Positions 1 to 64,000 of a stretch of 64,000 nucleotides of DNA are shown one piece after another. The notes beneath the pieces were generated by a model. The model did no database searches, was not told where the DNA came from, and was given only the letters and a program-made list of their open reading frames with translations. The DNA is from Hippasteria phrygiana (taxonomy: Eukaryota > Echinodermata > Asteroidea > Valvatida > Goniasteridae), in contig JAZGUH010000722.1 of assembly GCA_037893225.1 (NCBI GenBank), forward strand, positions 248,001 through 312,000. The letters run 5' to 3'. Position 1 is the first letter of the stretch. Each line of letters begins with the position of its first letter. A program made the position numbers and the translations under genes.

Positions 1-371
1 AGCAGTCAGATTTGCAGGTTGAATGCAGGGCTCTGGTCTTGCTGTACATACATGTACATAAACCATGCAGGCAGTACATCGAATTCAAGTACAGAATTAC
101 CCTTGTTCCGTGATCAAAATGATTCAGTCAAATGTTACAGAAACAGTCCTGTATTATCCTCATGACATACTCTCACTACAGATGTGGATCAGGTACAATA
201 TCACAGTACAAAATGTCACTTTTTAAGGCAATTGACGAGGAGCAGGTTTGAGGTGCTGCCATCCAGTGGGGCGCCCTCTATATTTAACAGTGACCAGCCA
301 AGGAGTCCGTAGAATGACAAAGTTTGCTAAAGGTAAAGAAATCAAACCTAAGGCAATTTTAAGCTTGAACA
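1..371. other. Flank 5' of the Ngaro-like element; no gene seen
   Basis: No coding pattern is visible. This may include the 5' terminal repeat and leader of the retroelement that follows, but no second copy of it occurs after the recombinase, so the element boundary cannot be placed. Confidence 0.4.
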
Positions 372-410
372 GTGAACTGCTGGGGAGTTTGTTGTTGGTG
401 TTTTAGGATG

Positions 411-1807
411 CCCATGAAGGCTGCTTCGAAACGTAAGCGGCCCAGCACGCCGCAAAGACGATCCCGAAGGCGACGAACAAGTGTTCAAGCAGAGGTTGAG
501 ACACAAGCTGGACCAGCTACTGAAGGGTCAAGCGACGGACCAGCCGCCGCTCATCAAGCATCTGCATATCAGGATGCCGGGTCGGCTCAAGACACCGAGC
601 ACACGACAGTCCTGAACATGGACATGTCTCACCTCCAAGAGTCGGTGACAGCGACAGTGGTCAGCGCGATCTTGGACCATTTCCATGTGGCGGTGCAGAC
701 GAAGTTGGCACGGTTGTTTCCTGCAAACCAACGTTCCAGTCCTGGAAGGCCAGGGCCCGACGTGAGCACGGCAGGTGAAGCACAGATAGGCCGACCAGCA
801 GCAGCGTCCACGTGGACTCCCCAGAACCAAGAAGGGGGTATAGTCAACGCAGGGCTTAGACAGGGACCAGACCCTGTGGCTTTTAGTACAACGGCTACAA
901 GTCGTTCACGGGTCAAGGAGGCGCCAAGCTTCGGACTGGGGCCGAATCTTTGCGCCTCCTTGCATAACAATGCAGCAACCCTGACAGGTGAGTCCTTGGT
1001 CATCGGGGGTCTGTTCCATTTACCTCACCGTTGCCGTTGGACTTTGCGGTTAGTAAGGAGACATGTTCTAAAATCTGGGCAAACGAATATGTCGAATTTA
1101 GTAGTTTACTTGACCCATCTCAAGTTTTTCAAAGTAAGCTCATGGTCCAAAAGGTTGCAAGTGGAGATGATTCGCTCTGTCTAATGCCAGCAAATAGAAA
1201 ACTCCCTAAAACCATCAATGAATGGACCTCGGCATTTGCAATATTCTCTTCGGTTTACGTAAAGAAATGTCCAAATGATTGTGGCAAGCTCCAAAAGTAC
1301 GGTGAGCTGGTTCGCCAAATTGCGCATGAAGGGGGTGACTTCAATGGTTATGATGTGTCGTTCCGGAAACTCAAACAGACCTTGCCATTGACATAGGATC
1401 ACTTCCACTGCGAACTGTATCTCAGAGCTTTCAAGGGGGCTACGATGGGTTGTAATTTAAATCAAAATACGTCTACCCATAATTGGGGGTTTAGAAGAAA
1501 CGTTCCGCGTTCTGGCATAAACCAGTTACAGGTTGGATTCTGCTTCCGTTTCTTGCGGGGACAACCTTGTGATGGGCTGTGTGGTTACCAACACAAATGC
1601 ACAAAATGCATGGGTAGCCACACACCAAGTCAGTGTTGGCAGCGACCCCAATCTAGATTTCGAGCGAGAGGAACATTTACCAGAACAGATAACCAAAGAC
1701 CGAGTTTGGCGAGTTCAGCCAGAAGTCTCACACCACAGTCTAGACACGGTACAGGGAGGGGACAGGCTCCTGCAGCCCCAGGACAGACTAGTAACACCAG
1801 TAAATAA
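411..1807 (+). pseudogene. gag-like ORF remnant of the Ngaro-like element
   Basis: The N-terminal part is basic and low-complexity (KRKRPSTPQRRSRRRR) and reads from about 411 to 1030. The frame then shifts to a segment running to 1396 with IWANEYVEFSSLLDP and NEWTSAFAIFSSVY, a pattern seen in gag-like proteins of Ngaro-type elements. After a stop it resumes at about 1445 with a Cys/His cluster (CFRFLRGQPC, then HKCTKCMGSH and a last Cys) that looks like a nucleic-acid-binding knuckle. At least one frameshift and one stop break it. It would package element RNA if intact. Confidence 0.65.
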
Positions 1808-2663
1808 AGATGCGCTAGAAAGTAAGCTTAAAGGGTACGATGTAAACAAATGTAATTTCCTAATAGGATTTTCGGTAGGTTTCAGGTTGGGATTTATGGG
1901 CGCACAGGAAGCACAATTGTCAAAAAACTTGAAATCGGCCTTAGCGTTTCCTGAAGTGGTGAAAGATAAATTAGAATTGCATTTGCGCAGCGGTAGGATT
2001 GCTGGGCCCTTTAAAAACATTCCACTCAAGAACTTCTGTGTTAGCCCGATCGGACTAGTTCCAAAAAAGCAACCAGGAACATTTCGTATCATTCACCATT
2101 TATCTCACCCCGCTTATGGTTCAGTTAACGATGGCATACCTGATAGTAATGCTACAGTTCACTATGCAACTACGGATGACGCTATTAAGATAGTGAAGAC
2201 ACTTGGTTCTGGTTGTTTTTTATCTAAAGTTGATATCAAATCGGCATTTACATGGGACAAGCAATTCTATTTTGACAAAACGTTACCAAAGGGTTGTCGA
2301 TCAAGTTGTGCCATAATCATACTAGATGACTTTTTGCTTATTTTAGAGTCTCAACTAAAAGGCAGGCAAGACCTGATCGGTTTTCAGTCATTATGTAATA
2401 CTTTGGGTATTCCTCTTGCACCTGAGAAAACAGAAGGGCCAACATCGTGCCTTACATGTGCTGGGGTTCTAATAGACACGGTAGAAATGTCAGCTCGTCT
2501 ACCGGCTGATAAACTTGCTAAGGCAAAACAAATCATATATAACGCCTTAAGAAAAACGAAACTTACTTTACGAGAGTTGCAATCAATCGTTAGATTTCTC
2601 AACTTTGCATGTAAAGACGTGGTGCCCGGTCGAGCATTCTTAAGAAGGTTACGTGCAGATTGA
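1801..2663 (+). pseudogene. Reverse transcriptase remnant (Ngaro-like)
   Basis: The fingers and palm are recognisable: SPIGLVPKKQPGTFRIIHHLS, then FLSKVDIKSAF, GCRSSC and an LDDF motif at the catalytic box. Compared with DIRS-order reverse transcriptases, residues are missing between SAF and the QFYFDKTLP motif, and again between GCRSSC and LDDF, so two internal deletions have removed structural parts of the palm. The thumb continues to FLRRLRAD and is then cut by an inserted repeat. It cannot be active. Confidence 0.8.
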
Positions 2664-2826
2664 AATACAGGCCAATGTTTGCATTTTCAATCCATTATTG
2701 GGGTATTGTGTCCGTTAAGCTTGGCTGCACAAGCCCCTTGTTTCCGTTTCGCTTGGCTGCATAACCCGGCCTGGTGCCCCGGCGCCACCCGTACCCACCC
2801 GGTGGCAAGGGGTTAATTAACTTAAC
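2664..2826 (-). repeat. piggyBac-like TTAA element fragment inside the Ngaro element
   Basis: The segment separates RT thumb sequence from RNase H sequence of the host element. Read on the minus strand it starts with TTAATTAACCCCTTG and contains GTTATGCAGCCAAGCGAAAC, both shared with a copy at 31.85-32.06 kb and partly with 8.06-8.25 kb. The TTAA next to a CCCCTTG end suggests a non-autonomous piggyBac-type insertion that landed in the Ngaro element after it integrated. Confidence 0.6.
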
Positions 2827-3379
2827 TATTGGTATTAAGAGCCCAACTGCAGGCGTGGCATTTGTTTTTGCAGCAATTTAATGGAAAGTCATTTTTTCTC
2901 TCGGACCAGTGGTTGCCAGATCACACTTTACGTTTGTTCACAGACGCAGCGGGTTCCCTGGGTTATGAAGCTGTTTTTGGCAAACAATGGTTTTATGGAG
3001 TTTGGCCTGAATTATGGTCCAAGGAAAACATCACCGTCAAAGAGTTTTACCCAATCGTCGCCGCGGTATACGTCTGGTGACATTGCTTGCAAAATATAAA
3101 GATTTTGATCCATACAGATAATGAAGCCTTAGTAAGTATTATCAATTCCCATACATCAAAAGACGTGAAAGTCATGGCGCTGGTACGTAAACTGGTAGTT
3201 AAAAGTATGTAACTGAACATACAATTTAGATCGGTTTACGTGCCGCAATATATTAGCTGACAAACTTTCTCGTCAACAGGTTGTGGCTTTCAAAACATTA
3301 GCCCCGTGGGCGAGGGAGCAGCCGGTATCACTTCCGGTGCAAATACAGCCTCAGAGTTGGTTCCTGGGCTGCTGAAATT
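2827..3379 (+). pseudogene. RNase H remnant of the Ngaro-like element
   Basis: QAWHLFLQQFNGKSFF is followed by an RNase H-like core: RLFTDAAGSLGYEAVF, KEFYPIVAAVYVW, then after a stop IHTDNEALVSIINSHTSKD. These match the DIRS-order RNase H pattern with Asp and Glu catalytic positions. The tail reads PWAREQPVSLPVQIQP, a usual link to the recombinase. Several stops interrupt it. Confidence 0.75.
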
Positions 3380-4247
3380 ACTGTCCAAATCAATGGCAGA
3401 TTATACTTCACGGACATATCAAAGTGCACAGAATATATTTATGTAATTTCTCTGTAAATATGGCTTTAAAAATAATTTACTGGTACCACTAATAGTCATA
3501 GCATTATTCGTAACGTACTTGAATGAGGAAAATTACGCAGCTGGCACAGTTCTAACGTTTGTGTCCGCTATAATTTTATCCATCGATTGTATGACATGCC
3601 AGCACCGGGTAACGCATTCTTAGTGCAAAAGGCTATAGCTGGTGTTAAAAAAGACAAGCCCTGTGTAGACAAGAGACTTCTTATAACTGTTTCGATACTA
3701 CATAGAATTATCAACGCGTTGGAACACACCCCAAAATCGGTGTACCAAAACACATTATACAAACGTATGTTTTTGTTGGCCTTTGCAGCCTTCTTACGGG
3801 TTGGAGAAATCACCGTATCGAATAACAACACCGACAATGTGCTCAAATTAGACAATGTACGGAAGTGTAAGGAGAGCGGTGGAATCGTGCTCAAGTTCAA
3901 AGATTTCAAACACTCCAAGGGTCGTTCGGTGAGCATACAGGTTGCTCACATAGGGGGAGTGTTTTGCCCAGTGGACGCGCTGGACAGGTATTTAGTCCAA
4001 CGAATGCCCTTCGTGTCTAGTTTTTTGTTCTGTTGGCCAAACGGGGAACCTGTTACGGGGGGTACAGTTTGCTCAAATATTGAAGACAGTGATTCAATCT
4101 ATAGGTTTAGACACGCAGGTTTACACCAGCCATAGTTTCAGGATAGGGGCAGCTTGCCATGCCTTATCTCTTGGCTACTCTGATGCGCAAATCCGAGAAA
4201 TGGGACGATGGCAGTCTGATGCATTCAAAACATACTTTCGGCTGTAA
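3380..4247 (+). pseudogene. Tyrosine recombinase remnant (Ngaro-like)
   Basis: The best-preserved frame (3587-4135) carries LLAFAAFLRVGEIT, containing the first catalytic Arg. After a frameshift the C-terminus reads HSFRIGAACHALSLGYSDAQ and then MGRWQSDAFKTYFRL before TAA at 4245. HSFR supplies the His and second Arg, and the Tyr in TYFRL is the nucleophile. The family inserts a circular DNA intermediate by strand exchange. Frameshifts and stops inactivate this copy. Confidence 0.85.
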
Positions 4248-4361
4248 AAGCAGAGGTCCAACCAAGTGTGTATGGCCCTACTCTGATGACGTATATTTTT
4301 GGGGCAATTTTTGTTTTTTTCCTTATTTTGTGGGGGAGCCGCCCAATGCAAGGCTTCTGCT

Positions 4362-4671
4362 CTCTTAATGTAAAAGAGTGAAAAACTCACTCTCCAAAAG
4401 AGTGAATCCCTTCTCAAACAACTCCAAAAGAGTGAATCTCCTACAAAAACCACTCGAAGGGTGAAAACCACACAAAAAGAGTGAAATTTCCACTCTTTCG
4501 AGGAGCCATATAAAGGGACAAGTCTAAAAAGAGTGCTCCCTTATATGGCTCCTCGAAAGAGTGAAAATTTCACTCTTTTTGAGCGGTTTTCACTCTTTTC
4601 GATTGCTTTGAGAAGAGGTTCACTCTTTTAGAGAGTGAGTTTTTCACTCTTTTGCATTAAGAGAGTGCATT
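4362..4671. repeat. Palindromic repeat built from AAAAGAGTGAA units
   Basis: The left arm (4362-4395) is mirrored as its reverse complement in the right arm (4638-4671). Between them AAAGAGTGAA-type units run forward and then change to TTCACTCTTT. A central pair around 4500-4560 (CGAGGAGCCATATAA and its complement) forms an inner stem. It begins about 115 bp after the recombinase stop of the Ngaro-like element. It may be a separate palindromic element or part of that element's 3' end. Confidence 0.8.
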
Positions 4672-4689
4672 CGGGCGACTAATGGCGTT

Positions 4690-5440
4690 GTGCCCCCTTA
4701 AAATAGTAAAAGGCTGACACAAGTACATAATTATTACTTTAAAGTTCCTTAATCGTCGAAGGGTGAAGTTCACCTTAGATTTAAACTGTTGAAGCTAGCA
4801 ATAATTGTCAGAATTTATTAAGCCATAAATCAATTTGTTAAGTTTAGTAACGCGAATATTTATGAAGAAATTGAAAAGCTGTTAAATTTTAACTATGCCA
4901 GGTCGACGGCTCTTACGAGTCGGCCGCAAGAAAATTGTAAGCGGCCGTGTGAAACTTAAATGTAAAGAAACTGGGTATCGACTTGAGCATAGTTTATTTA
5001 ATACTGTAACGAAATCTAATTGGATAACGCCAGTTGGGATGGTAAGACCGAACGAATAATAAAATATATAATAAAAAAAATGAAATCAATTTCAAGAGAC
5101 AAATCGACTTGCCAGAACCATGCCGTATTCTGGCTTTATTTCGCCACTGACTTTTATACATGTCTAATCTTAATATGTACATCAGATAACATGTTTCGAT
5201 ATTAAAGTAAATTCACAAAAGTTATTAATATGTCCGCACCCTCACTCCCGCAGAATAATTATAAAAGGACCGATCATGGAATCCGCCCCACCCCGAATGC
5301 GGCCACACTGCGGGCCCCGACAAAGACTTGCTCTCCAAGGGCGGCGGCACACGGGACGAAGTCCAAAGCCCACGCTCTAAGTATAAACACTAGAGGTGAC
5401 GGCAGAAGTCAACGCCCCAAGCGCGCGCGCAACCACCCCA
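4690..5440. other. Intergenic DNA; no gene recognised
   Basis: AT-rich to about 5225, then a GC-richer stretch with an open 98-codon frame (5230-5526) that ends in the following satellite. I recognise no domain in it and do not call it a gene. Confidence 0.4.
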
Positions 5441-5550
5441 GAGTTGTAGTCGAGACCCCGAAGTCCAAGACCGAGACCAAGACCGAGACCGGATGGTCCG
5501 AGACCGAGACCGAGACCGAGCCCTAATGGCCCGAGACCGAGACATCAAGA
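5440..5550. repeat. GAGACC hexamer satellite, first block
   Basis: Imperfect tandem GAGACC/GAGACCAA units. The same unit recurs at 6.1 kb, and the two blocks enclose about 550 bp. Confidence 0.85.
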
Positions 5551-5936
5551 CCTTGTATGTCATTTACCATAATAAGGGAATGCAAAAAGATCACATATTT
5601 CCATATGCATTAGGCCTATGTGCAAAGAGGTATACATGTACAAGTACAAGTTAACCGTATTTATTGACATCAAGAATAAGGCTGCGGTTACACGGTTAAC
5701 TGACCATTTATCCGGTTACATGTTTACATTACATGTTTATATCGACATCTTGACTCGAAAAAACAATGTCCAGCTGTAGAAACGACCGCGATGGCTTTAA
5801 GCGGTATAGAGTACACGCCGCTGATCGTAATACATGTACACGTAGCATGTCGTTTCCAACTTCCAAACATGAAACTAATGCGCTACATGTACGTTTGGGC
5901 ACGCGTACACGGCAAAGAAACGAGGTTGTCATCATG

Positions 5937-6080
5937 TCATGTACTGCACGTTTATAAATCTTAAGTCGAGTAGAGCGCACTGTAATCGATTCTGTAAACA
6001 AGAAATTGTCATATACTGCACAATTATACATCTCCAGTCGAGTCTAGCGTGCTGTAATCGATTCTGCACATGTGCTGTTT
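5937..6080. repeat. Tandem duplication of about 70 bp
   Basis: Two adjacent diverged copies start near TACTGCAC and share AGTCGAGT and CTGTAATCGATTCTG. The copies are about 5937-6011 and 6012-6080. Confidence 0.75.
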
Positions 6081-6097
6081 GTATAAAATATTGGTGG

Positions 6098-6345
6098 TCT
6101 CGATACCGAGACCAGCAAAATACCGAAACCACGGGGTACCGAGACCGAGACCGAGACCGAGACCAGGAAAAAATTGGCCCGAGACCGGTCGTGGGCCGGA
6201 CTCGGGCCGAGTCCTCGAGCTGGTCGAGTCCTTATTGTCCGAGTCCTTATTGTCCGAGTCCGAGTCCTGACTGTCCGAGTCCTGACTGTGCGAGTCCTGA
6301 CTGTCCGAGTCCGAGTCCTGACTGTCCGAGTCCGAGAAGGATCTA
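6098..6345. repeat. GAGACC / GAGTCCGAGTCCTGACTGTCC satellite, second block
   Basis: GAGACC units to about 6190 give way to GAGTCC and CCTGACTGTCCGAG units. Open frames in this block encode only low-complexity Asp/Ser or Pro/Ser repeats and are not genes. Confidence 0.85.
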
Positions 6346-6978
6346 CACCTAAATCCTAACTTAAAGTGAAAATAGTGGACATTGTTGACATAACTGATGG
6401 AGGTATACATGTCCCACATCATCTATAGTAGGCAGCCTCCTCTACACCCAACATGCAGAATTTCATGATCTTTACAGGTAAAGAATAACATGGCTAGTAT
6501 ATACACAAGACGTTTCTTAAACATCCTTACTACCTTTTCAAAATATGGTTTTTCTTCTCTATCTATCCCCCCCCCCCCCCCCCACTGGATATCATTTTCA
6601 CTCTTTCCCCCTCCTCCTCCCCCCCTCCCCCTTTCAACTGCTTCCTTCTGTTGCGTTCCTTTCTAATAAACACGACAAACGTGACAACACAACCCGATGC
6701 AGCAAATACACAGGTGGCGATTTGCCTACCACCAATGCCCGTTGTGTCTTCTTGGCGTACATCGGTAACAGTAGTTTCTTCAGTTACAGTCGTATCTTCT
6801 GCAACAAAAGAATTCGTGTCATTGCGTCAATAAATACATTAATGACTTATGGAATTCCTACTATATTATTCTGATATTTCATTGGTAGGTTTTACATTCA
6901 TGTGAGCGGCAATCATTTACTGCAGATAAAAATGATACCAGTCAGCTATTTAAATGCGGAATGCAATTTGTATGCTCG
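6346..6978. other. Intergenic DNA with a C17 tract; no gene seen
   Basis: Contains a poly(C) run at 6567-6583 followed by a CT-rich stretch. Nothing coding is recognised. Confidence 0.4.
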
Positions 6979-8255
6979 TTAACCCCTTGAGTACGGTTAT
7001 AAGCCGTCAGACCGGGGTGGCGTCCTTACTGCGCTGCTACGGCGACGGGAAATGGGCCCAGAGCGCGTCAAGGTCGCTATAAGCGTGGTATAAGCGTGGT
7101 GGAAACGCCAGATATCGTGCTGTGGTCGCCATGATCGCCGAGTCACGGCGTTTGTTTTGAGCATGTTCAAAACAAACACCAAGGTTATGCGATCTGACCT
7201 GGAACGCGGTGAGAACGCGGTGGGGTCGCGAAGGTCGTGAGACAAGCGTCGTAACATCTCCATGAACGTAGTACACGCGCAGTACACGCGTGGCAAAGAC
7301 GCTGCGAAAATGGTAACATTTGCAACGGCGACTTCATGGCGTCCTCACCACGACCCTCGCGTGTCTGCCACGACCCCACCACGCGTTCGGAGTCCTTATG
7401 GCGTTGTCAGGGCGATGTTACGATGATTTCACCACTGTTGCGCGATTGCACCACGTCCTCACGGGGCTCCCAGTGCGCCTATGGCGTTCTTATGGGGTTC
7501 CCACTGCGTTTATGGAGTTCGTAATACGACCATGGCGTGGTTTACCAAGCTTGCAGTACGCTCCTATGGCGACCATGCTTTTCATGTGAGACCTGCTATA
7601 AAAACTGGCGTTTCAAAGTTCATACATCAGTGTGTCTGTCGTCTTCATCGCTGTATGTCGTGTCAATCATCGATCATGGCAGAAGATATCCAGAACTTGG
7701 TCGACGTGAGAACGTGGTAGAAACGCCCTGAGGTCGCCGTGCAGTCGCGATACACGTAGAAGACGCGTGGTAAGAACCCCATGAGCGTGGTGAGAGCGCC
7801 ACGAGATTGCCGGTGATCGCCGTTGCCAAGCCCATAGATCTCACTAGAAACGCAATAAGCGCGGAGAAGTTGTGGCGAGCTCGTCGTGAGAACGCGGTAT
7901 GATCGCACAGGTCGCGGTAAGAGCGCAGCTTTTTTCAAGTTTCTAATTTTTTTATACTTTTTCTCGCATTGTGTTCACGTTTGCCGGCGACCTTGTACAT
8001 TTTCTGGTCGCCGTAAGGTCGCGGATGGTCGCCGTCCAGTCTGACGGGACTATTATCGTAGTGAGGCGCAAGGGTGCCGGGGCTGCCTGTGCAGCCAAGC
8101 GAAACGACCACAATGTGTTTGTGCAGTCACGCGTAACATACACAATAATCGAACAATGGATTGAAACTGCACAAATCGCGCCAAATGGCGTCATCCGGCC
8201 TAGTGCCATTGTTTTTGTGTGCCATTTGGCGTCATCCGTACGCAAGGGGTTTTAA
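6979..8255. mobile_element. Possible piggyBac-like non-autonomous element with GC-rich internal repeats
   Basis: The left end is TTAACCCCTTG followed by GTACGG one base later. The right end is CCGTACGCAAGGGG followed by TTTTAA, so the ends are inverted copies next to TTAA, as expected for piggyBac-type insertions. The last about 190 bp (8.06-8.25 kb) match the dispersed family at 2.7 and 31.9 kb. The interior is filled with short irregular repeats such as GCGTGGT and GAACGC in both orientations. No transposase frame is visible. Confidence 0.5.
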
Positions 8256-9024
8256 ATGACCGTCGGCCCCACAATGATTTGACTTTCTTACTCCAGGTAA
8301 ACTTTAAATGACCCTAAGGATATTGTTCATTAACAGATGGTATTTATTGTCGATCTGTCTATGTCATTGGTGGTATTCTTTATTGGCAGCTCTGCATTTT
8401 TAAATTGAACGCTTGCTTTATTTGTTTTCATTGCAATGCTTGGTTTTCTAATAAACATAAACTCATTTCAGCAGAAGGCAAATGATTTCCATTTATCATT
8501 TCACAGATATAAAGGAAATGCAACTTGTTTACAAAATATTCCTACCCCCCCCCCCCCCCCCCAGCTGATGCTTATTTTTTACGCCCTCACCCCCGCTTTG
8601 TCAAGACAAGATGGTAGATTCAGGATGTGAATACTACCCCAAGGGGTGTTTAAGGAAATGACAGTGAACAGAGTCAAACTACAATAGCTACAATGCTGAG
8701 AAATATCAATTGAGTATGAACACTTCTCATGCAGGCTCTTACGTCATGTACTGTTGTGTTTTAAAGTTTACATACATGCAGTCAAGCAAACAATTTCCCG
8801 ATTCTTCGCAAGGCTTCGAAGCAAATCAAATTGAGTATACGTGCTTAAGGAAGGACTTTGGAAACACGATTGTATTGTTACACTGAGAATTTACAATAGA
8901 CAAACTGCAAGTACGATAACAGAACAGTTCCAGGTAATTTTAAGTAAAAGTTCCAAAATGTATGTAAACGTTCGGCTACCACTAGCTTTGACATCGCGCA
9001 CTCTATCACTGCCTGAACACTTAC
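8256..9024. other. Region 3' of the gene 1 Ig exons; no transmembrane exon found
   Basis: Includes a C18 tract (8545-8562). By analogy with gene 3 a transmembrane exon should lie a few hundred bases downstream of Ig-a on the minus strand. I scanned for it and saw none. Confidence 0.4.
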
Positions 9025-9378
9025 GTTGAATTAAATCCACAAAGGATTTGATTACCACACCATCATACGGAAAGACATGACACCAGTATCTGACGTCATC
9101 ATCTTGAGAGCAACCGGTCAAGAGAAGAGAGCCCTCCGGTGATATATCAAAGCAGTGATTGCCTCCAGGGTCGTTTACTCTCTTAGAACCATTGGGTATA
9201 TCAAGCGTACCAACGACAATGCTCGTCTCCGTGTCGAGGACTCCAAAAGACCAAATCACAGTAGCTTCCTTCATTACACCAATGTTGATGGCGGGGCAAA
9301 GTAGTGTACTGTGTGGTTTAAAGATAGCTGTGGCTTTTGCCTTTGTAATGATGCTTGCATCGAGTTTAAACAAAATCC
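9025..9378 (-). CDS. Gene 1 Ig-type exon a
   Basis: Minus-strand exon of 118 codons bounded by TTTGCAG at the acceptor and CAAC|GTAAGT at the donor, phase 1 at both ends. Features are a first Cys in STLLCP, Trp in ATVIWSFG, DISPEGSL, and the last-strand Cys in DDVRYWCHVFP. It is close to the gene 3 exon at 60018-60383. Extra cysteines (GNHCFDI, TGCSQ) are shared, suggesting a second disulfide. It would form the membrane-proximal ectodomain. If the donor is not used, translation continues about 45 residues into the intron and ends in a hydrophobic stretch. Confidence 0.8.
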
Positions 9379-9456
9379 CTGCAAAGAAATTAGAAAGGAC
9401 GAACAAAACTGACAGATAATCAATATACAGAATCATTTTATAACTAATGTGAAAAC

Positions 9457-9503
9457 GGGGGGGGGGGGGGGAGGGGGGGTTGGGCGGGGGGGGGGGGGGG
9501 GGG
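9457..9503. repeat. Interrupted poly(G) tract in a gene 1 intron
   Basis: Two G runs (14 and 18 bases) separated by a short G-rich spacer. It lies just upstream of the Ig-a exon in the direction of transcription, in which it reads as poly(C). Confidence 0.9.
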
Positions 9504-9858
9504 TGGGTTAGGTACCAGTTGTGATTGGATAGCGCTTGCAATTTCTCCAAAAATTGTAAAATATCGCCATTTGCCCCTTCCATATTGCATACACCACTTT
9601 TTTTCGTCTTGTCATCCATGCCATCGTTCCTCACTTGCTTATAATGAGTCCTAAGTTTATTTTCATGTACTTAATCTAATGTATATTTGTTTGTCCAGTC
9701 CTTGTCATTGTTTGCTGGTGTGTGCTTGTCCTCTTTTTTGTTTGTCTACCCTTATTTATGAGCTGTTTTGTGTATATTCTGTTCAAAGGCATGCTTTTAT
9801 AAGTTTCGGATTTTTGTCACCATGCCTCCATCAGTACTTTTCTATTTACTTTGTATTT

Positions 9859-9985
9859 GGGAGACCGCCAACATAGGGCAAGATAGCTCAGTTGGTAGAG
9901 CGCCGGTACGGTAACCCGGAGGTCGCAGGTTCGAATCCCGCTCGTGCCAGTTTCTTTGTTCACTTTGAAAATACTTTGTATTTTG
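9859..9985 (+). repeat. tRNA-derived SINE, copy 1
   Basis: Positions 9876-9950 hold an A box (TAGCTCAGTTGGTAGAGCG) and a B box (GGTTCGAATCC). The stretch ACCGCCAACATAGGGCAAGA just before and within the A box is shared with the copy at 27.6 kb, so it is a mobile family rather than a tRNA gene. Truncated at the 5' side. Confidence 0.8.
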
Positions 9986-11040
9986 TTAATTGTTTTTGAA
10001 AAGATGGAAATAAATGTTCTTGAGATCTTGAGAATTTCTTTTCTGGCTACATTGTTCTGAGTGAATAAATGTACAGGACTCATTACCAATTTCAAAAGAA
10101 ATTTAATGTAACCGGTGATAAGGACGGTGGGTGAGGCTGTACGCCAGACACTCAAGCAAGCCCGGCTTAATTTAGAACCCATCGGCTGTAGGCAGGTAAA
10201 AAACCGCGTGCTTCGCAACTTCTACATTCTCGTTCTCACGCGAGTAGGCGAAAGGAAAAGCGCAAATCGGAGTTTCACCTGGGTATGCTAACAACGGATG
10301 TTAAGGTCAAAAATAATATTTCCTTTTTCCCCAGTCTACGAGTGTTTTTCCCACAATTTTATATGAAAAAAATCACATTAAATTCCACGCTAAGTATTTA
10401 TTTGGGGTGGTTAAAGTTATAAATCATTCTACCAATAATTATGGCAGGTGAAAGAGCAATGCAATGTAAAATGTCCATGTGCGGGCTGCGCGAGGTCTCC
10501 GGAAGCCCGCCGCGTGACCTATTACTTTCAGGCTCTATTCCCCGTCTTTGAAGTACTTGGCAATTACAAGGTTCTCACAAAGCTAGTTAAAGAAACGATT
10601 GTGTATTATAACTATAGGCCTACATCTATCCATTTGTTTGTGGATGGAATGCGAGACATTTCGTTGTAAGATAAGTATTTTACTCTGAGTAAAATTGCAA
10701 CCATCGGGCACAAAAAATCCCCTTGTTTTTAAAAACAATGTAGACTTAACGTAAAGTGATACTTGATGGTGAAAGTTAAGTTTCGAATGAATGATATGAG
10801 ATAGGACTCGGATAGCTATGTTTATACAACACCTGAATAAATCCCCGCTATCCGATTGGTGGAGAGTCGATCACGTGCATTGAATTATTCGACCCATCAC
10901 ACGACGCGAACCCGCCCCGCCCAATACGTTCTATCACATGGGTCTATCACATGGTGCGCGCGCATTGATAGAACCAAAACACTTTTCTAATTTCACGGTC
11001 ACTATAGGTGGCGCTACAACAGCGCTGTCATTCACACAAC
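9986..11040. other. Gene 1 intron between Ig b and Ig a; no exon recognised
   Basis: A 73-codon plus-strand frame at 10448-10669 has a Cys-rich start (CPCAGCARSPEARR) but no family I recognise. Confidence 0.35.
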
Positions 11041-11269
11041 ATGGCGGCCGAGTTACCCGAACTGCCGCGGTTTGTTCTCCTAACAGACGACGAAATATTG
11101 GAACTTGTAGGCAATGCTGACGCTCCAAATATTTAAATACAAAGAGACAAATCAAATATGCAGTGAAACGATTAGATGAATTTGCAAGACAAGCAGGAAC
11201 AACAATTCAAGCTTTAACTGATTCGGAACTCGACAATGTTTTGTCGCGGTTTTATGCGGGACTGAGAAG
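11041..11269 (+). pseudogene. First exon of a Crypton/DUF3504 (KIAA1958/ZMYM-like) gene, frameshifted
   Basis: ATG at 11041 opens MAAELPELPRFVLLTDDEIL. After a frame change near 11130 the reading continues QIKYAVKRLDEFARQ and then LTDSELDNVLSRFYAGLRR. The D-E-L-x-x-V-L-x-R-F-Y pattern is typical of the domain before the Crypton-type tyrosine recombinase core in KIAA1958, QRICH1 and ZMYM proteins and in Crypton elements. It ends AGAAG|GTAAAC, a plausible splice donor. No downstream exon was found. It is either a transposon remnant or a pseudogene inside a gene 1 intron, on the opposite strand. Confidence 0.55.
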
Positions 11270-11381
11270 GTAAACGGCACGTTGTAAAGTTATACATCAA
11301 GAAATCCATGCATGCAATCTGTCGGATTTATTCAGGCGTTGTATAAAACAAAAAATTGAATGTTTCACATTCGTGCGATGG

Positions 11382-11490
11382 AAAGAATAATTTCATTTGG
11401 TGACAGATGGCATGTTCTATTCCACTCGGCTTCGCCTCGTGGAATAGAACATGCCATCTGTCACCTCATGAAATTATTCTTACCATCACA
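11382..11490. repeat. Near-perfect 109-bp palindrome (foldback element)
   Basis: Left arm AAGAATAATTTCAT, then GGTGACAGATGGCATG and TTCTATTCCAC, is repeated in reverse complement after a short loop around CTCGGCTTCGCCTCG. This is a hairpin of about 50-bp arms with only one or two mismatches, as in young palindromic MITEs. Confidence 0.9.
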
Positions 11491-12730
11491 CTCATAAACA
11501 TTCATTATTTGTATACTATTGAGCTATGCTGATATAGTGGAGTGCTTTTAGTGCGATCGCATCCGTGTCGCGTGAAAAAAGGTCCCAATTTATTACGTCA
11601 CTGATTTAATCGATGCATTTTATATTTTTCCATCTATGAAATCCGTCTCCGTCAAAAACATGAATTAAAACTGATGTTTCCTTATAACTGCAAGATTTTA
11701 TAAGTAACGAATGCCATTTTGGAAAACTCTTCAAGCCGGAATTGATACAATTCTTGTTTAATAATTAAATCCTCTTTTGTTGTACTCAATACCAGAATAC
11801 GACAGAATGTAAAAGTTTCAGTATAAAGTTAAAGAGTTCCGGTCCCATGATAATTATAGTGTAGAAGTGCTTAGTATCTTTCTCAAATGATCAACATATT
11901 CAATATTAAAACAAGCACGTTAAATATATCAAGAGACTGGCATGATACTAATCAACTCAGTTCAGTGATGGGATGCAGGTTGAGTGTGTGTGAAGGTAGT
12001 TGACCTGAAAAGGCACAGACGATTATTTCATTGATTTTAAATAGGTTACCATCTGTGATGACTCCCAGAAAATTATTCCACAGAATATAATAGAGAAGTT
12101 TGATCCCAGCGAGTCGTGAGAGCAACCACACTTTATGAGTAGGATAATACACGAGGAGCTACCGAGTGTATTAACCGTCTTAACACCCTCCAAGAATGTT
12201 TCATTATTGTATAAACGAATGTCGTGTTTTTGTAAAATCAAAAAAGCCAGTAAAAGAATGTTGACAATACATTGGTATGTTGGTCACGTAATCTCTATTA
12301 TCCCCAATTCAAACTACTTGGAGTGCATGGGATATCAATAGGGGAATTCAAATGGCAAACGTTTTTGACACCAAGGTGGGAACATGGCAGTTCGGACAGG
12401 GACTGCAGTAATTTTCTAACGCAAAACACATTCATTCATTTATTCATTCGTGTCATGAATACATTTTTGGGCAATGTGTAAATGGAAAATTATACTGTAA
12501 ACCCTAATCAATTGTCATATATTTGTCCAATGCTGTATTTGTTTGGGAGTAATATAAAAATAAGTTGTAAAATTCGCACTTTGTCCTACAGCTCCTACTG
12601 GGGTCGAGTGTAACACGCCATTCGTAAAATGCAGAATGGCGAGTCGCGCTCCATTCGTGCAAAATAATGAAGAGGGAAAACAATAGTGTGACGTCACAGG
12701 AGGGTGTTAATTACTTTTATTTTTTTATTT
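11491..12730. other. Gene 1 intron continued; no feature
   Basis: AT-rich intronic DNA. No exon, structured repeat or domain recognised. Confidence 0.35.
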
Positions 12731-12731
12731 T

Positions 12732-12955
12732 CAAAATGAACAAAGAAAACTGGCAGGAGCAGGATTCGAACCTGCGACCTCCGAACCTGCGTACATGCGC
12801 TCTACCAACTGAGCTATCTTACCATATGTTGGTAGTCTCCAAAATTGTCAGTATCTTTGTTCGGGTGGGCACTTGTCAGAAGTCATAAACCCATAATGCC
12901 GTATATAGCCAGGGATCACGCCCAATTTTACGATGGGAAGCGACATTGTTTTTTT
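12732..12955 (-). repeat. tRNA-derived SINE, copy 2
   Basis: On the minus strand the head (12823-12750) has an A box TAGCTCAGTTGGTAGAGCGC and a B box GGTTCGAATCC. About 120 bp on its 5' side (12835-12950) match the sequence upstream of the head at 27.5 kb, including GTGATCCCTGGCTATA-like and TTCGGGTG-like words. The conserved unit is thus longer than the tRNA head. Confidence 0.8.
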
Positions 12956-13370
12956 AGTTTTTTTAGGTTTGGCAGTAGTGAGTAGTTTTGTAGCAGATCT
13001 TACTTAGATCGGTGGTCACACCACAACATTAGATACTGGTACATACAAATTAGGAAGTATAGGTTCGACCTAATATGCTATAATATCTTCGGCAAAGCGG
13101 TAATACCTCTGTCAAGCTTCGCGAAAATTATTATAGGGGACCGAGTTTGAGAACCTCAAGCAACTAGAAACTTGATATGGTAAGTGCTGAAAATTGTCTC
13201 GTGGGAATGACCGGGGAAGACAAATTGAGAGTGAATTTTATTTTAAGGACAATCTAAATTAGCTGTAAAGGGAAAGGGATGGTATATGGATAACGATATG
13301 GTAAAACACAAGTGCAGAGATAATGGATGGAAACATTGAAAGAGACATTGACAGACAAAAATGCTCCTAC

Positions 13371-13694
13371 CTATCACCGATGCTGATATGACTGCAAAGG
13401 TTTTGCCAACACCAGTGGAACAAGTGTACTTCCCGGAATGCCTGTTTTGAACAAATTTAATCAACAACCCAAAATTAAATCCGAGGTCGAAGCCTGGGTC
13501 ACTTCTGCCGTGATTGTTATACACGGTGTACTGGAGGATATGTCGATCGCCGTCCGCATTATGTTTCGTCCAGTGGATTCCGCAGGGTTTCTCATCTGGT
13601 GTCCAGCTGACGCATGGTAGGATCTGCTCCATTCCCTCCTGAAGGTAGAATGATGTTTCTGTAGCCCTCAGGGCGTAGGGAGCTCGGGATTCTT
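13371..13694 (-). CDS. Gene 1 Ig-type exon b
   Basis: 108-codon exon between acceptor ACAATGCAG and donor GATAG|GTAGGA, phase 1 at both ends. It has LPC and a first-sheet Trp (CGIHWTKH), FGLLIKFVQNRHSGKYTC with the classic D/S-x-G-x-Y-x-C end, then VISASVIG. The closest relative in the window is gene 3 exon 60673-60993 (same SFYL start, LPC, FGLLI). No stop or frameshift. It should fold as a V-like Ig domain in the extracellular part. Confidence 0.85.
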
Positions 13695-13860
13695 CTGCAT
13701 TGTAGAACAATTATTAAACCTTTTCTGCTTTGACTTTTAAATTTTCCAAACATAGAGTTCCTAGCACCAAGGAACATTTATTCCACTTAAATAGTTAATT
13801 TGAATAGCCGGGGCGTAGAAGAGAGTCGGGGATGTTTGTAATTTAGTTATGTTCTTAATT

Positions 13861-14160
13861 CCCCCCCCCCCCCCCCCCCCCCCCACAGTCGTGTGGGACG
13901 AGTCTACTAGCGAATACTTACCCGTAGAGCCACTACCAATGCATATTTCCCTAGAGGGCGCAATACACTCGCTAAGATTTCACACAATAGCCTTCCCACC
14001 ATGCCCCACGGCACACCCGCCATGTTAGCTTCCTCTTTTCTCGAGCGATAGCAGGCAGATTCGCATCGAGCCCTCTGTGGGGAGGAGGGAGGGATGCTCT
14101 ACGGGTAAGTATTCGCTAGTAGACTCGTCCCACACGACTGGGGGGGGGGGGGGGGGGGGG
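13861..14160. mobile_element. DIRS-derived hairpin element flanked by C24 and G21 tracts
   Basis: A stem of about 45 bp (CAGTCGTGTGGGACGAGTCT from 13887, complement ending about 14140) encloses roughly 170 bp. The interior 13930-14040 is the reverse complement of the right end of the neighbouring DIRS element (about 19812-19925). The stem's inner part (ACTTACCCGTAGAGC) is related to the DIRS terminal repeat. The poly(C) on the left (13861-13884) and poly(G) on the right (14140-14160) are also mirror images. It looks like an internally deleted DIRS relative abutting the full element. Confidence 0.75.
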
Positions 14161-14378
14161 AGTCTACAGCGCTCATCTTACCCGTAAAGCCACTACCAAT
14201 GCAGAGTAGCACCGCTTTTAGTGGTGGGAGTGAGATGCCACTGTGTGAGTCTAGGACACTCCATATAGAGGGGTATCACTGTTGGGAGAAATTGGTTAAT
14301 GCAACAGTATACAACCCTCAGTTACCAGCGGAAGCCACATAAACACGAGATGTGAGCTTACTGGTGGAGCGAACCCGT

Positions 14379-15600
14379 CTACTGGAGTTGCTGAGAGGTA
14401 GATTGCGAGGCCTGCGAGGCCGCATCGCTCGCTACCCGCAACGCCGCTCTCCCAGCACGTCCCTCAGTCTGGAGGACGTCTCGCAGGTAGCAGGCTGTAA
14501 AAGTGTTCGACGTCTTCCAGCATGCTGCCTGGGTGATATCGGCCAAGGGAACCCCTTTGAAGAAGGCCCATGACGTCGCCACTGCCCTGACGTCGTGAGC
14601 ATGCACTTCAGAGCAGGCGGATGATGTATCCGGCCAGGTCTGTGAAGCCGTCCGAATAGCAGTCACAATCCAGCGCGTGATGGTGCTTTGTGAGGCTGGA
14701 CGATATGGAGGGGTGGAGGTGACGAACAGGCTCGTCGCCTTGCCCCGGATCAGTGCGGTCCTGTTGAGGTACCACTTGAGTGTGCGAACAGGGCACCATG
14801 TCCTATCTTCCAGTACAGATGACTGCGAGCGCATGTCTGGTACGAAGATGTCTGGTGGAGCAAAGGACTCGGACTGGTTCTTCGTGAGAAAGGACGCATT
14901 TGGGACTAGACGTACCCCATTCGGTTCCCAGCGAATGTGGCCCGGATCAACAGATAGGGCATGTAGTTCGCTACGACGCCGTGACGTAGCCACCGCTAGC
15001 AAGAAAGCGAGCTTGACGGATAAGTCGAACAAGGTCGCCTGGCCCATTGGTTCGTAGGGGGCGCGTGATAGCGCCCCCAGAACGTTGGAGAGGTCCCAAG
15101 AAGGAAGGAGCTTATGAATTGGTGGCCTCTCTAGAAACATTCCTCAAAGGATGTGACCCAGGGCATGGCTACTGGTAATTGATGACCCGTCCGCGAAACC
15201 TTGATGGACGGCCGCAATAGCCGAACGGTAGTTCCGGATCGTGGCTACTGTGAGGCCCGAGTTGAACAGGTAAACAAAGAAGTCACCAATGTCGGTTATA
15301 GGTGAATTGACTGGATCAACCGAATTCCGTCCACACCATTTGTAGTAATGGCGTAGGCGGCTATTGTAGACTTTCCTCGTGGAAGGTCTACGACTGCGTG
15401 CCGCGAATACGGCAGCGTCCTGCGAAAGGCCCGCTGCTCGGAAGGAGCGTTGGACAATTTCCAGCACGTCAGGTGAAAATCCCCGGGTGCTGGGTGAATG
15501 AACCGCGAGCGAGGCTGAGACAGAATGTCCGGTCGAGGTGGAAGAATTAATGGTCGGTGCACCAAGAGCCGGATCAACCGGGGGAACCAGGGTTGACGCG
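14379..15600 (-). pseudogene. DIRS tyrosine recombinase, one in-frame stop
   Basis: The N-terminal SAM-like part reads RRPSTRKVYNSRLRHYYKWC, then NYRSAIAAVHQGF. One TGA near 15145 interrupts the frame, which otherwise continues with MFLERPPIHKLLPSWDL. Catalytic residues are present: Arg in SRRRSELHAL, the HDVRAVATSWAF block with His and Arg, and the nucleophile Tyr in TACYLRDV. The open frame extends upstream to about 16304, overlapping RNase H in another frame. The last 30 residues are Ala/Ser/Gln-rich. Confidence 0.85.
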
Positions 15601-17422
15601 GCCAAAACGGGGCGACAAGGAGGATCCTGCATCGTTCCTGTTCTATCTTCGTCAGTACCCGAGGGATCAGGGATATAGGCGGAAAAGCGTACGCGAACAT
15701 CCCTTTCCAGGGCATCGAGAGGGCGTCTACATGCCACGCCCTCGGATCTGGGTATCTGGTGCAATACACCGGCAGCTGGTTGTTGACCGCTGACGCAAAC
15801 AGGTCTACATGAGGGCGGTCGATGAGCGTGAAGATCTGCGCGACCACCCGGGGATGTAGCGTCCACTCTGTTGGACGGATTACTCCCCTGGAGAGGGCAT
15901 CGGCTATCGAGTTGTCCACTCCTGGGATGTGGAAGGCCAACAACGTGATGTTGGACCTTATGCACCAATGGAGTACTTCCCACGTCAGGAGGCAGAGCTG
16001 GGGTGACCGTGTGCCTCCCTCGTGGTTGAGGTATGCCACAACTGTGACATTGTCGCATTTGATTAGGACAGACCGATCCCGGACGTACGGTTGAAAATGT
16101 CTGAGGGCATTGAACACCGCCAGCATCTCCAGAACATTGATATGTAGGGATCGCTAGTCCGGAGTCCACTCTCCCGCGGCTTGGCGCGGGTAAAGCAGAG
16201 CTCCCCAACCCAAGCCCGAGGCGTCCGTTGTTACGGTTACCGTCGGTTGTGGCTGCGGAAAGGTCACTCCGCGCATGAGGTTTGACGGATCGGACCACCA
16301 CCACAGGTGTGGGCGTAGAAATACCGGAACCGGAACCATATCATGGATGAGGTGGTATTTCGGTCGTAAGTGAGCGAGGAGCTGGAGCTGGAGCGGGCGC
16401 ATGTGGAGTCGGCAGTGAGGCACGAGATCCACCATGCTTGCCATGAGGCCAAGCAGTTTCAGCCATGCTGCTGCTGGGGCCAATGTTACTGCGAGGAATA
16501 GATCGACGCACTGCTGCAGATTCTGAACTCGCCTGTCCGTCGGGAAAACCATGTTCGTTCTGAGGTTCATTACAGCCCCTAAGAACGTTGGGAGTTGTGT
16601 AGGAATTGGGTGTGATTTTCTTCTGTTTATCAGAAACCCAAGACGCGTGGCTAACTGTACGGTTGAGGCGAGTGCTCGGCTGGTTTCGTGCCGTGAACGG
16701 CCCACTATCAGCCAGTCGTCCAAATACATGAAGATTGAAATGCCGCTCGCGTGGAGGGCTGCTCCCACCGACTTCACAATCCTCGTGAAAACCCGAGGAG
16801 ATGTGGACAGCCCGAATGGGAGAGCCGTAAATTCGTAAGTCACGTTTCGGTAATGGAAGCGGAGGAACCGATAGTGACTCGGAAGAATGGGGACATGAAG
16901 ATACGCGTCCTGCAGGTCGAGTGTAGCCGCCCATGCTTGGGCCGGAATCGAACCGAGGACCACCCGGAGCGTGTCCACACGGAACCGTTCGGGGCGGATG
17001 AAGCTGTTTAATGGCTTCAGGTTAAGAATAGGCCGCCATGTTCCCGTGTCCGTTTTTGGTGTGAGGAAAAAGGACGACAGGAAACCAGGTGACCTCCCCG
17101 ACCGCGGAACCACGCGTATCGCTTTGTTCCGGAGGAGAGACTCGATTTCCGACTCTAGCGCCAGGCGTTTGGCGGGGTCGGGTGGAGTTTCCGTGTGACG
17201 AATTACTGTGTCCGACTGGGGGGTGCTCGTGAAATCCAATGTGTACCCGTGCTGGATTGTCTTGAGCACCCACCGGTCGGAGACGACCTGGGACCAGGGC
17301 CCTGCGAAGGCTTGGAGGCGGCCACCCACGGGCCCGGCTGTGGGGGGCCACCAGGGTGTGGGCGCGTCACTTGCGCTACCCTCCGGAAAACCGGGGGGCC
17401 GACGGCTTAAAGGTCTGGCCAC
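15296..17422 (-). pseudogene. DIRS reverse transcriptase-RNase H, one in-frame stop
   Basis: RT motifs in order: FLTPKTDTGTWRPILNLKPL, ATLDLQDAYLHVPI, ALPFGLSTSPRVFTRI, and the catalytic box FMYLDDWLIVG. The thumb includes KLLGLMASMVDLVPH. RNase H follows with VTTDASGLGWGALLY and, after a TAG near 16153, HINVLEMLAVFNALRHF, IKCDNVTVVAYLNHEGG and VDNSIADALSRG. All key Asp/Glu residues are visible. The single stop sits just before HINVLEM and probably reflects one substitution. It copies element RNA into DNA if restored by readthrough or drift. Confidence 0.9.
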
Positions 17423-19656
17423 TCAGTCGGAAGGATTGGCCTCGGCGGGGACCCGTGTATGGAGGGCGTGCCGAAGATTGAGCCGTTGACGCGGCGGGAA
17501 AACGCCCGCGGGTTCTGCCCTGTGGAAGCCTGAAGCGGCCTGCTGGGGCCCGGGGGCTCGACTTGGCCTTAGGTTGAGGCTGTGCTGTCGACTTCTGGGC
17601 AGGCTTGCGAAGATTTATCTTATCGGTAGCCTCTATTCGCTTCGCTTCGGCCTCCATGGAGGCCTGGAACTGATTGGCGAATAAATCCGGGCCAAATAAT
17701 GGTAAAGCCTCTATCCGCTTCCTGGCCCCTTCCGAGGGGAGGTACAGGGAATCGAGGATATTGGCCCGACGGACGGATGTTGCCATCACCGAAATACAAG
17801 CAAACTGCTCCAAAGTCAGGCGGAGGGTTTCGTCAAGGCAGCGGAAGGCTGCGGAGAGCATGTCCGCAGGAACGGTAGCCCCGTCCACACAGCCTCTGAC
17901 CAGGTACTCCGACAGCAGTAGGAGGAACGAGGTCGAGCGCATGCCGAATCTGGAGGCCCAGTCTGTCTTCCTCAAAGTGTCCTCGATCTTATTTCTAGTA
18001 CGATCGGTAAATAGGGCACGTGTCGAACCCGACCCACTACCATCAGCGGCCAGCTTGTCTCTGGCAGAGTCAGGGACTGTTGGTACTGTAAAATAGTCGT
18101 CAAAGTCCTTCGATGGGAAACGGAAATAACCGTTGGTACGTTTGTCGAAGGACTGCCACGTTTTGCGATCCGCTACGGCCTGGATATGTTTAATGCAAAA
18201 CTGGTCCAGGGGTAGGGTCGTGAAGGGCGTCAAGCGTCCCGCAGGGATATCCTATGCGGTACGCTGTTTGAACGATTGCTGGGCCCGAGGGTTTTGGTTC
18301 CTCAGCGGAAGTGTCTGGAAGACCCAAAACCCGGATCATGTCGCGTTGAACCAGACGCAACTGTGTCTCGATGGGGGAGAGATGATGTGTGTCAAGCATG
18401 TCACCCTCTGCATCAGACAACCCCTGGTCCGAATCCGTGGCCTCCGTAGCTGGTGTCCGCTCACGATGGAGGGGCACCGCCGGCACTGAGTCCCCATCCG
18501 ACCCCGAGAAAACTGCTGAAGGGTGGATGGAAATGGCCGGAGGTGAGGCCGGGGCACGACCCAAAGCCTGGGGGAGATGTTGTTGGTCACGACGAACCCA
18601 ACCCTGGACGTCCCGAGTCGGCGGAGCGACAACGGGGGCGACACTGGGGGCGAGTTGACCGAAGTGCGGGGCCGGCTGACCCATCTGGGGGGAAAACAGG
18701 CCCGCGCTCGGGGCGAGTTGGCCCGCAATGGGGGCGAACCGTCCCGTGTCCGGGGCGAGTCGGCCAGCGTGTGGGGCGAGTTGGCCCACTGGCGCGAACC
18801 CCGCAGTTGACAAGGTCGACAGGGACGCTGTGAACGCCTGGAAAGCCTGTAAGAGATCCGCATTGAAAACGGACTCCGCATGTTTGCGGTGTTTCCGGGA
18901 GCGGTCCGAGGACGATGGTGTGTCCAAGGAACGGTGACGTTTCGTACGCGATTTCCCTTTCTTGACTGGGCGACCCCGCAAAACCTCAGTATCCGAGGGC
19001 TCGGTGGAGGGCGGGATCGCTGGAATTCCGGAGCATCGGAGTAAGTCCGAGGCAGAGGAAAAACTCGCAACGGGGACCCATGGGTCCCCCACCGAACGGC
19101 CAGGGGCTAACGGCCCGGGCGGATCGGTGATTGCGCTGCCCGCCAGGGTGGCACCGCTACCCTGGGTCCCGTGGTCATATGCCAGTGACCCATGGGTAGA
19201 GGCGGGCAGATTGGTCACGCTGAGCGTGGCCGTAGCCTTGGCCACACTGGCCGGGATCGGGGGGTGGCCATAGGCAAAGGAAGGCAACTCGGCGGGGAGG
19301 GTGTCCCGCTTGCCTTTGAAGCTTTGGACCGTGGTGCGCGATTTTTGGCTACTCTTACCGGTCAGCTTCTTAGTCGGCTGGTTTTCCCCGTTATCCGCGG
19401 CCGGGGGAACGGGCTGAATATAGCCCGATCCCCGGCCTATGGGGAGGCCACTGCCCGTTTCCGGGCAGCGGAGTGAAGTCTGTGTACGGGGGAGGGTGGC
19501 CCCAACAGATTCACGGTCGGAGGCAAGGCCATGGGAGGAGGGTGTCTCCCTGGGCTCGCCCCCCGGAGGTGCGGGCAGTCCCGTGGAACCCACGTCCACG
19601 GGTACCGCCCCGCACCGAGCCGACTTACGCTTCACATTTTTCTCCCGTGAAGCCAT
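17376..19656 (-). pseudogene. DIRS gag-like ORF with one frame change
   Basis: Begins MASREKNVKRKSARCG at 19656 and runs 488 codons through Pro/Ala/Gln-rich repeats (PxxGQLAPxAG units near 18.7 kb). The frame shifts once near 18190-18235, and the second part carries DRKTWQSFDKRTNGYF and RFGMRSTSFLLLLSEYLVRG, then an Arg/Pro-rich tail ending SAPRFSGG. The end overlaps the start of the RT frame. The shift may be mutational or programmed; one copy cannot tell. Confidence 0.7.
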
Positions 19657-20389
19657 GACTATCGAAATAACAAACTAAACACAAGAATACAAACTCTACA
19701 ATCTTTATTCAAGAATACTTAGCAAATGTACGGCAGACGTAGACGTAAACTGCGTGTATAACGCCACTGAACAAATTTCACGTCCTACGCTGATCAGCGC
19801 TAAGAGAAAAGAGGACGCTAACATGGCGGGTGTGCCGCGGGGCATGGTGGGAAGGCTATTGTGTGAAATCTTAGCGAGTGTATTGCGCCCTCTAGGGAAA
19901 TATGCATTGGTAGTGGCTCTACGGGTAAGATGAGCGCTGTAGACTTTGGTTATTCGTGGGGGCAGAAATACATGAAAAGCCTAGTGTAGGGACCAGTTGT
20001 TTCTGTCGTCTACTCCTCGCAGATAGTCGGCACAGTTCAACTTTGCCAGTCTTCTAGATTGGCTCCTGGTTCTTCAATTTACTTGAATATGGGGAGCGGT
20101 AGCGAGTAATTACTATCTGGAAGAATCTCTTTCCAGTGGATGTATGGTTATTAAATATTTTGATATTATATAGTGCATTGCCATTTTCCAATCCCTTCAC
20201 AAACTTCCCCCAAGTACGCGTGCTTTCAACCGATAATTCTCCGCGATTCAAACCCGTATGCGTACATATGGGGACAGGAACCTGCCCGACTCTCTTCATT
20301 CTTGCTGTATGCAATGACTGTGTACTTCGTCACGTGTGCGTGGACATATCTGAGGCACTTCGGTAGAAAGATATTGCAATAATTTTTAC

Positions 20390-20734
20390 CTGTCACAGAG
20401 ATTTCCGTCAGACAACTCCTTTGCCAGCCATTTGACCAAAAAACGTGACACCAGAGCCGCCGAGAATTACTTAAAGCGTCCGGCGAGTTGATAATAAGGG
20501 ATGCATCACTATTAATATTATAACCGGACTGAACTTGAAGAATAGTCGCATCAGAGAAACGAGCGATAATGATGTCTGTATATGTCGTGACACCCTCTCC
20601 CGTTGACCAATACACTACGGATATCTGTGGCTGCCGTAGCTCTGGAGCGCACTGACACGGGATAGTCCGTCTGCGTCCTCGCTGTAAAATAGCGGAAGCT
20701 GATCCGTCACTGGTGCTTGCCGGAAACTTGTCAT
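20390..20734 (-). CDS. Gene 1 Ig-type exon c (intact copy)
   Basis: 115-codon exon from acceptor AATTTGCAG to donor GACAG|GTAAAA, phase 1 on both sides. It has RTIPCQCAPE (first Cys pair), ISVVYWSTGEGVTTYTDIII, NINSDASLIINS and a last-strand RRLWCHVFWSNGWQRSC, ending EISVTG. It is the only undamaged member of the c type: the copies in genes 2 and 3 carry stops and other lesions. It would be the second domain from the N-terminus. Confidence 0.85.
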
Positions 20735-21021
20735 CTGCAAATTAAGGAGAGTTGCGGTGAAACAATTATACATTAGAGGGAGTTTGAGTCCCACATATAT
20801 AAATCCACTGAAAATGTTCGTGATGTTTGTTATTTTTATGTAAGACCCCCTAAAAATTACTTTTTTTGTGGAACAGTTACTTCAATGTTGGCCATTCCCC
20901 CCTAGTCGCCCCTCATTATCATTCCAAGGTAACCCACCCTGGTCAGACATGGTTGTTTATTGCCGAGTAAGGGAATTCGGGTAGGGCAGCCTCGTGTTTG
21001 AAGTGGTTGTGGTGATGTGGC
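20735..21021. other. Gene 1 intron; no feature
   Basis: No exon or repeat recognised. Confidence 0.3.
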
Positions 21022-21119
21022 ATTCCGTTTACTGCTAAGGTGTAGAACAGACCGTTCTCCAAGCTCCTTACGGGATCGCCACTTTTTACTATTTTTGCCC
21101 CACCACTCTCAACACAGGT
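21022..21119 (+). repeat. Direct repeat, copy A (98 bp)
   Basis: Starts ATTCCGTTTACTGCTAAGG and ends CTCAACACAG. It is about 98% identical to 22091-22188. Here the copy is followed by GTGAGT, a splice-donor-like sequence absent from copy B. Confidence 0.85.
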
Positions 21120-22090
21120 GAGTTTTCCTTTTATTCTTTCATCTATATGCAAGAATAGGATTACCTAAATTATAGTTATTAAGTTGTTAAACTGAAGAGG
21201 CATTATATTATGCAGGATAGTGTTCATTTCTTCTTATAAATTTGTCATGTTGTATAGAGCAATTGTATTGATCATTTTTTCCTTTCAACCGGCATGGTTG
21301 ATGATGAGCCGATGAGATATTTCTCACATTTAGTCGAGTATCAATTGGATTGATTCCAAACTTATTATGATTATGATTTCACGTCATAATATATTGCTCG
21401 GACATAATCTTGCACTCAACGACATTCATTAGATTGCTTGATATTTAATTTGTTTAGTTTAGCATTTTATTTATCTGTTATATTAATTGAATATCTGATG
21501 AGGTTTCGTGAACATTAATTTGCTAGTTATATTCAGGTCAAACTTATAGAGTTCTGTTTCAAATATATTCGTTTCATTTATAATCTTTAGAGTAGTTATG
21601 ATTCCTGTTCTAGACGACGAGCCATATTCGATTTCACCTTTAAGTCTATAACCAATCCATTCACATTATTTTCCGTGTGGCAACTTCAGCACTGCCCCTT
21701 TAACTTAGCTGTGACCACTTGTAAGAATGGCCTTGTAAGTTCAGTGGCAGCACTGACTGTGCGGTCATAAATCGGTCGTTCATTATGCACAAGGCATACG
21801 TGAGCCGGGATATACCCCAGGCCAGCTCTTTCTAGAAGTTATTTGACCTCCTATGAGCCAGCACTAATCGTTTCACCATTCACTTTGTTTTTTGTAAACA
21901 AGACTGCATTTTGGCTCATGTTAGGAAAGCGGGTTTAAAATTAATAATTATGTCATCTTGTTTTATTATTTAGTGAAGGATAATTTGAGTTGTTATTATT
22001 TAGGCTTGTGTTAATTTTTTGGTTACTGATTTTGTTATTTAGGATTATTTTATACTAGGATTTAATAATTAAATAATCCTAGTAGAAATA

Positions 22091-22188
22091 ATTCCGTTTA
22101 CTGCTAAGGTGTAGAACAGACCGTTCTCCAAGCTCCTTATGGGATCGCCACTTTTTACTGTTTTTGCCCCACCACTCTCAACACAGGT
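22091..22188 (+). repeat. Direct repeat, copy B (98 bp)
   Basis: Differs from copy A at about two positions and continues GTTGTTGTTCGAC instead of a donor. With copy A it brackets about 970 bp of AT-rich DNA without a recognisable ORF. These may be remnants of a terminal-repeat element. Confidence 0.85.
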
Positions 22189-22804
22189 TGTTGTTCGACT
22201 CTGTGTTAGCTGCCCATTGGAGTGTGTCTTCCTCGAGACGAGTCCAACCGCTAACCTGTGCCAGACGTGTTGCTGTGCTATTTTCGTTTTGCTGTGATGT
22301 GCTCTTCCCCAAGTTCTTCTAGTTCTTCTCGCCCCTACTGCTTCAAGTTCATCTAGTTTCTTCAATTCGTCATTCTTCTCCTTGGATCTACAGACTTCAT
22401 CTCCCTCTTCCTTGAACTATTCGCGTTCACCGATTGGACTGTGTACTCGTGTGTACTATATAGCTGTTCAGTTTTCCCGCGGATCGCGTTGGTTCGAATT
22501 ATTTTCCATTTGTTATGTTTGTATATTAATCAGTGTTATTGTTGATTTTGAAGTTCAATTGTTGTCCTTTGCACTTGAGGTTTCGAGGCATTAAATTGAA
22601 CTGACTGTATAATCGGCCTGAAATTCGTAATTCTATATTTTTCTTATTTTGTCGACAGTGAACCGGTATTTAATTATAACGGGGACCCAAAAGGGAAAAC
22701 CCGTGACATTTGCAATTACGACGAAGCCGATTTGAATTACAAAGATAATGCATCTATATGGGATATTGTGAACATTTGTTAAACATTTGGGAATGCAGGT
22801 GGAC
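22189..22804. other. Gene 1 intron; no gene recognised
   Basis: Open frames on either strand show no domain. The stretch may belong to the element that supplied the 98-bp direct repeats. Confidence 0.3.
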
Positions 22805-22824
22805 TTTGAAAGCTAGGATAATTT

Positions 22825-23760
22825 AATAATAATAATAATAATGAACATTTATAAGGCGCCGGTATCCGCCAAGCAAGACGCTCATGGCGCACAATACAAT
22901 GAAATTTAAATAAAATTTAAATTTAAATTAAATTAAATTTGATTAACAGAAATCAGTAACAGAAATAATGAATACCAACTCATTAAACACAAAATCGTGA
23001 GGTAAACATGTGGATTTTAAGAGAAGATTTAAATACAGACAATGATGATGACTGACGAATTTCAAGGGGTAGATTGTTCCAGGGTCTCCCCAAGAGTGCT
23101 TGGTACGGGGAACAGAAAGCTGTAGTGCTCTGGCCGAACGAAGACTACGTGGCGGTTGATATTGCGTGATAATGTCCGTTATGTAGTCCGGTGAAGTTCC
23201 TTGTAGCGACTTGAAAGCGAGAAGGAGGATCTTGAAGGCAATGCGATCAATGATGGGGAGCCAGTGGAGAGACTTTAAGACGGGGGTGATGTGAGTGGTG
23301 CGTCTGGATAAGGTGATCAGGCGAGCAGTGGCATTTTGAAGGCGTTGAAGTTTGTTGATTTGTTGTTGTGGCAGGTTATACATGAGGGAGTTACAAACAT
23401 CTAAGCGTGAATTAAGTTATAAATGCATGGAAGAGTTGCTCAGTGGCCATACGATTGAGATATTTCCGAATAAAGCCAAGATTACGGAGATGAAATCTGA
23501 CTGATTTTGACACTGCTGATATATGGTCAACGTGGGACATGTGGGGGTCGAAGGTGACACCTAGGTTGCGTCACTTGTTGGAAGGATAGATGAGGCAATC
23601 TCCAATCCTAACGCTGGGGATATGGCAAGTTGTTGTTTTGAGCCACACATGATAAATTCAGATTTGTTGTTATTCAATTTGAGACTGTTTGTCATCATCC
23701 ATGTCTTGATCTCATCAATGCAAGCCTCAAGATTCTCTAGGGCAGACACAGCATTAGGTT
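22825..23760 (-). mobile_element. CR1/L2-like LINE, 3' fragment
   Basis: The minus strand encodes the end of a reverse transcriptase and its C-terminal tail: EIKTWMMTNSLKLNNNKSEF, then KLQRLQNATARLITLSRR, HITPVLKSLHWLPIIDRIAF and SLQGTSPDYITDII. The 3' end is an (ATT)n run at 22825-22842, as in CR1/L2-clade elements. 5'-truncated and frame-broken, it is a dead insertion in a gene 1 intron in the host sense. Confidence 0.85.
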
Positions 23761-23809
23761 GAGATGGATTGAAGGATTGATACAGTTGTATGTCACCCGC
23801 ATTTGGTTG

Positions 23810-24020
23810 TATTTATTGAAATTCTTTCTGGTAACGCAAGCAACGATTCCCCTGAATTGCACATCGCGAGGAAAACCTCTGAATGATATTCTGGGGAAAA
23901 CCGACGGAATCAGACAGGGACTGAAAACCCAATCCACATGTCAGCCCAGGGTGGGATTCGAACCCGGGTCACAGAGATGGAAGGAGGGGAAAGTACTGCT
24001 ATTAAGCCAACCGGACCTTT
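23810..24020 (-). repeat. Second tRNA-derived SINE family
   Basis: The minus strand has a B-box-like GGGTTCGAATCCCACCCTGG near 23950 and a following body with GGGTTTTCAGTCCCTG and GGTTTTCCCC, the kind of core found in widespread invertebrate SINEs. It differs from the other SINE family in this window. Confidence 0.6.
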
Positions 24021-24417
24021 GTTCTGACCACCTCAATTACAAAGTGTGTGACCCACTGTTGGTGGAACGTCGTTTTTGTTCGACTAGGCTTAGGTAGTAA
24101 ACTGTTATGTCGTAAAAAAGTTTTGGAAAAAGGGACACATTGCAAGAAACATTGTTTAAAATAATATGACAAATAGACCACTCATGATCATTACATAAGA
24201 CCACAACGTCCCGTCAGTCCATCCTGCTAATTACTACTGAGGGAAGACAAATTAGGAGATTGTTGATAGACTACCTGTGCATATTTAATTTGGTATGGTA
24301 TCATAGTGTTGAATTCGCGTTCATATGGTATTAATATGGTAATTATATTTATATATTCATATTTCACAGAGTCAACCGAAATGTTGCTTCCACTGTTTCT
24401 ACAAAAAAGAATATTAC

Positions 24418-24729
24418 CAATAACGTTGATATCGATCCATCTATCTCGGAAGAGTGTGATGAATCTGCAGAGGTAAGACCCTTCATCCTCCTCCTTGACA
24501 CCTTTAATGACGAGGCTAGAATCAGACGAGAATGTGTATCTCTCTTTGTCAGGGAATTCTTCTTCGGCGTCGCGGCTGATCAAAGTAGTAGACGTGTCAT
24601 CTTTGTACCAAATCACATTATCTTGTATCTCGCCGGCACGGAATGCTAAGCAGGGAATTCGGTGCCACATCCCTTCTTGAATAGTTGCATACGTGTTGTT
24701 GCGGCCAAATGCATCTTGAACAAGTTCCC
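24418..24729 (-). CDS. Gene 1 Ig-type exon d
   Basis: 104-codon exon from acceptor GTGACATAG to donor TATTG|GTAATA, phase 1 at both ends. It reads GELVQDAFGRNNTYATIQEG, then WHRIPCLAFRAG, NVIWYKDD, SLVIKGVKEEDEGSYLCRF and INVIG. The V-like hallmarks (Cys, Trp, D-E-G-x-Y-x-C) are complete. Paralogues are at 38.5-38.8 and 61.7-62.0 kb. As first exon after the signal peptide it is the membrane-distal domain. Confidence 0.88.
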
Positions 24730-25624
24730 CTATGTCACAAACAAAAATATTTTGTTTGTATTTACTTGTCGAAATTTAGCAAACCTGTATCCTTGGATCC
24801 CAATTGGCCCCTCCCATAACAGCAGTTAGATATTGACTCCAAACGAGAGCACTATGCGACCGTGACAAAAGAGGACCAATTTTCCGAGGCTTTTAATAAA
24901 ATACTTTTTAAGAATCTTAGGTGCGTGGGATATTGTTGTAAATGGACAATATTGGTAGCTCATGTTATTTTGGGGTATAGTTGATGAAAATGCAAGTTCT
25001 AGCTAAACCATTGGTTGTTCGTTACTCAGAATCATGGGCAGAGCAAGTCGCGTGAAATGTGATATTCAGTACATAATATAAAAAAACATGCGGAACCAAT
25101 GCAGGGTCTAAATGTTGCATATTATAAAACAGTAAATGTATATCTGGATGGTATAGATCATATGAATCACACATCAGGAGTAGACGTTTTCATGTCAAAA
25201 CACCACAACGGAACACGTCCAAGACGTAAAGTTATGCCGAAAATATAGAACAGTGTATACATTTTACGAAGCGTGAGTTATATTCTTATAAGATTATGTC
25301 ATATAAAAACATAACATGACATCACTTCGAAGAATAAGGTTTTACAGCGAAGAAGAAATAATTAATTTTCTTGCAATATGTCGGAGTATATTTACTACAA
25401 TTAATGTTAAAATGTGTAGTGACGTCATCTTACCATTCTCTGTGTGTCTTACATTCAATCAGAGGACTGCTCTGCACGTTGATTAGTGGTGAAATCGTGA
25501 ATATATGACTAGTCATCACTCATAAGATTCAGGTTCGAGGAAGAGCAAATACAACATTACATCGTGCTGGGCTATTCCTCAAACTTTGACTTCGGCTAAA
25601 TCTTCGGTTTCCCTTAGTTTTAGG
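24730..25624. other. Gene 1 first intron, 3' part; no feature
   Basis: AT-rich; no exon or repeat recognised. Confidence 0.3.
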
Positions 25625-25714
25625 TGGCCTAACGTTTCCAACTTAATCATGTTCTTTCTCAAAGAACGTTTGCCTTTGAGAAAGAAATTGTGTTAGATCG
25701 AAATGTTAGGCCAG
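25625..25714. repeat. Short inverted repeat
   Basis: GGCCTAACGTTTCC and its diverged complement near 25700 flank TCTTTCTCAAAG and its complement, giving a 90-bp imperfect hairpin in the first intron of gene 1. Confidence 0.7.
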
Positions 25715-25949
25715 CCTATTTGTTTTGATATGTATATTTCAGGTCAGTCCAGTCAGCATTTTGCAGTACTTTAATTCATTTCTAATTTTAGGTCCTCGGA
25801 TGTGGCTAGATCTGGGGCACTTTATTCTAAATGTACATCAAAGTCATTTCATATCCGTGCATGATGTTTTCCAGTTGGATTATCCCATATTCTCTGTGTA
25901 ATTTAAATAAGATACAGAAAATATATCTTTAAAAATATATGTTTCTCAC

Positions 25950-26046
25950 CGTGACTTCCGGGGCAAATGCTGTATTTAGATTCACTCAGTACTACTATCA
26001 GGAGAAGAAGCGCCAGGCACGTGTGGATTCGTATCCAAGACGCCAT
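25950..26046 (-). CDS. Gene 1 signal-peptide exon
   Basis: ATG at 26046 opens MASWIRIHTCLALLLLIVVL followed by SESKYSICPGSH and a donor CACG|GTGAGA, phase 1. A basic start, a hydrophobic core of about ten residues and a polar cleavage region make a standard signal peptide. The C-terminal ICPGSHG matches ICPHGHG in the gene 2 signal exon, which supports common origin. It splices to Ig-d about 1.2 kb downstream. No 5' UTR or promoter element could be assigned. Confidence 0.85.
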
Positions 26047-26354
26047 AACGCGGCATCATCTGTCTAGAATGGAGAAAAAATTAACGTTTTAAAGAACATT
26101 GCAAGGTGTAATTTGTTTGAAATCTGCTTTATTTATGTTTTCATTTTTCAGAGGTAATCTGCACATTCAATTGATGTGTCTCAACGTTGGTTTACCCCAC
26201 TGAAATAAAGGAGAGAAAATTAACAAGCTTTAAATGTAATTTTCATTGCCGCAGTTGTTCTTCTGAGTTTTCAACCTGAAAAAAAATGAATTTTTATTGT
26301 ATTTTGCCCATTTTATTCGGTTTGGTTTGTTTAGTGATATTTTAAACTTGTTGT

Positions 26355-26570
26355 AAAGTTAGAGCGTGATCTCTGGCAATACCAAATTACGGATTTATGA
26401 CTTCTGACTAGTTCCCCACCCCCTTCCCCTGAAGAAAGATAGAGACAAATTGGGACCACCAATATAGGGCTAGATAGCTCAAATGGTAGAGCGTCTACAC
26501 GTTACCTGGAGGTTACAGTTTACATTTCATCTTCTGTCAGTTTTCTTTGTGCACTTTAAAAATTAAAGAT
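26355..26570 (+). repeat. tRNA-derived SINE, copy 3 (diverged)
   Basis: TAGATAGCTCAAATGGTAGAG (A box) follows a conserved leader (GTGATCTCTGGCAATA, ACTTCTGACTAG). The B box has decayed to GGTTACAGTTTACA. Older than copies 1 and 4. Confidence 0.75.
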
Positions 26571-27514
26571 AATGTACACTTATGCGTTAATAAAAGAATA
26601 TAAGCATAAATGACGAAGTACTACAATACTATAACATCTTAACAATTAAAACGGACAAACCAAATGCAAGTTACAAGTTAACTTACCCACCAAATGCAAG
26701 TTAACAATAAACTATTATAAAATAATATATGGGTGTCATATTAAACTCAGTGACTTCTTTATTATTCCAATATATTCCAATTATTCAAATATAATGGTTT
26801 GATTCAAAGGGTATAAATTTACTCTTCAAACTGCAATCGATCAAAGACATTATTTAATCGATTAATGTTTTCACTCCAGACTTCAAAATATAAAATACAT
26901 TGATACAAACAGATTAACAATGAAGACAATAAATGATAAATAAAAAAGTTAAAAGCTAAAAGCTTCAGGTAAGGAATACCTGGGGGAAAAAGAATAAGTA
27001 TTTCAGAAAAGACAGTTTCAACAACATCCCAAATAAAAGTAACTATGAACCTTTAAAATCAAGAACCAAGTAACACCCCCCGAATAAAAAAATTAACACC
27101 AACCTAAACAAATAATTCAAAGGTAGTATACACCATTTGCTTATACATTTATTTGGGGGTTAGTATTTTATATAGTGCTAGCAAGAACTGAAACATTTAC
27201 CTGTTTAAAGTTTTGTGTGCATATGTATAGATGCTGTGGGAAAACCGTAGTTTGCGTAGAGAAAAAAAAATGTGTTCTAGTAGTTTGGTTCCCTGTAGAC
27301 AAAACGGAGCAACGTATAGAAGTCAGAGAATTATCAGGTCGGGGAACTAGACTATTTCCAACGATTGTCGGCCGACAATCGTTAGAAAACGATATGAATT
27401 TCCACTTTTGAAAATGTATTCACTTTGAAAATGTATACGAATTTACCTAGTCAGTTTCCCTTGTAGATTGCTTGACGAATTATAAGTTAAAAAGTCGTAT
27501 CCTCATTGAGTGAT
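26571..27514. other. 5' flank of gene 1; no gene recognised
   Basis: Very AT-rich. Contains short inverted words such as CGATTGTCGGCCGACAATCG at 27361. A promoter is expected here or in the adjoining DNA, but no clear TATA/Inr pair can be tied to a start. Confidence 0.35.
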
Positions 27515-27745
27515 CCCCACAATGTCGCTTCCCAGGTTGTATCGTAAAATTAGGTGTGATCCCTGGCTATACGGCATTCTGGGTTTATAACTTCTGACTA
27601 GCGCGCACCCGAACAAAGATACTGGCAATTTGGGAGACCGCCAACATAGGGCAAGATAGCTCCGTTAGTAGAGCGACGGTACGGTAACCCGGAGATCGCA
27701 GGTTCGAATCCCGCTCCTGTCAGTTTCTTTGTCTTATACTGTTTG
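27515..27745 (+). repeat. tRNA-derived SINE, copy 4 (longest)
   Basis: The tRNA-like head (27647-27723) has A and B boxes, preceded by about 130 bp of conserved leader shared with the minus-strand copy at 12.73-12.96 kb (CCACAATGTCGCTTCCCAGG, TGATCCCTGGCTATACGG). It is followed by TTTCTTTGT, as in copy 1. Confidence 0.8.
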
Positions 27746-28117
27746 TGAATGTTGTTTGTTTCATTAACACTTACGCGAACCAGTGCAGTTTGATTTTTAA
27801 GTGTTGATCGTACCCACACAATACCTTTAAAGAAACTCCCCTAGGCGGTATTTGAGGCGTCATAAAACACAAACAGAAATAGTTTTTGTAAGATGATTTT
27901 GAAACGGTTCAGACGTCGATTGCCCTCCCTGGCACAACAAGCTGGATACGATACTGCCTATAAATATGGCATTTTCGTGAAATATTATTATTATTATAAT
28001 TATTATTTCTTTCTTTTAGTTTTTTTGTTCGTTCGTTTAATATTTATTTCCACATTGCTGACAGATCACATTGATGTTTAGGAATTGGACACGTGATGTT
28101 CAGCTTCTATACATATT

Positions 28118-28185
28118 TACGAACTGATAGCAAGATTGCATTTAATTGCTCAACACAGTTTTTAGAGTGTATTCATAAAATATCC
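28118..28185. repeat. Relic of the Harbinger-like element end
   Basis: ATTTACGAACTGATAGCAAG, then TTTAATTGCTCAACACAG, matches the right end of the element at 45.95-46.98 kb. Confidence 0.6.
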
Positions 28186-28835
28186 TCGAAATTTGCTTTA
28201 GGAAAAAAAGAGCTTACCCTTTAGATGTTGCTGCAAAATAATGCGATACACTGTAGAAAAAAGCTTGCAGTCAAATTGACGGTTTGAAATGTTCTGTCAG
28301 ATATTCTAAACACGGTTTCATAGACTTTGTTTGCACAGTTGTCTGAAATAGACAAAGTTCATGTCAAACTTCTCAAAAGTTGACCCATTTTTAAGGTTCC
28401 ATTTATTTATTTATTTTTGGAGGGGGGGGGGTGCGAGAGAAGGGGTGGGGGTCCTGTTAAAACACAAATACTATCCAACTGTCAATTGAAAGTGAAATAC
28501 AGCCTTTACATCTACACAACTACATAATTATTTACAAAATATATAGCATTGAAGCAAAGTCGAGTAGTACAAAAGAGTTGTATAATCATCCCTTTTCTCC
28601 GTAATGGAACTTCCCATGCAATTTCCGTAAAAGATTAACGAGAATGACGTACAAGTATTTAGTTCAACTTTTCAACTGTTACCAACATGCACTCTTTGAG
28701 CGAAGAGACGAACACAAAATTCCTACCCTAGCCCTGTTGTATTGTATTCAGAAGAGCTTGAATATCTGCAGAAAATCTAGTTGGGATGCTAGGGTAGAGT
28801 TGACATGTGTTAGAAGGCGAAAGTCTAAATTATGA
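28186..28835. repeat. Diverged segmental duplicate, copy 1
   Basis: Co-linear with 33865-34580. Shared landmarks are TTTGCTTTA, ACACTGTAGA, a G-rich run with GCGAGA, CATCCCTTTTC and GTAATGGAACTTCCCATGC. No protein domain. On the minus strand both copies keep TTTTCTACAG and, about 32 bp later, a GTAAGC/GTGAGC word, which could be splice sites of a small exon. Confidence 0.7.
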
Positions 28836-28956
28836 AAAGCAAATGTTTGTAATTTGCTTATTAATTGATAGCTTTGAATCGAACAAGGGCTAAAGATTTT
28901 GCAGTAATAATGATTGTGATATTCCCAAACTTTTTTAGAAGAATGCCAATGATAAT

Positions 28957-30195
28957 ACATTGATCATACGTTTATCCCTTATATCATACGTTTATTATGA
29001 TAAAACCAATGTGATGATCATAGGAACTAGAGCAAAACTTAAGGGCGTTGTTGATTTCAGAGTGGAGGTAAATGTCACTGTTCTTAAAAGAATTCATAAA
29101 ACTAAATGTCTTGGTGTCATCATTGATGATGAGATGAAATGAAATGGACTGATCAGATAGACAAGGTTGTGAGTACTGTACAAGCAAAATTGGGTATTAT
29201 TCGACGGGTGAAACCAAATATTCCGGCTGACTCTGTCAAATTACTTTATAATGCGTTTATCTTACCCCATTTTGATTACTGTTCTCAAATCTGGTCAGAA
29301 AGATTCAACATGCACACAGACAAGCTGTATAAACTCCAAAAACGTGCTGCCAGATTAATTTTAGGTAAAGGGTATGATACTCCTTCAAGTGCATTATTTA
29401 ATACATTAGGCTGGATGCAACAATCTTGCCCCCACCTATCTAACAGAAGATATCATTAAAATATCTGACATGCATCATCACTCCACCAGACAAGCAACTA
29501 AGGACACCCTGTTCATTCCTAAATATAAATCAGAATGCTTAAAGCACAGTCCTTTTGTTGCTGGGGCTACTGTCTGGAATAGCTTAAATAAAGAAACCAG
29601 ATCAGCAGCCTCAATTGATTCTTTTAAGTCAATGTTGAAACTTAACATTTTTACCTTATAAGTTGCTTCTAAATTAATGTTTTAATTATATACATTTTAG
29701 CATGTTAAGTGTACTTATTTATATTGTCTTTATCACTTACACCTTTTTAGCATGTGAAGTGTAACTTTTTTTACTGTCTTTATCATTTACACCTTTTAGC
29801 ATGTTAAGTGTACCCTTTTTTACTGTTTTTATAATTTACATTTTTGTTTTCGTTTTTCTTCGTTTATGTATATGCAAGTAGGACTTTTTGTGATTTTATC
29901 ATTAAATTTAACTTCTTAATCAGCACTTTTGTCTATTGTCTTTTTCATATACACATTGTTTTTTGTTGTATACCGTTGAGGTCTCTTTCTTTCTAATGAT
30001 TATTTGGTTATGATTTCATTTGATCGTATTTTCTATATGTTTAGACATTTTTATACACTTTTAATCCTTTTAAATTACTAGTTTTGTTGTATTTCTTATA
30101 TTCTTTGTAATTCTATGTCCAGGGCCCCGTGGAAGACCACATCTATGTGAACGGGCTACCCTGATAAAGGATCAGAAATAAATAAATAAATAAAT
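28957..30195 (+). mobile_element. LINE 3' fragment (Jockey/CR1-like superfamily)
   Basis: Reads TNVMIIGTRAKLKG, TKCLGVIIDDEMKW, VKLLYNAFILPHFDYCSQIW, LYKLQKRAARLILG and, after stops, DSFKSMLKLNIFTL. This is the C-terminal region after the RT palm in non-LTR elements. A 5-bp tandem slip at about 29142 breaks the frame. The element ends in an (AAAT)n tail at 30177-30195. The clade is uncertain. Confidence 0.82.
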
Positions 30196-31530
30196 CCCTT
30201 AATATCGGCTGACGTATATCCCGGATGCGGTTTGATGTACAACGTCAATTCTCTTAAGTGACTCGAATAATTGGTGTAATCAGCTTAGCAGTGGCTGTCA
30301 GAGAGATGACGCTCAACTATGCTAGAAAATTGCACTGATTAATGCTCAAAACTAGCAGACAGGATCAGTGTGGCAATTATGGATTTCAACATATCGATAC
30401 AAGAAAATTAACCAAACAAATAAGAAATTATACAAGTCTTAACCTTAGCCAAGAGGCAATCAAATTTTATGAGCACCAGTCAAACACAGCCCTATCAAAG
30501 TCAAAGAAAATATTCGAAAGAAATGAGATGCAACAAAGATAGCAAAACTTTAGAGAAGGTTGCGAAGAAGTTTCAGGACTGCACTATTTTGAGTGGCATC
30601 AAATTTGGGAACCTGGTTGGCACTGGTCCAATATTATTGCATGAATTTTTTTGTGGTGACCTACGGCTATTATAGATGTGTTGACTTAATGTAAACAACA
30701 TAAATTGTCGTGTTTGGTGTTTTTTGAACATCAACAATGAAATTGTTGTTGGATTGAAACAAAGAAGTCGGCAAGTAAGATGTAGTGAGATACAACAAAA
30801 TTGTGGAGGAGGAACAGGAGAGATTGCAGAATATGGGCAGAATGTGGGAAGAGTTGATGCGGTGTTTAAAGGTGGGAGGAGCAAAGGAAAGGAAAAGATA
30901 ATTATATAAAGACATCATTTGCCTATCTAAAACGTGCAAAAACCTGCTGAAATTCCCGTTAAACACGTTCGACTGGTTTTTTGTTTGTTTTATTTTTCGT
31001 CAAGCACTTGAAAAGTAACTGAAAGTAATTTGTAAGTAACTGATGGTTTTGCATGCGGGGGCCAAACTCAAGGGCCATCTATAGTAGGTTATCAATTTTC
31101 ATGCAAGATTTCTTTGCTGAAAAGTAGCAACAATGAGGTCTTGTATCTTTTACGAAAGGCCGGCATGAACATTGCTGTTAATAAAAAATAACGCGTTGTT
31201 GTCATTGTGTTGGTGTTCACGGGACCAGCTTTAATGTTTGTTTGAACTTCGCTCTTACCCAGTGCCAAGATCTTTATTTATATGGAATGTTTGTCTGCAA
31301 CCATTATTAACCCTTGCTCTATGAGTGTTGTTTAATGCAAGTTAGTGGTACATGCCAATGCATCTTCAGCTGCAGTGCATTGGAGGATTCTTTGCTTTAC
31401 CAGACAATTGATTTAAAAGCTCTTATTTGCTGGTCATTGTTGTTGCTCACTTGACCAGCAAGTCTTGATGGAAATTGCCATTGTATTTATCATTAGTGAC
31501 TTTTATAATGTTAGATATCAATTTGAATTA
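30196..31530. other. Intergenic DNA between genes 1 and 2; no gene recognised
   Basis: Two short plus-strand frames (30342-30542 and 30724-30909) show no domain or splice context. Confidence 0.35.
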
Positions 31531-31531
31531 T

Positions 31532-31585
31532 TATAACATTATATAACATAACATAACATAACATTTAACATTACATAACATCAAC
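31532..31585. repeat. (ACATA)n microsatellite
   Basis: About ten imperfect ACATA/ATAAC pentamers. Confidence 0.85.
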
Positions 31586-31773
31586 CTGATGTTCCAAAGG
31601 TACAGTGTGTTTATTATGGCATGTGGCTTTGCTTATCAGCGTAATACACTGTTTACTCACAGCATGACCAAGTTATCCTCCAGTTTCCTTTGGCATTTCT
31701 TAGAGTGTACAAGGACTCGGCATTGAAATAATGTGACAGTTATTGGAGGACCATGCAATACACATAAGTATTT

Positions 31774-31803
31774 GGGGGGGGGGGGGGGGGGGGGGAGGGG
31801 GGC
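31774..31803. repeat. Poly(G) tract
   Basis: A G22 run, one A, then more G. One of about 17 such tracts in the window. Confidence 0.9.
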
Positions 31804-31845
31804 GAATATTGAAGTGCGTTAGAGTGTAAACAAGAGCAAGGGTTA

Positions 31846-32065
31846 ATTAACCCCTTGAACCCGGGTCAAAACGAAATGTCATTGGGCACCAGGCCGGGTT
31901 ATGCAGCCAAGCGAAACGGAAACAAAAGGCTTGTGCAGCCAAGCATAACGTACACAATACCCCAATAATGCAGATTGAAAATGCAGAAATTGGCATGTAT
32001 AGACGTCAACCGGTCAGGTGGCAATTTGCGCACGTATTTGTGTCAACCGTACGCAAGGGCTAAGC
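31846..32065 (+). mobile_element. piggyBac-like non-autonomous element
   Basis: Starts TTAATTAACCCCTTGAACCC and ends CAACCGTACGCAAGGGC, giving inverted CCCTTG ends with TTAA on the left. The body contains GTTATGCAGCCAAGCGAAAC, as in the copies at 2.7 and 8.1 kb. About 220 bp with no coding capacity. Confidence 0.65.
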
Positions 32066-32654
32066 TTATCACAGCAAGGTCGTTGTGTATAAATATATTA
32101 GATTCAGTCTGCAAATTGAAATAACAAAATTGAATAATGTATTTATTTAAAATTTTCGATGTGATCGTGATTTCATTTCAAATCCAAAAGGCTTATCTAT
32201 TTAAAGGAATTTATTTATTACCTTCATTTAATTGCCCCAAACCCTGGCAAGGGTCCTTATTGGTTTTTGTAATAAGTAAGTATTTTGCGACTGGAGCTGA
32301 TCGGTTCATTCAGGCTTTTCTATTTGTAAATCAAGGGAATATGACTATATGTACTTGCAAACAAATTCAATTGTTCCAGTTTGTTTTAGATGGCAACAAC
32401 ATATTGCACACGTTGCTGCATTTACATAATAAAATAATTGTTTTCCTCTGTTTGAAGCCATATTATTTTAGGCAGTCTACTAAAATTCTAGACCCATATA
32501 ATGGACTCTGTACACTTGGCAAATAAAGTAGTGTCCTAGATGGGTGGACTGCGACGCGGGGCACTTCTAAAATTGTCTTATGGTACACAATTTGAGGGAA
32601 TGGAATTCTGCATTTGTATGACAGATGTATATTTTGTTACCCAAAAATCCGTCT
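32066..32654. other. Intergenic DNA; no gene recognised
   Basis: A 129-codon plus-strand frame (32137-32526) shows no domain, signal peptide or splice context. Confidence 0.3.
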
Positions 32655-33130
32655 AAAAGCTTTTTGTTTTAGCTTTTTTTTAACCGAAGGCGAAAATCCG
32701 TCTTTAATTTGACTTAGGCTACCGTAGTTCTGTTTTTGCACCGTTTCATTCGGGCCGTCTTTAGGTTGGATGTCAGGGGTCGCTATTTCAATTGAATTGA
32801 GACAAATATGAACATTCTGGCTTTTTTGGACTGATTTCAGCTTTTTAACCGAAAATCCTTCAGTAATTTGAATGAGTTGAGCCACTGGTTCTGCACTGTT
32901 TTATTCGGAGTGCATTTAGGTTGGAGGTCAGGGTTTGATAATTTCCATTTGTTTAATAAATTGACTTTCCCGGACATTTAGAATGGTACAAAATGGTTGG
33001 AAAACGGCATCCGGCACTCTAAGACTGATTTTCAACTTTTTTGTTTCAGAATCGGAATTTTTAGTCGGATTAATTAGGTTGGCTGTGTTTTTGCACCGAT
33101 TTAGTAGAGCCGCGTTTGGGTTTGAGGTTA
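32655..33130. repeat. Three degenerate tandem units of about 170-190 bp
   Basis: Units near 32667, 32832 and 33022 each start with a T-rich CTTTTTAACCGAA-like word and share GGTTGGA.GTCAGG and TTTTGCACCG or TGCACTG. Minus-strand frames through them repeat the same residues but have no recognised domain. Confidence 0.5.
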
Positions 33131-33864
33131 TTTTTTTTTTCATACTGTAGGGGATAATATTTTTAAAATTCTAAACATTTACAACAAGTACAAAATCGCT
33201 GGGAAAAGTAATTCGTCCATTGCAAGTAGTCGTGCACGCGTATGGTATTCTGGGCATTAGGCAAAAAAGGAAATTGTGAAACCGTGAATGGGTTTTGACA
33301 TGATTTTTTGGCATATCTGAAGTAAACAAAATTCTGATTTTGGCTACAATTAATTAGGAATGTCAATATCTTTAAGTTAAAGTGAACATTATTAATAAAT
33401 CTCCTCTCAATTAATTTTCCATTTTGGGTCAAAATGTCGCAAATTGGTACCCTAAACTTTGGAATAACCCATATATACATCATGTATAACTAGATTTCAA
33501 ACATTCACATACTCATTTATTTCGTTTCTGGCTGCTTGTTAGCAAATATTGCATTGAAAATATACATGTCAAACACATGACAAATAGAATGGCACCACCA
33601 CCGTCAAAAAACAGCCATACCCCCTCCCCGTTTTCAACCATTTAAATTTGAAAATCTTTATACACAAAATCAGGGGAAAACTTTCTGTGCCCGACTTGAT
33701 TCGCAAAAATGATACAGGAGTAGACTGAGGTAATTCTTTCCGTCAATTGAAATCATGTGGCGGATTATTGTCAGCATAAGCCATATTCCAAAAATATGAG
33801 TCGATCTTTGAGAATTATATCTACTAGGATATAAAAATGAAAGCTTGAAGGTTCTCCTCCGAAT
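33131..33864. other. Intergenic DNA; no gene recognised
   Basis: AT-rich, with a 106-codon minus-strand frame (33163-33483) of no recognised family. Confidence 0.3.
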
Positions 33865-34580
33865 TTGCTTTAAGAAAATGGCTCACCTTCAGATTTTGCT
33901 GCAGAAAATGTGCTACACTGTAGAGAAAAATGCTTGCTGTCTTTAATGTGTTAAAAGTTTGTGTCGGAATCTCCATAAGGGCTTTCGGGTTATACAGGGT
34001 GCGACAGATTGTTGTAAACTTCTCGCATGTTACCCGTGCCAAGTTTTCCGGAACACTATTTAACTCAAAATAATGTATCACTGGGCATGCACTTGTTTGT
34101 GTTCCGGAAAACTGGGCACACCGGGTAACTATGACCGTGACACCGGGACACTTTTATTCTTTTTAGGGGAATGTTTTCATTTCTGTGGGGTGGGGGGATG
34201 CGCGAGGTAGGGTGGGGGGCGCTCCGGGCTCCTAGTAAGACACCAAATACTCTTCAACTCAGAATTAAGAACTGTTATAAAACACCTTCAGCTTCACATC
34301 TCAAAAACTACACATTTGCAAAACACATGGTATTTAAACTGGAATAGGGAATGGTTGTATACTCATCCCTTTTCCCAGTAATGGAACTTCCCATGCTTTC
34401 TGTAAAAGATTAACTGGAATGATGTGCAAGGTGAACTCTTATCACCAAAAAGAAGAGGTGCACACATAATGCCTACCCTATAGCATTGTTGTAACCGCCG
34501 ACAAATTGAATAGGTGAAAAGTAGGAAATCTATTATGTTCAAGGGTAGGATATTGTTGACATAGGTTATCTGTTGGGCAA
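33865..34580. repeat. Diverged segmental duplicate, copy 2
   Basis: Second copy of 28186-28835. It also holds an inverted pair (GTTTTCCGGAACAC / GTGTTCCGGAAAAC) at about 34043-34112. It lies downstream (3') of gene 2. Confidence 0.7.
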
Positions 34581-36849
34581 TGTGTCTCTTCGATGATATT
34601 TTTTTCTAGTAACTGACAGACGGTCTTCAAGTGGCCTTCAAGTGGTCTTCAAGTTTAAAACTTTGAAAAGCAGCTCATGGCGATTTTGGCGTAAAACAGA
34701 ATGTCAAAGAACGTCCCCCGTGTATACTCATATCAATGCAAAGTAAAAATGGTTGCGATGGTTGGCTTGAGGCAATACACATTTTTCTTAGACTGAAACT
34801 TCCAGCATTCCAAAGAAAAGAACACGAGGAAAGTTGTCTCATTCGGTCTAATAAGACAGCATGGTTGAATTCTTCCTTCACAGTTTAGCATCAAATCCGA
34901 AATCACATCCGTACAATACCAAATGTAACCTTTTTTTAAAGAACAATAACACAGCGATTTCGGAAGTTGAAATTCTTCTTTCGTTTGGACATCTTATAAT
35001 TAAATCATCATCTGAAACTTTACGGTTTACATAAAAAAGTAATTGCAAGACTAGAGTAAACACCATGTGTATGAAAAAGACAATCATAACAAATGAGGAT
35101 ATTTATTTTAATGAAACATAATCAGAAATGTTGTACCCCATAATAGTTAATATTAACAGAAGAACATACTATACTATATAAAACACCGGGGCATTCAGAA
35201 AAAAAAGTGATAAAAATATAGTTTGAACAATATTTAAGGACCCAGCTGGTTGAAACTTGAATCTACAGTAATATTATTACAAAATGTTGTATCCACTATA
35301 GTTTTCTGCATTTTCTGTAAAGGCTGCCCTGATGACTCATCAGGTCGGTATTTATATCTGTTTTCTTCGGCATGCAACTTCAGGTTACTCCCCCAACTCT
35401 CCCTGGTACCTATTTCTACTCCAGAGAGCTGGAAACAAGTAATTAGCAACTAGAATCATGTGTTATCAGCTTGAATACATACAAAAAGTCTAGGAACTAG
35501 GCTATAGTGGAATGGTTGACATGGGTCATCTAGTTTTAGGCCTACGCAGTTGTGTTGCTAAATTCACATGTACTCTTGCACAATATTTGCTTAGTGACTT
35601 CAAAGTCCACGACGAGTCACGTAGGCCTAATCGTCACGAGATCTTCAAGTTCAAAAACAGCGTAAACAGAATTGCGACGAATGGTCCCCATTTATACTGT
35701 ATTTAAGTTTGAACGGGTTTTGAACGTTAAATCTCATGTTCTCCTACACGAATCGCATTACGCAGCAACTGACCAATCAGATCTGAGGAAATTTGTGTTC
35801 ACACAAGTCATGTTAAATTGTAGTGTTTCGTCCAAAAACACGATTTCTTGACTATAATATTTAATTATTTAAGCAATTCCACATAGGAATTTAGCCGTTG
35901 TTTTTAACAGAGGTGAAGAATCGCATTACATCTTCTTTTATACTCAAATATTGAAATTTTTCATGGAAAACCGTGACTTCATGATGGCAGGATATGCTGA
36001 AGATAAAGCCAAAGCGCGACATTGTTTAGTGTGAAGTGTCTAAATTACCGTAGTATTTGTACGTTTGATATTTAAAGTAATGTATACTAAATCACGACTA
36101 TTTAGTCTGGTTCCAATTTCTGTAAATTTGTGATTACTTACACCAAATTTCCAGTAACTTATTAAAAACAATTATACCCTGTATTTTTACGGGAATAGCA
36201 GGGTTATTTTAAGGAACAGCAACGTAAAATAGCAGTGTTCATGAGTCGTTAGACTCCCGTTTTTTTACGGGATTGCGCTGGCGTCCAAACTGCCAGGAAA
36301 TTCCCTGTAATGTAAATATCCCTTGGTTAATCTATTCAATGGATATTTCCATTACAGTGATAACCACAACACTTATATCAATCCGGCTTTCGTAGCAGGT
36401 GCAGTATTATCATAAAACGAACACTGCAATTTGTTGTGTAGTCCTCAATAATTGATTATTTGAGATAATTATGACTTTTTTTATTGCATGTACATTGGTT
36501 TAAGAATATTTGAGCAATAAACAGATGTATGTAAACCTACATTTTGTCATCAATTTTGTTTCATCAATTATTTAGCCTCGGCGTTCGGCATTAGGATCTT
36601 TTTCTTGTGTATATAATAGATCCACACTGTTTAAACTGTTTTCTGCTATAAATGAAACATGTATGAGGTTAAAACTAAGTTGCAAATGTAGGGTAGGGTA
36701 CATTTTGCTTTTTCTTAAGGCACTTGTAGTACTCGCTGTCCTCTTTCTGAGTCCGGTGTGTCAGCAGTGTGTTTTGATCGGATTTTATCACACTAATGGC
36801 GTTGTTTCATAAGAATCTGCTGTAGCCGAGTCGACATTTTCCGGCTGAA
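34581..36849. other. Intergenic DNA; no gene recognised
   Basis: No domain in any frame. A minus-strand frame at 35234-35449 reads through without a recognisable family. Confidence 0.35.
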
Positions 36850-37130
36850 TCACTTCTACTTCTTTGTTGGAATCCGACGGGTCACCTCTTTTCGTACGAC
36901 TCATTTGCATTCTACAACAAGATTACCTTCAAGGTTTGGCATGACTTGTGGATCTGACAAGTTGTCTTCAAACTTATCCAACAAACTTAGGAGTACTTCG
37001 TCCTTTGCATCACGGCCTGAAATATGAAAGCTTTTGACACTGCTGAAGTGTTTTAAGCTGTCTGCAAGGAACCCAACAAATGCTGAAAATCTTTCCGAAG
37101 ATAGAAAGATGATGCAGAAGCCTTCAAAGC
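36850..37130 (-). pseudogene. Gene 2 NLR C-terminal remnant
   Basis: Minus-strand translation gives FVGFLADSLKHFSSVKSFHI, then SGRDAKDEVLLSLLDKFEDN and QVMPNLEG. This aligns with FVKFLADNIKCFNGVKYFHI and MPNIKELVIG near the end of the gene 3 NACHT-LRR protein. A further stretch at 36.85-36.91 kb resembles the polar C-terminal tail. The NACHT domain, most of the LRRs, the transmembrane exon and Ig b/a are gone. It sits only about 270 bp from the damaged Ig-c exon, so a large internal deletion is the simplest history. Confidence 0.8.
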
Positions 37131-37401
37131 AGTTTCACTAGAGGGGTTTGTATCTGCAACATTTAGAAACAATCCAGCACATCAAGATAGCTAAATTCAC
37201 ATTAAAACAAATAGCAAACATTATTAATTTTTTTGGAATTGAATAAAAATAATATGGACTCGTTTGTCCACTTTGCGTGGCGCTGAGCCGAATTCGTAAC
37301 TTTGGTAACTATAAGCAAATATACAGCCCGGCAGCCCGACAGACAGACAGACACATTAACACAAAAGCATAGCATACTGCAATGTACAGTCGTTTCATAA
37401 C

Positions 37402-38262
37402 CTTTTGATATCCGGATATCGGTGTAGCAATTGCTGAGTGTACCATCCTCGTAGAATACATGACACCAGAATCTCTGAGTATCTTGTACATCATTCAGGG
37501 AATTGAATGTATGTGAAGCGTCGCTACCAATGCTGTAATCAGCGCCATGTTGAATCTGCAGGACAGTACCATAAGAGAAACGCGCACCAATGAGCAAGTT
37601 CGGTTGGGCGACTGGAGTGACTAGACTTAACCATAGCCGATCTAGATGTCGCCCGAAAGCTGTGCGGTTTGACTAGCTAGTCCAACTGGATCAACCTAGC
37701 TCCGGACCATGGTTTCTCTAGTCACTCGCGAGTTACGTCACGGTTTCAAGATGGAGGATCGGTAAACTGGGCAAGTTTTGCAAACGTTTACGATAATTTG
37801 TTGGTTTTGTCCAATGATAATAACTCTTTGCAATTAGATAATGAATTATTTATTGCACCAAAGTTAAGTAGAGAAAATAATAGAAATAAATAATAGAAAA
37901 TAGAAATGACATCCAAACATTTGCTTCGTTAACAACTAGCAGACGACATTCTTTGCAGTTTGTTGTTGCTGCACACTAACTAGATTTGACGTAGTCGATC
38001 GACTAGATGCGTTCGAGTGAAGGACAGACCACGCATGCGTTTTTTAAATAGCAAATTGACAAAAAGGACTAGGTCAGCTGCACCCGAACTTGCCCAATGA
38101 TGTCTGTATCTGCAGTTACGCCCTCTCCCGTTGACCAATATACTACTGGAATTGGTGCGTCTGGTGTCTGTGGCGCGCACTGACACGGTAGCGTCTGTCT
38201 GATTCATCGTCTCCAAAAGGCAGTAGACGAAGTAACACTGCTGCTTGCTGGAAACGAAGTTC
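37402..38262 (-). pseudogene. Gene 2 Ig-type exon c, split by a transposon
   Basis: The N-terminal half (38262-38094) has the c-type features LPCQC and VVYWSTGEGV; the C-terminal half (37593-37402) has GARFSYGTVLQIQHGADYSI and RFWCHVFYEDGT. A 500-bp element (37594-38093) separates them. Independently, a TGA lies upstream of LPCQC where the other copies have an amino-acid codon, and the expected donor reads AAAG|GTTATG, a weak match. The exon is triply damaged. Confidence 0.88.
37594..38093. mobile_element. 500-bp non-autonomous DNA transposon in the Ig-c exon
   Basis: Ends are inverted copies of GCAAGTTCGG. The element is flanked by direct CCAATGA (37587-37593 and 38094-38100), which in the undamaged gene 3 paralogue occurs once at the same place, so it is a 7-bp (possibly 8-bp) target duplication. 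No transposase frame. The superfamily is uncertain; the duplication length would suit hAT or P-type elements. Confidence 0.88.
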
Positions 38263-38496
38263 CTGTAGTAATTAATAAGACGCTTATCTGTATTAAGGTC
38301 CCGGATAGGTTGCTCCAACGATATTGCATGTCCTCAAAGCTCAGAGAATATTTGCCTTCTCTCCCAAGTCACTTACTTTTCTTTTTGGAACTCATTTACA
38401 AAATTTAGAACATTTGAAGATTCATTGTTTCGAAATTAACATATGAATACTGTGAAACGTTTTCAACCAATCAGAGATACATTGCCAAGGCCTTAC

Positions 38497-38829
38497 CTAT
38501 AACTTGAATATCAACTGCTTCAACTCGTATCGTCGAGGTTAGACTCGGTACAACTCTGCACAAATACCTCCCTTCATCAGTTTCCTCGACACCCTTAATG
38601 ACGATGCTGAAATCTGACGAAAACGAATATCTATCGCTGGATGGATTATCTCCATTGTCTCCAACACGGCTTATTAGCTGTACTGTTAAAGGGTCGTCTA
38701 TGTTGGACCCTTTGTACCAGTACACACCGTCAATTGTCTCTTCTGGCCTGAATGCTGGGCAGGGAAGTCTGTGCCAGAGTCTCTCCTGAACGGTACTGGG
38801 CAGGCCAAAGACATCCCTAATAGTTATTG
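38497..38829 (-). CDS. Gene 2 Ig-type exon d
   Basis: 111-codon exon from acceptor TTCTTCCAG to donor TATAG|GTAAGG, phase 1 at both ends. Reads AITIRDVFGLPSTVQERLWH, RLPCPAFRPEE, GVYWYKGSNIDDP, SIVIKGVEETDEGRYLCRVV and VDIQVIG. No lesion, and close to gene 3 exon d in the GSNI.DP segment. With the signal exon upstream it could still be translated as a secreted Ig fragment. Confidence 0.85.
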
Positions 38830-39039
38830 CTGGAAGAAAAAAGTAAAAACTCACAAAAGGGGAGGTACATTGGGGTTACAGTGCTGCCCCTTTGAATAAT
38901 ATTTAATGAAACTTTATGATGAAATGGTGAAATTAGTTTAGTTATTTTGAGCTTGGAAAGTACAATAATGTGGTCCAGTGAAGAAGACAGCATTTCGATG
39001 CAAAACGTTTTAAAAATATTGTAAATTGATGAGAAAACA

Positions 39040-39235
39040 ATCAGCAGCGTATCCAGGGGGCGATGGGGCGCACGACCCCATAAGATATCATTTGTCCCCC
39101 CCCCCCCCATTGTAAATTTCGCAAACGGAGAAATTAGTATTAGGCCCTATTAAGACAAATACTGTGAGCACCCCCCCCCCCCCCCCCCCCCTCCAACTCG
39201 CCCCCACTGGAGACAGCCCTGGCTACACCACCGCA
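39040..39235. repeat. Dispersed repeat with C tracts, copy 1
   Basis: Contains GCGTATCCAGGG at one side, CCCCACTGGAGACAGCCCTG with GGCTACACC at the other, and two poly(C) tracts (39096-39108 and 39170-39191). The outer words are inverted relative to each other. A related unit lies at 52.96-53.07 kb. Confidence 0.6.
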
Positions 39236-39410
39236 AACAATAATTACCAAATTTACCTCAACTTCTGATCGATATTATCATTTACGACTAAAGGGTCAGT
39301 CACTAGACTAGTCAGTGATTAGTACCAAGATGTTCACATAAAAAGGGATGCAACGTGATCGTAAAGTTCCTGGGCTTGCACGCTGTATTCAGAATTAGCA
39401 AATCTCTTAC

Positions 39411-39492
39411 CATGGCCGTGTGGGCAGATATTTAGGTCAGCAACACAAAGTCCCATTGCAATAAATAGAATCACTGCACACCTCAAACCCAT
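39411..39492 (-). CDS. Gene 2 signal-peptide exon
   Basis: ATG at 39492 opens MGLRCAVILFIAMGLCVADL followed by NICPHGH and the donor CATG|GTAAGA, phase 1. A one-Arg start and a hydrophobic core form a signal peptide, and the tail matches ICPGSHG of gene 1. About 580 bp separate it from Ig-d. It marks the 5' end of gene 2. Confidence 0.85.
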
Positions 39493-42119
39493 GATGATCG
39501 GCAAAGTAAGACCTGGAACAGTAGAAAATTGTTCCTCGATTCAGTCTCATAGGAAAATAATGTTGTCAAATCAGACACAAAATCTTTACAATTGAACAAA
39601 CATTGAATCTGGTTAATTAACACTATAACCCCTTAAGGTGAATGCAAAATCCTATTAAAATTTGAGGATTTGGGACTGTTAGGTTAAATTACTGGTCCCC
39701 ACACTCGTAATTGTTGATTATATTATTGACGGGCGTTACATTCACACAAATTCTGCAGATAAATATTGAGGGTAGCACTTTAAAGACTAACTATGATCAA
39801 AAATAGCTATGGTATAAGCTTTCGTATATAGCTACAGCTACGTCATCAGATGCATATTCACCCTGCCTATTTACCATTAAGGAACGATATGTAACTGTTA
39901 ATGTAACAAGTCATGGTAAATAAGAACAACAAAAAAATCAGTGAATGTGAACAACTTCATGGTATACCAAAAATAAGGGTATTGTCAATCAAAATGAAAC
40001 CAGACAGGTACCGTATGCGTATTGTGTGTGGATACCATAAGTCCATTGCTGGCTCGCGGTGCGCGATGCATGTTCCGTTTTGCTGCGTTGTGCGAAGCGA
40101 GATTTGGAACCAACTTTGCCCGTGTCTCACGGGCTGGACGTCCGGTACGTGGGCCTGGACAATGTGCGGGGCTTCGTGAAAAATCACAACTTTTTTGTTC
40201 TGAGCGATAAAATGCTGATTCTAAAACCAAGTTATAGTTATGGTGACCATTTCGACAAAATTTAGACTTGTAATGTGAAGAAATCCAAGCTGAAATGGAA
40301 AAACACGTGTCCAAGACGCGCGTTGCTATCGGGCGGAACGGTTTGTCTATCGCCGGGCCGTCCGAGTCGAGGCTCGCTCATCATGCATCACGGCCGCTAG
40401 TAGCGTCGAACGCCTTGACTAAGGCTACATATTCCTATGTACAGTACGTGGCGTAACAACGGGGGGGGGGGGGGGGGGGGGGGCGGCAGCTCCCAGCTGA
40501 CATCCGTGCAACCGGAACCGGGTGCCCCCAGGTGAAATTTTGAAATGTACAAAACATTATGTACTTTCATCTTGTTCCGCCACTGCCTACGTACTACGGT
40601 GATTACAAAATAATGTTAGATGTTCCGAAACGTAATTTTATTAACACACGTTAGATTAACCAAGTATAAGTGTTTCGGAAGAATACAATGCCGCCGTTTC
40701 TCCACCAAAAATAATAATCAGATGGGGACTCTACGAAACAGTCCACATGTTATTTGAAAATACATTCATAAATGCCTCAGCGAGTTTCACTATCCCTATT
40801 GGTCGAAAGCCTGTCACGTGGGTGTGTTTAAACGGTTGTTTAAACACGGCTGGAAGTTGTTTAAACACGGCGCGGTTTTAAACATTTTTTCCGGTGTCAC
40901 ACGAAATGTAGAGTCCTACAAAATCTGGTCTATTTTATTGGTTGAACACTCGAGCGACCAGTCACTCTCCTAATAACGGAAGCGCAATACTACCGATGCG
41001 TCCGTATTTAGAGTCCATAATTTCACGTTACACCGGCACTGCTGCGTTCTGCACCACATGTCGAGCGCGTCGCGCGCGCGTCAATTTCCATATAAGGACA
41101 TGTTTACCACTACTTGCGCGTGGCACGAACCATTAAATAGCTGAAGGGGTGTTTTACAAACCAAGGTAAAACAAATTAAACAAAATCATTGGAAATGTTT
41201 AATTCTCGGTGGTTTTATACAAAAAGGTATTTTATGAATGGGAATATTTATTCCCTTATTTAGATATCTACAGTTTTGGTTTTGACACTGCCAACAATTG
41301 GTTTCGGACTACTGTATTATTCAGGTATTATCCCTTTACAAACAATGAAATGTGTAATATAATCTGGCCTGGCATACCGTACCGTCGTAAGTCAACATGC
41401 ATCGAACTACAACGTGTACACCTACATGTACACACAGGTGTTAAGGCAGTGCATGAAGGTACAGGCTACATGAAAAATAACACTACACATACATCCACTT
41501 ATGCTCACACATTGAAACTATGATGAAGTAGGCTACTGTTTATATATACTTACTTTTCAAATGTGAAGCCAGACAAAAAGCGGGGAAAAATCCACAAAGA
41601 GCTACACAGCGAGAACGAAATACCCAACAACTTTTATTTTCCTAAAAGACGGAAATAACTGGCCGATGACATTTTTTTCGAATACGTATAGCCGCCATTT
41701 ACTCACTGCTAGCTGGAAATAACCTGTACATTGCAACTGATTAACATACACTGCACTAGGCTACTTGTTGACTCCCCGGGTTCAAAGTGCGTAGGATTGT
41801 TCTGCTCACAAAGCGAAAGGATAATACAGTGTGTTGTTATAATATTCACGTACGTACATCATGCGGACTCAGTGTACATTTTAGCTGTATTGTGAATAAT
41901 TTTAACCAAAAAAGTCCACACGAATTTAGCTGCATGAAACGGCTTTCAGTCGGATTTACAAACCGTCAAACGGGTGATGCATTAGGGCATATGGTGGACG
42001 GGCGTGAGAAAAACGAGGGGGGGGGGGGGGGGGGCTGTATAGATACGTCAGCCTTTAGGGTCTTTTCATGTGACGTGCTAATATTATGTCGCTTGGTGCA
42101 GTAATGGTTCTACTTGGGA
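39493..42119. other. 5' flank of gene 2; no gene recognised
   Basis: Holds a GC-rich patch (40020-40400), a G23 tract (40461-40483), a cluster of GTTTAAACACGG words (40825-40885) and a G18 tract (42017-42034). No domain in any open frame. Confidence 0.4.
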
Positions 42120-42874
42120 TCCACCCGATAGTCCAAAGGTTCGATTGTCCGAAGGTTCGATATTCAGAACGTACAAGTGCATCATAAGAGGGGGTTCGTT
42201 AGTCCAAAAATAGAATAAGGTTCGTTAGTCCGAATTAGAATAAGGTTAATTAGTCCAAAGGTTCAAAAGTCCGAAACGAAAATAAGGTTCAATAGTCCGA
42301 ATGTTCATTATTCCGAAAGCACACAATAGTCCAAATTGAGGTCCGATAGTCCAAATTGACAATAAGGTTCGATAGTCCGAATCGGCAATAGTCCGAATCG
42401 GCAACAAGCTTTGTCAATTCGGACTATCGAACCTTATTGCCAATTCGGACTATCGAACCCTATCGTCTATTCAGAATATCGAACCTGATCGTCCATTCGG
42501 ACTATCGAACCTTATCGTCGATTCGGACTTTCGCACCCAGCTATCGTCTATTCGGACTATCGAACCTTCGGATTATTTAACCTTATTCTCTTTTCGGACT
42601 AGTGGGCCCTTCGGACTATCGAACCTTCGGACTAACGAACCTTCGGACTATTACCCTTCGGACTAAAGAGCCTTCGGACTATCGAACCTTCGGACTATCG
42701 AACCTTCGGACTAACGAACCTTCGGACTATTACCCTTCGGACTAAAGAGCCTTCGGACTATCGAACCTTCGGACTATTTAACCTTATTCTCTTTTCGGAC
42801 TAATGGTAGGAGTTGCAATTGTTTCCCTTTAACGAGGAATTCCCAGTAAGCGCGAGTCATCAGCTCGCGTTGAT

Positions 42875-42913
<39 letters not shown>

Positions 42914-43075
42914 ATGGGCCCTTTGGACTATCGAACCTTCGGACTATTGAACCTTCGGACTATCGAACCTTCGGACTAACGAACTTTCGGACTAATAACC
43001 CTTCGGACTAAAGAACCTTCGGACTATCGAACCTTCGGACTATCGAACCTTCGGACAATCGGGCTGTCACCGTTT
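42120..43075. repeat. Large palindromic satellite of TTCGGACTATCGAACC units
   Basis: To about 42400 the unit runs as GGTTCGATAGTCCGAA; from about 42415 it runs as the complement TTCGGACTATCGAACC, with the switch at CAACAAGCTTTG. More than 20 imperfect units follow, with local higher-order duplication (42600-42690 repeated at 42690-42780). The 18S fragment is embedded in the right arm. Confidence 0.9.
42826..42913 (+). rRNA. Fragment of 18S rRNA (3' decoding region)
   Basis: Contains ACGAGGAATTCCCAGTAAGC, GTTGATTACGTCCCTGCCCT and TTGTACACACCGCCCGTCGC, the universally conserved eukaryotic SSU segment near the 3' end. It is only about 88 bp and is flanked on both sides by the TTCGGACTATCGAACC satellite. 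It is a pseudogene piece, not an rRNA gene. Confidence 0.93.
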
Positions 43076-44558
43076 TACTCAGGTGCCAGCACCTTGGGGA
43101 CAAGAGGATATTTTTTTGCGGCAGACATGATTAATTATGATTCATTGTTCATTATGATAATATTTTCAGTTATTTGTAGAAGCGCAAAACTGAAACTATT
43201 ACGTTTTTAATCTCTGTGTTTTTCTTCAGGAAGTAAGTCCATTTCATTTTCAGCTGGCAAGGCGCATAGCTACAGCTGTACGGGGAATATGAATTAAATT
43301 GATTTTTTGCCGGAAGCATGGAGGGTCTGTTCATTTTTATATGAACAGCTCTTAGTTTTCAAGCTTCCCAAGGTAAGCTTACTCTGTTTCAAGGCACTGA
43401 CGATCATTAAACGTTACTAATAGAGTTGAAAGCTTGTGATGTAGCTAATTAGGTCGAACTAAACTAAATCTAATTGAACTAAACATGGTGGCTTCATTAT
43501 CATATATGTACATTGGTTGGTTCATTACTATTCAACATTCACGTTATTTAACCCGTTATTTAATGAGCAGGATTTTTTTCTGATGGGGCCCTCATTCGGG
43601 CAGTGGGAGGGTACGCTCTCCCTCAGATCTAGGCCGAGCAAAAACAAACCTTTAAAAATTAAATTTGTAAATGAGGATACTTATGAGAACTATTTGAAAT
43701 TGCCACAAAATTGTGGTTATGGTTCATGTTACACGGTACTGCTACTGCACGGACGCACGGTTTCTATTATGTGTGAGGTCATTAAGCAATCACTGCAGTT
43801 TTCACCCCGCGTCGGAAAACCCAAGAACGGCACGCTCATTTAAAAACAAAACATTTAATGTCAATTTGTTCCTAAGACATTTAGGCCTATAGCCCAAAAA
43901 GATTCCGGTAGGCATCAAAAAAATGCAAGGCTTTTGAGGTTTATGTATTAGTCCAAAGAGACCATACATACAAATTTTTTTTTTCTGAAAACTATGTCCG
44001 ATGTCACATGAATATCCGGCTCCCATCAGACTGTTTAACCATGGTGCATTGCACACAATTGTGTTTTTATAATGAACACAATACTTTTTGGCAATGACAT
44101 AACCTCTAACTACCTCCCAACACTAACTCTAACACCATATTAAACCCTTACCCCATTCCTAACCCGATTTCTCATCCCAATCCTCACCCCCATCTCTGCC
44201 CTTTGTTTCGTATTGTTTTGGTAGGGGTCTACTGATCATGCGCAGCATATCCAACAAGTTAGATTTACAGGGGAGTCTATATTCATGCAACACCGGCCCT
44301 TAGGCAAAAGCGTTATGTCGTTTGGCTGGCGAACCTTCTTTATACTTGTATTTTAAATTATGCCCGGAAATCGGTCGGTCAATCAATAAATCAATCCATA
44401 CTTACATAAATACATGAATAAATAAAAGAAAAAGGCACGCTGCCGTTAAAAGGTAGCGGACGGGACGCTAAACAAGTTTTTGCATTTTCCCTTCCAGTAT
44501 TACTTTGTTTATTTCTTTCTTGTTACTATTTGTTACTATTGTATTTTGTTTTACTCAG
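43076..44558. other. Upstream region of the plus-strand Ig receptor; signal exon not identified
   Basis: A signal-peptide exon for the following gene should lie here or further upstream, but none is convincing. The frame at 43517-43843 has no recognised domain. A degenerate CTAACCC-type stretch is at 44100-44200. Confidence 0.35.
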
Positions 44559-44852
44559 TTGAAACGAATGATTCTTCAGATCAAATCTGGATTCTCCCGG
44601 GACCAACTTGGTCGGCAGCTCTCGGTACAAACGTCACTTTCTCTTGCGGAATGCACTCCAGCGACATCAAGACCATAAAATGGTTTCTCGGGAAAGAGAT
44701 ACAAACCATTTGTAATTCATCCAGCATCCAGCACAATCTAACTGAATGCAGTCTGAGGATCAACCCTGTTGAAGTGTCGTCAGAAGGCTGTTATACTTGC
44801 CGAATTAAGGGAGGTAGCATTGGAAAGCGCACTTTGACATTTAGTGTAACAG
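44559..44852 (+). CDS. Plus-strand receptor, Ig exon 1
   Basis: 98-codon exon after a long pyrimidine tract ending TTTTACTCAG, with donor AACAG|GTAGGT, phase 1 at both ends. It reads IWILPGPTWSAALGTNVTFS, then CGMHSSD, IKWFLGKE, LRINPVEVSSEGCYTCRIKG and LTFSVTG. Cys, Trp and x-G-x-Y-x-C positions define a V/I-like Ig domain. It has two N-glycosylation-type sites (NVT, NLT). The open frame extends upstream with hydrophobic residues, but that part is the translated pyrimidine tract. It faces the minus-strand receptor array. Confidence 0.82.
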
Positions 44853-45949
44853 GTAGGTTTGTATGTTTAATACGTGTAATAAATTCCATTCATTAAAACA
44901 AGATCCCTCCGAACCGAACTGGATAGGACAGAATAATGCTCGTTCGAGTTCCCCCCCCCCCCCCCCCGCCCCCCTCAGACCTCGTCTTGAACGGTTTAGC
45001 TATAGGCCCCGTGCAATCCTGTTACTGCGTTATTTCGTTTACCGTTCTTTGCTTTTTATTCTAAAACTAAAACGCTGAACAAACTTGAGACCGTGTATTC
45101 GTTTCACATTTTTGTAAAACAGTAAACATGGTGCGAACAATTTTATTACTAGGAATTGAGCTGATTTTGCGCTGTGAAATGGTAACAAAAAGTGCCACAA
45201 GATGCTAGAAATATACTCATATCATTTTGGATTCTCTTTGTCGTTGTAATGTTTCAATGTAGCCTGCGGACACTTCATCTGCACAAGGAGAAGCTTCAGG
45301 TGCACTATTTGGAAAAACAACCTGAAGTTTGACATAATTACGTCAGCAAGTGAACGAGTTAATATTAAGCTCTTCCATTTCACGTTTGCCCTCCCCTAAT
45401 GTTGGAACTGCATATTTCAAGCCCGCCTGCGACTCTGGTAACCCTTTTGCTGAACCCACACACCATAATAATTGTAGAGTGAAAGGACTTTGTACTAGTA
45501 AACTGGAGGTCGTGGGATCAAGTCCAGCCCGAGTAAGCCTATGATTTTTTTTTCACAGGCTCTCGGAACAGTGCTTAGTCTGGAAAGGGCAAAAATCTCT
45601 TCTAAATTTACAGCACCCCCGACGCCATTCCGTCTTCTCACTAATTACGCGGTATACCCGCTGCTACATTGGATTACCCGATTTCAATCAAATTAGATGT
45701 GAAACAGTGACGTATCAAAAATGTGGGAAGGCAACAACTTGACACTCCCCCACCCCGTCACAATTTTAAATATTTTAAGGCTTCATTAAAACGCAACTAC
45801 GTAACATCCAGTATTACCCCTCCCCGCTTCTCCCTTAATAACGTTTTCGAGAGAAAAAACAAAGGGATCACCGTGTCACAAACCTAAACCATTTAAATCC
45901 TTCTACTGAACCCACAGAACAAATGTAGGCCTACATTCTAAAAACTGTG

Positions 45950-46975
45950 TTTAGCAATTAACCACAATCTTACTATCAGTTTGTAAACCTGTTTAGAAGC
46001 TAAACATTATGGGCTGTAACTACGAAAGCTGTTTAAGCCACTAGATGCGTATAAATTAGTAGTCACTGTTTAAACCTCGTGTCTAACTCCAAACAAGCAC
46101 TACAAAGCTTGCTTTTAGTTAGCCGCGTTTAAATGACCATTGGAGTTAAACATGTGTTTATAACAAACAATAGCAATTCTTAAACATGGTACGGGGGTTG
46201 TTTAGTGAGTATTCTGAGCCATTTAGAAGCCAGATATGTACACAGAAAGGTAGAAAGGTGGACAGGATGGATCACTTCAAATCTTCTTAATTGCACTTTG
46301 TTTTTCATTCTCCGCCATAATTCTTTGTAGTCCTTAGCAGATCAGCTTTTACGGTCAGGAAACGAGATGGACATTTCTGAAGTGATAGCTTTCCAGGCAT
46401 CAGCTTTTTTCTGGTTGGCTTTAGTGTCACATCGTTTGTCACCAAAATTGGAAATAAAGTTCCTCATGGTCTCAAAGAGAGCCATCCTTTCGTCAGCAGT
46501 GAAATTGTCACTGCGTTGCCTTTTGGTATCAGCCATGGCCGGCTGTAGAGTATCTAAGTAAAGACCTGCATAAAGATTTCTCTACTGAGGCCTATCATAT
46601 ATGTTCATATTGTTGCGCAATCCTCTATCTACATTACAATGTATTTAACAATAGGGACCACAGTCAGTAAGTTTAGACTGTCCTAGTTACACAAGGATAA
46701 CTAAGGAACTATTTAAGATATTTCGTAAGAGTTGTTTAATTCAGGTGTTTAGGAAGACGCGTGTAACTTGGATTTATCCACGTCTATATACTACACTAGT
46801 ATAAAGATAAACAGCTTTCGTAGTTACAGCCCTATGTGTCCAGTTCTTAAACATCAATGTTCAATAGCTAAACACTATCCGTCAATACGCTAAACATGTT
46901 TAGTGTAAACGTATTTACAAACTGATAGCAAGAAAGTGTTAAGAAAAGTGTTTAATTGCTAAACACGGTTGTACA
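45950..46975. mobile_element. Harbinger-like element with inverted ends
   Basis: The left part (GTGTTTAGCAATTA, ATCAGTTTGTAAAC, GGCTGTAACTACGAAAGCTG) reappears as its reverse complement on the right (TAATTGCTAAACAC, TTACAAACTGATAG, CAGCTTTCGTAGTTACAGCC), giving long sub-terminal inverted repeats. The interior codes for a SANT/Myb-like domain, as accompanies PIF/Harbinger transposases. It lies in the intron between the two Ig exons of the plus-strand receptor. Confidence 0.7.
46265..46536 (-). pseudogene. SANT/Myb-like DNA-binding remnant
   Basis: MADTKRQRSDNFTADERMAL begins at 46536, followed by KKADAWKAITSEM and, after one TGA, KDYKELWRRMKNKVQLR. The spaced Trp residues and ending match Myb/SANT-like domains of Naif1/MSANTD proteins and Harbinger-associated Myb-like proteins. 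One in-frame stop and no following exon suggest it is dead. Confidence 0.65.
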
Positions 46976-47059
46976 GTGTACTGCAAGCAATTTTCATTAT
47001 TTTAAGCGATGGTTCTGTTTCGCGGTTTCTTTCTTCTTTCTCATCGTCCGACTTACCAG

Positions 47060-47380
47060 GTGCGAATGCTACCGTGCACCTGTCGACGGGCGATTTGATT
47101 GACATGGAGGCTGGGCCCCTCTGTATCAAGTCCAGCACCAAGCAGGCCTTTGAGTGCAGAGTCCAAGACGCCAAACCCGGCGTCTGGAACTTCACCTGGA
47201 TCCTGGAGGAGGTGAATGACACGTCGATGAAAACTACCCAAGGTAGCCTTGGCAACATGAGCAGCAGATACACCGTCCACAATCCTGGGGAAGAAGGTGG
47301 AGAGGCCAACCTCACCTGCCGTGCTGCGAGTCAGTTTGGGCAGTCACTGAATGTGACGATCGGGCTCCAGTTTTGTCCAG
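47060..47380 (+). CDS. Plus-strand receptor, Ig exon 2
   Basis: 107-codon exon between a pyrimidine-rich acceptor (GACTTACCAG) and donor CCAG|GTAAAA, phase 1 at both ends. It has KQAFECRVQDAKPGVWNFTW, SRYTVHNPGEEGGEANLTCR and NVTIGLQFCPG. Cys, Trp and Cys fit a C2/I-like Ig domain, with NFT, NDT, NLT and NVT glycosylation-type sites. No premature stop. GC content is higher than in neighbouring introns, which supports coding. Confidence 0.82.
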
Positions 47381-48031
47381 GTAAAAGTAATTTCTTCGTA
47401 AAAATATTTGGCGAGAGAAAGGGGATTTCAAACTCATTGCACTGATTTGCGTGTAACGATTTAGGAAGCTGATACATTTAAATACAACGAAATAAAACTA
47501 AACACCTGCTGCCTATAGTTGGTTTGTTTATCCTGGGACTCAAGTTGAAGAATAATGTAATACATTATTGGTGATCGGAAGTTATTTATTTGTTTTTGTT
47601 TTGTTGTTGGTGTTTTTTGGGAGGTTGTTTTATTGATACTGATCATGTTCATCATAACTTATCGAGTGCCACTACAACGTTTGAGACAACGATGACAAAG
47701 AATATGCATGGTGACGAACTGTTTGGTTTAATATTTGAATGGACATGTTTTTTTAGTCTTTTTTTGTCTTTCTTGGCGATTGTGAATTTGACAAGTTGTA
47801 CTTGAAGGTCTGCGATACAGCATGTGAAGTGAATCTAAAAGGAACCAGAAAAACTGTTTCTTCACAGAACCACAATTCTCTCTTTCCCTCTCTCCCCCTA
47901 TTAGTAAGTCACTTTATTTAGAGAAAGTCACTTCACATCTTGTACCCGCAAAACCTCTCTCTGGTTAATTTGTTCAATGTACAACTTTAGGCCAAATCAT
48001 ACTTAGTAAATAAATATCTTTCTCCATTCAG

Positions 48032-48138
48032 TGTCTGAGTACGAAAAGTTCTGGCTTCGATTTTTCACGAGTGTATGTGTGATTGCAACAATTGCTACTA
48101 TCATCGGACATATCCTGATCTGCAAATACATGTCCTAG
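48032..48138 (+). CDS. Plus-strand receptor, transmembrane exon and stop
   Basis: After acceptor CTCCATTCAG the exon begins with two bases of a split codon and reads SEYEKFWLRFFTSVCVIATI, then ATIIGHILICKYMS and TAG at 48136. It is a single membrane span with a cytoplasmic tail of only a few residues, so no signalling motif is present. The frame agrees with phase-1 joining from Ig exon 2. An Arg and a His sit at or in the span, which could allow pairing with a signalling partner (inference). Confidence 0.75.
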
Positions 48139-51134
48139 ACTTGCAAGAAAGACGCAGCTTACTGCATAAAGAATCACCTGAAAAGTCCGCCTCCGCTCTC
48201 TAGGAAAAATGATACAGATTACGTTAATAGCATTTACAAAATCTTGTTTTCTTGGAAATCCCCCCCCCCCCCCCCCTCTTACGCTACTGTGTGTATAATA
48301 AGCCTCTTGATTTTTGATAAAAGTTTGCAGGGCCAAACCTTGTTAAATATCGTTCTCAAAGGCTATTACATAACTGAAGTTTTTAAGTTACATTTCGTGC
48401 TCTTCAATGTTTTTCAATTACAAAAAAATTCCACTTCAACATTTGTGATGTTGACCAAGCAAAATCAGTCGGAACTCGGCAATCCTTGTTTTGAGATATG
48501 GGCCAAATGTTCGTAGGGGTGGAAAAATCAAAATTGACTTTCAAAAACGAAGGGAAAAACATTCTTCTTTCACAAAAATTACTCAATTAAAGTACTGCAA
48601 ATTTAAACTTGATTTTCTCAGTTTCTTTCTTTTTAATGTGCCGGTGTTCAAATATTTGTAACTTTCTAACCAAAGGTCGTATTCACATGGGGTTTTCACT
48701 AATAGTAATATGGAGCTTGAAGAACGCTACAAACGAATATGTAAAAATTCCAAAATTGACTAGGGCCTACTTCAGACTGATTTTGCTTGATCGCATCACA
48801 TGTTACGTACATGGAGCAGCAGTAAAACAAAATGTCTTGTCAAATAGAACAATTACAATTATAGATCAAGTTATAATCAAATTACAAACCTTGCTTTAAA
48901 CTAGGCCTTCTTAATGATTCTGTCAGGATCAATAAGCTCTCATAACACGTTTCCTTAAAGGATTTCAGGTCAATTCTGTTTCAGGTCAAAGCAGTTTGTA
49001 CATAACAAAATTACAGCGAATATTTATTTCACCATTATTTAGCTATACGTTGCTGAAAAGATGTAAAGAGATTAAGATTTGTTCGTAGAACCAAAATAGA
49101 AAAAAGAAATGTACTCGACAATCAATGTACAAATGTTAAGACCTTGAAACTTTCTTAACTTGGAGTCGATCATTGGTCGTATAGGGAAACTTTGAGTGGG
49201 CTTGAGAGGTTATACATTTTTTCAAGCTAGGGGGAAAATAGTAATCGTAAGTACAGTAAACTTTGACAGATTCTCAGATAACAAAAATACTACTGGCAGT
49301 TTGATGACTTCATCATTGTATTTAACATAGCTTACACTATTCCTACTGATTTCAAAGTTTTATGTCATCAATTCAAAAGTAGCAATATCTGATATATACA
49401 TTTAGTCTCAAAGTACTTCGTTAAAAGGTAACCAAGTAGAAATGTATAAAAGCAAAACAAAAAATCAAAGCCTTAGACACGGTATTAAGCCGTATATGCC
49501 TGTATAACATAACAAGTTTATCTTTGTAAACAAATACCATAAACTTGAATTGTAAATCTAATCTAATTTAGGCCTAATACAAAACCTAATGAAGCCCACT
49601 CTAGAAGAACTTCCCAAGGAAAAACAACTACCTTGTGTTTCGAAATTGTGTCTTCAAAACTTTTTAACTGTACGGATATGAATAAAACGTCAACAATAAA
49701 GACCCAATTAAATGCAGGTATCAAACGCGAGTGTGAAATACGCACTGTTTGACCAACATTTGCTTATGTAAATACTTGATGTTGCTGGCATACCGATACT
49801 TTCACTTATATACCCGTATATTTTCTGCTTGCAGTAAATGTAACCCACGTACCAGTACAAATATTCATATTTAAAAACCTGTTCAACCATCCTGCCACAG
49901 GTTTTGGCATCGGTGTCTTGAAGGTCTGTGAACCACTACCAAAGGCTGAAGTAGGTGACTTTGGTTTAGAGAATTTTCGTGCAGCTAAAAAGCTTTGTTT
50001 TCCGTCTGATCCAATGTACAATACTGTGTGTAAAAAGCTGTGAAGTAACAGAGAGGTAGAATTTGTACTGCGTGTTTGTAATAATTTCTTGAAAAGTATT
50101 ATAAATAAGAAGTGTCTGGCGACTGCAGGCCTGGTTTAGGGATAATGGTCACATTTCATTAACACAGAAGAGCCATGTCATGGTTGCAAAATCAATAGGT
50201 CGTTTATAAAGGCTACAGATTCACGTTCCGGAAACAAGGAAAAAAATATCTTGTGGGTTGTAACGGACATATAAATATAATTGCGTATTCTGGGAAGTCC
50301 CTATAATTATACAAGCAACTGTGAGAGCTCGCATTATGCCAAGTGAAAGTACCATGTTCTGATCGAACACAGTTCGCTCAACCCGGAATATAATAATGCC
50401 TAGAAAAATCGAAACCATAGAATTGTTCCTAGTTTCTTTCCTGAATTGATAAAGCCAATTTCCCCAAATCTTCCATTACGGTAAGGATCTTGCCTTTGAT
50501 GTGTTCTAAAAACACCCGGAATTTGTTTTGTTGTGTTTGCTTGCTTGCTTGCTTGCTTGTCTAAAAATAGACGATGCTACATGAAACAATCACATCCCAT
50601 TCAATAAACCTGTTCTATCCTTGTAAAATGGACGTAGCTTTTATTTATACAAAGCATCTACTGCCTCGTGACAGGATAGACATGACAGGATGGGACATAC
50701 CATACCCATTTCCCTCATACAAATGGAAACCTCTAGCCCCCCCCCCCCCCCCCGCCCCCCCCCCCCCCCCCCCCCACCAGCTACCCCACAGTGGACAAAA
50801 GAACACAGTCTTAAAGGAAACATGATTTAGGATTTATATTGCATTATTCCTGCTTAAAACAATAAAGTATTATCTTGACAATGATATTTTGTGTCCAGAG
50901 ACAATTATTTCCCAGATTAAATATGAGAAAACAATTCTTGAAAATGTTTGTCCAAGCTACTCCGCCCCCTGAGTGGGACCCTTATTATCATAAGTGTGTG
51001 ACGTAGATCGAGGCACATTACATATTCTGATCGAGGCACATTACATATTCTGCTCGAGCCGGCCCCATGCACGCGTATGCATTGAGTGTACATTCTTCGT
51101 CCACAATCTAAGCAAAATATAGTGTTTTTCGGCC
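48139..51134. other. Intergenic DNA; one exon-like candidate, otherwise no gene recognised
   Basis: Includes C tracts at 48260-48276 and 50737-50775, and (TTGC)n at about 50537-50560. A plus-strand frame at 49901-50043 after CCTGCCACAG reads EVGDFGLENFRAAKKL and ends in TGA; see findings. Confidence 0.35.
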
Positions 51135-51400
51135 ATGCCGACAAGGTGTGTGGCTGCTGGGTGCAGCAAAACAACGAAGGCTGGAGTAAGCCTTCATTTA
51201 ATTTCAACTGATGCGAAATATCGGAGAATTTGGACGGCGAAAGTGAAGGTGACGAGCGTTATGTAGCGACCACTTTGAGCCGTCGTGTTTCGATACTGGT
51301 ATTTTCAAATCATGGGATGACCATTAAAAATATGCTCAAGTCCACTGCCATCCCAACAAAGTTCCCAGATGTGAGGAGCCTTCGCTAAAAGGGAGAAAAT
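51135..51400 (+). pseudogene. THAP zinc-finger remnant
   Basis: ATG at 51135 opens MPTRCVAAGCSKTTKAGVSL followed by KYRRIWTAKVK, matching the first half of a C2CH THAP domain. After a deletion and frame change DHFEPSCFDTGIFKSW supplies the second half, then AIPTKFPDVRSL. The middle, including the third Cys, is missing. A strong donor-like CAGG|GTAAGT follows at about 51406. THAP domains occur in P-element transposases and host regulators; this copy cannot be intact. Confidence 0.75.
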
Positions 51401-54400
51401 CAGGGTAAGTTCGATGTTAGTTGTTGCAACTTACGAAATTGCACGTGTAGACCTAGTGTACGTGTGTATACGATGTACATGCGTCATTTACCGGGTCCAG
51501 TCGATCCATGAATTCGGTGCCTCGGTCTACGTCACGAACAGCCCCTCAATTTGAGTCTCAACAAATTCCAAAAAGGGGGGGTCAATTTTTGGGCGGCAAA
51601 TAGTCACACTAAAACTTCACTTAAACCAGTTTGGCTTTTAATTTACATTTAATACATATAAATGAATTTATTCATGAAATAAATTGTGATCCGGCCAATT
51701 TGAGAAGCATGTTTCCTTTAAGGAAACAAAACAAGGATCTCTGCACTTTTCTTTTTAATTGAAATTTGTTTTGTTTTACTTGGTCCGGGAAACAGGTAAA
51801 ACACACATTAACAAAGGGAGGATGAGCGGGGGGGGGGGGGGGGGGGGGGGGGTGGTAAGGGGGTATTACCCACATTTTTATTAACGCTCTTTTTGGCAAA
51901 AATTCCCCCTCCCAAAAAATATGCTCTGGATCCACCATTACCGTTAGCAGTGTAGTTTATAAGTCTGAAGTTACAATGAAATTAAAGCGTTCCAATAATC
52001 ACAAGGTTTCTCTTTTCAAGGTTACGCTTTTACAAAGTTTCTCGAAACTAGGTTCGGTTTGGTTAATTTCATCGCTTAAATAGTTTGACCTACCATAAAG
52101 AAAAATGCCGAGGTTGTTAAATTTATAAGAAAAGTGCAACAGTCATTTAAATACATCACATGGTTTATACACAGAGGAAATGGCTAGTCCGGGTTTCTTT
52201 TTTAACCAAATGAAAGGAGGAAATTATTAAGGTTAGGTACGTATTATTTCAGGCATTGCATTGGTCATGCACCTCTTTTGGATATTTGTTCGCAACAGTT
52301 AAAAACTGGGTTAAACATACGTCGAATCCATTTGATTAAAGAGACTTAATGTCCCAAAATGCTATTTTCCCCCCAGTCCTCTTCTTTTCAATGCCTTTAC
52401 TCAAATAAAATAAGCATCACTAAATACAATAATTTGACTCAAAGACTGAAATGTTTTACGGGGGTCAGAAGTTTGACACTTAAAAGTTTGTCCACATGCA
52501 GTAAATATCTGGGGAGAAAAAGAACCTTTTTAAAGGGTGTCATGTACTCTTTTCATTACATCATAATGTTTTGATATTTTCATTGTATCCCAACTGGGGG
52601 TATCGAAGACACAGTGTCTCCCTCTAAATGATGTCACAGTGCGTCCTTTTAAGAGTTCTAAGACTATGAAATCAAACACTGCAAAAGGTTGAAATGAACA
52701 TGCACGTGTCATTAAACTACCAGTAGGCCTATAATTTAATTCCTGTTCCTTTACTTTTATTTGAAGCATATATGAATCCCATTTATATTATCAGGCAAAT
52801 GCAAAGCACACATGCAAAGCCGTCCGTATGCTACTCAAGATACATTTAACTTACCTATAACTTTTTGAGTGATTGGATCAAAATCCTGTATATATTAATC
52901 GCCATAAACGTTAATATTGTTTTCATAGAGTCTTTTTAAGCAAGTAGGGGATAAGACAGCAGTGGTGTAGCTGGGGGTGTGGGGGGAGGGGGCGCACGCC
53001 AGTTGCCCCACCCCCCTGAAAATTTCACACTCTCCCCCTATGGAGACAACCCTGGCTACGCTGCTTAAGACAGAGCTGTCCTCTCTCTCCCTGCTGTATG
53101 CTATCTGTTTTGAAGGTTTGGGTAATTTTTTATTAATAATTCAGAAGATAAACTTTTACACTATGCACAGCAAACCACTATTAGGGCCTACACTAAAAAT
53201 GTGTTTGTAACGTGTTTTTGTTTTAACAAAATATAATCGGATAAATTTTACAATCAGAAATGGCGCAACCTCATGCTAATTAATATAATATACATGTATA
53301 TTAGTGAACACTAATCAGATTGGAATAAAAAAGAGAAGTTGATGATTTTGTTCCTATTGCCTGTCATTGCCTGTAATTTTTTTAAATTTATGGTTGAGTA
53401 TTATATGTACGATTCAAGAAGAGAAGATTGGCATGGATAAAGATACAGACTATATATGTTTGCCGAACATTAAATGTTCATGCATATATACATGAAACAG
53501 TATAATGAGATTGATATTTCGGATTGTAACTTTACTACATCATAAGTATTTTACAAGAAATCCGGTTACACAAAGGCTTCCAAAGAACCACAATTTGACA
53601 TTAATTCGTTAAGTTCACTGTCTGGTCCATACTGTCCATATACGACACGCATGTGTTAAAGCCAAAACTTTGCTTTACTGTTAAAGACTGATATTATATA
53701 TCTGGAATATTGACATACTATCGTTATTTACAAACATTTAACTCCCTTTACTTTTTTTCTATTTGTTTCTTGCCTTTTTAAAATTTTTGTTTTATCTTTA
53801 TGCTTATTTACTTTTGGGGGAAGGGTGGAAAGGCTGAAGGCCGTAGCATCAGAATAGAATTAGTCACTTTAGATCTCAATTTTTTTACATTGTTAAATTG
53901 CATGGAACCATACACCCCTTATCTCAGTTTAACACGCTACAACATAATTCATAGTACATTTTGAATATTTAGTAACTGTCTATTTTTCTCTAACACCAGT
54001 ACTTTTTGGAAGAGGATACTATGTTCGTGTCGTTAATAGGATACAATTAAACGTCATCAGATTGATGATTTGAAATAAAATGAAAATTGGAGTACTGGTT
54101 GAAGAAAAATAACTACTTCAATACTAAGTCTTTAAAAGGGAAACACGGAAAGAGGAATAACTTAAAAGTTGCAGATGCCTATTTCATAGGAGGTTTACCG
54201 CATCGTACGTTTTCGAATTTATAAAACCATAACTGTAATGTCATGTCATTATATGTCATTGTGGGTAAAAGATCAGCGTATAAATATTTGCCAGAATACA
54301 TAAACGTACCGAGTAAAAGAAACAGTTCCCTGCTTAAACTTCATAAAAAAACCACCGAATTATTTATTTTCATTGTTGTTACAAGGTCCAATTTCACATC

Positions 54401-54913
54401 ATCGTGATGATTACACGAATCAAAGGATTACGATCATGATTCACGACGATAACGATAAACACTTAATTTACATATTTTATTTACATTCTTCAGACAATTA
54501 AACTTTTCGCTGGCGGGGTCTGTCCAGGTAAAGTCAAAAGTTAAAAACCGTTTCCTTTCAAACCTCTGCCAATAACGGTTCCCGTTTTCTGATTGATTTT
54601 TCAAGATTGAGTGTGATTTTTTTGTATTCTAATATGTTGACAGTTTCCCACAAGTTGATGCATCTATTTTATTTACTGGTATGGACTCCATTATATATTT
54701 TTTGTATTTCTTTTTACATGCGGAAACAATGTATAATAAACTCCGTATAATGAGTCGCTTATAAATTCCTTGGTTAAATAGCAATGTTGCATTATTCGAT
54801 TAGACTTGGTTAATTCAGTCAGAAAAAAATGCAAGGAATGGCCAAACTTCTGTTCTGACTAACAAATACATTGTGTAGATTCAACAACTGACTGACCTCA
54901 GTCCATTATAGGC
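51401..54913. other. Intergenic DNA 3' of gene 3; no gene recognised
   Basis: Contains a G tract (51828-51852), a repeat related to 39.04-39.24 kb at 52960-53065, and AT-rich DNA. A minus-strand AATAAA word (54669-54674) lies about 240 bp after the gene 3 stop and could serve as its poly(A) signal. Confidence 0.4.
52960..53065. repeat. Dispersed repeat, copy 2
   Basis: GTGGTGTAGCTGGGGG, then CCCCCTATGGAGACAACCCTGG and CTACGCTGC, related to 39.04-39.24 kb. Confidence 0.55.
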
Positions 54914-57900
54914 CTACAGCGATATCCCCCCTGTCATCTGGGTAACTGATGAGTGCAATACATCAGTGGCCAATTCCAGGTCCGTTGGTTGTTGATGTTG
55001 TTTCTCGTCAGTGTTACGTTGGATTTGGGAGGATGTGGTCTTGTTATCCACCTGTTGGGTTGCCGTGTGTATTTCCGCCGTGGTTGGCTCTGCTCTGTCT
55101 GTCAGATTTTTAGCTTCCTTTTCTTTACCTCGACTAATGCCACGTTTCTTCTGGGGCTTTTTTGAGGGAAATCTAGTCCTTAATGATTCCATGTTGCCAA
55201 TAACAAGCTCCTTTATGTTTGGCATGATCATTGGATTGCACATTTTGCTGTGGAACTGATCCACCAAAGTTTCCGACAATTTTTCACTTTCAAAAATGCC
55301 TGAAATGTGGAAATATTTCACGCCATTAAAGCACTTTATGTTATCAGCAAGGAACTTGACAAACGTTTCCACTGGAGAACCGTGAAGGAGATAGAGCGTC
55401 GTCAACCTTCCCCATGACTTTCCATCATCCTTATTCATTTCCCTTTTCACGTGATCAAACCCAGCAATAGTTACTCTGTACAGAGACAACCTGAGATCTA
55501 TCAGGTTTTTGCAAGCCCAAAGTGAGTTCGTTATGGCCACAAAAGCCCTGTCATCGAAATGCTTATTCAGACGAAGATCAATCTTTTTCAAGTGTTTAAG
55601 TTCGTTCAGGTGTGTGGCAAAGTTGCAAATATCATCTGAACGTAGAATCGTGCCTACTAGAATGAGAATTTCAAGATTCACTAGACCAGGCAAACAGCGA
55701 GCCAACTCTCGTGCTGCACTCGATGAGTGACATTCGCCGGATTCTGACTCAATGACCTCCTGTAAACCCAAAGACTGCACAGTATGGATGACACTCATGT
55801 CAGACTGGTTAGGTGGAAATTTAGGCACAGCGTTATCGCTCGATTTAAGTCTCTCACGCAATTGTATCAACGTCGTTGTTTCCCAGTCACTGCCAATTAC
55901 ATCAAATGATTTAATTTCATTACTACCCTCGGAATCTGATTCTTTAACCATCGATGACGAGGAAGTTGACTGTTTGTCTTCGCTTTTGACAGGTTTCCCC
56001 TCACTGGCTGATCTTGACCCCAGTAGATCTGGAGACTGCAAAGCACTTACGATTGCAATGCCTGCCTGTTGTCTTTGATTTGTTTGCTGTTCGGTGTTAG
56101 TTTGCTCAGAGCTCTCATTCAACTGTTTCGACGAATGGTTGCACCGATTCTTTTGATTTTCCTCCACGGACGTATGAACCTCTGAAGGTGAGTCTGTTGA
56201 TTGCAGATTGACTTTGTCAGCTTGCCTGGACTCACTTGGAGATTGTGTTTTAGCCAAAGCTTGGGCTGGTCGATCCATGCCAGTTGAAGGCGCTGTTACG
56301 TCCAGTTGCAGAACAGGACGAAAATACTCAAGGTATTCTTGGAGTTCACTCCAATCGCATTGTCTCATTCGCAACAATTCGACTGACTTCACATTCAGAC
56401 TGTCGTCTACTTTCCGGTATGCATATTTAAGCAGATACGACAGAAGACGAACCCTGTGCCTGGAAAGTCCAATTGACTGGATATTCCCTCCGTCAAAGAG
56501 CGAACTAAGCTGAGTGTTCTTTGAAACCTCGAATCTTCCTTCGAAATTGAGCAGCAGAACTCGCTCGACCAATGTTTGTAATTGCAAGATGTCTTTCAGG
56601 TTCTTCGTTTGGTGACGTGCTCTGGCCCTGATAACGGCGCTCACCAAATGACCAATAACCATCGAGTAGGCGACATACCCATATCTGCAGGCGATTGCAA
56701 AAACGAAGACATTGCAGATCTTGTCAACGTTCGATTCTATGTTGCCGAAGTGAATTGTAGTTATCCAATTTGAAGTGTTTTCTGTACAACAAGCCATGTA
56801 GACACCAGCACAATACTCTTGAAGTATCTCAAGGGTGAAGCAAACCTTGTAATCGTCAGATGAAGAACGAATTATCTCTGAATCATTCCTTGCTTCGTTT
56901 TGTTCTCTCTTGGTATCTTTGCAAAAGTAGAGAATCCCAATTTCAACACCTCTTTCGAGGACTGTGTGCTTTTCCTTACAGTCTGCTTTAGAAAGGGTCA
57001 TTCGACTCCCATAACATTCATCAATCTTAGGTAGGGCAACCCTTCCCAGATCAACTAATACGTCTAGTTGTGGTTTTGGTAGGAGGCCTGCGAGCCTAGG
57101 TAATTCACCTGAGTAAGTTGCCTGATCAGCTACACCGCCCTCATGCCTGTTCAATATCGGTAGGCATTTAACCAGCTGTGAGACCAACTCATACATGGTA
57201 GGACTGGACTTTTCAAAAACCTCTCCATTGGTCCAAATGGCTAACTGACAGAAAGCAGCAAGGTTCACAGGTAGGCAAGCAATGTATGGCTGTAAAATAT
57301 CTTCATCCAAATACTCGCAAAGGTTAGAGATTACTTTCTTTTGTTTAGCTGTCAACTCGTGTGCATCTTCACATCTTTCAGCGTCCTTGCTAGTTGGTGT
57401 GTCATTTGTACTAGTAACCTTTGACCCACCAGTGGTCTTCGGTGATTGGTTAATATGATCACGATCAAAAGAAACGCTCAGTACCTTTTTGACGTACCTT
57501 TTGGCATTGTCTCGCTTAAAGCCAGTGATTGTTATATGACGCAGGGAGGTATCGTGCGTCACCTGCGCATGTCCGGTGGTCATGTTTATGATTATTTGAC
57601 AGTCACGAAGACCTTGGCCTTTCATTATTTTCAACACGCGCTCTATGTCATGTACATGTATGTTATCACATCCATCGATAAGTATGGTCACTTGGCTTGG
57701 GTTGCGCGAGCAATAGTCATTAATGTCATTCGCCAGTATGTCTGTATTTTTGGGTAGCATGTGCTGGACGACTGCTTCACCCAAATTCTCTGTTTTAAAA
57801 AGGCCACCTACCGGTAAAACAAAGACTAACGTTTGCCCTTCAAACAGTGCACCGGTTACCCCATTGGACCAGTCATTTACCAGCTTGTGTAGGAAAGTAG

Positions 57901-58185
57901 TCTTACCACTGCCTGTTCTACCTTGGATGAGAACATGTTTACTCGATAACTCTGAAATGCCATCGTCAAAGATATCAGTTTCTGATTTCAGCCTATACCT
58001 CACAGTACCATCTTCGATGCGTACATTGGTGAACAACTCTGGTTGTGTATACACGTCGTTTATCGGCGCATACCATGCCTCCTCATCTGTGATCCACGGT
58101 GTTATGGGAACTCGGTCAGTAGTCTGCCTCACAAACGTTTTGAGTTGTTTAACAAACGCTGCCAAGTCGAATCCTCTGACAGGCT
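54914..58185 (-). CDS. Gene 3 NACHT-LRR exon (cytoplasmic part of the receptor)
   Basis: One exon of about 1,089 codons after acceptor AATTAACAG, beginning with two bases of a split codon. No ATG lies near the start, so it is a downstream exon. Counting from the Leu codon at 58165: P-loop GRTGSGKTT at 82-90, Walker B ILIDGCDN at about 161-168, winged-helix-like region to about 600, a Ser/Thr/Gln-rich linker at about 640-780, and leucine-rich repeats at about 828-990 (LVNLEILILVG, LKHLKKIDLRLN, CKNLIDLRLS, FVKFLADN). A basic/polar tail ends MTGGISL. NACHT NTPases oligomerise to start immune signalling. An alternative in-phase acceptor (TTGGCAG) is 25 bp further in. Confidence 0.92.
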
Positions 58186-58915
58186 CTGTTAATTAATTAA
58201 CACAAATTTAAGTCTGATAAAAAAATCTGGTGGGTAAGGTATGAGACATTGCTGACAAGCAACGATTGAACATATAATGAAATTATAGATCACCATTATT
58301 TTGTAATTTATTTCTATAATTTTTGCTTGTTACATTTTCTTAACCTATGTTTAGTTTGTCCCCAAAAAGCCAAGAAAAACCTGCAAAAAATTAATAATAA
58401 ATGATGGTGTTATCCCATTCAGTGACGCTCCGAATCCGTTGACTTCAAACTATGTAGGCCTATTGATAACAATACATTTTTGTTGGATGTGCCCGTTTCC
58501 GATTATATTTTCACCGGGATGTCTTTATTGTGAATAAAACTGACCAAAAGACCAATATGATCATTAAATCGCAAAATTTAGCAGGTGTGATACTGAGGAT
58601 ATTTTGCAGATTCCTCTTCAAACATACCTATAACTATACCTTAAAATAACCCTATATAAATATGTAAATCCGAGGGCTCAGGCTACAGTTAGATACAGGG
58701 TTGGGGCTATATTCAGTGGTCGGGGGCTACATGAAGTCGGGCGTAAGGGATCGGCGTAGCATAAATAGGTCTTAAAGGAGTGAGTCTTTAAAAATGTATA
58801 GCACCAGAGTTGTTCAAAAGCATCATGAGTAGAAGACTAGCTTCGCAAACATTTACATATATACAATGCATAATCAAAAAATATATGACCAGTTGGAGTT
58901 TTCAAGATATTTGTT
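58186..58915. other. Gene 3 intron between NACHT and TM exons; no exon seen
   Basis: No coding segment recognised. The remainder of this intron is a foldback element. Confidence 0.4.
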
Positions 58916-59440
58916 AGTCTAGGTTCCAAGACGTTCTTAGCGGTGCGACGTATAGCGCGCACGGCCGGCCGACAGCGCCCTCTCGCTACACACACACACG
59001 CCAAGGCCAAATCGCTAAGAACGTCTAGGGAATTTCGCAAGTTTTGCTCGCGAAATCGCGAGCAGAACTGTGTGGCATTTGCATGCGCGTGTGACGTAGC
59101 TGCATTATCGCATGTAAATAGCCAACACTCACTAGTCTAGTTTCTGTACTCACGTCGAAGATTTCTCAATCATGTTTGCCAGTCCAGAATCACTCTGCTC
59201 AGAACGTTAACTGACTAGTAAGTTATTACTTAAACATGAGTTTCCTCCAGTGCGCAAGCGCGATTATTCGTTTGACCCGCCTGTTAAATTATGCATAAGC
59301 AGGTCGCGCGCGCTCCCTTGCGAAATTCCCAAGACGTTCTTAGCGATTTGGCCTTGGCGTGTGTTTGTGTGTAGCTAGAGGGCGCTGCCGTGCGCGCTGC
59401 ACGTCGCACCGCGCTAAGGACGTCTTGGAACCAAGACTAG
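58916..59440. mobile_element. Foldback MITE with arms of about 120 bp
   Basis: Left arm 58916-59040 (CTAGGTTCCAAGACGTTCTT, GCGCCCTCTCGC, CTAAGAACGTC) is repeated as its complement at 59318-59440. The centre is about 280 bp. The short open frames inside are translations of the arms. It lies in the intron joining the transmembrane and NACHT exons. Confidence 0.88.
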
Positions 59441-59606
59441 ATATTTGTACGATCTTTAGAAACTTCCGAGACAGCGTCATTATAAAACATCTGGATCATT
59501 CAGACCTTTCTGGCCTTGACAACCAACATACACAATTTAGTGATGCTCTTGATCGATACTATTTCTCTTTGTACAGGGTTTCCTTTTGAAATGTCCGAAT
59601 GCTTAC

Positions 59607-59780
59607 CTCGAGGCACCATTTCGTATTGGCCTCGTTCAGGATCACTCTTCGGGTCTGGTGCTCGTCTCCAACGCCTCCATATTATGATGAAAGCCGTAAT
59701 CATAAGTAGCACAGCGAGAACAAAGACAATAGGGACCAAGATGACTGCGATATCCACAGGCTGTACATCTGCAGGGCCTG
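59607..59780 (-). CDS. Gene 3 transmembrane exon
   Basis: 58-codon exon from acceptor TGATTTCAG to donor CGAG|GTAAGC, phase 1 at both ends. It encodes GPADVQPVDIAVILVPIVFV, LAVLLMITAFIIIW, a basic stop-transfer RRWRRAP and a short juxtamembrane piece ending QYEMVPR. The last G plus AG of the NACHT exon makes a Glu codon, continuing PVRGFDL in frame. It is the hinge that makes the Ig-NACHT fusion a type I membrane protein. Confidence 0.88.
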
Positions 59781-60017
59781 CTGAAATCAGAGAAACGTGG
59801 AGTTTCAAAAGAACAGCACAAATTCTGAAATGTTCCAAAATTGTAATCCTTTTTTTAAATGTTTCCCTATTAAAGGGCAGCAAAGTTTTGTCTACTCTCT
59901 TCTCTCTTAATAGATGTCTTTGGCTATCACTTCAGAATCTATAAACCAACACTTCAGATTTAATTGTGTTTTGTCACAGGTTGCTTTCTGCACGAATTCA
60001 GATATATGGTAACTTAC

Positions 60018-60383
60018 TTTCTATAACTAAGATCTCGACATAAGATCTGATTAAGTCATCGCCGTCTGGGAAGACATGACACCAGTATCTGACGTCACCA
60101 TCGTGGGAGCAATTGTTCATGCTTAGGGACCCTTCTGGGGATATATCGAAGCAGCCGCTGTTATCTCTGAGAGCAAGGGTTTTGGAACCATCTGGTAAAT
60201 TCAGCATGCCAATGACATTTGTCGCCTCTGCATCGGGCTCACCAAACGACCAAATCACAGTTGCAGTGGCCGTAGTGGCATTGCCTAATAAGACCGGGCA
60301 AGTGAGTGTAATTTTGCTATCTGACTCAGAAATCCTGGAGCGACGGGCAGTAGCAGTACCGCCATCGAGCGGAAATGTACCAC
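60018..60383 (-). CDS. Gene 3 Ig-type exon a
   Basis: 122-codon exon from acceptor AAATACAG to donor GAAA|GTAAGT, phase 1 at both ends. It has SKITLTCPVLLGNATTATAT, VIWSFGEPDAE, GCFDISPEGSLSMNNC and GDVRYWCHVFPDGDDLIRSY, ending EILVIE. Besides the canonical pair it keeps the extra cysteines seen in gene 1. Undamaged. It is the membrane-proximal domain, about 240 bp of intron from the transmembrane exon. Confidence 0.88.
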
Positions 60384-60672
60384 CTGTATTTATAAAACGA
60401 GAAAATGAGAACAGGTGTTGAAAGAGTGCATAGACTGAGATTGCATATGTCTTTTTTAAAGGATCAGGCATTGCTTCATTAATCCAGGCTTCTTCCAGGC
60501 ATTTTAAAACATGAAGTCGATCGCAGCAACATCATCAATCGAAGCCCTGATCAATTGTGTCAGCAGGATTGCCCATCGATTAGATATTGACTGTTGTTTA
60601 GTAATTGCTTATCACCTGGAGAAAACGTCATGCCATGTATTGAAATATACCAAAAAAGGTAAAGCCACCTAC

Positions 60673-60993
60673 CTATCACTCGAACTGTGATAGCAATGGG
60701 TGTGGTCTCGGGACCAAGATCACAGCTGTATTCCCCTGCGTGATCTGTACCAACTTGTTCAATAAGAAGACCAAAGTTACTCGCAAGACCGTACGTGGTG
60801 GCAGCATCAATGACACCAGTCGATAAGTTATAATCGAGGATCTTGTGTTCACTGTCAGTGGTTCCCTTGTACCACTGTATCTCACACGATGCATAACTAG
60901 ATGTCCAGGTACTACATGGGAGTGTTTGCTGCGTTTGCTTTTTCAGGTAAAATGATGTGTCTGAAGCCTTCAAAGTACGAGGTGGTTGCTCAG
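60673..60993 (-). CDS. Gene 3 Ig-type exon b
   Basis: 107-codon exon from acceptor GTGTTGTAG to donor GATAG|GTAGGT, phase 1 at both ends. It reads EQPPRTLKASDTSFYLKKQT, LPCSTWTSSYASCEIQWYKG, FGLLIEQVGTDHAGEYSCDL and ITVRVIG. V-like hallmarks are complete and there is no lesion. Paired with gene 1 exon b. Confidence 0.88.
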
Positions 60994-61195
60994 CTACAAC
61001 ACAAAAGAAAAAAATATAAGATCAATAGTTGGCTTTTATCGTGCTATGCTGTTTAGTCAAGTGGTTTACTTTTGCTTGATACTTGTTCTCGAAATGAGCA
61101 GCTTCTATTCAACACATCACCCACAAAAATCAGACACAATCCTTTACTTTTGATGTTTTTTTTTTATCTAAAACAAACACATTCAACTACCTGAT

Positions 61196-61537
61196 ATCTG
61201 GACATTCGTGAAGCAATTACATCTGCATTCCATCTGGTAGGTATACATGACACCATAATCTCTGGGTATCCTGTACATCGTTCAGGGAGTTGACTGTAAG
61301 TGCAGCGTCGCTACCAATGCTGTAATCAGCGCCATGTTGGATCTGCAGGACAGTACCATTAGAGAAACGCGCACCAATGATGTCTGTATCTGCAGTGACG
61401 CCCTCTCCCGTTGACCAATACACTACGGATAATACTGCGTCTGGTGTCTGTGGATCGCACTAACACGGTAGCGTCTGTCTCCGTCCTCGCTGGAAAATGG
61501 CAGAAGACGATGCGTCACTAGTGGTAGCTGGAAACGA
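61196..61537 (-). pseudogene. Gene 3 Ig-type exon c, stop and frameshift
   Basis: Splice sites look intact (acceptor ATATGCAG, donor ATCAG|GTAGTT). The c-type sequence QRGRRQTLPC is followed by TAG where the intact gene 1 copy has CAG. After VVYWSTGEGVTADTDIIGAR and RLWCHVYLPDGMQ a one-base frameshift precedes CFTNVQIS. Because the neighbouring exons are all phase 1, skipping this exon leaves gene 3 in frame. Confidence 0.85.
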
Positions 61538-61694
61538 GTCAACTGCATATCAAAACAATCAGAAATATAAGAACTATCACTGCGTTATTCTAGAACGTAA
61601 TTCGAAAAGCGTTGATTCGTACATGATTTATTTTTCTAGCAAAAGTACAACAAAAATTACACCCCTACAAAATCCTGGATTCGCCCCTACTTAC

Positions 61695-62033
61695 CGATAA
61701 CTCTGACGTTGATTTCACCGACTCTGTAAGATGTATCTCGTGGTACGACTTGGCACAAGTATCTCCCTTCATCACTCTCCTCAACCCCTTTGATAACGAG
61801 GCTGAAACCAGACGACAGCGCGTACCTGTCGCTGTCCGGAAGGTCTTTGTTTTCAGTGTGACTTATCAGACGCTCCCTGTCAGGGTCATTAATGTTTGAT
61901 CCTTTGTACCAAATTACTCCTATAAGGACCTCGTCACTCCGGCGATAAGACAGACAGGGCAGTCGGTGCCAAACCCCCCGCTGTACGGTGGCATGTGTGT
62001 TAGACAAACTGACGGGGTCCCTGATGAACTTGG
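61695..62033 (-). CDS. Gene 3 Ig-type exon d
   Basis: 113-codon exon from acceptor TTATTAG to donor TATCG|GTAAGT, phase 1 at both ends. It reads KFIRDPVSLSNTHATVQRGV, WHRLPCLSYRRSDEV, GVIWYKGSNINDPD, SLVIKGVEESDEGRYLCQVV and INVRVIG. It is the most upstream exon of gene 3 in the window. The signal exon would be further right but was not found. Confidence 0.88.
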
Positions 62034-62159
62034 CTAATAAGATAATCAATAGAGGGGTATTTTGTTATTATTTATAATCACATGATGCGAAGACAATAGG
62101 GGGCAGTGGATATTATTGAGACATGTTTGTGTATTCTTACGACTACCCTCTCTATAAAG

Positions 62160-63609
62160 CAGGGTTGTTTTATTTAAATCACTCGATTTAAATCATTGAT
62201 TGTGGAAAAAATATATATAAAATCACTAATAAAAATCACGTTTTTATATTTTTGCTATTTTTCAATGTAAAAACAATGTCTGTTATTCAAACCTGACTTT
62301 CATTAACTTTAAATCGCTTATACTCACTCTAAAGGGATGTAAAAGGCCAGTTTCGTGAAACATTGTACTACATTTATCTTGTGTACAATGCATATGATTC
62401 TGAAGTAATGTACCGGTACTACCTGCATGCATTGTACAGTATTCATCTCTTAGTACATGTACATACATGTAGGTTTAACTCAATTCATGTAATGCGCCTA
62501 TCAATTGATTCCCCACCCCCGACCTCCCACCCAACCCCCCATCCCACCCAACCCCCCACCCCACCCTACCCCACCTCGATCCCTTTGCAAGGCTTTTTAA
62601 ATCAAAACCTAAACCATACATGTACATAATAGCATCACAATTCTAATTCCCACACTCATTTAGGTTGGGATTGTCGCTACTTTGCCCGAGAGGTTGGGAT
62701 TTTGTCACTTCAAAAGTGACAATCCCCACCTCAGATGTGGGGTGGCCGGGGGGGGGGGGACAATTGATAGGCGCATAGCTTAATGTAATGTGGGCACATA
62801 AACAAGGGCGGATCCAGAGGGGCCAAAGGGGGTCATGGCCCTCCCACAAAACCAAACTTTTTTTTTTTAAACTGACGTCGCAAAAAGGCAGCCACTGCGT
62901 ACACGATACACCCACCCACAAAACTCAGCCAAAAAAATGTTTGGCCCCCAAAAAAATTGTGTTCTGGGTCCGCCCTTGCACATAAACATGATTATATAAT
63001 TGAAAACAAGATCAGAGATGGAAGCTGATTATTAAACCCAACATTGTTTGATTTGCAATCCAAGATGTCTTAACCCTAACAGTCCTCAATTCTCAGATGA
63101 TGATTTTTCACACACCCTAGGGTTATTATAGGGTAACGGTTTGTATATTGTATGCAATCTGTTCTGACTCTAAGAAAATCAACTTCAAAATAAAATAAAA
63201 CATACTGTACATGCCTACATGGTGATATTTATGGTGGCTGCATTAAATAGTTTCATTCCATCATGGTTGTGTGGGGGGGGGGGGGGGGTTTCTGTTATCA
63301 ACTTGGATGAGAAATGTGCAGGGTGATGCTGTAACAGATTTTAAGACAAATGTATTCTAGAAAAGAATATGATATTTAGAAAGGGATTTCAGTACTGATT
63401 TCATGAACAATTGTGTGTGGTTATACATTTGTACCTGACTTTCAATTATGGTCATTTAAATTGACTTATTTAAAACAAATGTTTTATGCAAATGGTACAA
63501 TAGTAAATACAATTTTAAAAAATCGATTTAAATTTTTAAAATCCGATTTAAATAAGAAAAATCTGATTCTTTTATTAAAAAAAAAAAATCATGATTTTTA
63601 TCAACCCTG
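62160..63609. mobile_element. hAT-like non-autonomous element, 1,450 bp
   Basis: Ends are CAGGGTTG and CAACCCTG followed by AT-rich inverted sub-ends. It is flanked by CTATAAAG (62152-62159) and CTATAAGG (63610-63617), an 8-bp target duplication with one mismatch. No transposase frame. A second element is nested inside. Confidence 0.88.
62803..62978. mobile_element. Nested hAT-like MITE, 176 bp
   Basis: Inverted ends CAAGGGCGGATCCAGA and TCTGGGTCCGCCCTTG with exact 8-bp direct repeats CACATAAA at 62795-62802 and 62979-62986. It inserted into the larger hAT-like element. Confidence 0.93.
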
Positions 63610-63617
63610 CTATAAGG

Positions 63618-64000
63618 GCTTTTTTTGGGGTGGGGTGTAGAATTGTTTGGAATGCTCTCAATCGGTATTTTTCTAGTTCAAAGGCCAAAGGGCTAAGGTA
63701 AAAGGCCTAACCTAACACAACACGGAAGAAGTTTGTGTACATTTCTAAGGTAATGTCTGCACATTTACTATTCTCGGTTCTTGTTATTGTCATCATTATT
63801 ACCCATAATTCCCCTTAGGCTGTATGTCTGAATGAACTCCTACGTTTCTGTAATGTGCTCCCCTGCACCACAAGTTTTGATCCTATAGACAGTTGGCTTC
63901 GCGAAAAAGTAAGGGTTTGCCCCTGGTCACCCAGCACAAAGATGACCAATATAAAATCATCTCGCAGATGACATGGCTACCACCTGCAGTTAAGCTGTTC
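63618..64000. other. Upstream region of gene 3; no feature
   Basis: No signal-peptide exon or repeat recognised up to the window end. Confidence 0.35.

Follow-up and report, generated by a model that had tools for sequence, protein, structure and literature searches.

A sea-star gene appears to encode immunoglobulin domains, a membrane span and a NACHT-LRR sensor in one chain, as deduced from DNA

Introduction

Can the nucleotide-binding sensor of an NLR be built into the same polypeptide as an immunoglobulin (Ig) ectodomain and a membrane span? The question is raised by a minus-strand locus (54914-62033) in a 64-kb window, the whole stretch of Hippasteria phrygiana DNA that was analysed. The vertebrate proteins NOD2, NLRC4 and NLRP3, which share the NACHT-leucine-rich repeat (LRR) fold predicted for this locus, are cytosolic and carry CARD, PYD or BIR domains in front, not Ig domains and a transmembrane (TM) span. 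The locus, subsequently called the main copy, had been predicted to be a single gene and to represent an undescribed receptor architecture, two claims that fared differently.

Results

The original prediction of consecutive Ig, TM and NACHT-LRR exons with canonical splice sites and phase-1 boundaries agrees with the borders and the joined frame: ag/gt borders are canonical for the V1, V3, V4, TM and NACHT exons, all joined in phase 1, and the positions it gave for the TM-NACHT splice, 59607 and 58185, are right to the base (Table 1). The three Ig exons it listed are correct, while a fourth, the broken V2 between V1 and V3, had been missed. Joining V1, V3, V4, TM and NACHT with V2 omitted gives a single frame of 1,489 aa closed by its own stop, the remaining two frames of this five-exon join containing 83 and 127 stops. 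V1 and V3 exceed the Pfam V-set cut-off of 26 bits and V4 stays under it. V4 is 51% identical to Acanthaster P0011. As the first methionine of the NACHT exon (residue 142) comes after its Walker A motif (residue 88), this exon requires an upstream exon. The TM-NACHT intron harbours an inverted-repeat element (about 58915-59439) with arms 90-96% complementary.

Table 1. Features of the main copy and of two further copies in the 64-kb window
Feature	Positions	Strand	Evidence and remarks
V1, V-set Ig exon, phase 1-1	61695..62033	-	Pfam V-set 43.9 bits; borders ttattag / gtaagt
V2, damaged Ig exon	61191..61542	-	in-frame TAG at 61462-61460 and frameshift (352 bases)
V3, V-set Ig exon, phase 1-1	60673..60993	-	Pfam V-set 31.7 bits; splice borders
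V4, V-like Ig exon, phase 1-1, membrane-proximal	60018..60383	-	V-set 17.2 bits; borders
TM exon, one hydrophobic span	59607..59780	-	Kyte-Doolittle 3.17 over 19 residues; splice borders
TM-NACHT intron	58186..59606	-	gtaag / acag borders
Last coding exon: NACHT, helical part, insert, predicted ribonuclease-inhibitor (RI)-type LRR, stop	54914..58185	-	Pfam NACHT; model and fold search
Second copy: likely signal-peptide exon, V1, broken V2, V3 start joined to LRR end of NACHT exon	36859..39492	-	
Third copy: likely signal-peptide exon, V1, V2, V3, V4	8936..26046	-	

The hydrophobic span is followed by the stop-transfer sequence WRRWRR and by YEMV, a YxxPhi-like motif, so that of the traits of type I IgSF receptors, Ig domains and one TM with a basic stop-transfer are present. 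The TM exon is weakly conserved, with a tblastn match from one of ten sea-star queries (E 0.002), and most of its tail is missing from P0006 and P0009 in the alignment.

The NACHT domain is recognised by Pfam with 54.8 bits (cut-off 26.7; 1.3e-14), with GRTGSGKT as Walker A, DGCDN as Walker B and a TTG motif in which glycine occupies the place of an arginine in 13 of 15 homologs (TTR/ATR). DGCDN and TTG deviate from the NLR consensus, which makes nucleotide switching by the main copy uncertain. Pfam finds no LRR in the main copy; the predicted structure has five strand-helix repeats at residues ~839-996 (blocks of mean pLDDT 64-91), which in a fold search match the LRRs of ribonuclease inhibitor and NLRs, and a low-confidence insert at residues ~618-816 of the NACHT exon. 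The whole model has a mean pLDDT of 52.6 with a weak NACHT half, the Foldseek match to NOD2 (E 2.7e-11) has a TM-score of 0.30 and hence a poor whole-length superposition, and the nearest solved sequences are NAIP and NLRC4 (E 0.004-0.02). The model supports an NLR core with a predicted C-terminal RI-type LRR. With hits accepted up to E 1, Pfam detected no Death, CARD or TIR domain in either the TM exon or the NACHT exon, and it detected none in the family members P0001, P0013, P0021 and P0022. Measured against NLR traits, the main copy has NACHT with Walker A and the predicted C-terminal LRR, and by Pfam it shows no N-terminal Death-fold or other cytosolic effector domain.

Protein searches in relatives, proposed together with the original prediction, place this gene in a family. 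Among the matches listed, 15 of 17 are sea-star proteins with Ig domains (P0001-P0015, from Patiria, Acanthaster and Asterias), all of them database predictions, two marked partial, of 1,437-2,038 aa, which align with 44-98% of the joined query. NACHT is annotated in all but P0003, and the order Ig, one strong TM, P-loop is found in all 15; with P0018, P0020, P0021 and P0022 included, the TM is present in 19 of 19 and the P-loop in 18 of 19, located inside 485-530 and 597-647, respectively, in 13 of these 19 proteins (Pfam NACHT of Asterias P0013, 608-751). Left out of these counts were P0016, a Patiria NACHT protein with the domain PF00531, presumably a Death domain, as well as P0017 and P0019 (both source ena, no name). 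The sea-star predictions are named merely uncharacterized or Ig-like domain-containing proteins. Five family proteins have, by reading, signal-like N-termini, and the number of Ig domains varies in the family, since Acanthaster P0022, by reading without V1, retains TM and P-loop.

The alignment rows of the sea-star predictions continue from the TM into NACHT, which, together with the open joined frame, supports the single-gene claim. Identity of the window protein to P0001-P0015, P0018, P0020 and P0022 is 34-41% in the intracellular part and 36-50% in the ectodomain. Distances of the two halves correlate with r=0.92 (p=0.0001; 18 sea-star sequences plus the window's, 19 in total, P0021 being excluded as it lacks the P-loop), a value inflated by species structure, and with r=0.82 (p=0.016) among 10 Patiria paralogs. 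Ig ectodomain, membrane span and NACHT-LRR sensor are, judged from the DNA and its homologs, very probably joined in one protein.

The integrity of the main copy is less certain. The length of V2 is, unlike that of the remaining Ig exons, no multiple of three. Over 103 columns V2 is 75% identical to Acanthaster P0012. In the homologs read, V2 stands in its place, whereby predicted proteins cannot reveal a stop. As the Ig exons are phase 1, V2 can be omitted in frame; the NACHT exon is open across 1,089 codons, and V1, V3, V4 and TM are undamaged. A signal-peptide exon was not recognised in the 1,967 bases from V1 to the window end. A strict signal motif scan of the entire minus strand of the window gave nothing, a hydrophobic-start scan upstream of V1 gave candidates at 63212, 63203 and 62659, none like the family signal exons, and tblastn with five signal peptides gave chance-level matches only. 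With V2 broken and a signal-peptide exon not recognised upstream, the main copy either skips V2 or is decaying, and it may fail to yield a surface protein.

Two further copies lie in the window. The second is a deletion remnant, in which the start of V3 has been fused by the deletion to the LRR end of a NACHT exon, and retains the Ig-to-NACHT order with V1-V2-V3 followed by the end of the NACHT exon. Below the third, no TM or NACHT exon was found in the window with ten sea-star queries.

Discussion

The architecture as such is not novel. AjNLRC4 of Apostichopus japonicus is reported as a membrane receptor with Ig domains at 31-132 and 251-353 outside, a TM at 483-503 and NACHT at 600-757 inside (PMC8699970), which rules out the predicted undescribed architecture. 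The same study reports bacterial binding, actin interaction and clustering as dimerisation, followed by internalisation and actin-dependent phagocytosis, and gives, using SMART, a second TM at 776-795 and no LRR (PMC8699970). AjNLRC4 thus resembles the sea-star proteins in the order of Ig ectodomain, TM and intracellular NACHT and in nearby TM and NACHT positions, while the main copy differs from AjNLRC4 as reported by its predicted LRR, one strong TM and broken V2. The absence of an LRR in AjNLRC4 is uncertain, because SMART was used there and Pfam, too, misses the LRR of the main copy. Kinship rests on layout, since no named sea-cucumber protein is among the matches listed in the protein searches; further searches aimed at sea cucumbers listed 21 matches, of which all but the unnamed P0019 were named sea-star proteins. 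P0019 has one Ig domain before NACHT and LRR.

A second A. japonicus protein, AjNLR-new (PIK48001.1; 1,197 aa), linked to phagocytosis, likewise combines Ig, TM and NACHT in a single membrane protein, but with two TMs and a reversed topology, NACHT outside and Ig inside (PMC13133943). V-set-containing NLRs have been reported in Chiridota heheva (PMC8913654). In the open-licence literature, judged by titles and abstract starts, no sea-star report of the Ig-TM-NACHT layout was found. The layout is an echinoderm receptor type with a sea cucumber member already described, to which the predicted LRR, the single TM, the tandem copies and the spread over three sea-star genera are added here.

With a probability of about three in four, the main copy is a member of a tandemly duplicated family of sea-star-type single-pass Ig-NLR receptors, proposed mechanism included. 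Exon order, frame, TM, NACHT and homologs are taken from sequence and the LRR from predicted structure, while the function is what we infer. In the family layout, a signal peptide would be followed by four Ig domains, of which the main copy, produced with V2 skipped, could use three, then by one membrane span and NACHT-LRR inside. The Ig domains would bind microbes or microbial sugars, the receptors would cluster upon binding, and the NACHT-LRR part would couple the cluster to actin-driven phagocytosis, as is reported for AjNLRC4, and not to a caspase inflammasome. This phagocytic mechanism is tentative, its chances being somewhat short of even.

The best-surviving rival, a minority possibility to be taken seriously, is that the family does possess this architecture but the main copy is a decaying paralog without a functional receptor, a locus dying like the copy at 36.9-39.5 kb. 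The TAG and frameshift in V2, the signal-peptide exon unrecognised upstream of V1, with likely ones present in both other copies, and the clearly broken second copy are in line with decay, whereas the long open NACHT exon with its intact companions, the in-frame skippability of V2 and the variable Ig number in the family argue against it, and the signal exon may sit past the window end.

Somewhat more doubtful is that the NACHT-LRR part forms a membrane-tethered inflammasome-like wheel turned on by an outside ligand, and not a phagocytic receptor. The predicted NLR fold with LRR and the intact P-loop would suit such a wheel, but Pfam sees no Death, CARD or TIR domain in the main copy and four family members, and the motifs of the main copy deviate from the consensus. 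AjNLRC4, moreover, is reported as a dimer (PMC8699970).

That the locus holds two genes, with an Ig-TM receptor terminating inside the TM intron and an independent NLR taking its 5' exon from that intron, is very improbable: 35 further codons follow the TM donor before a stop, which would permit a short-tailed isoform by intron retention, but the first methionine of the NACHT exon behind Walker A, the sea-star predictions crossing the TM-NACHT join and the congruent distances of both halves speak for one gene. A reverse topology, reported for the two-TM AjNLR-new (PMC13133943), is hardly credible in view of one strong TM followed by WRRWRR, the likely signal-peptide exons of the other two copies and the signal-like N-termini of five family proteins.

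For the single-pass Ig-NLR family, a bolder and rather unlikely extension is that a variable Ig ectodomain directly gates NACHT-LRR across one membrane span, an outside ligand triggering NLR assembly without an adaptor in a tandemly expanding sea-star family. If so, recognition would diversify as phase-1 Ig exons are lost, broken or skipped, and the signalling half would stay untouched.

The layout common to three sea-star genera, the tandem copies in the window and the kept LRR suggest that the sea-cucumber membrane NLR is no oddity. Whether an NLR can be activated from the cell exterior thereby becomes directly testable. The Ig-NLR fusion would be at least as old as the last ancestor shared by these sea stars, and perhaps as old as the one shared by sea stars and sea cucumbers.

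Results

As the original prediction had proposed, canonical ag/gt borders and phase-1 joins are present in V1, V3, V4, TM and NACHT exons alike, and the in-frame connection of Ig domains, membrane span and NACHT is borne out by the joined protein, whose 1,489 aa form a single open frame, compared with 83 and 127 stops in the two other frames. The NACHT exon requires an upstream splice partner, since its first methionine (residue 142) lies past the Walker A motif (residue 88). The hydrophobic span of the TM exon reaches a Kyte-Doolittle value of 3.17 over 19 residues. Reading through the TM donor on the minus strand gives 35 codons free of stops (59500-59606); judged from this sequence, intron retention could yield a short-tailed receptor lacking NACHT. 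The TM-NACHT intron also holds an inverted-repeat element (58915-59439; arm complementarity 90-96%).

Exons, gene copies and elements in the window
Feature	Position	Strand	Content
V1	62033-61695	minus	Pfam V-set above cut-off
V2	61542-61191	minus	damaged Ig exon between V1 and V3
V3	60993-60673	minus	Pfam V-set above cut-off
V4	60383-60018	minus	Pfam V-set below cut-off
TM exon	59780-59607	minus	single hydrophobic span, then WRRWRR
NACHT exon	58185-54914	minus	Pfam NACHT, 54.8 bits
Second copy	36859-39492	minus	likely signal exon, V1, V2, V3 start, LRR end of NACHT exon
Third copy	8936-26046	minus	likely signal exon, four Ig exons
Retroelement	14382-17422	minus	between V2 and V3 of third copy
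Ig domain exon	44450-44893	plus (opposite)	Ig_3, 35.0 bits

Of the exons, V2, an Ig exon absent from the original prediction, finds the closest best match among sea-star proteins (75% identity to Acanthaster P0012, 103 columns), yet it carries an in-frame TAG (61462-61460) and a frameshift (length 352 bases). Since the exons share phase 1, a transcript that skips V2 stays in frame. The 1,967 bases separating V1 from the window end contained no signal-peptide exon that could be recognised, while likely ones start the second (39492) and third (26046) copies and, by reading, resemble N-termini of sea-star homologs. With V2 broken and no signal-peptide exon recognised, the main copy either skips V2 and starts with an exon outside the window, or is decaying.

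In the second copy, V2 is split and stop-containing, and the V3 start runs straight into the LRR-encoding end of a NACHT exon; as read from its sequence, this copy is an internal deletion within a gene of the same exon order as the main gene. It supports the Ig-NACHT linkage, though not the splicing, independently of gene prediction. Downstream of the third copy neither a TM nor a NACHT exon was found within the window. Its retroelement, which we take to be DIRS-like, encodes a reverse transcriptase (63.8 bits), with RNase H-like and tyrosine-recombinase-like ORFs under their cut-offs. The opposite-strand Ig exon probably belongs to another gene.

Predicted proteins of Ig-TM-NACHT layout, a search for which had been suggested, are present in related genomes: 15 of the 17 listed database matches of the joined protein (predictions P0001-P0015, two marked partial) are Ig-bearing Patiria, Acanthaster or Asterias proteins, all 15 with a P-loop and one strong TM ahead of it, and 14 with annotated NACHT (PF05729; exception P0003). 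Extra hydrophobic stretches are N-terminal in P0002 and P0008 and weaker in P0004 (1021-1039). The 15 alignment rows run continuously from TM to NACHT with short gaps; the TM-exon tail is mostly absent from P0006 and P0009, and the TM exon alone is weakly conserved (found in the window by 1 of 10 sea-star queries). When P0018, P0020, P0021 and P0022 are included, a strong TM follows the Ig part in 19/19 and a P-loop is present in 18. The exception, P0021 (Patiria LOC119725511), has Ig domains, TM and, by reading, a tail resembling the NACHT-exon end, and would, if the prediction is right, represent a natural loss of the NACHT core. P0022 (Acanthaster LOC110987702) by reading lacks V1 and retains TM and P-loop, so that Ig number is variable in the family. 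Distances of the two protein halves correlate (r=0.92, p=0.0001, n=19 sequences), a value raised by species structure; restricted to Patiria (10 paralogs), the correlation is r=0.82 (p=0.016). The closest relatives among the matches listed are sea stars, with identities of 34-41% intracellularly and 36-50% extracellularly, which suggests a sea star or close relative as the source.

Discussion

The claim of an undescribed receptor architecture fails. AjNLRC4, from the sea cucumber Apostichopus japonicus, is a reported membrane receptor whose Ig domains (31-132 and 251-353) lie outside the cell, followed by a TM (483-503) and an intracellular NACHT (600-757) (PMC8699970). This layout agrees with that of the sea-star proteins, 13 of 19 of which place the TM at 485-530 and the P-loop at 597-647, and the interval between its two SMART Ig matches would be compatible with an undetected V2. 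Together with a second A. japonicus protein, AjNLR-new, of reportedly reversed topology (PMC13133943), NLRs with a V-set domain in Chiridota heheva (PMC8913654) and putative membrane-bound NLRs mentioned for sponges (PMC12909245), this makes the membrane-anchored Ig-NLR a known kind of receptor.

For AjNLRC4, binding of bacteria and sugars and dimerisation by the ectodomain are reported, as is action of the NACHT part via actin in phagocytosis (PMC8699970). By analogy, in the most likely mode of working the extracellular Ig domains of the window gene would bind microbial surfaces, the receptors would then cluster, and the intracellular NACHT-LRR would link the cluster to uptake; the window gene itself establishes the anatomy, while binding and uptake are transferred from AjNLRC4. 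A membrane inflammasome is a possible alternative mode of working, but no effector domain was seen.

In the open-licence papers searched, no sea-star report of the Ig-TM-NACHT layout was found; the present analysis adds a predicted LRR, a single TM, copies in tandem and occurrence in three sea-star genera.
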